From: a virus
Length of the DNA stretch: 29,675 nt
Reading direction: 5' to 3' (one strand)
Virus record (IMG/VR): IMGVR_UViG_3300025889_012404
Span: 1 to 29,675 of that record
Shown here: piece after piece, positions 1 to 29,675 of the stretch
How the letters are laid out: every line of letters starts with the position of its first letter
How positions within the stretch are numbered: the first letter of the stretch is position 1
Made by a program: the position numbers and the translations under genes
The notes under the pieces: model-generated
Database searches by the model: none
Seen by the model: the letters and a program-made list of their open reading frames with translations, nothing else
What the model was told of the DNA's origin: nothing

Positions 1-126
1 ATCATTGATTTCTCTCTCTAATGATGTAACTCTACCTGCTTGGAATAATCCCAATATAAATATTCCTGATATTACTCCAATGGATAAACCTAAGTATACC
101 CAACCTAAAATTTGTAATGTTTCCAT
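1..126 (-). CDS. Small single-span membrane protein, 5' part only
   Basis: The reading frame opens with ATG at 124-126 and runs off the left edge, so only the first 42 residues are visible. They begin METLQILGWVYLGL and form one strongly hydrophobic helix (about residues 4-31), then a charged stretch ending SLEREIND. This suggests a small inner-membrane protein with a cytoplasmic or coiled-coil tail. A good Shine-Dalgarno (AAGGAG) sits 5 bases before the ATG, inside the last codons of the Smr gene, so translation is probably coupled to it. I do not recognise the family, and no function is proposed. Confidence 0.6.
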   Translation of the reverse strand, partial: METLQILGWVYLGLSIGVISGIFILGLFQAGRVTSLEREIND

Positions 127-127
127 T

Positions 128-349
128 TTAACTCCTTAATATTATTGTTCCTGGATTATCATTCCAGAAGTCATCTTCTGTAAATCCGTGTTTCTTTACT
201 ATTTCACGAACTATTTGTTTCATTTTATCACTTTTTCCTGTGATTAGTCTAATAGGGAAATTTCCCATATTGTAATGTAGAATCAATAAGTTTGCTAACT
301 TGTCTTCTACTTCTTCGTGTTTAAATCCGTGTAAATCAAGTTCTGTCAT
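128..349 (-). CDS. Smr-domain-like small protein
   Basis: A 73-residue protein beginning MTELDLHGF. The LDLHG motif at the N-terminus, a central LITGKSDKMK in the place of the usual HGKG loop, a helix ending KKHGF and a terminal NPGTIIL strand match the Smr fold found at the end of MutS2 and in free-standing small nucleases. The protein is little more than the bare domain. The frame is open to a TTG at 374-376, but the ATG at 347-349 is preferred: it puts LDLHG near the start as in other Smr proteins, has AAGAAAG just upstream, and overlaps the end of the preceding small gene in the usual coupled way. Family members bind or nick nucleic acids, mostly branched DNA or RNA. The catalytic loop here is not canonical, so activity is uncertain. 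Confidence 0.7.
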   Translation of the reverse strand: MTELDLHGFKHEEVEDKLANLLILHYNMGNFPIRLITGKSDKMKQIVREIVKKHGFTEDDFWNDNPGTIILRS

Positions 350-500
350 CTTTCTTGACCTCGTACAATCTGTCAAAAGATTCTTTGTCTAATTGTTTTT
401 TATTCCGAAAGAATTCTGTTGCTACTTGTTCTTCAGTTTTAAGTACTTGGATTACATCTACTACTTCTTTTGTTCTTTTATTTACTAAGTTGAACTGCAT
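336..500 (-). CDS. Hypothetical 54-residue protein
   Basis: A short frame from ATG at 498-500 to TGA at 336-338. It begins MQFNLVNKRTKEVVDVIQVL and is rich in Lys and Glu, with no cysteine clusters or hydrophobic segment. It fills the space between the upstream glycosyltransferase, whose last 16 bases it overlaps, and the Smr gene, whose ATG it overlaps by 14 bases. That double overlap in a tightly packed operon is the main argument that it is real. The composition suggests a small soluble, mostly helical phage protein. No family recognised. Confidence 0.55.
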   Translation of the reverse strand: MQFNLVNKRTKEVVDVIQVLKTEEQVATEFFRNKKQLDKESFDRLYEVKKDDRT

Positions 501-1678
501 ACTATATTGTCCTCTTGGTGTTCTGTCATTTTGTCTATGGATATTTCGAATATATCTAATTCGAATTCTTGTCCTTCTTCACCACTATCTTTGATGATGT
601 CTGGTAATTTTTGTAATATATTAAAACTTTCTTGTGTGAAATCCCAAGGATTAAATCTAACTCTAATATCATACATTGGAATACCTGGTAAGTCTGTATG
701 TAATTTTTTATCCAAATGATAATCTGTGTTTGGTTGTTCTTCTTTGATATATTGTTCAATCTCTTCTGCAGCTGGAACCACCATATAACCACACCAAGGT
801 TCTAATGTTCTAATTAAATTCACATCTGCAGCTTCTGTTAATTCAAATCCAATATCATAAACTGGTGATACAATTGGTTTCATCATTTGGTCGTGTTGAA
901 CTGCCGTTCCCCACTTTCTAATAAACTCTCTCATATTTTTGTTCGTAGTGTATAACCACTCCGGACTATCTTTTCCGACACCACCACCTGCCATTGGATT
1001 AAATCTTGAACCTCTACAAGTCATATGATAAACCAATCCTTTCCAAGTCTGAATGAATTTCACTCCATTTAAATGTAGTCTATTGAATATATCTGAATCC
1101 TCTTTGGATTGTGGTCTGAACATATAATCGTGTCCACCGATTTCCTCAAAATCTTTTCTTGTGATTGCCCAAGGTGCGAATACTCCTTCAGTAGTTTCTT
1201 GTGTTGGTCTGTATCTATTAAACCAATCTAATAATTCTTGTTCTTTTAGTTCTTCTGGTTCTAAACCGAAGTCTTGGATTATCTTTTCTGGGCCAGATGG
1301 ATGAAGTGGGGGCTCAACTCTTGTCAATGATACCACTACTCCTTCTTTTAAATGTTTATCTATTTCCTCTACTGCGTTTGGCATCAAATACATATCCGAG
1401 TGAAAGAAAAACAATCTATCTGTCGTTGCTACATTATCTACCAACTCATCATACAAAATAGTCAATCCCCACCTATCAGGGCCTGGATTTCTATAATACT
1501 TGACAAGATTATCTTTTTCTCCTATTTCTTGTAACCACTCCCAAGTTCCGTCTGATGATGCGTCATCTGCGAAACAAATTTCGTGTCTGTATCCTGCATT
1601 CTTTCTTATTGAATTATAACACATTTTTAAATATGATAAGTTATTCCTCGAAGGAATAATGAACGAAATTGGTTCCAT
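485..1678 (-). CDS. GT2-family glycosyltransferase
   Basis: A 397-residue protein with a GT-A nucleotide-sugar fold in its first 230 residues. It starts MEPISFIIPSRNNL, has FADDASSDGT (the family-2 DD..SDGT signature) at about residues 36-45, and FHSDMYLMPN at about 92-101, where SDM occupies the metal-binding DXD position. A later GGHDYMF and SKEDSD stretch fits the acceptor-side ED motif. The last 120 residues are acidic and not assigned; they may be an acceptor-binding or oligomerisation region. The ATG overlaps the TAA of the upstream glycosyltransferase gene by one base. It probably adds a sugar to a viral or host glycan within the same cluster; donor and acceptor cannot be read from sequence. 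Confidence 0.82.
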   Translation of the reverse strand: MEPISFIIPSRNNLSYLKMCYNSIRKNAGYRHEICFADDASSDGTWEWLQEIGEKDNLVKYYRNPGPDRWGLTILYDELVDNVATTDRLFFFHSDMYLMPNAVEEIDKHLKEGVVVSLTRVEPPLHPSGPEKIIQDFGLEPEELKEQELLDWFNRYRPTQETTEGVFAPWAITRKDFEEIGGHDYMFRPQSKEDSDIFNRLHLNGVKFIQTWKGLVYHMTCRGSRFNPMAGGGVGKDSPEWLYTTNKNMREFIRKWGTAVQHDQMMKPIVSPVYDIGFELTEAADVNLIRTLEPWCGYMVVPAAEEIEQYIKEEQPNTDYHLDKKLHTDLPGIPMYDIRVRFNPWDFTQESFNILQKLPDIIKDSGEEGQEFELDIFEISIDKMTEHQEDNIVCSST

Positions 1679-2604
1679 TATTTATTCTCCTTGTCCCAAT
1701 GTTGTAACCACGCTTCTTCTGAATAATACTCTTTAAATCTCCATAGTGTTTCTTCTGAACACTCTTGGTAGAAAAACTCATCTTCATATAGTTTTCTTAG
1801 TATTCGTTTTGCTCCTAACAAATCTCCAACTTGGACGGTTGTTTGTGGGTGTAGAAGTTCTTGTGTGTCAAGTCCTTCATATCCTATAACTGGTGTTCCG
1901 TGCCAAGATAAGTTCATACTAAATGTTCCAGCAGCATGTGTTCTCATCAAGTGAACTCCAACTTTATATTGTCCAATATGATTTATCCACTCTCTCCAAT
2001 TCATATAAGGTAGATATTTAATGTCTTCAATCATTTCTTCTTGGTCTTGTTTTCTACCCATTGAAACACCATACAATTGTTCATCTGGAATTTCGGATGC
2101 TACTAAATAACTATCCATACCACCATACCAACTAACGAAATTACCACCCAATAATATTCCGTCTTTATACAATGAACCAGATTGACTATCCAATCCTTCT
2201 GGAATCATCATTGACCTCATCACTCTTACATCTTTACAACCTAATCCTTTGTAATATCTAATGTCAGACATATTATGACAATACACCCAATCTGCTTCTC
2301 GTAAACAATTTAAATAATGTATTTGGTTCTCAACTGAATAATCTTGATAATACCAATGTGGGCCTTCTTGCATAACTGCTACATTTTCACAATATAGTTT
2401 GTATTTGTATAAGTCAACCTTTGGATTGTTTTTCGGAATAATTACAATTCCCAAATCATATCTTTCTGTTGGTGAATCATTTAATGGACACCACTCAGCG
2501 TCCAACATAATTGACCAGCCGAATTCCGTTCGTGCGTTCTCGAAGTCTCTTGGAACTTTACCTCTAATATTTGATTCACTAAAAAATATTACTTTATCGA
2601 ACAT
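1678..2604 (-). CDS. GT-B-like glycosyltransferase (probable)
   Basis: A 308-residue protein without a DXD motif. The C-terminal third contains AAGTFSMNLSWHGTPVIGYEG followed by ELLHPQTTVQVGD, which resembles the donor-binding E-x-G-x-P-x-I region of GT4-type GT-B enzymes, where a conserved acidic residue and a GTPVI strand hold the nucleotide sugar. The N-terminal half has Rossmann-like strands (DLGIVIIPKNN, ADWVYCHNMSD). Its start overlaps the end of the GT-methyltransferase fusion gene by 16 bases. The assignment rests on this C-terminal pattern and on the surrounding glycan genes. It is shorter than typical two-domain GT-B enzymes (350-400 residues), so a divergent or minimal enzyme is possible. 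Confidence 0.6.
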   Translation of the reverse strand: MFDKVIFFSESNIRGKVPRDFENARTEFGWSIMLDAEWCPLNDSPTERYDLGIVIIPKNNPKVDLYKYKLYCENVAVMQEGPHWYYQDYSVENQIHYLNCLREADWVYCHNMSDIRYYKGLGCKDVRVMRSMMIPEGLDSQSGSLYKDGILLGGNFVSWYGGMDSYLVASEIPDEQLYGVSMGRKQDQEEMIEDIKYLPYMNWREWINHIGQYKVGVHLMRTHAAGTFSMNLSWHGTPVIGYEGLDTQELLHPQTTVQVGDLLGAKRILRKLYEDEFFYQECSEETLWRFKEYYSEEAWLQHWDKENK

Positions 2605-4046
2605 ATTATTCCCTCATAATCTACAAATTTCATATCATAATCTGACGTTTGGTATTCTCCAGGCGAGAGTCCAATTTTCTTTTCTAGCTTTAAAGTTCCA
2701 TCTTCTATCATTTTATCAACTGCTTTTTTAACCTCATGCATTGTGGATAATCCGTAGTCATCAAAAACAATGTATTCTGGATTTAACTTTAGTGCATTAC
2801 TAACATCACTAAAAACATTATTATATTTGTGGATGCAATCTATAAAAACAACTGATACATCTTTTAACAAGTCTTGTGGCCAACCCTGTTTACTATATGA
2901 ATCCATTTGAATATAATTTATGTTATCAAAATTATGATTTATTTCATTTCTAATATTAACATCATATAATTTAAAATTTTTACCACCCTTTAATTCTTTT
3001 TTTACAATCCAATCATTTCCTGAATCATCTTTGTATGGTGTCCAATGGTTGTTAACATAAACTTTCTTGAATAAAAAACTTAGCACTCTTGAAGTTAAAC
3101 CTATGTTAGCACCAACTTCATAAACATCTTTATCTTTATATTTGTCTCCGAAAAAACTAATCAAGTCTCTTTTGAACTCATTAGATGTTGTATCTCTATG
3201 ACTAAACTTATCTTTTTGTAAATTTAATAACGAGTCAAGTGGATTATCGGACTTACTATATAACTCCACATAGGTTCTTTTCATCCAATATTCGATGTGT
3301 CTCGGTTGTTCATTTTTTCCAGGTATTGCATTAAAATGATATATCCAACCGGCATCAAGAAAAGTTAACTCATCTGGCCACCAACTATATCCTGGAATAT
3401 GCAATAAGTTCTTGTTATATAAATCACCAAAATTATATCTTTCAGGTAAAATATTTTTATTTACTTTATGTTTTTTAAGTAAAAAGTTTATTATAGTTTG
3501 TCCTGTACTTGGTATTGGTAAGTTTTGATATTTTTTGTTTAGTCTAATGTCATTTATAGTATCTATATTTTTAAGATAAAAATCTTTAACAATGTCTTGA
3601 AACCACTTATGTTTTTTGTTTAAAATAACAAAGCCCGAATTGTGATATTCCCATACTTTTGGTTTTTCCTCATCAGGAAATAAATGTTCTCCCCAACCAT
3701 TTATACCTCTTAAAACCCAATCATAACAACCATTGTTCAAAACTACCGAATATTCATCATTTGTTTCCTCAAAAAAGTTAGGACAATCTGGATGAATTAT
3801 GGTGTCTGAATCAACCACTGCAACTTGATTATAGTCTATATCATTATATTCTAATATGTCCAATACCCACTCTCTTTGATAGATAACTGGAAAATCCTCT
3901 ACCTCTATAATTGGTTCAGTCCACTCGATAACTTTAATGTCATCATATTGTTCCGCCCATTTTTTATAACTTTTTATTGAGTATCTATAAGGTGCATTTC
4001 TTCCGTCCCCACAATCTATGTTTGGTATGAATATAATGTTCTTCAT
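2589..4046 (-). CDS. Glycosyltransferase-methyltransferase fusion
   Basis: A 485-residue protein with two domains. Residues 1-265 look like a GT-A glycosyltransferase of the GT8-like kind: VAVVDSDTIIHPD (DSD at 79-81) gives the metal-binding motif, and EYHNSGFVILNK the usual NSGF-hhN acceptor-side motif. Residues 290-485 look like a class I SAM-dependent methyltransferase: DVYEVGANIGLTSRVL (motif I, about 307-322), then VVFIDCIHKYNN and IVFDDYG, as in small-molecule or sugar O-methyltransferases. The likely role is adding a sugar and methylating it, or methylating a neighbouring sugar on the same chain. The gene overlaps both neighbours, including an ATGA with the upstream oxidoreductase fusion. 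Each domain call is motif-based; the substrate is unknown. Confidence 0.75.
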   Translation of the reverse strand: MKNIIFIPNIDCGDGRNAPYRYSIKSYKKWAEQYDDIKVIEWTEPIIEVEDFPVIYQREWVLDILEYNDIDYNQVAVVDSDTIIHPDCPNFFEETNDEYSVVLNNGCYDWVLRGINGWGEHLFPDEEKPKVWEYHNSGFVILNKKHKWFQDIVKDFYLKNIDTINDIRLNKKYQNLPIPSTGQTIINFLLKKHKVNKNILPERYNFGDLYNKNLLHIPGYSWWPDELTFLDAGWIYHFNAIPGKNEQPRHIEYWMKRTYVELYSKSDNPLDSLLNLQKDKFSHRDTTSNEFKRDLISFFGDKYKDKDVYEVGANIGLTSRVLSFLFKKVYVNNHWTPYKDDSGNDWIVKKELKGGKNFKLYDVNIRNEINHNFDNINYIQMDSYSKQGWPQDLLKDVSVVFIDCIHKYNNVFSDVSNALKLNPEYIVFDDYGLSTMHEVKKAVDKMIEDGTLKLEKKIGLSPGEYQTSDYDMKFVDYEGIICSIK

Positions 4047-5740
4047 TGGTTCATCCTTTCAATTAACATTTTTGAAGCTCTAACACAAGTATCTATTTTA
4101 CCACTAAACAAACTATACACATTACCCCCCTCGTGATTAACTAATGTTGGTCTGGCATCATCGTGGTCTCTATCTTTTAACACGGCTCTTATTGTATACA
4201 TTGAACCTATGTGTTCCAAGTCTGCAAATTCATCTCCAAAATATTTTACTCCACTTTCAATAAATTTATCAATGTTAGTTATTTTTGGATTTCTAATTAA
4301 ACCTTTATTTAAATATGGTTTTAGTTCATCACTAACGATAGGTTTTGTTCCAACATTTGTTTCGTGTATTGCGTGAACAACATTTCCCAACACAAAGTCA
4401 TCTCCATACGGGTCTAAACACATAAAAGGGCCGTCCATTATCACGATACTTGTGTCATCAAAAAACTTAGGTAGTTTTACGACTGGTTTTTCACACACTT
4501 CAAACTGATACTCTTTCTTTTTATCTCGTAGTTGATTTATATTTGAATATGTAGCCAAAACTATGACATCATATTCTTCTTTGTATTTATCTAACTCTTT
4601 TATTTCTGAGTTAGTATGAACATTTATATATGAACCCCACAATTTATTCTTCATATTGTTTTGAAGTAAATTAGGATTAAATAGTTCTTCATCAGCCACA
4701 ATGGTCAAATCACAATTTGGCATTGGTTCTCTTTCTTCAAATGTTAAGTTCATATCGTTTAAAAATTCTTTATATTCATCTGCACTTACCAAACTATCTT
4801 CTGATGAAATTGAATACATATGAGTTATATCTCCGTTGACAACACAATCTTGATATTTTCTTTTAAATGAATACAATCCGTCTAAACACTCTTGTGCAGT
4901 TTCTTTACTTCGTGGATAATGATAACCTTTGTGTAATCTATATTGATTGATTGATGTCGCCCCACACATAATATCATTTGATTTTTCTTTTACATCAACC
5001 AAATAACCATTATTACTCAATTCAATCGCACTTGTTAGTCCGAATATTCCACCACCCACGACTAAGGCTTTTGGTGATATTGTATCTCTAACTTTTTGAG
5101 ATAGTCTAATGGCATTTAATGATACTTTTCTATTGTATTCATAGTTAATTCTATTTGAGAATATAAAATCAAACATTGTTTCTATTGGACTTCCAACATA
5201 ACTTATCATATCTGTTTCATTTACATAATGTAATTTCTCTTTTGAATATCCGTACTTAAATTCACCAACTCTTCCGTCCTCTAATTCTATTTTGAAATCA
5301 TCAAGTTGCCCCTCGATAGATTTTATTTCAAAGTTTGTATCCTCTACCCACATATAAAAGTGATGATATGCCAATCTGTCTAAATAATTATAATCTTTTT
5401 GATTTGGTTTTGTCCAAACAAAGTAATTCATATCATCGTAAATAGGATAATCATCTCTCCAAGTAAACACATCATCAACATATAATTTTACTTTAAACGA
5501 ATCTGCAATTTCATACAACTGAACTGCACTATCATAACTTAGTGTTAATGGTTTTTCACAAAATACATTTTTACTTTGTGATAACCAATACTTTGTTTGT
5601 TCGTAATGTAAATCATTTGGTGTAGATATGATTATCCAATCCGCCTCATTTGGTTCTACAAAACTAACCATAGATTCAATGTTCTTTTTTAGAACATTTC
5701 CCCACTTACCATTTCCTATTATGTGAACTTTTGTTTTCAT
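4043..5740 (-). CDS. Gfo/Idh/MocA-FAD oxidoreductase fusion
   Basis: A 565-residue two-domain enzyme. Residues 1-215 read as a Gfo/Idh/MocA NAD(P)-dependent sugar dehydrogenase: Rossmann start VHIIGNGKWG (5-14), IISTPNDLHYEQ, and the family's CEKPLTL (61-67), whose Lys is usually catalytic. Residues 224-565 read as a DAO-type FAD oxidoreductase: ALVVGGGIFGLTSAIEL (225-241) is the FAD-binding fingerprint, followed by INQYRLHKGYHYPRS and a late FVLGNVVHAIH. It sits between GDP-mannose 4,6-dehydratase and a glycosyltransferase, so a sugar-nucleotide or sugar-acid oxidoreduction is the natural guess. The Gfo domain is short for its family (usually 330-350 residues) and may have lost part of its C-terminal substrate sheet to the fusion. 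Confidence 0.78.
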   Translation of the reverse strand: MKTKVHIIGNGKWGNVLKKNIESMVSFVEPNEADWIIISTPNDLHYEQTKYWLSQSKNVFCEKPLTLSYDSAVQLYEIADSFKVKLYVDDVFTWRDDYPIYDDMNYFVWTKPNQKDYNYLDRLAYHHFYMWVEDTNFEIKSIEGQLDDFKIELEDGRVGEFKYGYSKEKLHYVNETDMISYVGSPIETMFDFIFSNRINYEYNRKVSLNAIRLSQKVRDTISPKALVVGGGIFGLTSAIELSNNGYLVDVKEKSNDIMCGATSINQYRLHKGYHYPRSKETAQECLDGLYSFKRKYQDCVVNGDITHMYSISSEDSLVSADEYKEFLNDMNLTFEEREPMPNCDLTIVADEELFNPNLLQNNMKNKLWGSYINVHTNSEIKELDKYKEEYDVIVLATYSNINQLRDKKKEYQFEVCEKPVVKLPKFFDDTSIVIMDGPFMCLDPYGDDFVLGNVVHAIHETNVGTKPIVSDELKPYLNKGLIRNPKITNIDKFIESGVKYFGDEFADLEHIGSMYTIRAVLKDRDHDDARPTLVNHEGGNVYSLFSGKIDTCVRASKMLIERMNQ

Positions 5741-6702
5741 CTACTCAGTAATTCTATATCGTTTTTGACCATTCTTTCTACCATATCATCAAATGATGTT
5801 TCTGGTTTCCACCCTAATTCACTTTTTGCCTTAGATGAATCTCCTGCGAGATAAAACACATCTGCCGGCCTCATAAATCTTGGGTCTTGTCCTACATACT
5901 TAGTCCAATCGGATACTCCAATATGTTGAAATGAACTATCTAAAAATTCTCCTAAACTTCTTACTTCACCAGTAGCGATAACAAAGTCATCTGGTTTGTT
6001 TTGTTGCAACATTAACCACATCGCCTCTACATAATCAGGTGCATATCCCCAATCTCTTTTGGTATCAAGATTACCTAAATATATTTTGTCTTGTAGTCCT
6101 AAGTGTATTTTTGCAATTCCGTCTGTAATCTTTCTTGACACAAATTCGTGTCCTCTTCTTTCAGATTCGTGATTAAATAATATTCCACTACAATTAAACA
6201 TATCATAACTCTCCCTATAATTAATTGTAATCCAATGTGCATACAATTTTGCAACTCCATAAGGGCTTCTCGGATAAAACATTGTCTTTTCACTTGCGAA
6301 CTTCTCCATTTTACCAAACATTTCTGATGTTGATGCCTGATAAAATTTTACATCTTCTCCATACTCTCTAATGGCTTCCAATACTCTTAAACAACCCAAA
6401 CCTGTTACATCACCAGTTTGTTCTGGTGTATTCCAACTCTCCCCTACGAAAGATTGAGAACCCAAATTATATACTTCGTCTGGTTTGGTTTCTCTTAATA
6501 CACGAACAATAGAGTTTTGGTCTGTCAAATCTCCATTTACGAATTGAAAGTTTTCATTACTTTCTAAGTGTTTTGTGTTTAGTCTGTTAGGTGTTGATGA
6601 ACGTCTTTCCATACCGAATACTTTGTATCCTTTTTCCAATAGGAAATCTGCCATATGACTTCCGTCCATACCTGTTATACCTGTAATTAATGCTCTTTTC
6701 AT
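5737..6702 (-). CDS. gmd: GDP-mannose 4,6-dehydratase
   Basis: A 321-residue extended short-chain dehydrogenase. It converts GDP-mannose to GDP-4-keto-6-deoxymannose, the precursor of GDP-fucose, rhamnose and perosamine. The specific signatures are present: GITGMDGSH for NADP binding at 8-16, STSEMFG with the catalytic Ser/Thr-Glu at 124-130, YPRSPYGVAK with the catalytic Tyr148 and Lys152, and the Gmd-typical FNHESERRG. It is slightly shorter than cellular Gmd proteins (about 345-375 residues). The 4-base overlaps with both neighbours place it in the same transcript. No obvious GDP-fucose synthase follows, so the keto sugar may feed another enzyme here or in the host. Confidence 0.95.
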   Translation of the reverse strand: MKRALITGITGMDGSHMADFLLEKGYKVFGMERRSSTPNRLNTKHLESNENFQFVNGDLTDQNSIVRVLRETKPDEVYNLGSQSFVGESWNTPEQTGDVTGLGCLRVLEAIREYGEDVKFYQASTSEMFGKMEKFASEKTMFYPRSPYGVAKLYAHWITINYRESYDMFNCSGILFNHESERRGHEFVSRKITDGIAKIHLGLQDKIYLGNLDTKRDWGYAPDYVEAMWLMLQQNKPDDFVIATGEVRSLGEFLDSSFQHIGVSDWTKYVGQDPRFMRPADVFYLAGDSSKAKSELGWKPETSFDDMVERMVKNDIELLSR

Positions 6703-7688
6703 TTTTCTAAGTCCTTATATTCATAAAATTTTCTATTTGTTTTACTGACTAAATTTTGTATATTTTCATCTGACAATCTTTTAAACTTATTAAACTTGTC
6801 GTTCTTTTTATTACCGAAAGAGTTTGGATTGTTTTCATCTAAAACATACAACCTTTTATTTGGGTGTCTTCTTGCGTGAACCTTTAATAGATTTTTAAAT
6901 ACAAATTGTTTGTAGTCTTGACCCATTAATTTTTCCGACATAATAGACATTCCGTGGTCATCATTGTAAATCATACAAGAAGGAATATTAACACCAAACT
7001 TTATCAAGTCTGATGACATTACTAAACAACTCCCGTCAAGTTTTGGATAATTAATTACTCTTATATCTAAGTCATCTACTTTAGAATTTATTTCGTTCAT
7101 TGTTTCTATTGGTAATAATGACTTTGCCTGATTTAAATTATTGTGTTGGTTATCATCATCAACAAACTCCACATCAACATAATCTATATGAACGGTGTCG
7201 TCCCAACTACTATCCCACATTTTTCTATCACCGAAACAAGCAATATATTTATGTATTCCGTTTTCGTTTGTGTATTGAGATAAAGTTTCTAATCCGATAA
7301 ATGCTTCTTTTGGAAAGAAACTATCTGTTTCACCCCACATAACATAATCTACTTTTTTACAATAATTGTAATTTAAATCTCTTCTGTAATCTGTATGAAA
7401 ATAAAACTCATCTTTTTCTACTTGAAAAGTATTTACCTCGTATCCAAGTTTTTTTATTTTATCTACACCTTTGTAAAACTTATCAATTATTCTAAATTCT
7501 TCAATCTGAGTTGTATCCATTTTTTCTAAGTGTTGAGATAAGTTCAAACACAAGTCAATAATAATATTTTCTTTATTTTCAATATCATTATCAAGTAAAT
7601 TTATTAGTCCGTCAATGAAATCTTTATACATTTCAATTTCAAACCACATTACATTTGTTCCGATTACATATTTGTTATTTAATATCAT
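6699..7688 (-). CDS. Hypothetical protein, possibly GT-A glycosyltransferase
   Basis: A 329-residue soluble protein that I cannot place in a named family. It has features expected of a GT-A sugar transferase: YVMWGETDSFFPKEAF, where ETD could be the metal-binding triad after a hydrophobic strand; GSCLVMSSDLIKFG, like the acceptor-side strand in GT2 proteins; and an acidic YNDDHGMS further on. The C-terminus is basic (VHARRHPNKR and a Lys-rich tail). It lies between the Gmd gene (4-base overlap) and the DUF115-like gene (14-base overlap), so a role in the same glycan pathway is likely. Confidence 0.5.
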   Translation of the reverse strand: MILNNKYVIGTNVMWFEIEMYKDFIDGLINLLDNDIENKENIIIDLCLNLSQHLEKMDTTQIEEFRIIDKFYKGVDKIKKLGYEVNTFQVEKDEFYFHTDYRRDLNYNYCKKVDYVMWGETDSFFPKEAFIGLETLSQYTNENGIHKYIACFGDRKMWDSSWDDTVHIDYVDVEFVDDDNQHNNLNQAKSLLPIETMNEINSKVDDLDIRVINYPKLDGSCLVMSSDLIKFGVNIPSCMIYNDDHGMSIMSEKLMGQDYKQFVFKNLLKVHARRHPNKRLYVLDENNPNSFGNKKNDKFNKFKRLSDENIQNLVSKTNRKFYEYKDLEK

Positions 7689-8460
7689 TTATATCCTTTA
7701 CTCTTTTTATTTTATCGTATGCCGGATTATCTCCGTCTGGGTCTACAATGGTTAATTCAACTCCTCTACTTTCTAAGTATTCATATAGTCCTTTGGTTTT
7801 CTTTGCTACCATAAGGTGTTCATTAAGACCTGCTAATGTTTTGGTATTTTTATATTCTATATCGTCATAAAACCAATCATCTTGTTTTTGACCAGACTTG
7901 ATTGTGTTTTTAAATAAATCCCAACCAATCGTTACGATTTTATCACAACCCATATATAATGCCAATGGAATAGCTAATTCGTACATTGTACCTGGCCCCC
8001 AAGGTCTTGAAAATCCTTTATTGATATCAAGTCCTTCCCAATAATCACTATGCGACATTGTGTTTTCTATTTTAGGAACTCCGTCATTGAGTTTGTAAGT
8101 GTCTAAAATAAAATCTACTGGAAAATTATCTATGATTGTGTATGGTTGTGATTCGTCCCAAACTGCCCAACCAACAATGGTGTCTTGATTTTTGTAATTG
8201 TATTGAGTTAAATTACAAAAGTTCAATAAATGGAAATCAGTTATTTCATCTATTATGTGTTGTGTTTGTTTGATAGACAATACCAACTTATCGTTTAACA
8301 ATGATTTTAAGTTATCGGTTGAGAATTGATTAAATGTTGGCCCTGATGTACAAATGTAAGCTGTTTCACCTTTATATACATCTTTCAATACACCAACTCT
8401 ATCGTATTGTTCTTCAAAATCCCACATTAATTTTTTGAGTTCTTTTGTTTTATCCTTCAT
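7675..8460 (-). CDS. DUF115/GT42-like protein, possible glycosyltransferase
   Basis: A 261-residue protein. Near the N-terminus GETAYICTSGPTFNQF resembles the nucleotide-binding GPS loop that begins DUF115 (MptE/Maf-like) proteins and GT42 sialyltransferases. Later PWGPGTMYELAIPLALYMG followed by KIVTIGWDLF matches the second conserved block of those families, a helix then a hydrophobic strand ending in G-x-D. The gene directly follows the CMP-sugar synthetase/aldolase gene with an 11-base overlap. That context favours a transferase using a CMP-activated sugar, but this is inference; Maf-like flagellin glycosylation or a pterin-type activity are alternatives. Confidence 0.55.
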   Translation of the reverse strand: MKDKTKELKKLMWDFEEQYDRVGVLKDVYKGETAYICTSGPTFNQFSTDNLKSLLNDKLVLSIKQTQHIIDEITDFHLLNFCNLTQYNYKNQDTIVGWAVWDESQPYTIIDNFPVDFILDTYKLNDGVPKIENTMSHSDYWEGLDINKGFSRPWGPGTMYELAIPLALYMGCDKIVTIGWDLFKNTIKSGQKQDDWFYDDIEYKNTKTLAGLNEHLMVAKKTKGLYEYLESRGVELTIVDPDGDNPAYDKIKRVKDINDIK

Positions 8461-10072
8461 ATCTTCTCTTTTTTTCCAATTCTAAATCTTGTAGTTCTTC
8501 AAATATATTTGAAATAGACTTTTCTTTTATTTCTTCTAATCTATATGGATGAACATTTAACATACCGCATATTGCTTCTTTTGTTCTTTTCTTTCTGGTT
8601 TCGTCTGTAATGTAAACATCTAAATATTCAAACAAACTATTGAGATTAAATTGATATCCTTTGTTCAATGATAAATACAATGTAAGTAATTCTAATCTTA
8701 GATTACCACCACCTCTTCCGATACCCGTGTAAGTTCCGTCAACCATATCTGCTCCGTTTTCAATTGCAGTAATGGTATTTGCCATACTCATTGACATATT
8801 GTCGTGTGAGTGGAATCCAATCAATACATTTGGATTCATATTTCTAAATATAGTGATAATCTTTCTTACATAGTCTGGTGTTAATGCTCCATAACTATCT
8901 GCGAAACATAAAAAGTCTAAAAAGTCTTCTGTTAATAGTTTTTCTCTAATCTTGACAAATGAATCAATGTCAATGTATGATGTACAAATAACATTTAATG
9001 AAACCTCATATCCGAGTCTTTTAATTTCTCTACACATTTCTAATGAATCATCAAGTTGTTCTTCATAACTACAAACTCTAATCAAGTCAATGTCTGTTTC
9101 TGAACTTGGGATTAGATTTTTTATATCGTATCTCCAAGAATCTATCATTACTGATATTTTACAATTTGGTTTCACATCATTTTTAATTTCACTAACCAAA
9201 TCAAATGGAATATTTTTCCATATACCAGCATCTTTTTTTACAAGTTCTGGATTAGTCAAATAACCTATTTCAAAATAATCATATCCAACATCTGAACTTG
9301 TTTTTAATGCTCGTTTCACATCTTCAATTGTAAAACTGAAGTTGTTTTCAAATCCACCATCTCTAATGGTACAATCCAAAACCTTGACTCTTTTTTTCTC
9401 TATTTGTTCTTTGATATTCTTTTCATAAATCAATTCTGCTATGTTAAAATCAAAAGGAACATCAACATCAATACCTTCAGTTTCTGTTAGTTCATACCAA
9501 TAAGGATTATCTCCAACTACATATTTGTTTTTAATCATCGTTTCTCTTGGTAATAAACAACCACCGAAGTTTAATCTAAATACTGATTCCATATCTTGAC
9601 TTCTTGGACAATTTAATGGGTCGTAGTTTAGTGGTTTATCGTCTTCCCATAAAAAGTCTTTCAAGTAATTCATCGTAACCACACTATCATATTTACTATC
9701 AAGATTTCTAAATGTGTTGATGATGTCTTCATAAGTTTCAGATTTAACTAATGGGGAAGTAACTGGTGTGTATAAAATATAATCTGTATCAACTTGTTCT
9801 GCTATGAATTTTAAGTTTTCACTACCTGGACAATCATTACTGGTGTAATAATCTGGTCTTCTCATTGGTGTTACTCCGAGAGTTTCTGCCAATGAATACA
9901 TTTTATCACAATCTGTTGTTACTACTATTTCGTCAAGATTTTTGACTTTTTGAAGTGTTTTGATTTTGTTTTCTAATAAACTTGTATCATTAAATGGTTT
10001 AATGTTTTTGTTTACTATTCTTTCAGAACCTTTTCTTACCCCGATTACTGCCGTGATTTTTCCGTTATTCAC
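8450..10072 (-). CDS. CMP-sugar synthetase-DRE-TIM aldolase fusion
   Basis: A 540-residue bifunctional protein. Residues 1-222 resemble acylneuraminate cytidylyltransferase (NeuA type): ITAVIGVRKGSERIVNKNI is a variant of the CTP-binding loop, TPVTSPLVK matches the PTSPLR block, and IDVDVPFDFNIAE (201-213) gives the metal-binding Asp residues. Residues 228-500 resemble HMG-CoA lyase/4-hydroxy-2-oxovalerate aldolase enzymes: VLDCTIRDGG (231-240) is the DxTLRDG signature, GFHSHDN (419-425) supplies the metal-binding H-x-H, and DGTYTGIGRGGGN (445-457) is the closing loop. A plausible role is aldol formation of a 2-keto acid sugar followed by CMP activation. The start is GTG at 10070-10072, supported by GAGG seven bases upstream; there is no nearby ATG. 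Confidence 0.85.
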   Translation of the reverse strand: MNNGKITAVIGVRKGSERIVNKNIKPFNDTSLLENKIKTLQKVKNLDEIVVTTDCDKMYSLAETLGVTPMRRPDYYTSNDCPGSENLKFIAEQVDTDYILYTPVTSPLVKSETYEDIINTFRNLDSKYDSVVTMNYLKDFLWEDDKPLNYDPLNCPRSQDMESVFRLNFGGCLLPRETMIKNKYVVGDNPYWYELTETEGIDVDVPFDFNIAELIYEKNIKEQIEKKRVKVLDCTIRDGGFENNFSFTIEDVKRALKTSSDVGYDYFEIGYLTNPELVKKDAGIWKNIPFDLVSEIKNDVKPNCKISVMIDSWRYDIKNLIPSSETDIDLIRVCSYEEQLDDSLEMCREIKRLGYEVSLNVICTSYIDIDSFVKIREKLLTEDFLDFLCFADSYGALTPDYVRKIITIFRNMNPNVLIGFHSHDNMSMSMANTITAIENGADMVDGTYTGIGRGGGNLRLELLTLYLSLNKGYQFNLNSLFEYLDVYITDETRKKRTKEAICGMLNVHPYRLEEIKEKSISNIFEELQDLELEKKRRYEG

Positions 10073-10919
10073 TTGTAACCTCGTTTATGTAATCTTCTAT
10101 ATTTCTTGTTGGTTCATATCCGATTAATCTTTTTGCTATCAATGTATTACAAAGAGTTTCTTTTGCTTCTCCTGGTCTTGCGTCAATATACTGAACATTC
10201 CAACTAAACATATCTGCCAATTCATTGATTGAGAAATTGTTTCCTCTACCTAATTCTATTTCGTCCCAACAAGTTTCGTTTTCAGATGTTAAAATTAATC
10301 CGTCCACAATATCATCAATGTGAGTAAAATCTCTTCTTTGGAATCCGTCTCCTGTAATAGTTAGTGGTTCTTGGTTTTTATATTGTCTTTCGAATATTCC
10401 GACTACCGTACAATATTCTCCCTCGGTTAATTGATGTGGGCCATATACATTATAAAATCTACAAATCGATACATTGACTCCGAAATGCTTTTTATACAAT
10501 AAACACATATCATCTGCAACTACCTTTGAAAAAGTATATGGATTTTTAAACTTACCACTATGAACTGATGATGAACCTGCGAAAACCATTCTTGGTTTGT
10601 TTTCTAATTCTTTAACCCACTCCAAGATATTCATCGTTCCTAAGATTCCAACTTCTAATGTATTTGCTGGTTTTTTAAATGAAGGTTGTATTCTTGCTAA
10701 TGCACCTAAATGATAAATTACATCTGGTTTTTCCATAAAATAACCAAAATCTACAACATCTCTAATATCACAATCATAATAAGTACAACCCTCTTGTTCG
10801 TTTTCTTTTTTACCTGTTGAATAATTGTCAAGACTAACGACATTGTGTCCGTCTTTTAATAATCGTTTAATTAGATTTGTTCCTACAAATCCTGCTCCAC
10901 CTGTAACCATTATATTCAT
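10065..10919 (-). CDS. NAD-dependent sugar epimerase/dehydratase
   Basis: A 284-residue extended short-chain dehydrogenase of the UDP-glucose 4-epimerase-like group. The NAD-binding GGAGFVG lies at 7-13 and the LDNYST strand after it is typical of nucleotide-sugar epimerases. The catalytic set is SSS at 116-118 and Y128-TFS-K132 (YxxxK). RFYNVYGPHQ and RRDFTHIDDIVDG are the usual substrate-binding blocks. It is shorter than GalE (about 330-340 residues). The ATG at 10917-10919 is preferred over a second ATG three codons later because it starts the first Rossmann strand fully. The next gene starts within its last codons. Which nucleotide sugar it uses cannot be told. Confidence 0.88.
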   Translation of the reverse strand: MNIMVTGGAGFVGTNLIKRLLKDGHNVVSLDNYSTGKKENEQEGCTYYDCDIRDVVDFGYFMEKPDVIYHLGALARIQPSFKKPANTLEVGILGTMNILEWVKELENKPRMVFAGSSSVHSGKFKNPYTFSKVVADDMCLLYKKHFGVNVSICRFYNVYGPHQLTEGEYCTVVGIFERQYKNQEPLTITGDGFQRRDFTHIDDIVDGLILTSENETCWDEIELGRGNNFSINELADMFSWNVQYIDARPGEAKETLCNTLIAKRLIGYEPTRNIEDYINEVTSE

Positions 10920-10927
10920 TTTTACTC

Positions 10928-11587
10928 CTAAATAATTGTATCGTATAATCTGTTTTGTTGTTCTTGTTTTTGAATTTCTTTTTCGTGTTTTAAAGTTAAT
11001 TCTTCGTGTGGTGGTAAATGAGAGTAAGTTTTTGCTCCGTCTATCACCTCGTGAACTGGTTTAACCCATTTAATATCATCGGTGTTTCTAAATATTCTTG
11101 CTTGATAATCTGGAAAGTTAATCCACCCTTGTTCAGTTTGTCTCCAATGCCAAAGATTTAAATGAAAGTCTGTAATACCATTCACGATATTAATTCTTGG
11201 AACCCATATTAAATCTGTATCATTGATTTCTAATATTTGTGGTAATTGTTCTATAAGTATTTTGTTAGGTATTTCATCTGCGTCAATGTGAAATATAAAA
11301 TCTCCTGAACAATGTTCTTTTGTATAGTTTTTTAATTCTGCAAAGTCTTTTTTAAAATTAAATGTAATTACTTTTAAATTTTTAAAATATTCTCCATACT
11401 CATATTTTTCCAATACCTTTTCCAATGCATTAAAGTCATCTTGAACAATACTCTTTTCCCCAACCTTTGAGATATCTCGTGTAACCACGACTTCATCGTC
11501 TTTTCTAATGTGTTTAGAAAGATGAAATAATAAATTATCCAATTCTTTATATTCATTATATACGGTTATTCCATAACTAAGTTTCAT
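10928..11587 (-). CDS. GT2-family glycosyltransferase (WaaE-like)
   Basis: A 219-residue GT-A enzyme. It starts KLSYGITVYNEYKEL, the family-2 opening, and has FHIDADEIP at about 99-107, with D-A-D as the metal-binding triad followed by the E-x-P seen in WaaE/KdtX-type beta-glucosyltransferases. Downstream INFPDYQARIFRN and WVKPVHEVIDG match the conserved W/FPDxQxRxFR and VHE blocks of the same subgroup. The small size is normal for it. It overlaps the upstream unknown gene by 4 bases and is 8 bases from the epimerase gene. It likely transfers a hexose in the glycan pathway; the acceptor is unknown. Confidence 0.88.
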   Translation of the reverse strand: MKLSYGITVYNEYKELDNLLFHLSKHIRKDDEVVVTRDISKVGEKSIVQDDFNALEKVLEKYEYGEYFKNLKVITFNFKKDFAELKNYTKEHCSGDFIFHIDADEIPNKILIEQLPQILEINDTDLIWVPRINIVNGITDFHLNLWHWRQTEQGWINFPDYQARIFRNTDDIKWVKPVHEVIDGAKTYSHLPPHEELTLKHEKEIQKQEQQNRLYDTII

Positions 11588-12084
11588 CGTAAATCCTCAA
11601 TCTTTTTAATCGTTTCATTAATTCTTTTTTTCAATGCTAAGTTATCTTTTGCTTTCTTAGGAAACTTTTGATAACTATCTAATAAAAATACTCTTCTTTT
11701 TCTACACTCTCTTAAAAAGTAAGTTCTAAAGATATCATTTTTCTTTAAAAATCTTTCCAGTAATTTGTAAATGTCTTCTGCTGTATTTTTGTCTGCTCTA
11801 TCTGGGTTATCTCCAACCTCTACAACTCCCTCGTCTAATGTTAATCCACCATAACGAGAAATCAACGTGTTAAAATTTCTAATATCGATTGGTGGTCTTA
11901 ACAATGTGTCTAATTGTAATCCCACTACAAACTCTACGATTCTACCTGTTGACTTTTTTCTATAACGATATTTTGGGTCAATAACCAATATTGTTCTTTG
12001 TTCACCTTTTGATGTTCCTTGTGATTTATAAACAAACCTAACTATTTGTCCTGGTTGTATTTGTTGCCAAGTGGTGTTTCTCAT
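11584..12084 (-). CDS. Hypothetical phage protein with beta-rich N-terminus
   Basis: A 166-residue basic protein, not recognised. Residues 1-60 (starting MRNTTWQQIQPGQIVRFVYK) look like a small beta barrel, possibly SH3- or KOW-like, with RTILVIDPKYRYRKKSTGR in the middle. The rest is helical and very rich in Lys and Arg, with an RECRKRRVF segment and a coiled-coil-like C-terminus. The shape suggests nucleic-acid or virion-component binding, but this is only a guess. It overlaps the zinc-ribbon gene upstream and the GT2 gene downstream by 4 bases each. Confidence 0.6.
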   Translation of the reverse strand: MRNTTWQQIQPGQIVRFVYKSQGTSKGEQRTILVIDPKYRYRKKSTGRIVEFVVGLQLDTLLRPPIDIRNFNTLISRYGGLTLDEGVVEVGDNPDRADKNTAEDIYKLLERFLKKNDIFRTYFLRECRKRRVFLLDSYQKFPKKAKDNLALKKRINETIKKIEDLR

Positions 12085-12536
12085 AAATCTTTAATGATTC
12101 CCATTTCTTTACAAGCATCTAAGAACTCATATTGTCCATATTCTTTTGCATTTTCTAAATCTAATGTGAACTCGTGTCCTTCATATTGTGGGTCTTTTTG
12201 TTCTTCTGGTGTTAACTTACGAACTTCTACTAACTTCCAGTTCCAGTTATTTTTTGTCCCGTCTGGATATATCACTCCTAATTTACCCATATTCAATGTT
12301 GTTGGAATCCAACTAATCTTTCTATCGTAATCAAAAAACACTACATCACGAACCAGTTGTGTTGATTTACTAAGTAAGTTATTAAATACTTCTGAATCTT
12401 TGGTGTATGAAGTATTACTGGTAAACCCACAATTAAAGCACATATATGATTTAAAGTTTTCAATTTGATTGATATCTTCTTCAAAACATTGTTTGTCATT
12501 TAAACAATTTGGACAAGTTATTTTTCTTTCTGCCAT
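12081..12536 (-). CDS. Zinc-ribbon phage protein of unknown function
   Basis: A 151-residue protein whose first 40 residues form a zinc ribbon: C8-x2-C11 (CPNC) and C33-x2-C36 (CFNC) separated by an acidic spacer. The remainder has a WIPTTLNMGKLGVIYPDGTK strand pair and WNWKLVEVRKLTPEE, with no motif I can name. Paired CxxC at the N-terminus suggests binding to nucleic acid or a protein partner. It starts two bases before the stop of the GT-B gene upstream and overlaps the next gene by 4 bases. Confidence 0.65.
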   Translation of the reverse strand: MAERKITCPNCLNDKQCFEEDINQIENFKSYMCFNCGFTSNTSYTKDSEVFNNLLSKSTQLVRDVVFFDYDRKISWIPTTLNMGKLGVIYPDGTKNNWNWKLVEVRKLTPEEQKDPQYEGHEFTLDLENAKEYGQYEFLDACKEMGIIKDL

Positions 12537-12537
12537 T

Positions 12538-13854
12538 TTATACCTTTTTTAGTTTTGGAAGTTTTACATCACTTTTCTTAACCAATTTAGGTAACTTTAA
12601 TGCTACTTCCTGTGGAACACCTTCTAACATTTTATCAACAATAGATATTAATTTCTCTTTCATTTTTTCGTGTGAAAAGTTTTCTCTATTGACTATCATT
12701 TGTTTTTTACCACGAATTTCATACTTTTTGTAGTTTTTGTAAACCTCTTTCAATATCTGAAGTGCTGTTCCGTAGTCTACCGTTGACCAGTATGCTTCTT
12801 GGTTTTGATATTCTTTTGGAAATGCACTATTTGGAACTTTGGTCATTGTGTGTGGTAGTTCAATTGTGTATTCTTTGTCCAAGAAGTCTGCTTGACCTGT
12901 TGAGATTGGTGCTATCAATGGTTTACCACTAAATGTTGCTTCTAACATTGGTCTACCGAATCCCTCTCCGTGTGTAAAGGTTAAATGTGCTTTCACTTTT
13001 GGGTGATTGTACATTTGGTTCATTTCCTCGTCTTTTAAATCTCCGTGCAATAAATAGATTTTAGGTAAGGTTTCTGCTTTCACTTCCTTTTTAATCATAT
13101 CTATTTTTTTCTTCATTTCATTTCTATCCATAACTGAGAAACTTGCACTACTGGTTTTCATAATTAGTGCAGGTGGGTTTTTGGTATTTTTAAATGCTTC
13201 TAAAAATACTTTCAACATCATACCGATGTCTTTTCTATCTTCACCCATATTTCCTTGTAACCAATGTCCTACGAATAGAAAACAAAAGTCTTCTTTGATT
13301 TTATCAAATTCATTTTTTAAATCTATTGTTGCTTCGTTAGTAACTTTATATATTTCTGGGTCTGCTCCTTCAAACAATACTTCTGTTGGTTTTTCCATTT
13401 TTAGTGTTCCAACTTTTTGTCTCGTTTGTTTGTCAATTCTATCAAATGAAGCGTTTTCAAATGATTCTTTACTAAACTCAGATGTAAAGATAGTCATATC
13501 CATACGATTTACACCCTCCACCCAGTCTGCTGGTGGAAGTGTATGTTCAATACCTGCTGTGATTCCGATATTCTTTTTACCTAATGGTTGAAATTCATTT
13601 GGAATTACAATGTGTAAATGTAAGTCTGGTTGTCTATCCATTCTTGGTTCTGGTAGTAATCTTTTGTATATTTCTAAATGATGTGGGTTTTTGTCTTCCA
13701 AAGCATTCATCGGTGTTGCTCCCCAACGAACTGGATTAATCTTAACATCATATTTATCTGATTCGATTAATGCTCTACAAATATCTCTTGAGTGGTTTCC
13801 ATATCCACTACGAGTTCCTACTGGTGCCGTTACTAATACTAATGGTTTGTTCAT
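12538..13854 (-). CDS. GT-B (GT4-like) glycosyltransferase with KLPKL tail
   Basis: A 438-residue two-domain GT-B enzyme. The N-terminal domain opens with a glycine-rich VTAPVGTRSGYGNHSRD loop. The C-terminal donor-binding domain has CFLFVGHW and the E-x7-E signature in HGEGFGRPMLEATFSG, followed by KPLIAP, as in family-4 retaining transferases. The last 19 residues contain two copies of a short peptide (KLPKLVKKSDV then KLPKLKKV). The same peptide opens the neighbouring glycosyltransferase, suggesting a docking tag or a recombination scar. The start overlaps the end of that upstream gene (ATGA). The enzyme probably works in series with it on the same glycan. Confidence 0.85.
   Translation of the reverse strand: MNKPLVLVTAPVGTRSGYGNHSRDICRALIESDKYDVKINPVRWGATPMNALEDKNPHHLEIYKRLLPEPRMDRQPDLHLHIVIPNEFQPLGKKNIGITAGIEHTLPPADWVEGVNRMDMTIFTSEFSKESFENASFDRIDKQTRQKVGTLKMEKPTEVLFEGADPEIYKVTNEATIDLKNEFDKIKEDFCFLFVGHWLQGNMGEDRKDIGMMLKVFLEAFKNTKNPPALIMKTSSASFSVMDRNEMKKKIDMIKKEVKAETLPKIYLLHGDLKDEEMNQMYNHPKVKAHLTFTHGEGFGRPMLEATFSGKPLIAPISTGQADFLDKEYTIELPHTMTKVPNSAFPKEYQNQEAYWSTVDYGTALQILKEVYKNYKKYEIRGKKQMIVNRENFSHEKMKEKLISIVDKMLEGVPQEVALKLPKLVKKSDVKLPKLKKV
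12541..12597 (-). repeat. Two copies of a KLPKL peptide-coding repeat
   Basis: These 57 bases encode the last 19 residues of the 438-residue glycosyltransferase as KLPKLVKKSDV plus KLPKLKKV. A third copy (KLPKLKKVSEV) is encoded at 15246-15278, at the start of the other glycosyltransferase. Codons differ between copies (CTT/TTA, CCA/CCT), so the similarity is at peptide level and not a recent DNA duplication. Confidence 0.6.
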
Positions 13855-15281
13855 ACTTCAAATACCTCATATCTTTTTCTTGGTGTCCACTTTTCAAATG
13901 CAGTTTCCATATGGTCTATAAATAATTGACACATATGTCTTGCTGACATCATTGCTTCATCACTACAAACAAACTCGTGTCCTTTGAATCCACACTCTTT
14001 TCTTTCTTCTGGTGTCATATTGTAGAAATGTTCAATACAATATGATGCGTCAACCCAATCACATCTATCATCAAAAATATATGGTGTTGGTGGTGAACCT
14101 TGTAATGAACGAACTTTTGGCCAAACTGGTTTTACCCACTCTCCGTGAGTTAGTGATTTATTGTTCTCCCACTTTCTCCAATCGTGTAGTGATTCAATGT
14201 CTGCGTAATCTTTGTAAGTTAATAATTCATCACTCAATCTAAATCCACATTGGTCTTGTAAACCACCCGTAACATTAACCACGATTGGTGTTCCTGACAT
14301 TAATGATTCACAAGTTCCTAAACCGAATCCCTCGTTGGATGCCAAGTTAATCGTTACATCACAAATGTTATACAAATAATTTAGATGTTTGTTTTCTAAC
14401 TTTTGTGTTGAAAATATAATGTTCAAGTCTGGACACATTTCTTCAACAACTGCCGGTAAGTCTGTTCCGTTTCCGTCAACTGGTTGTGTATGTAGAACGA
14501 ATGCTGTTTTATTTCTTTTTTCTTTTGGTAGTCTGTATGCAAACTCTCTAAATGCCATAATAGTATCTGATGTCATCTTTCTTCTGATGTTTCTGTTTAC
14601 ATACAACATTGAAAACTCAATGTCTTTTCCTTGAAATAGTTCGTTTTTCATTTTGTTCATTTCCAATCTTTCTTTTTCATCTTTGACTGGATAGAACTGA
14701 GTTTCATTGATTCCGTGTGGTATATAAGTTGAGTCCCAATCTGTTCTTGGTTTATCTTGACAAACATTTTGCACGATGTTGTGTGTTTGTTTCGAGATGT
14801 TCATAATTAAATCACAACTTTCATAATATGGTTGATTCCACATTGGATATGGTAAGTCGTCCCAGATGTTGTAATAAAAAATCGGTATGTGTTGTCTGAT
14901 TTCGTGTTCCATTTGATACAACCAAATCCAAAATCTTGGGTCGGTGTAAATCATAATAGCGTCTGGTTTTTCAATCTGCATTAGTTGTCTTAAAATATCT
15001 GGACTTCCGTATCCATCTACTGGATATATTTTTAGACTTGCGTCCTCGATACCAGTTTCCTTTCTAACATTATCATTCATATCGATAACTTTACCTTGGT
15101 CTGGGTGTTTGATTGCTCCACCGACTTGAACCCAATCATATTTATCAAGAGTTCCCAATACAATCTCTCTTGACATTGTACCGACACCACTTGACATTCT
15201 TAAGTCGTCTGAAAACAATAATATTTTCTTTTTATCTCTTCTTTGAACTTCTGAAACCTTTTTTAATTTTGGTAATTTCAT
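13851..15281 (-). CDS. GT-B (GT4-like) glycosyltransferase with KLPKL head
   Basis: A 476-residue GT-B enzyme. After the leader MKLPKLKKVSEVQRR it has ILLFSDDLRMSSGVGTMSRE, a donor/acceptor-binding glycine loop like that of its downstream neighbour. In the C-terminal half, MLYVNRNIRRK and SNEGFGLGTCESLMSG carry the family-4 E-x7-E motif, with a following TPIVVN strand. The leader repeats the C-terminal peptide of the adjacent transferase. The two enzymes look like distant paralogues that could act consecutively or as a heteromer. A ribbon-helix-helix gene ends 9 bases upstream. Confidence 0.84.
   Translation of the reverse strand: MKLPKLKKVSEVQRRDKKKILLFSDDLRMSSGVGTMSREIVLGTLDKYDWVQVGGAIKHPDQGKVIDMNDNVRKETGIEDASLKIYPVDGYGSPDILRQLMQIEKPDAIMIYTDPRFWIWLYQMEHEIRQHIPIFYYNIWDDLPYPMWNQPYYESCDLIMNISKQTHNIVQNVCQDKPRTDWDSTYIPHGINETQFYPVKDEKERLEMNKMKNELFQGKDIEFSMLYVNRNIRRKMTSDTIMAFREFAYRLPKEKRNKTAFVLHTQPVDGNGTDLPAVVEEMCPDLNIIFSTQKLENKHLNYLYNICDVTINLASNEGFGLGTCESLMSGTPIVVNVTGGLQDQCGFRLSDELLTYKDYADIESLHDWRKWENNKSLTHGEWVKPVWPKVRSLQGSPPTPYIFDDRCDWVDASYCIEHFYNMTPEERKECGFKGHEFVCSDEAMMSARHMCQLFIDHMETAFEKWTPRKRYEVFEV
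15246..15278 (-). repeat. Third KLPKL peptide copy, at an N-terminus
   Basis: Residues 2-12 of the 476-residue glycosyltransferase read KLPKLKKVSEV, matching the C-terminal peptide of the neighbouring transferase in nearly every position. It lies outside the predicted GT-B fold, which starts at ILLFSDD, so it behaves like an appended tag. Confidence 0.6.
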
Positions 15282-15290
15282 TAAAACCTC

Positions 15291-15485
15291 TTAATATTTT
15301 GAACCTGATTCTTCTAAGTTGTCATATTCTAAAATAGTATTGGCAAATTCTTCGTTGTGGACGAATAAATCAATACTACGATTGACTAACTTTTGTAATG
15401 AAAAGTCATCACGAATAGACTTTTCTCTAAACTTTCTATATAACTCGTCAATGACTTTTACTGATGTTAATTTTTCTTCTTTCAT
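15291..15485 (-). CDS. Ribbon-helix-helix-like small protein
   Basis: A 64-residue protein beginning MKEEKLTSVKVIDELYRKF. The pattern of a short strand (TSVKV), a helix (DELYRKFREKSIRDD) and a second helix (SLQKLVNRSIDLFV) fits Arc/MetJ-type DNA-binding ribbon-helix-helix proteins, which are common in T4-like marine phages. The start has a good Shine-Dalgarno (GAGGAATT just before ATG). It follows a 39-base AT-rich gap and could open a transcript running into the glycosyltransferases, so it may be an autoregulator; that is inference. Confidence 0.65.
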   Translation of the reverse strand: MKEEKLTSVKVIDELYRKFREKSIRDDFSLQKLVNRSIDLFVHNEEFANTILEYDNLEESGSKY

Positions 15486-15511
15486 AATTCCTCGAATATA
15501 TACATATATAT

Positions 15512-15521
15512 AATAAATAGT
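15512..15521 (-). promoter_or_regulatory. Shared AT-rich element, copy 1 (ACTATTTATT)
   Basis: The gap 15486-15524 contains ACTATTTATT (minus-strand sense) 26 bases upstream of the ribbon-helix-helix ATG, followed by TATATATATG. The identical 10-mer occurs in the gap before gp62. Both lie a promoter-like distance from a start codon. It may be a viral promoter box, but the AT-rich background makes chance possible. Confidence 0.3.
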
Positions 15522-15524
15522 CTG

Positions 15525-15923
15525 TTAATCTAAAATAACATACTTTTTTTCAATTTTTTCACAATATTCTAATGCGGATTTTGTTCCGTTGGTAATGACT
15601 CCGTCTTTACAAAATGCCACCACTTTATCTGAATATTTAACCAAGTCTTTGTTTCGTTTGTGATAATAACCAACATTATATGGTTTTCCATAATTGTAAG
15701 CTTCCATTACACAATACATATTGTGTGTTTGGTGTTGTGGTGGAAACTCACTATAAGGTATTTTAAATTCTAATGCGAACCTCTTGGCATATTTATCTGC
15801 TCCGTCTTTGGCACCACCACCTACGATTTCTACATCTGGGTGTTCCATTTTTAATCGGAACATAAAGTTCTTGATTTTGGTTTTATTAGTATAGGTTCGA
15901 CTTCCGATAATTGCTATCTTCAT
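15525..15923 (-). CDS. SLOG-family protein (YspA/DUF2493-like)
   Basis: A 132-residue Rossmann-like protein. It begins KIAIIGSRTYTNKTKI, the GSR loop of the YspA/cpYpsA SLOG family. IVGGGAKDGADKYAKRFALE is the second conserved block, with GxxxGAD for nucleotide binding, and RNKDLVKYSDKVVAFC followed by GTKSALEYC completes the fold. SLOG proteins bind or cleave nucleotides and nucleotide-derived signals. Its length is normal for the single domain. It overlaps the unknown upstream gene by one base (TAATG type). In a phage it might act on nucleotides or host signalling molecules, which the sequence alone cannot show. Confidence 0.78.
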   Translation of the reverse strand: MKIAIIGSRTYTNKTKIKNFMFRLKMEHPDVEIVGGGAKDGADKYAKRFALEFKIPYSEFPPQHQTHNMYCVMEAYNYGKPYNVGYYHKRNKDLVKYSDKVVAFCKDGVITNGTKSALEYCEKIEKKYVILD

Positions 15924-16366
15924 TAGTCGTTTCGTTTCTGTTTCCTAATTGGTTCTGGATTTAGTTCGTCTTTATTGACGAACTCATATGTTTTTACGAA
16001 GTGTTTTAATCCATTTATAATATCTTTTGGATTATCATATTCATATGCAAATCTATAATATTGTAATTGTTTAGAACCCTTTGGTCTAATATCGTAAGTG
16101 ATAAAATGATTCTGGTCATCAGTTAGTTCTGGAATAATAATTATTTTAGTGTTAAATTGACTTTCATTTTTCCAATACTTAATAAATGGTTCAAGGGTTT
16201 TTAAATCTACCATTTCTCTTTCTCTATCATACCAAAAATATAATGGAAATGGAACACCATTTAGATAATCCATTTGTTTGATTTTCATTAACTCTTGAAA
16301 CACTTCTTGTTCAAAATCTGTTGCTAAAAAATCTGTTACCTTTAATCTTAAACTTGGTTCTGTCAT
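15923..16366 (-). CDS. Hypothetical phage protein
   Basis: A 147-residue protein, not recognised. It is rich in aromatic and charged residues (FPLYFWYDREREMV, YYRFAYEYDNP) and ends in a basic tail. There is no signal peptide, membrane segment or cysteine motif. It lies between the PD-(D/E)XK nuclease gene and the SLOG gene, overlapping each by a single base. Its position suggests a DNA-metabolism accessory, but no function is proposed. Confidence 0.55.
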   Translation of the reverse strand: MTEPSLRLKVTDFLATDFEQEVFQELMKIKQMDYLNGVPFPLYFWYDREREMVDLKTLEPFIKYWKNESQFNTKIIIIPELTDDQNHFITYDIRPKGSKQLQYYRFAYEYDNPKDIINGLKHFVKTYEFVNKDELNPEPIRKQKRND

Positions 16367-17199
16367 TATAAGTCCTTACACATTCTGCACTTTAAGTGCT
16401 TTTCACACTTTTCATATTCGTTTGCTATGATTTTACCTTTGTCATCATAACACTCATCTATGAACTCTTGTAATCTTGTCATAACTTTATTGATACTTGG
16501 TTTACCACTTGCTGGTGAAAAGGATTGTAATCGTTTTTGTGGATACATCATATTTTCATACAATCTTCTCTTTAATATTAAATATTCAACATCTATTTTA
16601 TCTTCTGATATTTCTAATTGTTTTGCCATAAAGTGTTTATACAATAACAACTGATTAGTTTTGTTCTTGTCGGCTTTCATATATTTGTTCCAACCCATTG
16701 TAGATGATTTAATATCAATAACTTTCATACGACCAGTTTTCTTGTCGTGTAGAACAACATCCATAAATCCAACAAATCTTAATTCTTTTGGTAGTTTGTA
16801 ATTCAAGTTCATCTCGATACCAACTAATTCAGTATCTTTCTTTTTGAAATAACTACCTTTTCTTTTCAAGAACTCGTCAATGATTGCAAATCCGTCATTA
16901 GTAAATTCAGTCATTTCTTCTTTCGTAACTTCAAACTCATCTCCATATTGTTCTTTGGCTTCTTTGAATAATTCTTTCATACGATATATCAGAATATCGT
17001 GTAATGGTAATTCATCTGCTTCTTTGATTGTTCGTTCATAATAACATACTAAATATGCTTGAATAGTTTCGTGAATAGCACTACCGAACAAGGTATAAAT
17101 ATTACCTTTGAAAGTTTCTGCTTTATCCACATAATTTGCTTTCCAAGTGTAAGGACATTTGTCCCACATTGAGAACTGACTATAACTTATTTTGCCCAT
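16366..17199 (-). CDS. PD-(D/E)XK nuclease (RecB/Cas4-like)
   Basis: A 277-residue nuclease of the RecB/Cas4-like group. It starts KISYSQFSMWDKCPYTW, the common S-x-S-x-h-x-x-C-P opening. The catalytic set is His43 in FGSAIHE, Asp147 in FVGFMD, and Asp162-x-Lys164 in VIDIKSST, followed by the QLLLY helix. Cysteines at 15, 265, 271 and 274 (C-x5-C-x2-C at the C-terminus) could hold an iron-sulfur cluster as in AddB and Cas4, although the spacing order is not the classical one. It probably processes DNA ends in replication or recombination. It overlaps the DUF1599-like gene by 13 bases. Confidence 0.85.
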   Translation of the reverse strand: MGKISYSQFSMWDKCPYTWKANYVDKAETFKGNIYTLFGSAIHETIQAYLVCYYERTIKEADELPLHDILIYRMKELFKEAKEQYGDEFEVTKEEMTEFTNDGFAIIDEFLKRKGSYFKKKDTELVGIEMNLNYKLPKELRFVGFMDVVLHDKKTGRMKVIDIKSSTMGWNKYMKADKNKTNQLLLYKHFMAKQLEISEDKIDVEYLILKRRLYENMMYPQKRLQSFSPASGKPSINKVMTRLQEFIDECYDDKGKIIANEYEKCEKHLKCRMCKDL

Positions 17200-17630
17200 T
17201 TACCCCTCGCTACTACTTGTGCCATAACTCCATAATTTGATATGTCCGAGAAACTATCTGTTGCTGGTTCGTTGTCAACCGCATTTCCCGTATCTCTCAT
17301 CAATAATGTTTTTAATCTCTCAATTTTGTCATTACATCTGAACCAGATTCCTAACAACGATAATTTAATGTCTTCTGGTGTTTTTAGAATTGTTCCGACT
17401 GCGATGTTTTGTGGGCCGTAATCATATTGTTTTCTACAAAACAATTCATATTGGTCTCGTTGAATCTTTTTAAATTCTGATGTCATTTCAGGATATGTGT
17501 TTTCCATATATCCAACGACATCATCATCTCCGTTAGCATTTCCATATGCTACCTCTACTGGCATACCTTGTGTCGGGTCATATTCTTGACCGACATCATC
17601 AATAACTTTTGTTGGTGCGTCTTTAATCAT
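17187..17630 (-). CDS. DUF1599/Nmad1-like protein
   Basis: A 147-residue protein whose core, YELFCRKQYDYGPQNI then GIWFRCNDKIERLKTLL and ATDSFSDISNYGVMA, matches the DUF1599 pattern: a KxxDYG block, an h-R-x-x-DK-x-x-RL block and an E/D-x-x-x-D-x-x-D-h-x-x-Y block, with acidic residues as in MazG-like helical nucleotide hydrolases. The family is also known as nucleotide modification associated domain 1. It may act on nucleotides or in base-modification pathways. The first 45 residues are acidic and unassigned. It overlaps gp62 by one base. Confidence 0.7.
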   Translation of the reverse strand: MIKDAPTKVIDDVGQEYDPTQGMPVEVAYGNANGDDDVVGYMENTYPEMTSEFKKIQRDQYELFCRKQYDYGPQNIAVGTILKTPEDIKLSLLGIWFRCNDKIERLKTLLMRDTGNAVDNEPATDSFSDISNYGVMAQVVARGKWAK

Positions 17631-18061
17631 TACTTACTCCATATTTTTTTTAGTTGTTTTTCATCTACACCATATTTGGATACGATAGAATATACAACAT
17701 CTTTACCCATAATGTCAAGTGTTTTTTCAATATTTTCTGAACTATCTTCAAAATACTCACATAATATGTCCATAGCCCACTTTTCTATCTTGGATTTTGA
17801 CTTAGATTTAGTATATTTTAAAAAGGTTCTACCCTTTGGTATCACATCTGTGTAGAATTGATATACTGACTTTGGTTCTAATTCCCAATATCTTTGGATT
17901 TCATTTACGACCTCAATCCACTCTGGTTTCATTGATAGAAATCTATGCACCATATAATTTGACCAAGTTTTTTTATCGGCATCAGAAATCTCTTCCCAAT
18001 AATTTGGGTTCTGATTATTTGTAATTTCTTTTATGTGGTCAAATAGTGATTTTGTTTTCAT
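17630..18061 (-). CDS. Small clamp-loader subunit (gp62-like)
   Basis: A 143-residue protein resembling T4 gp62, which joins gp44 to load the sliding clamp. Landmarks are WSNYMVHRFLSMKPEWIEVVN (33-53), matching the FMVxxxLSxFPE block, DVIPKGRTFLKYTK (72-85), matching the VPRGKRYGKWAK block, and an ending EKQLKKIW like the T4 EQKQLKKL region. It is shorter than T4 gp62 (187 residues), which is common in marine relatives. Unlike T4, where gp62 and gp44 are adjacent, here it is separated from gp44 by about 7 kb of unrelated cargo. It has its own upstream gap with a palindrome and promoter-like sequence. Confidence 0.8.
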   Translation of the reverse strand: MKTKSLFDHIKEITNNQNPNYWEEISDADKKTWSNYMVHRFLSMKPEWIEVVNEIQRYWELEPKSVYQFYTDVIPKGRTFLKYTKSKSKSKIEKWAMDILCEYFEDSSENIEKTLDIMGKDVVYSIVSKYGVDEKQLKKIWSK

Positions 18062-18083
18062 AGTGAATAACCTTTTAGATATA

Positions 18084-18093
18084 AATAAATAGT
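18084..18093 (-). promoter_or_regulatory. Shared AT-rich element, copy 2 (ACTATTTATT)
   Basis: The gap between the sulfotransferase stop and gp62 contains ACTATTTATT (minus-strand sense) 22 bases upstream of the gp62 ATG, followed by TATATCT. It repeats the 10-mer before the ribbon-helix-helix gene. It starts at the last base of the 16-base palindrome. Confidence 0.3.
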
Positions 18094-18108
18094 TGACTTA
18101 TAAGTCAA
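18093..18108. promoter_or_regulatory. 16-base perfect palindrome before gp62
   Basis: TTGACTTATAAGTCAA reads the same on both strands. It covers the last codons and the TAA of the sulfotransferase gene and lies 31 bases upstream of the gp62 start. Its left half on the sense strand, TTGACT, could also serve as a -35 box with a weak -10 about 17 bases further on. A dimeric repressor or activator site controlling the gp62 transcript is a reasonable reading. Confidence 0.45.
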
Positions 18109-18736
18109 AATGACAAAAATCTTTGTTTTGTTCGTAAAAGTTTTTTAATTCTTCCCAATTGCCGATGTTTTTAAAATTATCTTCGGTGTTTAATTTTACA
18201 CCTGAAAAGAATCCATACAAGTCTTCATAAAACAATACTCTTGAGTTTCTGTGAGATTTTAGATATTCTATGGTGTTGTTTGTTATTTCTTTGATACCTA
18301 TGATATCTTTTTTTATGTCATCAATTGATATTGTATCGACTTTTATTTTGTTGTATTGTTGTTTTTCTTTTTTCGTTAGAGTTTCCACCCCAAAATCTAC
18401 TGCTCTCCACTTTTCTGTTTTCTTTGCGAGATTTAAAGATAGTGATTGTAAAAATACATTTCTTCTTGACAAAAAGAAAACCATATCGTGATAGTCTATT
18501 ATATCGTTGTGTATTTTTTTCTTAGGATAAACACCAAACTTAATTCCAAAAGTATCATCGTTATCATACATTTTATCAAGAAATTTATCTACACCCATTG
18601 AGTTTATAATCTTTTCCGAGTGATTAAATTCTGGTTCCCATATAAATTTTTTAGATGAAATCTCTTGTAGTGTTTTACAAAACTCAGTTGTTCCACTACG
18701 ACTACAACCCAATACCAATACTTTATTTAAATGCAT
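18098..18736 (-). CDS. Sulfotransferase-like protein
   Basis: A 212-residue P-loop protein. KVLVLGCSRSGTTEF (5-19) is the PAPS 5'-phosphosulfate loop seen in sulfotransferases, and MVFFLSRRNVFLQSLSLNLA (about 85-104) corresponds to the 3'-phosphate block (R-x-x-x-x-x-x-S). A conserved WEPEF lies between them. The protein would transfer sulfate from PAPS to a sugar or tyrosine-like hydroxyl. It overlaps the last of three oxygenase genes by 14 bases and ends the cargo operon. Short length and missing C-terminal GxxG block leave some doubt about activity; a kinase-like P-loop is less likely given GCSRSGTT. Confidence 0.78.
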   Translation of the reverse strand: MHLNKVLVLGCSRSGTTEFCKTLQEISSKKFIWEPEFNHSEKIINSMGVDKFLDKMYDNDDTFGIKFGVYPKKKIHNDIIDYHDMVFFLSRRNVFLQSLSLNLAKKTEKWRAVDFGVETLTKKEKQQYNKIKVDTISIDDIKKDIIGIKEITNNTIEYLKSHRNSRVLFYEDLYGFFSGVKLNTEDNFKNIGNWEELKNFYEQNKDFCHFDL

Positions 18737-19337
18737 TTCCTAACATCCAAGTTAATACTGAATATCTAACACCACGAGTCAATGGTGATACTCTATGTCC
18801 TAAATAAGATGGAAACAAGATAAGACTTCCTTTTTTTCTACTACCGACTGCTGTGTTTTCACCTGTTTTGTCAGTCATACTAAACTCAAAATTTCCTCCG
18901 TCATAGTCATTTTCATCAGACAACTGAACAATGGCAGTAATTTTACGAACTGATGTTTCTTCATTTCCAATGTCTAAATGCCAGTCATATTTTCCTGTGT
19001 CTTCATATCTCAACATACGAACATTAGAAAACTCATTTGCTATGTCAAAATTAAAAAATAATCTATTTGCCATTTCACAAGCCATCATTAAATTTTTATT
19101 TAAATTAAATCCGTCTGACAATACAATTTCTTCTGAAAATCTTACTTCTTGGACTTTACGAACATTTTCATTTACAATGTCTGCTCCGTTTCCATTATAA
19201 GTTCCTGCTACGGTGGCTTTGTATTGTTCTGAATTATCAAACATTTTGATTAACTCATCACACCTTTGTTCAGTCAAGAAGTCATCTTTGTGAACTACAA
19301 ACTTAAAGTTTTTCTTTTGTGTTAGATTTTCTATCAT
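18723..19337 (-). CDS. 2-oxoglutarate/Fe(II) oxygenase 3 (P4H-like)
   Basis: A 204-residue prolyl-4-hydroxylase-like dioxygenase. The iron ligands are His120 and Asp122 in YDWHLDIG and His181 in LGHRVSPL; Arg191 in GVRYSVLTW would bind 2-oxoglutarate. The spacing H-x-D-x58-H-x9-R and the GSLILFPSYLGH block are typical. It is complete and of normal domain length, with the preceding oxygenase overlapping by 4 bases. It likely hydroxylates a protein residue or small molecule; the target is not visible. Tandem position with two relatives suggests duplication. Confidence 0.92.
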   Translation of the reverse strand: MIENLTQKKNFKFVVHKDDFLTEQRCDELIKMFDNSEQYKATVAGTYNGNGADIVNENVRKVQEVRFSEEIVLSDGFNLNKNLMMACEMANRLFFNFDIANEFSNVRMLRYEDTGKYDWHLDIGNEETSVRKITAIVQLSDENDYDGGNFEFSMTDKTGENTAVGSRKKGSLILFPSYLGHRVSPLTRGVRYSVLTWMLGNAFK

Positions 19338-19954
19338 CTAAAATGGTCTCCAATAAATAACTCTTGTAAAACATATCTTATTCCTTTAGTAACTGGTGTT
19401 ACATTGTGAGATAAGAATGTGGGAAATATAGTTAATGAACCTTTTAATTGGTTCATTGTATACCACTCTTTTGTATGTTTATCTTGTATTCCGAACTGAA
19501 CTTCTCCACCCTCGTATTCACTTGGGTCTGTAAGTTGGACAATCGCCACAAGCTTTCTATTAGAGCAACTACCTGCATTAAAATCTGTGTGCCAACCATA
19601 AAAACCTCCTTGATGATACTTGATAAGTTTTAACTCGTCATCTGCTCCGTCTATATCAAAGTGAAATACACCTTGATTTACCATTTTAACTACTTGGTAT
19701 ATTTTATCTTGTAACCATTTCCAATCTCCGTTACAATTATCTGGTCTAAATCTATTATCTGGTTGGTCAAATAAATACCATTCTTCCGTTACTCTTATTT
19801 CTGGTATGATTGCCGCTTCTCCTTTTTCACCACCAACTCCACCCGGAACCATTTGTTCTGTTGTGGTTATTTGTTCTATTAATTCATCACACTTTTCGTG
19901 TGATAAAAATGTAGGTATTTGTATTGAGTATTTAAAGTCATTGTTTAACTTCAT
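19334..19954 (-). CDS. 2-oxoglutarate/Fe(II) oxygenase 2 (P4H-like)
   Basis: A 206-residue dioxygenase closely matching the previous one in layout. Iron ligands are His122 and Asp124 in YGWHTDFN and His183 in LSHNVTPV, and the 2-oxoglutarate Arg is Arg193 in GIRYVLQEL. QLTDPSEYEGGEVQF is the usual strand before the distal His. The sequence between the N-terminal helix (FLSHEKCDELIEQI) and the HxD motif is glycine-rich and differs from its neighbours, so substrate choice may differ. It overlaps both neighbouring oxygenase genes by 4 bases. Confidence 0.92.
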   Translation of the reverse strand: MKLNNDFKYSIQIPTFLSHEKCDELIEQITTTEQMVPGGVGGEKGEAAIIPEIRVTEEWYLFDQPDNRFRPDNCNGDWKWLQDKIYQVVKMVNQGVFHFDIDGADDELKLIKYHQGGFYGWHTDFNAGSCSNRKLVAIVQLTDPSEYEGGEVQFGIQDKHTKEWYTMNQLKGSLTIFPTFLSHNVTPVTKGIRYVLQELFIGDHFR

Positions 19955-20490
19955 TTAAAAGTGTTCCCTTCTGCAAATGTTATTAAAGTGTATCTATCTT
20001 TTTCACTAAATTGTAAAACTTTGTGTGCTGCGAAAGCTGGAAATATAACTATTCTACCTTTTTTTACATCTATGATATTACCCCAAATGTCTAATTGTCC
20101 TCCCTCATAATCGTCATTTAAAAATATAACTGATGTAAGTTTTGTACAAGTGTTTACAACCTTTCCGTCTCCTGCTGCAAAATCTGAGTGATACTCATCA
20201 TCTACGACAAATGTATCTACTGGATATAATTTTCCACAAGAATGTTGAATGCCAGATATATCAAATTTATATACTAATGTATTTGATAAACTGACAACTT
20301 TCCATATTTTATCTATTAAATTTTTGTTTTGAGTTACTACATTTTTACAATTATGTAAACTTCCCCATACAAAATTGTCCGATTTAATATTTTCATCAAT
20401 AGATTTTATTTCGTTATCACATTCTTCTGATGTTAAGAAATTATCTCGAACTAAAAACCATTTAAAATTGTGATTATGTATCAGACTCAT
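19951..20490 (-). CDS. 2-oxoglutarate/Fe(II) oxygenase 1 (P4H-like)
   Basis: A 179-residue dioxygenase, the shortest and most divergent of the three. Iron ligands are His101 and Asp103 in EYHSDFAAG and His156 in FAAHKVLQF, with Arg166 in KDRYTLITF as the 2-oxoglutarate anchor. DNFLTSEECDNEI at the N-terminus matches the helix that opens the other two. The ATG lies inside the last 17 bases of the four-Hint gene, so the oxygenases are translationally coupled to it. This makes the Hint protein a candidate substrate or functional partner. Confidence 0.9.
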   Translation of the reverse strand: MSLIHNHNFKWFLVRDNFLTSEECDNEIKSIDENIKSDNFVWGSLHNCKNVVTQNKNLIDKIWKVVSLSNTLVYKFDISGIQHSCGKLYPVDTFVVDDEYHSDFAAGDGKVVNTCTKLTSVIFLNDDYEGGQLDIWGNIIDVKKGRIVIFPAFAAHKVLQFSEKDRYTLITFAEGNTFK

Positions 20491-23152
20491 CAGAAACTAA
20501 AACCTTATTTGCGAAATAATTAACACCACTATCCGTAGAGTTTATGTTGTATGTTATTTCTTCTTTATTTATAACTTCTATGTGGACTACTTTTAACTTA
20601 TTTAACTCATCAGTCAAAACTACATCTCCTATTTTTAGTGGTCTGTAATCTGAATCTACTTCAGAATCTCCAACGATATAAAATGGGTGGTCATCTGTTG
20701 CTGTGATTGTAGAGTCATCATCAAAAGTATAAGTTACTATATTATCGTGTCTTATCTTTATGACTTCTAAAACTTTTGAGTCCTGAATTTTATTATTCTC
20801 AACATCATATGTTTTTATCATATCACCAGGTCTAACTTTTATGATTGGTTGATATGTTCCGTCTGATAATGTAATCATAGTGTCATAAGTGAAACAAAAT
20901 GAACTATTATGACTAACTATATCGTGTGCTACGATTGTTCCATAGTCTTGATTTAGTAAATTATAAGTGATATGTTTACCCTCAATTTTTTTGATTTCGG
21001 TAATTTCTACCCAACCATCTAAATCTCTTACATAATCTCCAACCTCTACAACACCATTACCACCTGCGTGATTTGGATTGTGTCCGTCAATTGTTGACCA
21101 ACCTTTATCTTTTAATAAGAACGGGTGATTTCCTGTTGGTTTAAGTGTTTGACCAGATTCTAATGTTAATTCATAACAATCATCGTGAAGTTTTTTCATA
21201 ATAGAGTTTACTTTACCTTCTTTAAATTCATTATTTTCTTCATCAAAGACCAATACACTTTCTCCTAATTCTATTTCGTCAATTCTTTTATAATTACCCT
21301 CTCCCATATTAATCACTTGGTCTGGCATAAAGCAGAACTTATTGTGAACCAATACATCATTTGCGAAGTAATTGTGATTTGTTTCTATTTCTAATGAATA
21401 AGTTTGTACTGGATTTATCACTTCATCTAAACCTGTGATTTCTACTTCTCTTAATTCTCCGTTAAAATATTCTAAACATTTATCACCAACTTCTAATTGT
21501 TCTGATTCTATATTGTATCTTTTTTCTGTCCAATTAGGTTTATATGATGACCAACCTTTTCCAATTACCCAATACGGGTGGTCAAACGTGTTTTTGGTTT
21601 TTTTATCACCAAAACTTATTTCTATGATATCAGCGTGAGTTGGTGTTTCGATAGACAATACTTTACCTACTTTAACTTCTTGTGTATCAAAATCATAATT
21701 TTTAACCTCATCTCCGACCTCAATAAATTCTATTGCTTTTGTAGTTCCGTCCCCCATTGTGATTGGTGTTCCTGCTACAAAACATTTTGGTGGAATATTA
21801 TGAACCAAGATATTTGATTGGAAGTATGTATCAATGTCCTCAACATCAAGTGAATACCAAGTAACGTCACCAGAACCCTCAGTTATAGAAGTTATTTCAG
21901 TTTCATTACCACTCGGGTCTAAAAAGTAATCACCTACTTCTATATTGTTTGGTGTTACCCAAGACCAAGTATCTCCTTGTTTTACAAAATATCTAACATC
22001 ATCATTTAATTGTTGTACATTATAAGGTGCTTTGATACTACCATTTATTAGAATATGTCCATAAGACATTGTTTTCATTACATTTACCACAATAGAACCT
22101 TGTGTTGTAGAACCAGATAAATCTGTCGCAGTGTAAGATAAATAATTTTGTGATTCATCTGGCATACCAAGTGGTTGATATGATGTTACGACATCACCAA
22201 CTTCTACATCTTGGACTTGTTTTGTGGTTCCGTCATACATACTGATTAAACTACCACTTGCAGATGTTTTTCCTTGTTGTGATATAAAATTCCAACTATC
22301 TGTATTGGTTGGATTTAATTTAATGAATTTTCCAGCGTCTCTTTCTGCAAAAACTATTACTTTTTCTGGTGTCATCATAAAATCAACTTTACCAACACCT
22401 AAGTATTCTTGTCCGTCTCTATAACTCCCACTATGAACGATGTATTGTTCTATTAAAGAACCATTATCAACTCCATTTTGATAACTTGCACTTGTTGAGT
22501 TGTAAGTGTAGAAACCAACTGCGTTAGACTGAATACTTGAGTCTACTGATGGATTTTTAATAACATAGTCTGGAAAATTATTATTTGGTGTGTAAGAAGA
22601 AGTATTAAACAATGGTATCAATGAAGAACTCATAGGTGAATTACCCAAAATTGTTCTAAATGTATTTTTATTAAAAGAACCACTTACAATGTTTAATAAT
22701 GTATCATCACTATACCAAGGTGTTTCGAAAAATAAATGAAAACTACCTGAATATTGTGCTTGTCCTCTTTGTGAGAAATAAGTATGTGATGTATTCATTT
22801 GATACTCAAATGTTACGGGAATATTATGTCTTGCAAAACTCGAACTAATTAAACCTTGTTGTATATAAGTTGGATTTTGTTTTTTACCTGCCATACCATA
22901 AACAAAACACTTGTCATAACTTTGTGATACTGCATAGTCTGCCATTACATCAAAATAACTTCCTGTTTGCATTGCTGCACTACCAACGATTCCGACATTT
23001 GTATTAAGTTCTACAAATTTTACTTCGTTAGAACCACTTTCTACAATGTAATCCATACCACCAATAATTGCGGCATTAGAAAGTGATGGCCAACCACCTG
23101 CACTTCCTGTTATATGATTGATAAATTCTATTGTTTTTGATTGTACTGACAT
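20474..23152 (-). CDS. Protein with four tandem Hint (intein-like) domains
   Basis: An 892-residue protein. Residues 1-290 form an unassigned head rich in Ser, Thr, Asn and Tyr, like a virion or surface protein; FVELNTNVGIVG (46-57) faintly recalls an ATP-grasp strand, but I would not assign it. Residues 296-892 are four consecutive Hint modules. Modules 2-4 start with Cys457, Cys607 and Cys753 (KCF, FCF, FCF), have T-x-x-H-P (FDHPYW, GNHPFLL, DDHPFYI), and modules 1-3 end with His-Asn (452, 604, 749). Hint domains cleave or splice their own chain via the Cys and the His-Asn. Each domain begins 2-4 residues after the previous His-Asn, leaving almost no extein between them. Start ATG has AGGAAAG upstream. 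Confidence 0.85.
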   Translation of the reverse strand: MSVQSKTIEFINHITGSAGGWPSLSNAAIIGGMDYIVESGSNEVKFVELNTNVGIVGSAAMQTGSYFDVMADYAVSQSYDKCFVYGMAGKKQNPTYIQQGLISSSFARHNIPVTFEYQMNTSHTYFSQRGQAQYSGSFHLFFETPWYSDDTLLNIVSGSFNKNTFRTILGNSPMSSSLIPLFNTSSYTPNNNFPDYVIKNPSVDSSIQSNAVGFYTYNSTSASYQNGVDNGSLIEQYIVHSGSYRDGQEYLGVGKVDFMMTPEKVIVFAERDAGKFIKLNPTNTDSWNFISQQGKTSASGSLISMYDGTTKQVQDVEVGDVVTSYQPLGMPDESQNYLSYTATDLSGSTTQGSIVVNVMKTMSYGHILINGSIKAPYNVQQLNDDVRYFVKQGDTWSWVTPNNIEVGDYFLDPSGNETEITSITEGSGDVTWYSLDVEDIDTYFQSNILVHNIPPKCFVAGTPITMGDGTTKAIEFIEVGDEVKNYDFDTQEVKVGKVLSIETPTHADIIEISFGDKKTKNTFDHPYWVIGKGWSSYKPNWTEKRYNIESEQLEVGDKCLEYFNGELREVEITGLDEVINPVQTYSLEIETNHNYFANDVLVHNKFCFMPDQVINMGEGNYKRIDEIELGESVLVFDEENNEFKEGKVNSIMKKLHDDCYELTLESGQTLKPTGNHPFLLKDKGWSTIDGHNPNHAGGNGVVEVGDYVRDLDGWVEITEIKKIEGKHITYNLLNQDYGTIVAHDIVSHNSSFCFTYDTMITLSDGTYQPIIKVRPGDMIKTYDVENNKIQDSKVLEVIKIRHDNIVTYTFDDDSTITATDDHPFYIVGDSEVDSDYRPLKIGDVVLTDELNKLKVVHIEVINKEEITYNINSTDSGVNYFANKVLVSDESDT
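20477..20896 (-). other. Hint module 4, lacking the terminal Asn
   Basis: Residues 753-892. Cys753 in SFCFTYDTMITLSDG and ATDDHPFYI are present, and NYFANKVLVSDESDT ends the protein without His-Asn. It could form the N-terminal thioester but not carry out Asn cyclisation, as in hedgehog-type C-terminal domains, which pass the upstream chain to a nucleophile. Confidence 0.75.
20906..21334 (-). other. Hint module 3
   Basis: Residues 607-749. Cys607 in KFCFMPDQVINMG, block B as PTGNHPFLL, then VEVGDYVRD, and the end IVAHDIVSHN. The residue after His-Asn is Ser750, the only +1 nucleophile in the array, so this module is the best candidate for true splicing. Confidence 0.8.
21341..21784 (-). other. 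Hint module 2
   Basis: Residues 457-604. It has every expected part: CFVAGTPITMGDGTTK from Cys457, NTFDHPYW with the block B Thr and His, a VGDKC strand, and YFANDVLVHN ending in His603-Asn604. The residue after Asn is Lys, not Cys, Ser or Thr, so it looks like a bacterial intein-like or hedgehog-type domain that cleaves more readily than it splices. Confidence 0.8.
21797..22267 (-). other. Hint module 1 (degenerate)
   Basis: Residues 296-452. GSLISMYDGTTKQVQDVEVGD matches block A downstream of the nucleophile, but the first residue aligns to Thr296 or Ser297 and not Cys, and the T-x-x-H-P block is not evident. The C-terminal block YFQSNILVHN is intact. N-terminal cleavage is probably lost or weak, while Asn-dependent cleavage after residue 452 could remain. 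Confidence 0.65.
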
Positions 23153-23161
23153 AATTCTTTC

Positions 23162-23644
23162 CTATCTATAAATATCACTTTTCTTAATTTCTTTCCAATT
23201 TCCTTCTTGTTGTAGTATTGGTATTGCTGGTTTGTTCCAATCTTCTACAAATCCATAAAAAATATTATGATTATTATCTTTTAAATAATTAAAACGACAA
23301 TTCATTAATTCTGTTCCAAGTCCTTGACCTCTAAAATCTGGACAAACATATCGGTTTTTTAAATATGGATACTTGTAATTCCAATCTATGAAAGACCAAC
23401 CCTCTAAAACTATTTCTCCTGTTCTACCACTACCGAATAAAAACATTGTCCAGTTGTTTTTCATACGATATTCTAATTCCTTAATGTCAAATTCTTTCCA
23501 AGATTTACCAAACGAATCTTTAAAGTTATCCAATTCATACTCAATTGCTTTTAATTGGAATGGACTGAAATTAAAAGAATTAAAAACCAAATGATTTTTA
23601 GTATTCTTATTTTTGTATTTAGTTAAATCTACTTCGTAATACAT
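23162..23644 (-). CDS. GNAT-family acetyltransferase
   Basis: A 160-residue GNAT-fold protein. VCPDFRGQGLGTELM (100-114) is the acetyl-CoA binding motif A (R/Q-x-x-G-x-G/A) at the end of a beta strand, followed by a helix and YGFVEDWNKPAIPILQQEG, the normal motif B region. GSGRTGEIVLEG precedes motif A as an antiparallel pair. It could acetylate a sugar amine or a protein. It overlaps the SGNH-like gene upstream by 26 bases and lies 9 bases from the four-Hint gene. Confidence 0.85.
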   Translation of the reverse strand: MYYEVDLTKYKNKNTKNHLVFNSFNFSPFQLKAIEYELDNFKDSFGKSWKEFDIKELEYRMKNNWTMFLFGSGRTGEIVLEGWSFIDWNYKYPYLKNRYVCPDFRGQGLGTELMNCRFNYLKDNNHNIFYGFVEDWNKPAIPILQQEGNWKEIKKSDIYR

Positions 23645-24293
23645 TTTTTAGTTTTTCTGCATATCTTTTGTGTGATTCTTTTCCTGGGTGCAATTTATCT
23701 TCTACCAAGTCATATGTTTCGAACTTTACATCAAACATTTCACTTGGTAAATCTCCGTCCCAAGTTCCCCATATAATTTTATCACGACCAACAAATTTAT
23801 TTACAAAATTATATTGGTGTAAAAAATAAAAATAGTTATTATACTCATTAAAATCTACAAATTCTTTTAATTCCCAAGGTTTATAAACCACTCCATTATC
23901 ATCAAACCAAGTTCTTCTAAAGTAGTGTGGAACCGTAATGATAAATATTTGTCGTCTTGATTCTGGTATGTAAACTTCTGATAAAGTCTTGACTGCGAAA
24001 TCTAAACCTGTTCCACCTGCACCATAATTATAAACTGCTGTGTTTTCTTCTCCGAGTAAATGAGTAAAAGTTTCGGTTTGTTCTACACCCCAACCATAAG
24101 TCCAACTACAACCAAAAGTATAAATTTGTTTTTTAGCATTTGGATTATTGTAAATCGGGTCGTGTTGTCTTCCACCCTCTAATCTACCAAAATTATTTTC
24201 ATAAATATTTAACGCCCTCTCTGACCCATCTTTATTTACCCTATAATTATCATAGTAAAACTTTTCTACATTATATATTGTTTTTTTATCCAT
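23619..24293 (-). CDS. SGNH/GDSL-like hydrolase
   Basis: A 224-residue protein of the SGNH-hydrolase type. TFGCSWTYGWGV (59-70) is the block I nucleophile loop, with Ser63 and a Cys replacing the usual Asp of GDSxTxG. DKLHPGKESHKRYAEKL near the end is block V, giving the Asp199-x-x-His202 pair. A central GAGGTGLDFAV fits the oxyanion region. Members remove acetyl or other ester groups from sugars. No signal peptide is seen, so it is probably cytoplasmic or virion-bound. It overlaps the nucleotidyltransferase-like gene by 8 bases. Confidence 0.75.
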   Translation of the reverse strand: MDKKTIYNVEKFYYDNYRVNKDGSERALNIYENNFGRLEGGRQHDPIYNNPNAKKQIYTFGCSWTYGWGVEQTETFTHLLGEENTAVYNYGAGGTGLDFAVKTLSEVYIPESRRQIFIITVPHYFRRTWFDDNGVVYKPWELKEFVDFNEYNNYFYFLHQYNFVNKFVGRDKIIWGTWDGDLPSEMFDVKFETYDLVEDKLHPGKESHKRYAEKLKNVLRSRFN

Positions 24294-24819
24294 TGAGTAA
24301 TATTGGTTTAGATTTATAATCTCTCGTTAATTGCTTTTTAGTAGGATATGTAAAGTTATATTTGTACAAACCTGTAATGATTTCTTCATAATTATTAATT
24401 TTTTTAATTAATTTATTATTAAGATATAATGAAATACCTATATTTAATTTTTCTACATTAATCGTTTCACTACCTTTTCCAATTCCCCAAGCACTTGGAT
24501 AGTTTTCATAAATGTAAATTGGTTCTGTATTCCAATGTGATATGTCGACTCGTAAACCATACTTTACACCAATAATTCTTGCTTGATACAATAAATTTTT
24601 TATCTCTTGATAGTTAGGTGTTCCGGTCAATATAATATCTACATCATTGGTTTCCCAATCTTCTAAGAATCCACCCGTTAACCAAACTTTATAATTGTTA
24701 ATTTCTGGTAAAGATAAATACTCATCTTTCCAATTATTAAACATTTCTTGAGTTGGTAACCTTTTATTTAGGGTAAATTCTAAGTTACCTATACAAAACT
24801 TATCCTGTTGTTGATTCAA
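24286..24819 (-). CDS. Minimal nucleotidyltransferase-fold protein
   Basis: A 177-residue protein with the pol-beta-type nucleotidyltransferase signature: WLTGGFLEDWETNDVDIIL, with Gly49-Gly50 and Asp59-x-Asp61 as the metal-binding pair, and a third acid, Asp92, in LRVDISHW. The size and lack of other domains resemble minimal nucleotidyltransferases. It starts at TTG (24817-24819); GAGGG about 8 bases upstream supports this, and the next ATG would remove 25 conserved-looking residues. The start lies within the zinc-ribbon gene. The nucleotide and acceptor are unknown. Confidence 0.72.
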   Translation of the reverse strand: MNQQQDKFCIGNLEFTLNKRLPTQEMFNNWKDEYLSLPEINNYKVWLTGGFLEDWETNDVDIILTGTPNYQEIKNLLYQARIIGVKYGLRVDISHWNTEPIYIYENYPSAWGIGKGSETINVEKLNIGISLYLNNKLIKKINNYEEIITGLYKYNFTYPTKKQLTRDYKSKPILLNG

Positions 24820-25048
24820 GACCAGTTCCCTCTAACATCTTTGATGGGACGGTTCCACAATTTCCACAACTAAATACTTGTACTGGAACAATTGCTTCTT
24901 TACCTGTTGGACTCATCAATGCAGATATTTTCTTTAAAAAGAAAGACTGAATAAATGATGCGTTTCCACACTCTTGACATTGAACCGTATCTGCTTTTGA
25001 CATATCTAATTCCACCTGTTTTGGTGGTGCTGGATTTGGATGACTCAT
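24800..25048 (-). CDS. Zinc-ribbon phage protein next to gp44
   Basis: An 82-residue protein with two CxxC knuckles: CQEC at 24-27 and CGNC at 61-64, flanking IQSFFLKKISALMSPTGKEA. Similar small zinc-ribbon proteins occur beside replication genes in T4-like marine phages. The N-terminus is proline-rich. It overlaps the clamp-loader gene by 4 bases, suggesting coupled translation and a job in replication or transcription control. Confidence 0.75.
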   Translation of the reverse strand: MSHPNPAPPKQVELDMSKADTVQCQECGNASFIQSFFLKKISALMSPTGKEAIVPVQVFSCGNCGTVPSKMLEGTGLESTTG

Positions 25049-25968
25049 TTGATACTTCCTATGATTTCTACAAACATAGCCATAATGTTGATTTCTTTAT
25101 CCACTACAACTGCGTCTGATTGTTGATATTTTGATAAAATCAATATACACTCTGCGATATGTCCTGTTCCCCAATCATCAATCGTATCAAACATCAACCT
25201 AAACAAATCCGAAAAGTCTGTAACTTTTGAGTCTGCTAATAATTGTCTAATGTTTTGAAATGATGATTTCTTGTCTTGTGTTTTCAATATATCCAAGACT
25301 TTGGTTTTGTAATCGTTTTGTGTGATTGTGTTTTCATCAATTGTTAATTTACCATTTACAACTTGTCTTTGAGAACCATTGATTACTCGTCTGATATCTG
25401 GATAACCACCATTAACTATGGTTGCGATATCTTTAACATCATACTCAATGTTTTCGTTGTTCAAGATGTTTGCTAAATGTTGTGCGACTTGTTTTCTATC
25501 CGGTGGTATAATCTGAAATGATTGACAACGACTTTGTATCGGGTCAATGATTCTTTCCACATAATTACAAGTCAATATAAAACGACAATTCTTAGAGAAA
25601 GTTTCCATCAAATTACGAAGTGCTGCTTGAGCGTTTGGTGTAATGTAATCACACTCGTCCAAGATAATCACTTTCATATCTTGGAAACCTAATGTTGATG
25701 CGAAGTTCTTTACTTTTTCTCTTACGACATCAACACTATTCTCGTCGGATGCGTTTATGTATAGATAATCACAATCAATATTATTGACCAGTAGTTTGGC
25801 AAGAGTGGTTTTACCAGTTCCTGCCCTACCGAATAAGAGAAGGTGTGGTATATCTCCTGATTCCAAATATACCGACACCTTTGATTTTAAATGGTCATTA
25901 CCGATGTAATTATCTAATTGATTAGGGCGATATTTCTCAACCCAAAGTGAGTGTTTTACACTCTCCAT
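25045..25968 (-). CDS. Sliding-clamp loader ATPase (gp44-like)
   Basis: A 307-residue AAA+ protein of the RFC-small/gp44 type. The Walker A GRAGTGKTT lies at 47-55, Walker B VIILDECD at 100-107, sensor 1 ILTCNY at 131-136 and the family SRC (arginine-finger) motif at 146-148. It begins with HSLWVEKYRPNQLDNYIG, the RFC box II opening. It forms the motor that opens the clamp and places it on primer-template DNA together with gp62. The length matches T4 gp44 (319). The start overlaps the clamp stop by one base. Confidence 0.95.
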   Translation of the reverse strand: MESVKHSLWVEKYRPNQLDNYIGNDHLKSKVSVYLESGDIPHLLLFGRAGTGKTTLAKLLVNNIDCDYLYINASDENSVDVVREKVKNFASTLGFQDMKVIILDECDYITPNAQAALRNLMETFSKNCRFILTCNYVERIIDPIQSRCQSFQIIPPDRKQVAQHLANILNNENIEYDVKDIATIVNGGYPDIRRVINGSQRQVVNGKLTIDENTITQNDYKTKVLDILKTQDKKSSFQNIRQLLADSKVTDFSDLFRLMFDTIDDWGTGHIAECILILSKYQQSDAVVVDKEINIMAMFVEIIGSIK

Positions 25969-26705
25969 TAGTTAACTGCCTGTGTTGATACCAAGAAGTA
26001 TTCTGAATCATAGTTATCGATTGAGAATTTAATTCTTGATAAACCTGCGGAACTAACTTCTAATGTTGCACTTTCACAATCTTTGTTTGCACTTAAGATT
26101 GAAGCGAACATATTTGCATTGAACGAGATTGGTTCAATGTCGGATTGTTTTGTGGTTTCTACTGGAATCGTTACACGATTAGATGCGATTGACGCATAAC
26201 CAATAACGATTTTAGTTTCTCCGTTTTCAGTCAAGATAGTAAAAGTTTCTGCTTCGGATAAAGCACCTTTACCACTAATAAATGTGTTGACAAAATATGG
26301 GTCTACCTTGATACCTAACTCAAATGAATCTGGAAGGTTCTTTAGTGCAGGTGGTGTTGGTATAACTGATAAGTCTGACAACATATATTTAGACTTTGTT
26401 TTTCTTTTTGTATCTTCGAACTCCATTGAAATAAACTTATCTCCTGATTGTGATAGATTTACTTCAATATCATCTCCCAATACTGACAATAATGATGATA
26501 ATTGTCCTGTGTTGTACACACCTAATTCACAAGGTGATAGATGTGAGAACTTACTCAACACTACACTACCCACAACTGACTTATCACCTGAGATAAATCT
26601 TGTTGATAATGAATTGCCGTTTGAAGTCCATTTAGTTGATTTAATTTCTCCACCCAAAGTATATTTTGTGATGAAGTTTGTTAACTGCGATTTGTTCATA
26701 ACCAT
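25968..26705 (-). CDS. Sliding clamp (gp45-like)
   Basis: A 245-residue processivity clamp, slightly longer than T4 gp45 (228). It lacks sharp motifs, as clamps do; the evidence is the length, the repeated two-domain beta pattern, the conserved SKYMLSDLSVIPTPP linker region, the YFLVSTQAVN C-terminal strand and the position between polymerase and clamp loader. A strong Shine-Dalgarno (AGGAGTAA) lies just before the first ATG; a second ATG two codons later has better spacing and could be the real start. The clamp tethers the polymerase and, in T4, also activates late transcription. Confidence 0.88.
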   Translation of the reverse strand: MVMNKSQLTNFITKYTLGGEIKSTKWTSNGNSLSTRFISGDKSVVGSVVLSKFSHLSPCELGVYNTGQLSSLLSVLGDDIEVNLSQSGDKFISMEFEDTKRKTKSKYMLSDLSVIPTPPALKNLPDSFELGIKVDPYFVNTFISGKGALSEAETFTILTENGETKIVIGYASIASNRVTIPVETTKQSDIEPISFNANMFASILSANKDCESATLEVSSAGLSRIKFSIDNYDSEYFLVSTQAVN

Positions 26706-26762
26706 TTACTCCTATTATTTAATTATAAATATAATGTTGTTTTTTGAAAACATAAATTATTT
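26706..26762. promoter_or_regulatory. AT-rich gap before the clamp gene
   Basis: Fifty-seven almost pure A/T bases separate polymerase and clamp genes. In minus-strand sense it reads AACATTATATTTATAATTAA and ends in the clamp Shine-Dalgarno. The T4 late-promoter box TATAAATA is present, but on the plus strand, where there is no gene. An early or middle promoter for the clamp operon may lie here; a clear -35 is not visible. Confidence 0.3.
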
Positions 26763-29246
26763 TTAAAAGAACCTACTCATTGATGTTGTTGTGTCCTCTA
26801 CTCCACCCCAGTCTAATGCTTTGTAAAACATACCAACCTTTTTACTCATAGCTTGTTCATACATTTTGTTATGGTCAATGTAGTTTTTAATTAATTCTAA
26901 AATCTGTGGTGGGTCTTCATAACCTTTGTAAGCTATGGTATCGAATCCAAACTCATTTTCTTTTAAATACACCCACTTGATTTTGTTTCCATTGGTAATC
27001 TTGGAATATCTTTTACCCTCATACCAATAATCAATCAGAGAATTATAATTAATTGCTGCTTTAACGTGAACTGGTGTTCCTTTTTTATACTGAGAAAATG
27101 CGCTTTCAGAATCCTTAACTTCATACTTTCCAATACCTTTTACACCGATTGGATTTGCCATAACATCATAATGTAATGAAGTCATATTTCTTTTAAATAC
27201 TGATATTCTTTCATCAATCTTTTCTTTTGGAACATCTGCCAAAATATCATCTAATACTTTTTGTAGTAAGTCTTTCATAGCGACTGCGAAATTACTTCTA
27301 ATGGTATCCAATCCTTTTACATGCGTTTTGTTTACTTTTCTACCCGCATCATTTATGATTCGTAATCCATATCTTTTCTTTGTAATGAACAATCCTGTTT
27401 TTGCTACCACCTCTTGTTTAATATCAAATACATGCTTGTCTACATTACAAAATTTCTTACCGAAGTAATCATATGATTTATTTAAAAAGTCTTGTACTTC
27501 CGCACATATCTCCATAATTCTTTGTGTCATCATTGTTTCGGTTAGTTCTTGATTAGGGAATCGTTTCTCAATCAATGGAACTGCCGACGCAAAAATAGAG
27601 TCAGTATCGATATAGATAACATAATCGTCGGCTGTTCCGAGTTCTTTATTGTAAAAGTGATTAGTAATTTTTTTACTGAATTTAATTAATTGTTGTCCTG
27701 TTGTGGTGGTGGCTTCTGCATTATCCAAATCATAAAATCTAAATACTGGTAATCCCAATACTCCGTACAACGAGTTCAATACAATCTTTTGAATGTGTTG
27801 TCTTCTATCGAAGTATTGTTCTTTTTCTTTATCACCTTGTTCGTGGAACTTCTTAACAAGTTTTCTCATCTCGACTCTTTCATTGAACCATTTTTCTAAT
27901 AGTGCCGGAATCAATCCTTGTTTGTCTGTTCGATAAATAATACCATTAGAACTAATCGATACATCTGCTTCGTCCAGATATTGTTGTAGTTCTGGTTTAG
28001 TCATCTTACCCATTTCCTTACCTTTTTTATTTAACATTGTGTAAGTTTTCTGAGTTTTGTTATTGATGAATTCTTCCTCGTTCCAACCCGTAACTTTACC
28101 GACTTTAGTTTCTGGTGAAATGTTCAATGAACGAATCACACTCGGATACATTGATGTGATGTCCAAGTCATAAACCCATTTGTGTTTTCCTGCTTGTGGT
28201 TCTTGAACATAAGCACCTGTGAACTTATCATCATTTAATTTCTTTGGTCTTGGTGGTTTGTTAGGTGCCACAACCCCAATCTTTTTTAGATAAACTAATA
28301 TCGCTCCCTCTAACCAACGACTCGACATATTGATATCTTCATAAGGAACATGCCCTAAGTGAGCAATACCACGAGCAATCTCAATAAAATCTAATTTTTT
28401 GTCCAATTCAACCAAGATTTTTACATCTCGAATATTGTAATCAATAAATGTTTGTAAATCATTATCGTATAAATCATTTAGTGTTCCTGTATAATCAACC
28501 TTTTTCATACCGACTTCTACTTCTCCGATATAATCTAATCGATAACTTGATTGTTGAGTAAATGTAAATTGTCTATATAGTTGTAAATAATCTAATGATG
28601 AAACACCAGCTATTGTGTGTTTCTTTTTATATTCTGAATAAATAACTTGTGAAATCGGTGATAAAAGGTTTGCCACTTCTGGGCCCAATACCCTAACCGC
28701 TCTATTATACAAATAAGGAATATCAAAGAACTCCGAGTTCCAACCACTAATAATCGTAGGTCTGATTTCTAAATACTTTTGGAAAAACTGATTTAACATC
28801 TCGTATTCAGTTTCATATATTTCTACAACTTGGTCGTCTTTGGTATAACTTTTTAGTCTGTTTTTTGGGTCAAATACATAAGTGTAATACTTTTCTGAAA
28901 CACTATCATATAGTGCGATTGATGTGATTGGGTTTTGTGCTTTCATCACATCTGGGAATCCCTCAGTTACCTCTACCTCGATATCAAAGAACATAATTCT
29001 ATGACCTGTGGATGCTTCATCTGAATCTCCGTATTGGTCTACTAAAAATCTTGTCATTGGTGGTACATCTGATTCGTGAAGTGTTGGGTCGTCTTTGTCG
29101 AATTGTGTAACTTTCTTTAATCTATCTCCGTATAAAGAAACGTGTTGTCCACTTGGGTGTTTGACATATGCATATTTTCTAAATGGGATTTCTAAATGTC
29201 CACGCTTGTCGTCCCAAATGTGCATTTTCATTTTCTTTATGTCCAA
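26763..29246 (-). CDS. Family B DNA polymerase (gp43-like)
   Basis: A replicative polymerase of 827 residues with 3'-5' proofreading. Exonuclease motifs are FFDIEVEV (Asp88, Glu90), WNSEFFD (about 169-175) and YNIRDV (about 270-275). Polymerase motifs are DLDITSMYPS (A), KIVLNSLYG (B) and YIDTDS (C). It ends TTSMSRFF, a plausible clamp-binding tail. T4 gp43 has 898 residues with its first exonuclease Asp at 112, so the N-terminal domain here is shorter. The frame opens at TTG (29244-29246); ATGs follow at residues 6 and 8. None has a well-spaced Shine-Dalgarno, since the AAGGAG is about 22 bases before the TTG. No intein or split is seen. Confidence 0.96.
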   Translation of the reverse strand: MDIKKMKMHIWDDKRGHLEIPFRKYAYVKHPSGQHVSLYGDRLKKVTQFDKDDPTLHESDVPPMTRFLVDQYGDSDEASTGHRIMFFDIEVEVTEGFPDVMKAQNPITSIALYDSVSEKYYTYVFDPKNRLKSYTKDDQVVEIYETEYEMLNQFFQKYLEIRPTIISGWNSEFFDIPYLYNRAVRVLGPEVANLLSPISQVIYSEYKKKHTIAGVSSLDYLQLYRQFTFTQQSSYRLDYIGEVEVGMKKVDYTGTLNDLYDNDLQTFIDYNIRDVKILVELDKKLDFIEIARGIAHLGHVPYEDINMSSRWLEGAILVYLKKIGVVAPNKPPRPKKLNDDKFTGAYVQEPQAGKHKWVYDLDITSMYPSVIRSLNISPETKVGKVTGWNEEEFINNKTQKTYTMLNKKGKEMGKMTKPELQQYLDEADVSISSNGIIYRTDKQGLIPALLEKWFNERVEMRKLVKKFHEQGDKEKEQYFDRRQHIQKIVLNSLYGVLGLPVFRFYDLDNAEATTTTGQQLIKFSKKITNHFYNKELGTADDYVIYIDTDSIFASAVPLIEKRFPNQELTETMMTQRIMEICAEVQDFLNKSYDYFGKKFCNVDKHVFDIKQEVVAKTGLFITKKRYGLRIINDAGRKVNKTHVKGLDTIRSNFAVAMKDLLQKVLDDILADVPKEKIDERISVFKRNMTSLHYDVMANPIGVKGIGKYEVKDSESAFSQYKKGTPVHVKAAINYNSLIDYWYEGKRYSKITNGNKIKWVYLKENEFGFDTIAYKGYEDPPQILELIKNYIDHNKMYEQAMSKKVGMFYKALDWGGVEDTTTSMSRFF

Positions 29247-29297
29247 GAATATGTTCTGATAAATAACTGACTCCTTTTGTATAACTCTATACTAATA

Positions 29298-29326
29298 AGT
29301 ATAATGATTAAATTTGTAAATGTAAT
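29298..29326 (-). promoter_or_regulatory. Sigma70-like promoter before the polymerase gene
   Basis: In minus-strand sense ATTACA (29321-29326) and TATACT (29298-29303) are separated by exactly 17 bases. They match TTGACA and TATAAT in four or five positions each. It lies about 50 bases upstream of the polymerase start, downstream of the GC-rich hairpin. It would drive the replication operon using host RNA polymerase, as expected of a phage early promoter. Confidence 0.55.
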
Positions 29327-29337
29327 TTATTTTGTTC

Positions 29338-29361
29338 GGAGGCGACATTTCTGCCGCCTCC
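29338..29361. terminator. GC-rich hairpin between receptor and polymerase
   Basis: GGAGGCG (29338-29344) and CGCCTCC (29355-29361) form a perfect 7-base stem with a 10-base loop, the only GC-rich hairpin I saw in the window. It begins 7 bases after the receptor stop. On the plus strand it is followed by TTTTAATT, a good terminator tail; on the minus strand, the direction of the genes, the A-rich side precedes it and the tail is only GAACAAAAT. It most likely ends the receptor transcript, perhaps in both directions. Confidence 0.6.
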
Positions 29362-29367
29362 TTTTAA

Positions 29368-29675
29368 TTAGAAGTTGATTGTCAAACCAACATTAGCATA
29401 TCTTGGTGTTCCCAAGAATACTTCTGCGTTATGTGGTAAGTGTTGTTTACTACCATATCCATTGTATTGACTATTATCAACTGCGTCTTGAACAAATACC
29501 TCATCAAGAACATTAAAGATGTGTCCTGTTAAAGTCATATCTAAGTCATTGATTTTTGGTAATTTGTAAGACATATGTAAGTCAAGTCTTGAGTAACCTG
29601 GGGCTTCCCAAACTTGAGCTCTGTCTGCGTCAGCGTCTGACCCGTCAAATTCACGAGCAGATGGTGACCAGTCTG
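29368..29675 (-). CDS. TonB-dependent receptor, 3' end only
   Basis: The frame is open from the right edge to TAA at 29368-29370 and gives the last 101 residues. GYSRLDLHMSYKLP, GHIFNVLDEVFVQDA (the NxxD turn), HNAEVFLGTPRYANVGLTINF are the typical final barrel strands of TonB-dependent receptors, ending in an aromatic Phe as outer-membrane barrel proteins do. The family imports siderophores, vitamins or glycans. The 95 bases at the window edge are about 54% GC by hand count (51 of 95), richer than the neighbouring phage genes, though the rest of the fragment is near 33%. Start and plug domain are outside the window. Confidence 0.85.
   Translation of the reverse strand, partial: DWSPSAREFDGSDADADRAQVWEAPGYSRLDLHMSYKLPKINDLDMTLTGHIFNVLDEVFVQDAVDNSQYNGYGSKQHLPHNAEVFLGTPRYANVGLTINF

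Follow-up and report, generated by a model that had tools for sequence, protein, structure and literature searches.

A CMP-ulosonate synthetase fused to a DRE-TIM aldolase in a phage fragment suggests a PEP-independent route to CMP-activated ulosonic acids

The window analyzed here, 29,675 nucleotides of the viral record IMGVR_UViG_3300025889_012404, carries a gene in which a NeuA-type CMP-ulosonate synthetase is joined to a DRE-TIM aldolase (ALD). Working in two steps and without PEP, the fused protein probably makes an ulosonic acid and activates it with CMP. Its DRE-TIM domain would bind a divalent metal through D238, H421 and H423 together with pyruvate, and addition of the pyruvate enolate to a sugar or sugar phosphate at its aldehyde group would give a 3-deoxy-2-ulosonic acid. 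The NeuA-type domain would convert this acid and CTP to a CMP-sugar and pyrophosphate. Formation of the CMP-sugar would pull the reversible aldol step forward, which would explain why both activities are repeatedly found fused, and a downstream Maf/CstII-like transferase would finally attach the sugar to a glycan of the phage or its host. The domains, their folds, the conserved active-site residues, the repeated linkage and the usual lack of NeuB and KdsA are observed, whereas the role of pyruvate as donor and the identity of aldehyde, product and acceptor are inferred, as is the reaction direction. We give about even chances to a broader proposal, that this is a widespread new route to CMP-activated 2-ulosonic acids in T4-like and other phages and in gut bacteria, in which a DRE-TIM pyruvate aldolase replaces the PEP-dependent synthases NeuB and KdsA and a synthetase, fused or encoded nearby, drives the aldol reaction.

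The gene is read on the minus strand from 10072 to 8450 (8450..10072, GTG start, 540 aa), where the plus strand is full of stops, and overlaps its upstream and downstream neighbors by 8 and 11 nt, respectively. Its source is a fragment of a T4-like (tailed) phage. Residues 1–222 (9407..10072, minus strand) comprise the CMP-ulosonate synthetase domain (CTP_transf_3, NeuA/PseF-like), based on Pfam, structure, residues and tree, and residues 226–540 (8453..9397, minus strand) the DRE-TIM aldolase domain (HMGL-like, 3DXI-type) with a helical C-terminal tail, based on Pfam and 3DXI. In the Pfam search, CTP_transf_3 covered residues 8–130 (E 3.4e-11, 43.8 bits against a cut-off of 22.6) and HMGL-like residues 228–471 (E 9.6e-25, 87.9 bits against a cut-off of 29). 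Sequence comparison against the PDB delivered PpNeuA (9T4Z, 1.8e-14) for the synthetase half and 3DXI (1.6e-41) and 1NVM (2.5e-18) for the aldolase half. Structures of both types were also matched by the AlphaFold2 model of the fusion (mean pLDDT 89.5), namely 3DXI (Z 29.6), 1NVM (Z 27.3), 1EYR (Z 26.0) and 9T4Z (Z 25.6). The initial annotation, which had called the N-terminal half NeuA-like and the C-terminal half a DRE-TIM aldolase, is thus borne out for both domains, by CTP_transf_3, 9T4Z and 1EYR in the first case and by HMGL-like, 3DXI and 1NVM in the second. Sequence, model and active-site alignment agree, confirming that the fusion is a real gene. A one-off event or an assembly join is ruled out: the NeuA-ALD fusion recurs in three further viral records, L002, L007 and L008 (99%, 86% and 69% identity, respectively), and fusions in other orders and with other partner types were found as well.

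The synthetase half scores above the curated CTP_transf_3 cut-off, has the NeuA fold and possesses the catalytic and metal residues R13, K22, N23, R72, D202 and D204, of which D202 and D204 correspond to the DxD that binds metal in meningococcal CMP-Neu5Ac synthetase (Asp209/Asp211). For that synthetase, Gln104 is also described as a metal-site residue (PMC2901514, accessible portion). An equivalent is missing here: the position is P103 in the window and H, N, P or D in most ALD-linked rows, and it varies in NeuB-linked rows too. The cut-off of the PseF equivalog TIGR03584 is not reached (60.7 against 205.7). Phylogenetically, the window NeuA falls into a clade of 21 rows (support 99/96), all of them ALD-linked NeuAs, in a tree whose rows were mostly fetched via ALD or NeuB, so that its labels do not sample NeuA genes at random. 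Two exceptions were found, the NeuB-linked L160 inside a second ALD-linked group and the ALD-linked L017, whose very long branch groups with NeuB-linked rows.

The aldolase half shows the features of the DRE-TIM metallolyase superfamily, i.e., a profile score above cut-off, a TIM barrel, a catalytic Arg and an Asp/His/His site. An alignment of 121 non-redundant ALD rows, from which repeats and fragments under 230 residues were left out, retains R237, D238, H421, H423 and N457 (metal and catalytic residues) in 121/121 rows. R237-D238 form the RDGG motif with the catalytic Arg and the metal-ligand Asp (9359..9364, minus strand), and H421-S-H423 contains the metal-ligand histidines, aligned to the HxH of DmpG (8804..8812, minus strand). 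Loss of metal-site residues, which had been named beforehand as speaking against the aldolase reading, is therefore not seen. The family also departs from its characterized relatives. The position of DmpG His21 after the RDG motif, which we take to be the catalytic histidine of HOA aldolase, is F241 in the window and Leu in 64, Tyr in 45, Phe in 6 and His in only 3 of the 121 rows. Consequently, the residue for proton transfer must differ, and H508 in the C-terminal helical tail (8549..8551, minus strand; 117/121 rows) is a candidate general acid/base in its place. The curated cut-offs for 4-hydroxy-2-oxovalerate aldolase are not reached either (TIGR03217 90.7 against 286, NF006049 100.8 against 229; NCBIfam).

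One might therefore ask whether ALD is a Claisen-type DRE-TIM synthase that joins an acyl-CoA and a 2-oxo acid, with the synthetase activating either the unusual acid so formed or a ulosonic acid unrelated to it. Claisen-type relatives carry their catalytic histidine at the C-terminus, where ALD conserves H508 in place of the HOA aldolase histidine, and homocitrate, isopropylmalate and citramalate synthases match the model by fold (Z 22.8–25.1) and also by profile. However, the best profile and sequence matches of ALD are HOA aldolase and 3DXI, and no acyl-CoA partner gene was seen. Moreover, CMP-ulosonate synthetases require a 2-keto-3-deoxy acid bearing a free anomeric hydroxyl, which condensation with an acyl-CoA does not give. 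We regard a Claisen-type reaction as unlikely.

The relatives of the gene argue for a pyruvate aldolase working together with a synthetase. Our viral set comprised 46 ALD records, i.e., 45 non-redundant groups and L043, a near-copy of L037. A cytidylyltransferase (PF02348) was found in 37 of the 46. In 22/46, as judged from position and frame of the PF02348 match, a KdsB-type synthetase is fused behind ALD; L036, L043 and L063 are typed as KdsB by curated subfamily cut-off (NCBIfam). One record (L011) contains the reverse-order fusion ALD-NeuA, and in some others ALD and cytidylyltransferase are adjacent separate genes. In the accompanying quick tree of ALD, which has several long branches and for which every third stand-alone row was kept (21), the 'ALD-KdsB' label rests on Pfam for 11 of the 21 rows that carry it, and for the others on where the PF02348 match lies, its frame and its score. 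The KdsB-type partners point to Kdo-like acids with eight carbons in many of the relatives, and naming the product a nonulosonic acid, as first assumed, is thus too narrow. NeuB occurs in 5/46 viral records and a KdsA/DAHP-type gene in one, where the match falls on a gene already counted as NeuB; neither is found in 41/46, a weak absence as the records are fragments. In the five NeuB-bearing records the synthase adjoins a second, NeuA-like gene, and ALD retains its own synthetase. The window record likewise has neither NeuB (PF03102, 0/1) nor KdsA (PF00793, DAHP_synth_1, 0/1), but it is a fragment as well, and the host could supply NeuB. Further searches with the fused protein (tblastn) gave 2 records in the phage collection and 248 in the plasmid collection, and the L043 protein gave 9 in the phage collection, none of them covering 80% of the query; a PHROGs family for the fused protein was not found.

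In six viral groups (L012, L031, L058, L061, L062, L064), a TPP enzyme is the partner of ALD and a cytidylyltransferase gene is lacking, which indicates that CMP activation is not the fate of every ALD product. Since NAD-dependent sugar dehydratase-like genes (cluster 2) lie nearby, ALD products can feed other chemistry. ALD could accordingly act on an activated or nearly finished sugar, extending or branching the chain of a nucleotide sugar, so that the fusion would channel in the other direction. However, the partner in the window is a CMP-ulosonate synthetase, as in most of the viral records, the substrate of such enzymes is a free ulosonic acid, and three partners pass the KdsB cut-off. 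Action on an activated sugar is in our opinion improbable.

Formation of a free ulosonic acid that is then CMP-activated is also consistent with the bacterial linkage. The initial annotation had suggested a search for separate homologs that co-occur in glycan loci, and NeuA/ALD pairs were indeed found in bacterial glycan gene runs. NeuA lies directly before ALD in 12/80 bacterial loci (genome contigs), and in gut bacteria the ALD preceded by NeuA carries a C-terminal Maf/CstII-like (MptE-like) domain, a domain that is encoded by the separate next gene in the window. Strong NeuB matches were obtained in 2/10 bacterial genomes searched, not counting weak PF03102 matches (E 1e-6 to 1e-8), which coincide with DAHP-synthase-like genes where both were searched. 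KdsA-type genes are present in many host cells. A HAD phosphatase, as predicted by KdsC-like steps, follows ALD in the bacterial locus L080; clustering places one behind ALD in L082, L090 and L117 as well. A stand-alone ALD clade from Bacillota and others lacks cytidylyltransferase context.

Within one bacterial order, 96 genomes had an ALD match, of which 55 (best matches only) entered the following counts, leaving out five weaker ALD-like rows in these genomes (G184:C17, G126:C4, G163:C1:203743, G087:C1:408158, G099:C12). A non-KdsB cytidylyltransferase lies within 2.5 kb of 23/63 ALD genes there, and no cytidylyltransferase is near the remaining 40/63. Seen from the other side, 29 of the 60 non-KdsB cytidylyltransferase genes among the matches listed, where the weakest rows are absent, lie by ALD, 7 by NeuB and none by both; weak rows whose open frames span 423–480 aa, a size resembling GlmU, and the 151-aa row G049:C20:26838 were left out of this set. 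NeuB is missing at E 1e-15 in 14 of the 20 genomes with a cytidylyltransferase-ALD pair. This exclusive pairing, together with the ALD-only NeuA clade, weakens the notion that ALD simply lies near any polysaccharide gene. It is also quite improbable that the synthetase activates host-derived ulosonic acids while ALD cleaves the surplus or the host acid: class II pyruvate aldolases are reversible and HMGL and HOA relatives run mostly in the cleavage direction in catabolism, but a fused lyase would destroy the substrate of its own synthetase, and the bacterial pair stands in glycan gene runs, often with no NeuB in the genome and thus little to salvage.

The neighboring genes described next all lie on the minus strand. 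The next gene after the fusion (7675..8460, 11-nt overlap) is MptE-like/Maf-flag10-type with a CstII-like fold and probably encodes a transferase, predicted to pass the CMP-activated sugar to a glycan of phage or host. Its PF01973 match remains below threshold (4.2e-4, 20.6 against a Pfam cut-off of 34.6), while its relative L029 lies above it at 39.0. The model of this protein (pLDDT 89.0) has the Maf central domain/CstII-like fold, matching 5MU5 Maf (Z 12.3), 8SD5 HPPK (Z 10.9) and 1RO8 CstII (Z 9.9), though a common fold is no proof of function. CMP-nonulosonic acids are Maf substrates and CMP-Kdo is also accepted (PMC11339370, accessible portion). The gene preceding the fusion (10065..10919, 8-nt overlap) encodes a LegB/GalE-like, NAD-dependent sugar epimerase/dehydratase (Pfam Epimerase, 1.6e-45) that scores below the equivalog cut-offs (NCBIfam) and may have a role in shaping the aldose. 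Upstream in the same gene run follows a family 2 glycosyltransferase (10928..11587; PF00535, 1.6e-10; cluster 6, present in 16/45 viral groups). Downstream, a gene without Pfam family (6699..7688; cluster 7, 15/45 viral groups) accompanies the MptE-like gene, and the run includes a GDP-mannose 4,6-dehydratase (gmd, 5737..6702; TIGR01472, 417.5 bits against a cut-off of 415). An enzyme producing an obvious aldehyde substrate was not recognized in the window.

Taken together, the originally proposed capture of a pyruvate-derived keto acid as its CMP derivative gains from the recurrent fusions to two synthetase classes, the NeuA pairing often without NeuB and the Maf/CstII-like neighbor, and loses from Phe241 and Pro103 at the positions of DmpG His21 and Gln104. 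We found no description of the fusion or of an ulosonate role for the ALD family in the open-access literature, although such absence is no proof of novelty. No paper in the literature searched combines 'acylneuraminate cytidylyltransferase' with 'oxovalerate aldolase', and a term search did not find 'aldolase' in the accessible portions of PMC5109656 and PMC12940168. If the aldolase family does serve many phages and gut bacteria in this way, annotation has overlooked enzymes that make ulosonic acids, NeuA genes lacking a NeuB would cease to be orphans, and the structural-genomics enzyme 3DXI and its family would gain a reaction. Pyruvate, an aldose and CTP could then also be turned into CMP-sugars by a single protein, a route usable for glycan synthesis. 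The arrangement suggests that phages may carry a compact kit of synthetase-aldolase and transferase to decorate themselves or their host.

Compared with known systems, the window resembles the NeuB/NeuA pathway (also PseI/PseF and LegI/LegF) in its NeuA-type synthetase, the presumed 3-deoxy-2-ulosonic acid substrate and the adjoining Maf/CstII-type transferase. PEP-dependent synthases build sialic, pseudaminic and legionaminic acids and Kdo, whereas the window record has the fused DRE-TIM aldolase in place of a PEP-dependent NeuB. With KdsA/KdsC/KdsB (CMP-Kdo), ALD relatives have in common the KdsB-type C-terminal partner in many cases and the HAD phosphatase in bacterial loci, but KdsA-type genes are missing from 45/46 viral ALD records and from the window record; cyanophage S-SCSM2R, where KdsB adjoins KdsA, represents the standard counterpart. 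The transferases Maf, CstII (GT42) and MptE resemble the downstream gene in fold (Z 12.3, 9.9 and 10.9), yet that protein scores below the Pfam cut-off. NanA (N-acetylneuraminate lyase) is likewise a reversible pyruvate aldolase yielding ulosonic acids, but as a class I Schiff-base enzyme it belongs to the DHDPS family and not to DRE-TIM. DmpG/BphI (4-hydroxy-2-oxovalerate aldolase) are similar in fold, RDG motif, HxH metal site and the logic of a channeling partner; in contrast, ALD falls below their curated cut-offs, lacks His21 and has a cytidylyltransferase as partner instead of acetaldehyde dehydrogenase. The nearest solved relative of the aldolase domain is Bacteroides vulgatus BVU_2661 (PDB 3DXI), presumably CDD DRE_TIM_HOA_like. 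While 3DXI is described as a 'putative aldolase' with no assigned reaction, the window places its family in a CMP-sugar context.

The fusion gene of the window (positions 10072 to 8450, minus strand, GTG start) encodes a protein of 540 aa. The surrounding glycan genes form a long run in the same direction, and the fusion gene overlaps the two adjoining ones by 8 and 11 nt. The virus record of 29,675 bases also has replication genes of T4-like kind (family B DNA polymerase, clamp loader, clamp-like protein). Both halves are recognized by Pfam, as CTP_transf_3 at residues 8-130 (43.8 bits, cut-off 22.6) and as HMGL-like at residues 228-471 (87.9, cut-off 29). By sequence, the solved structure nearest to the first half is PpNeuA (9T4Z), described as CMP-Kdn synthetase, and the one nearest to the second half (ALD in the following) is 3DXI, a 'putative aldolase' from Bacteroides. 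The AlphaFold2 model of the fusion protein (pLDDT 89.5) matched 3DXI (Z 29.6), DmpG (1NVM, Z 27.3), the meningococcal CMP-Neu5Ac synthetase (1EYR, Z 26.0) and 9T4Z (Z 25.6).

Elsewhere on the minus strand of the window, an odd multi-Hint phage protein of 892 aa carries several Hint/intein-like modules in series (Intein_splicing, PT-HINT, Hint; 20474-23152), three 2OG-Fe(II) oxygenase genes form a tandem array (18723-20490; PF13640 at 1.9e-15, 4.3e-13 and 8.2e-8), and a Gfo/Idh/MocA-type NAD oxidoreductase part is fused to an FAD-dependent DAO oxidoreductase (4043-5740). A relative of the latter fusion follows the same neighbours in the viral locus L007, and L002 has other genes at that place. 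An open-ended frame at the record end (29368-29673) has no Pfam match and by eye resembles the strands at the C-terminus of TonB-dependent receptors; it could stem from the host or from a chimeric end of the record.

Conservation of the ALD was assessed in 121 non-redundant rows of viral, plasmid and bacterial-genome origin. In all of these, R237, D238, E268, R332, D392, H421, H423, D445, G452, G456 and N457 are unchanged. Alignment with DmpG places R237/D238 on its RD motif and H421/H423 on its HxH metal ligands. The position of DmpG His21, the catalytic histidine of that enzyme, is Phe241 in the window and Leu or Tyr in most of the rows; therefore the acid/base of the ALD differs. Judged from conservation, H508 of the helical tail, kept in 117 of the 121 rows, would be the obvious candidate. 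For the synthetase half, 29 ALD-linked rows were compared; all of them keep K22, N23, R72, D204 and D208, and 28 keep D202. In the meningococcal CMP-Neu5Ac synthetase, the residues aligned with D202/D204 are Asp209/Asp211. Mutation of the latter pair cripples that enzyme, and Gln104 is its third metal-site residue, according to PMC2901514. The Gln104 position is Pro103 in the window.

The linkage of both activities recurs among viruses. A profile scan of viral contigs delivered 68 loci which, together with the window, form 45 non-redundant groups. The NeuA-ALD order of the window is found in L002 (99% identity), L007 (86%) and L008 (69%), the reverse order ALD-NeuA in L011. As judged by position, frame and score of the match, the ALD is fused in front of a KdsB-type cytidylyltransferase in 22 of 46 viral records, with L043, L036 and L063 (272.8, 270.5 and 264.6) exceeding the curated cut-off of 255 for NF009905 (3-deoxy-manno-octulosonate cytidylyltransferase). 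In others, such as L009, L010, L016, L027 and L070, it adjoins a separate cytidylyltransferase gene. A quickly computed tree of the ALD unites the NeuA-ALD rows in one clade (support 100) and places the phage ALD-KdsB rows in another branch of 28 rows (98), shared with ALDs having separate cytidylyltransferase genes. These separate branches and the reversed order in L011 point to at least three fusion events.

Bacteria show related arrangements. Among the best 80 of at least 580 relatives from a bacterial genome scan, there are 12 loci in which the ALD gene, encoding about 524-577 aa, comes immediately after a NeuA gene (L078-L082, L086, L089, L090, L099, L117, L133, L138). The extra C-terminal part of long ALDs resembles the MptE-like domain PF01973, weakly and below cut-off, in L153 (8.6e-6), L157 (1.9e-4) and L089 (2.4e-4); in the other long bacterial ALDs this part is alike by eye and alignment. 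PF01973 is the central domain of Maf and related to CstII. The gene downstream in the window is a free-standing form of this domain; its model (pLDDT 89.0) matched Maf (5MU5, Z 12.3), an MptE-type HPPK (8SD5, Z 10.9) and CstII (1RO8, Z 9.9), and its family (cluster 4) occurs near the ALD in 19 of the 45 viral groups. Maf enzymes use CMP-nonulosonic acids and also accept CMP-Kdo, as stated in PMC11339370. Thus, from the separate and fused combinations, synthetase, ALD and Maf/CstII-like domain are one module, the parts of which are fused in varying pairs. A HAD phosphatase follows the ALD in L080 (Pfam 1.8e-36) and, by clustering, in L082, L090 and L117, and is also present in the L153 locus, which would fit a need for KdsC-like dephosphorylation. 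L153 (7553-12708) is a differently equipped cluster version, in which genes for an LdpA-like Fe-S protein, the HAD phosphatase and a cytidylyltransferase come after the ALD-MptE gene. In L163, a 464-aa protein (2280-3674) near NeuB has two consecutive cytidylyltransferase matches.

The ALD was detected in 96 of 146 genomes of the Gastranaerophilales, and gene positions were compared in the best 55 of these 96. In each genome, the single KdsB-like gene with the top score was set aside and all other cytidylyltransferase genes were counted as non-KdsB, some ALD-linked ones being themselves KdsB-like by match shape. In these 55 genomes, such a gene lies within 2.5 kb of 23 of 63 ALD genes, among them 21 of the 27 long ALD frames; conversely, 29 of the 60 non-KdsB genes lie within 2.5 kb of an ALD, 7 within 3 kb of NeuB, and none by both. 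In a careful NeuA tree with biased sampling (rows mostly fetched through ALD or NeuB), the window NeuA falls into a clade of 21 exclusively ALD-linked rows (99/96) from phages, Gastranaerophilales, Clostridia and Bacteroidales.

HOA-type DRE-TIM aldolases join pyruvate and an aldehyde to a 2-keto-3-deoxy acid with a 4-hydroxyl, exactly the kind of substrate to which NeuA and KdsB attach CMP. This aldol reaction is reversible, whereas those of NeuB and KdsA are driven by PEP. We propose that the ALD most likely adds pyruvate to an aldehyde, yielding the substrate of the fused synthetase, which in turn would pull the reversible step through pyrophosphate release; the fusion would also keep the intermediate from leaking. 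Pull and retention together might be the reason why such fusions recur. The KdsB-type partners suggest pentose aldehydes, and hence Kdo-like acids, in many relatives, while for the window, with its NeuA/PseF-like partner and preceding epimerase gene, a hexose or modified hexose is just as likely.

A Claisen-type reaction of the ALD would be possible from its sequence as well. Other contexts exist too: 40 of the 63 ALD genes in the best 55 of 96 Gastranaerophilales genomes have no cytidylyltransferase nearby, nor does a whole clade of stand-alone ALDs from Paenibacillus, Bacillus, Fibrobacter, Planctomycetota and others. An ALD-similar gene on a Legionella plasmid, annotated as HOA aldolase, sits with an isopropylmalate-dehydrogenase-like gene. 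In six viral groups (L031, 8004-12221; L012, L058, L061, L062, L064), whose records contain no cytidylyltransferase gene, a TPP enzyme of about 600 aa, acetolactate-synthase-like, is encoded close to the ALD, as its direct neighbour in five, and in five of the six a gene with a phosphoribosyltransferase domain follows. In this variant, the same aldol product may enter a second pathway, e.g., decarboxylation to a deoxy sugar longer by two carbons. Given these contexts, the ALD reaction serves more than one pathway. The fold families are already known, and 3DXI, to judge from its title, has no reaction assigned to it; in the open-access literature searched, no account was found of such fusions or of the ALD in this role. 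The fusion is best placed within CMP-ulosonate biosynthesis, with a fair chance of representing a new route.

The PEP-dependent synthases NeuB and KdsA are usually absent from the viral records with the ALD. PF02348 is present in 37 of 46 viral records, NeuB (PF03102) in five and DAHP/KdsA (PF00793) in one, the latter match falling on one of the five NeuB genes. Neither profile matched in the remaining 41 or in the window record, although each single absence is weak as the records are fragments. Of the ten bacterial genomes searched, two (G050, G055) have a strong NeuB; in others, the weak matches fall on DAHP-synthase-like genes wherever a genome was scanned for both. Among the best 55 of 96 Gastranaerophilales genomes, 14 of the 20 with a cytidylyltransferase-ALD pair have no NeuB match at E 1e-15. 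In the five viral exceptions (G010, G027, G028, G029, G031), the synthase stands beside its own second cytidylyltransferase, and the ALD retains the fused one. The standard counterparts are seen in cyanophage S-SCSM2R, with KdsB beside KdsA, and in two enterobacterial plasmids, where a NeuA-like gene lies two genes before a NeuB-family gene.

Follow-up and report, generated by a model that had tools for sequence, protein, structure and literature searches.

A phage protein with a predicted ATP-grasp-like head and a candidate autoprocessing tail of four Hint modules

Hint domains are mostly known as single inteins, as the tails of Hedgehog proteins or as BIL domains, and we found no tandem Hint arrays in phages in the open literature that we searched. 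BIL2 of Tetrahymena BUBL1 makes an isopeptide bond with a Lys of its own C-flank (PMC8616854). We analysed a stretch of 29,675 nucleotides (hereafter the window) from an uncultured T4-like phage, in which one ORF encodes a head followed by four Hint modules, M0 to M3 (Table 1). We give about an even chance to the reading that this is an ATP-grasp-like protein carrying a modular autoprocessing tail of four separately descended modules.

The first-pass annotation had described four tandem Hint modules with linkers of 2-4 residues, and profile, PDB and AlphaFold/Foldseek searches bear this out, the linkers being of 4, 2 and 3 residues. Its three cysteines (457, 607, 753) and His-Asn ends (452, 604, 749) are exactly placed in the ORF. 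It was also right that the first module lacks the initial Cys, that only the third has a Ser after its Asn, and that the last lacks the Asn: the chain ends in Ser887-Asp888, then ESDT and the stop codon. The Hint matches are not due to chance because the whole-protein E-values lie between 2e-18 and 8e-17 (Pfam Intein_splicing 2e-18, PT-HINT 6e-17 and Hint 8e-17; NCBIfam intein_Nterm 6e-17). Searches with single modules also returned Hint-type matches: M1 exceeds the cut-off of TIGR01443 (22.9 vs 15.6 bits), M2 and M3 exceed that of TIGR01445 (28.9 and 39.4 vs 24.5), and M0 stays below every curated profile cut-off (PT-HINT 2.8e-4). A sequence search of the PDB retrieved the Clostridium thermocellum BIL 2lwy (2e-10) and BUBL1 BIL2 (about 5e-10). 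Structure prediction returned the Hint fold, and the same two domains are the nearest structures to the array by Foldseek of the AF2 model (6y75, TM 0.88; 2lwy, TM 0.87; E-values down to 2e-11). The first full-length model predicted the head poorly, and prediction was repeated with 41 sequences; M0 within the model of head and M0 (pTM 0.77) matches 2lwy with a TM of 0.77. The Pfam scan of the protein gave Hint-type families only, with no ubiquitin-like domains of the kind found in BUBL. We rejected a polymorphic-toxin Hint (PT-HINT), as no toxin or other domain follows M3. The Hint modules follow one another like beads on a string, those in the middle have their catalytic residues intact, and the protein is plausibly self-processing.

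Table 1. Features of the Hint-array ORF and its neighbours, in positions of the window
Feature	Position	Strand	Remarks
ORF: ATP-grasp-like head (predicted), then M0-M1-M2-M3	20474..23152	-	892 aa, ATG start
Head, residues 1-294	22271..23152	-	ATP-grasp-like predicted fold (Foldseek and conservation)
M0, residues 297-452	21797..22264	-	Degenerate Hint; no Cys1, no TxxH; C-terminal His451-Asn452 intact
Linker IPPK, residues 453-456	21785..21796	-	
M1, residues 457-604	21341..21784	-	A-type-BIL-like Hint; Cys457, TFDH, His603-Asn604, +1 Lys605
Linker KF, residues 605-606	21335..21340	-	
M2, residues 607-749	20906..21334	-	Mini-intein-like Hint; Cys607, TGNH, His748-Asn749, +1 Ser750
Linker SSF, residues 750-752	20897..20905	-	
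M3, residues 753-888	20489..20896	-	Cys753 and TDDH intact; ends Ser887-Asp888
ORF 3' end	20474..20490	-	Tail ESDT, stop codon, overlapping ATGA start of next gene
Neighbour, 2OG-Fe(II) oxygenase	19951..20490	-	Start codon within last codons of M3 region
Second 2OG-Fe(II) oxygenase	19334..19954	-	
Third 2OG-Fe(II) oxygenase	18723..19337	-	

The head had been called surface-like. No surface or adhesin family matched it in Pfam, PHROGs or the PDB by sequence, and its model instead resembles an ATP-grasp protein. Foldseek of the model of head and M0 gave 7uka with an E-value of 2.2e-6 and a probability of 1.00 at a TM of only 0.31-0.37, and the matches of the head are YgiC plus many glutathione synthetases. 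With moderate confidence, the modelled head looks like a peptide ligase with the ATP-grasp fold, of the YgiC/glutathione-synthetase type; six of its residues (E48, N50, P145, K162, K199, E235) are invariant among relatives. We retained this assignment at the level of the fold and dropped it by sequence: PF03738 (GSP_synth) gave no profile match to the head (hhalign E about 0.5), and neither local alignment (z about 1) nor hhalign (E 0.25-0.6) gave a significant match to ATP-grasp sequences.

We compared 88 distinct viral relatives, each with one to four modules, which form a series on a common head from M0 alone to M0-M1-M2-M3; no relatives were found in GTDB genomes. The four module types are each monophyletic (support 100/98-99). 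Phylogenetically they are old clades of separate ancestry, which rules out the tandem duplication of one module. The first-pass annotation had seen a set of graded defects, and reading these as decay is not supported. Each place in the array has one constant pattern in 25-71 distinct sequences per module, counts that are partly circular because the modules were sorted by motif patterns, and dN/dS is 0.04-0.29 across all modules, indicating purifying selection. Fixed signatures and dN/dS together rule out a decaying intein array. Because the active sites are fixed in each type, relatives carry one to four modules and one type moves between phages as a cassette (see below), the tail looks like a maintained self-processing device and not a decaying remnant. 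The chemical steps and the role proposed below are what we infer, set beside the observed fold, residues, conservation, module series and cassette exchange.

M0 shows the same signature across relatives, without Cys1 and TxxH and with His-Asn. The His-Asn count is the most circular of all; among 181 hits, L178 is the only full-length head relative that fails the M0-end pattern. The module is conserved (dN/dS 0.05-0.29) despite the missing Cys1 and TxxH, and its identity correlates with that of the head (0.90-0.97), which marks the two as co-inherited by sequence comparison. It may be an old domesticated Hint that is passed on together with the head and no longer has the N-terminal half of the chemistry. 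The M0-only relatives L102 and L107 end naturally in IPPK, and M1-bearing chains read IPPK-Cys. Release at Cys457 would leave head-M0-IPPK, with a C-terminus that is directly encoded in M0-only relatives. Conservation of His-Asn is no proof of cleavage, because M0-only relatives keep it and C-cleavage would there free only about 4 residues. The conservation of M0 without Cys1 and TxxH, and the stop just past His-Asn in M0-only proteins, would suit modules in which the Hint fold and its residues are preserved because they stabilise the protein or bind metal or partners, without any cleavage. We consider this unlikely for the array: in M1 and M2 about 60-70% of the columns vary while Cys1, the block-B His and His-Asn never do, and the M2 relatives that are embedded in repeat proteins would break a repeat if they stayed in place.

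We favour the autoprocessing reading, in which the appended modules M1 to M3 would be active and specialised. M1 shows the sequence features of A-type BIL domains: Cys1, block-B His and His-Asn (each in 45/45 distinct sequences) and a +1 residue other than Cys, Ser or Thr. That residue is Lys in 46/46 distinct sequences, and the +2 position varies (F, G, I, S, D, L). The window keeps the block-B Thr, for which some relatives have another residue (L040, for instance, reads NVADHP). M1 would most likely form a thioester at Cys457, followed by cleavage on both sides or by transfer of the upstream chain to an amine of Lys605. By analogy, we suppose that the +1 Lys might act as the nucleophile.

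M2 has the signature of class 1 inteins (Cys1, TxxH, His-Asn and +1 Ser/Thr), with Cys1 and His-Asn in 25/25 distinct sequences and a +1 residue that is Ser in 23 and Thr in 2. Chains without M2 link M1 to M3 by K-SSF-C, K-GSF-C and the like, and those with it read KF-M2-SSF-C. The most likely fate of M2 is excision by its own splicing, which would join KF to SSF. M2-like modules in unrelated protein contexts retain the +1 Ser/Thr. When such modules were removed from the sequences of L192 and L143, a plausible repeat was seen by eye (GRQN/SSRRN beside GGQN/SGFRDN).

M3 keeps the thioester half of the chemistry and lacks the C-terminal Asn, as do B-type BIL and Hog-Hint domains: Cys1 and TxxH occur in 48/48 distinct sequences, as does the terminal Ser-Asp. 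The chain stops 4 aa past M3 with no Hedgehog sterol-recognition region. Part of the reason why the end of M3 (+1 Glu and tail) is constant is that the next gene has its start codon there, and this weakens it as functional evidence. M3 would most likely activate the preceding chain for release or for transfer to another nucleophile.

For M1 and M3 the correlation of sequence identity with that of the head is 0.62 and 0.41. By this measure M1 and M3 are shuffled among relatives, unlike the head-linked M0, and the array was probably built and shortened through whole-module exchange between phages. The core DNA of M3 is 93-99% identical between phages, within flanks that are mostly 45-85% identical and with sharp edges, the pattern of a sharply bounded cassette that moves between phages. 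Length differs even on an identical head and M0: L010 has no M3, its protein is 100% identical to that of the window through M0, and its DNA is 100% identical in nearly all 75-base steps to mid-M1 and diverges beyond. In L024 an M3 remnant persists downstream of the stop codon, and the M2 lineage is inserted in several unrelated proteins. All this would also be expected if the appended modules were hitchhikers, mobile intein/BIL cassettes that remove themselves or are harmless at the C-terminus, the length and order of the array having no function for the phage. We hold that to be possible and rather improbable, given that no module has a homing endonuclease domain, that M1 is always followed by Lys at +1 whereas +2 varies, that catalytic residues are invariant in both M1 and M2, and that the divergent L192 has its modules in the same order, M0-M1-M2.

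It had also been proposed that the array crosslinks virions, and we find no direct support for this. If a Lys of virion or host-surface proteins attacked the thioester of M3 or M1, the head would become covalently attached; BUBL1 BIL2, the nearest structure, does conjugate its N-flank to lysines (PMC8616854), and M3 without His-Asn is a thioester-only module. Other viral proteins have tandem short-linker Hints too, among them the virion protein VrlC, which related tandem pairs interrupt in another phage contig, so that virion involvement of the wider class would not be absurd. For the protein of the window we regard crosslinking as very doubtful: the head is not virion-like, no relative of the head was found in cultured phages that would mark it as structural, and the gene sits in the replication region, flanked by the clamp-loader homologues gp44 and gp62, and not among virion genes. 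A bolder version of the autoprocessing reading, to which we assign a low probability, is a device for covalent assembly in several steps: M2 would splice, M1 would move the head onto Lys605 (by a peptide or isopeptide bond) and M3 would then pass the chain to an amine of another molecule. Phages would then vary the attachment by swapping module cassettes, and the same principle would apply in VrlC and other viral proteins.

The relatives are a large natural series of one to four modules on one head type, in which each position carries a different half of the chemistry. With such a series, ordered self-processing by several modules could be tested; it would also supply natural parts for cleavage and ligation, and offer a case of intein-like modules moving without an endonuclease of their own. 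By analogy with BUBL BIL2, the invariant +1 Lys after M1 could give isopeptide bonds.

The A-type BIL domains (2lwy; Tetrahymena BUBL1 BIL2, 6y75/6tmm) have their fold in common with the array (TM 0.87-0.88), and share with M1 the Cys1, the block-B His, the C-terminal His-Asn and a +1 residue other than Cys, Ser or Thr. They are single domains, whereas the phage array joins four modules of different lineages by linkers of 2-4 residues; unlike BUBL1, the phage protein has no ubiquitin-like flanks, and it has an invariant +1 Lys after M1. M2 resembles class 1 mini-inteins in its Cys1, TxxH, His-Asn, +1 Ser/Thr, length (143-144 aa) and lack of endonuclease; these lie in conserved enzyme motifs, whereas M2, a putative splicing element, sits between two Hint modules. 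Like B-type BIL and Hedgehog Hog-Hint domains, M3 keeps the N-terminal thioester half without a C-terminal His-Asn; unlike Hog-Hint, it has no sterol-recognition region, has Ser-Asp for His-Asn and is followed by the chain end after 4 residues. Tail proteins of jumbo phages (NCTB BN7874_132/136, Erwinia Y3_110, Yersinia fHe-Yen9-02 333c) have an M0-like C-terminal Hint with His-Asn near the stop; they carry one module and no array, on collagen-like or Ig-like heads, with Cys1 in the examples read. The predicted fold of the head resembles that of the YgiC/YjfC peptide-spermidine ligases and glutathione synthetases, with E-x-N, PW, NK and VIK in the same order by eye; unlike them, it is shorter (about 294 aa), gives no significant sequence or profile match and is fused to Hint modules.

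The array gene is a real open reading frame of 892 aa within a run of phage genes on the same strand, and the catalytic residues named by the first-pass annotation are found exactly where it placed them. Its four Hint modules (M0 to M3) are joined by the linkers IPPK (M0/M1), KF (M1/M2) and SSF (M2/M3). The Hint assignment is beyond chance in Pfam, NCBIfam and PDB sequence searches, and M1, M2 and M3, each searched alone, reach curated intein cut-offs. The AF2 model of the whole chain (M3 good, M1 and M2 fair, head poor) has as top PDB matches BUBL1 BIL2 and the C. thermocellum BIL, followed by many inteins and a Hedgehog domain. M0 has the same Hint fold in a second model, of head and M0, built from 41 relatives (pLDDT 76, pTM 0.77).

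Features of the window and of related viral loci (L-numbers); nucleotides unless residues are stated
Feature	Location	Remark
Hint array gene	20474-23152 (-)	892 aa
M0	residues 297-452	
M1	residues 457-604	
M2	residues 607-749	
M3	residues 753-888	
M3 end/oxygenase start	20474-20490	gATGAg
Three 2OG-Fe(II) oxygenase genes	18723-20490	
Clamp loader gp62	17630-18061	T4-like
Clamp loader gp44	25045-25968	T4-like
Clamp gp45	25968-26705	T4-like
Polymerase gp43	26763-29246	T4-like
Sugar-nucleotide genes	8450-15281	
Cytidylyltransferase fused to HMGL-like domain	8450-10072	
NAD-dependent epimerase	10065-10919	
Two glycosyltransferases	12538-15281	
L192, peptidase C39-like gene	1461-2039	
L248, M1-like Hint	1063-1515 and downstream	IMGVR_UViG_3300035698_015035
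L252, Hint pair	5001-5921	IMGVR_UViG_3300032083_000683
L125, Hint-like protein	5398-5859	phage NCTB BN7874_135

The head (residues 1-294) matched no family by sequence. Its model resembles YgiC (E 2.2e-6) as well as numerous glutathione synthetases (E from 1e-5 to 1e-3); probabilities are near 1 and TM is about 0.3, and motifs aligned by eye occur in the same order in head and YgiC (NEVKFVELN/GEPKLLENN, TPW/YPW, NK/NK, YVIK/YVVK and EQYI/QQF). Sequence tests of the head against YgiC and eight phage homologues gave nothing significant. Judging from the model, the head is probably an ATP-grasp domain. Pederick et al. 2023, as cited in PMC12568646, describe YgiC and YjfC as peptide-spermidine ligases. 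T4-like Aeromonas and Acinetobacter phages often carry GSP-synthase genes.

The window, a 29.7-kb IMG/VR virus record, carries T4-like replication genes; among cultured polymerases, that of Microcystis phage Mel-JY01 comes nearest to its gp43 (44% identity). The Hint gene sits between those for gp44 and gp62; a GNAT gene precedes it, and the oxygenase genes and one gene with a weak resemblance to sulfotransferases follow. The three oxygenase genes are consecutive and diverged, and their number and order differ among relatives. The ATG of the first is made up from the final M3 codon plus the base that follows, an overlap present in 38 of the 39 distinct M3 ends, which probably couples translation and constrains the end of the array.

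Protein and head-alignment searches of viral contigs gave more than 100 loci, from which 88 distinct proteins were parsed; neither cultured phages nor GTDB genomes yielded a member of the head family. The architectures form a series: M0-M1-M3 (23), M0-M3 (22), M0-M1-M2-M3 (16), M0-M1-M2 (14), M0 with no further module parsed (8, of which some are truncated where the contig ends), M0-M1-M2-X, with a further module type X (3), and others (2). True M0-only chains stop after ILVHN-IPPK, IPQK, IPKR, LPKR or IPGKE, and M1-bearing chains continue IPPK-Cys; release at Cys457 would therefore yield an end that other phages encode directly.

Each position has its own signature, although the counts are descriptive because end motifs served in part to sort the modules into classes. 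Among distinct modules, M1 has Cys1, block-B His and His-Asn in 45/45; M2 has Cys1 and His-Asn in 25/25, followed by Ser (23) or Thr (2); M3 has Cys1, TxxH and a terminal Ser-Asp in 48/48; M0, without Cys1 or TxxH, keeps His-Asn in 71/71. The residue after M1 is Lys in 46/46 (+2 is variable). The pattern used to find M1 ends included a look-ahead for Lys, Glu or Ser, and Lys also occupies this position in the one M1-type stretch that it left unsplit (L083/L084). In M3, the +1 Glu and the tail are under constraint from the overlapping start codon. Its Asp in place of Asn is not set by the overlap, because X modules keep the same overlap and end in Asn (aATGAG). Between the window and five relatives, dN/dS is 0.04-0.29 in every domain, including M0 and M3, values that are rough because in several of these comparisons dS approaches or exceeds 1. 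Given fixed signatures and low dN/dS throughout, what had been read as graded defects are instead stable features.

The array is built up, swapped and trimmed one module at a time. In a tree of 69 modules, M0, M1, M2 and M3 each form one clade (support 100/98-99); that of M2 also holds modules of other proteins (L142, L143, L192, L193, L195) and that of M1 one from L192. Identity correlates with that of the head most closely for M0 (r 0.90-0.97), less for M1 (0.62) and least for M3 (0.41). In three phage pairs, M3 core DNA is 93-99% identical against mostly 45-85% in the flanks, with edges at the M3 start and the stop codon. Compared in 75-base steps, the window and L010, which lacks M3, show full identity at almost every step over the head, M0 and half of M1, and differ beyond that point. 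Beyond the stop of L024 a short piece of M3 persists, downstream start codon included.

Other proteins carry comparable arrays. L192 (1093 aa) has M0-like, M1-like (+1 Lys) and M2-like (+1 Ser) modules before a repeat domain, and its head is related to that of the window (hhalign E 4.6e-5, probability 68%, a single comparison). Directly upstream of this ATP-grasp-like/Hint gene lies a peptidase C39-like gene, a setting reminiscent of peptide-natural-product clusters. L193 and L195 (about 1480 aa) end in M0-like and M2-like modules after a long S/T/Y-rich repeat. In the 367-aa ORF of L248, one Lys separates an M1-like Hint from a second Hint that lacks His-Asn: the plan is that of M1-M3, but the head differs. 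L252 has two Hints with a one-Arg linker inside a VrlC-like virion protein, just before a conserved DPLAQ[TS]F motif, with Lys at +1. Tandem Hints with tiny linkers thus recur in these viruses. In phage NCTB, a stand-alone 153-aa Hint-like protein without Cys1 adjoins a tail protein with its own C-terminal Hint.

For L252, 1157 phage records align with the joined flanks at a query coverage of 80% or more, and the join carries a few surplus residues. Joining the M2 flanks of L192 on paper gives GRQN-SSRRN, which by eye resembles another repeat (GGQN-SGFRDN), and L143 gives a similar picture.

Going by the established chemistry of inteins and BIL domains (PMC7765530, PMC5874633), M2 would be expected to splice, M1 to cleave or to ligate via an amine of Lys605, M3 to form only a thioester, and M0 at most to cleave after Asn452. 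The main rival explanation is that the modules are hitchhikers that remove themselves. The tandem Hint array is real, unusual and of wider occurrence. BUBL1 BIL2, the nearest structure, links its N-flank to lysine by an isopeptide bond (PMC8616854), and the invariant Lys after M1 is therefore the most interesting residue here. The domain types are already known; what is new is their arrangement.
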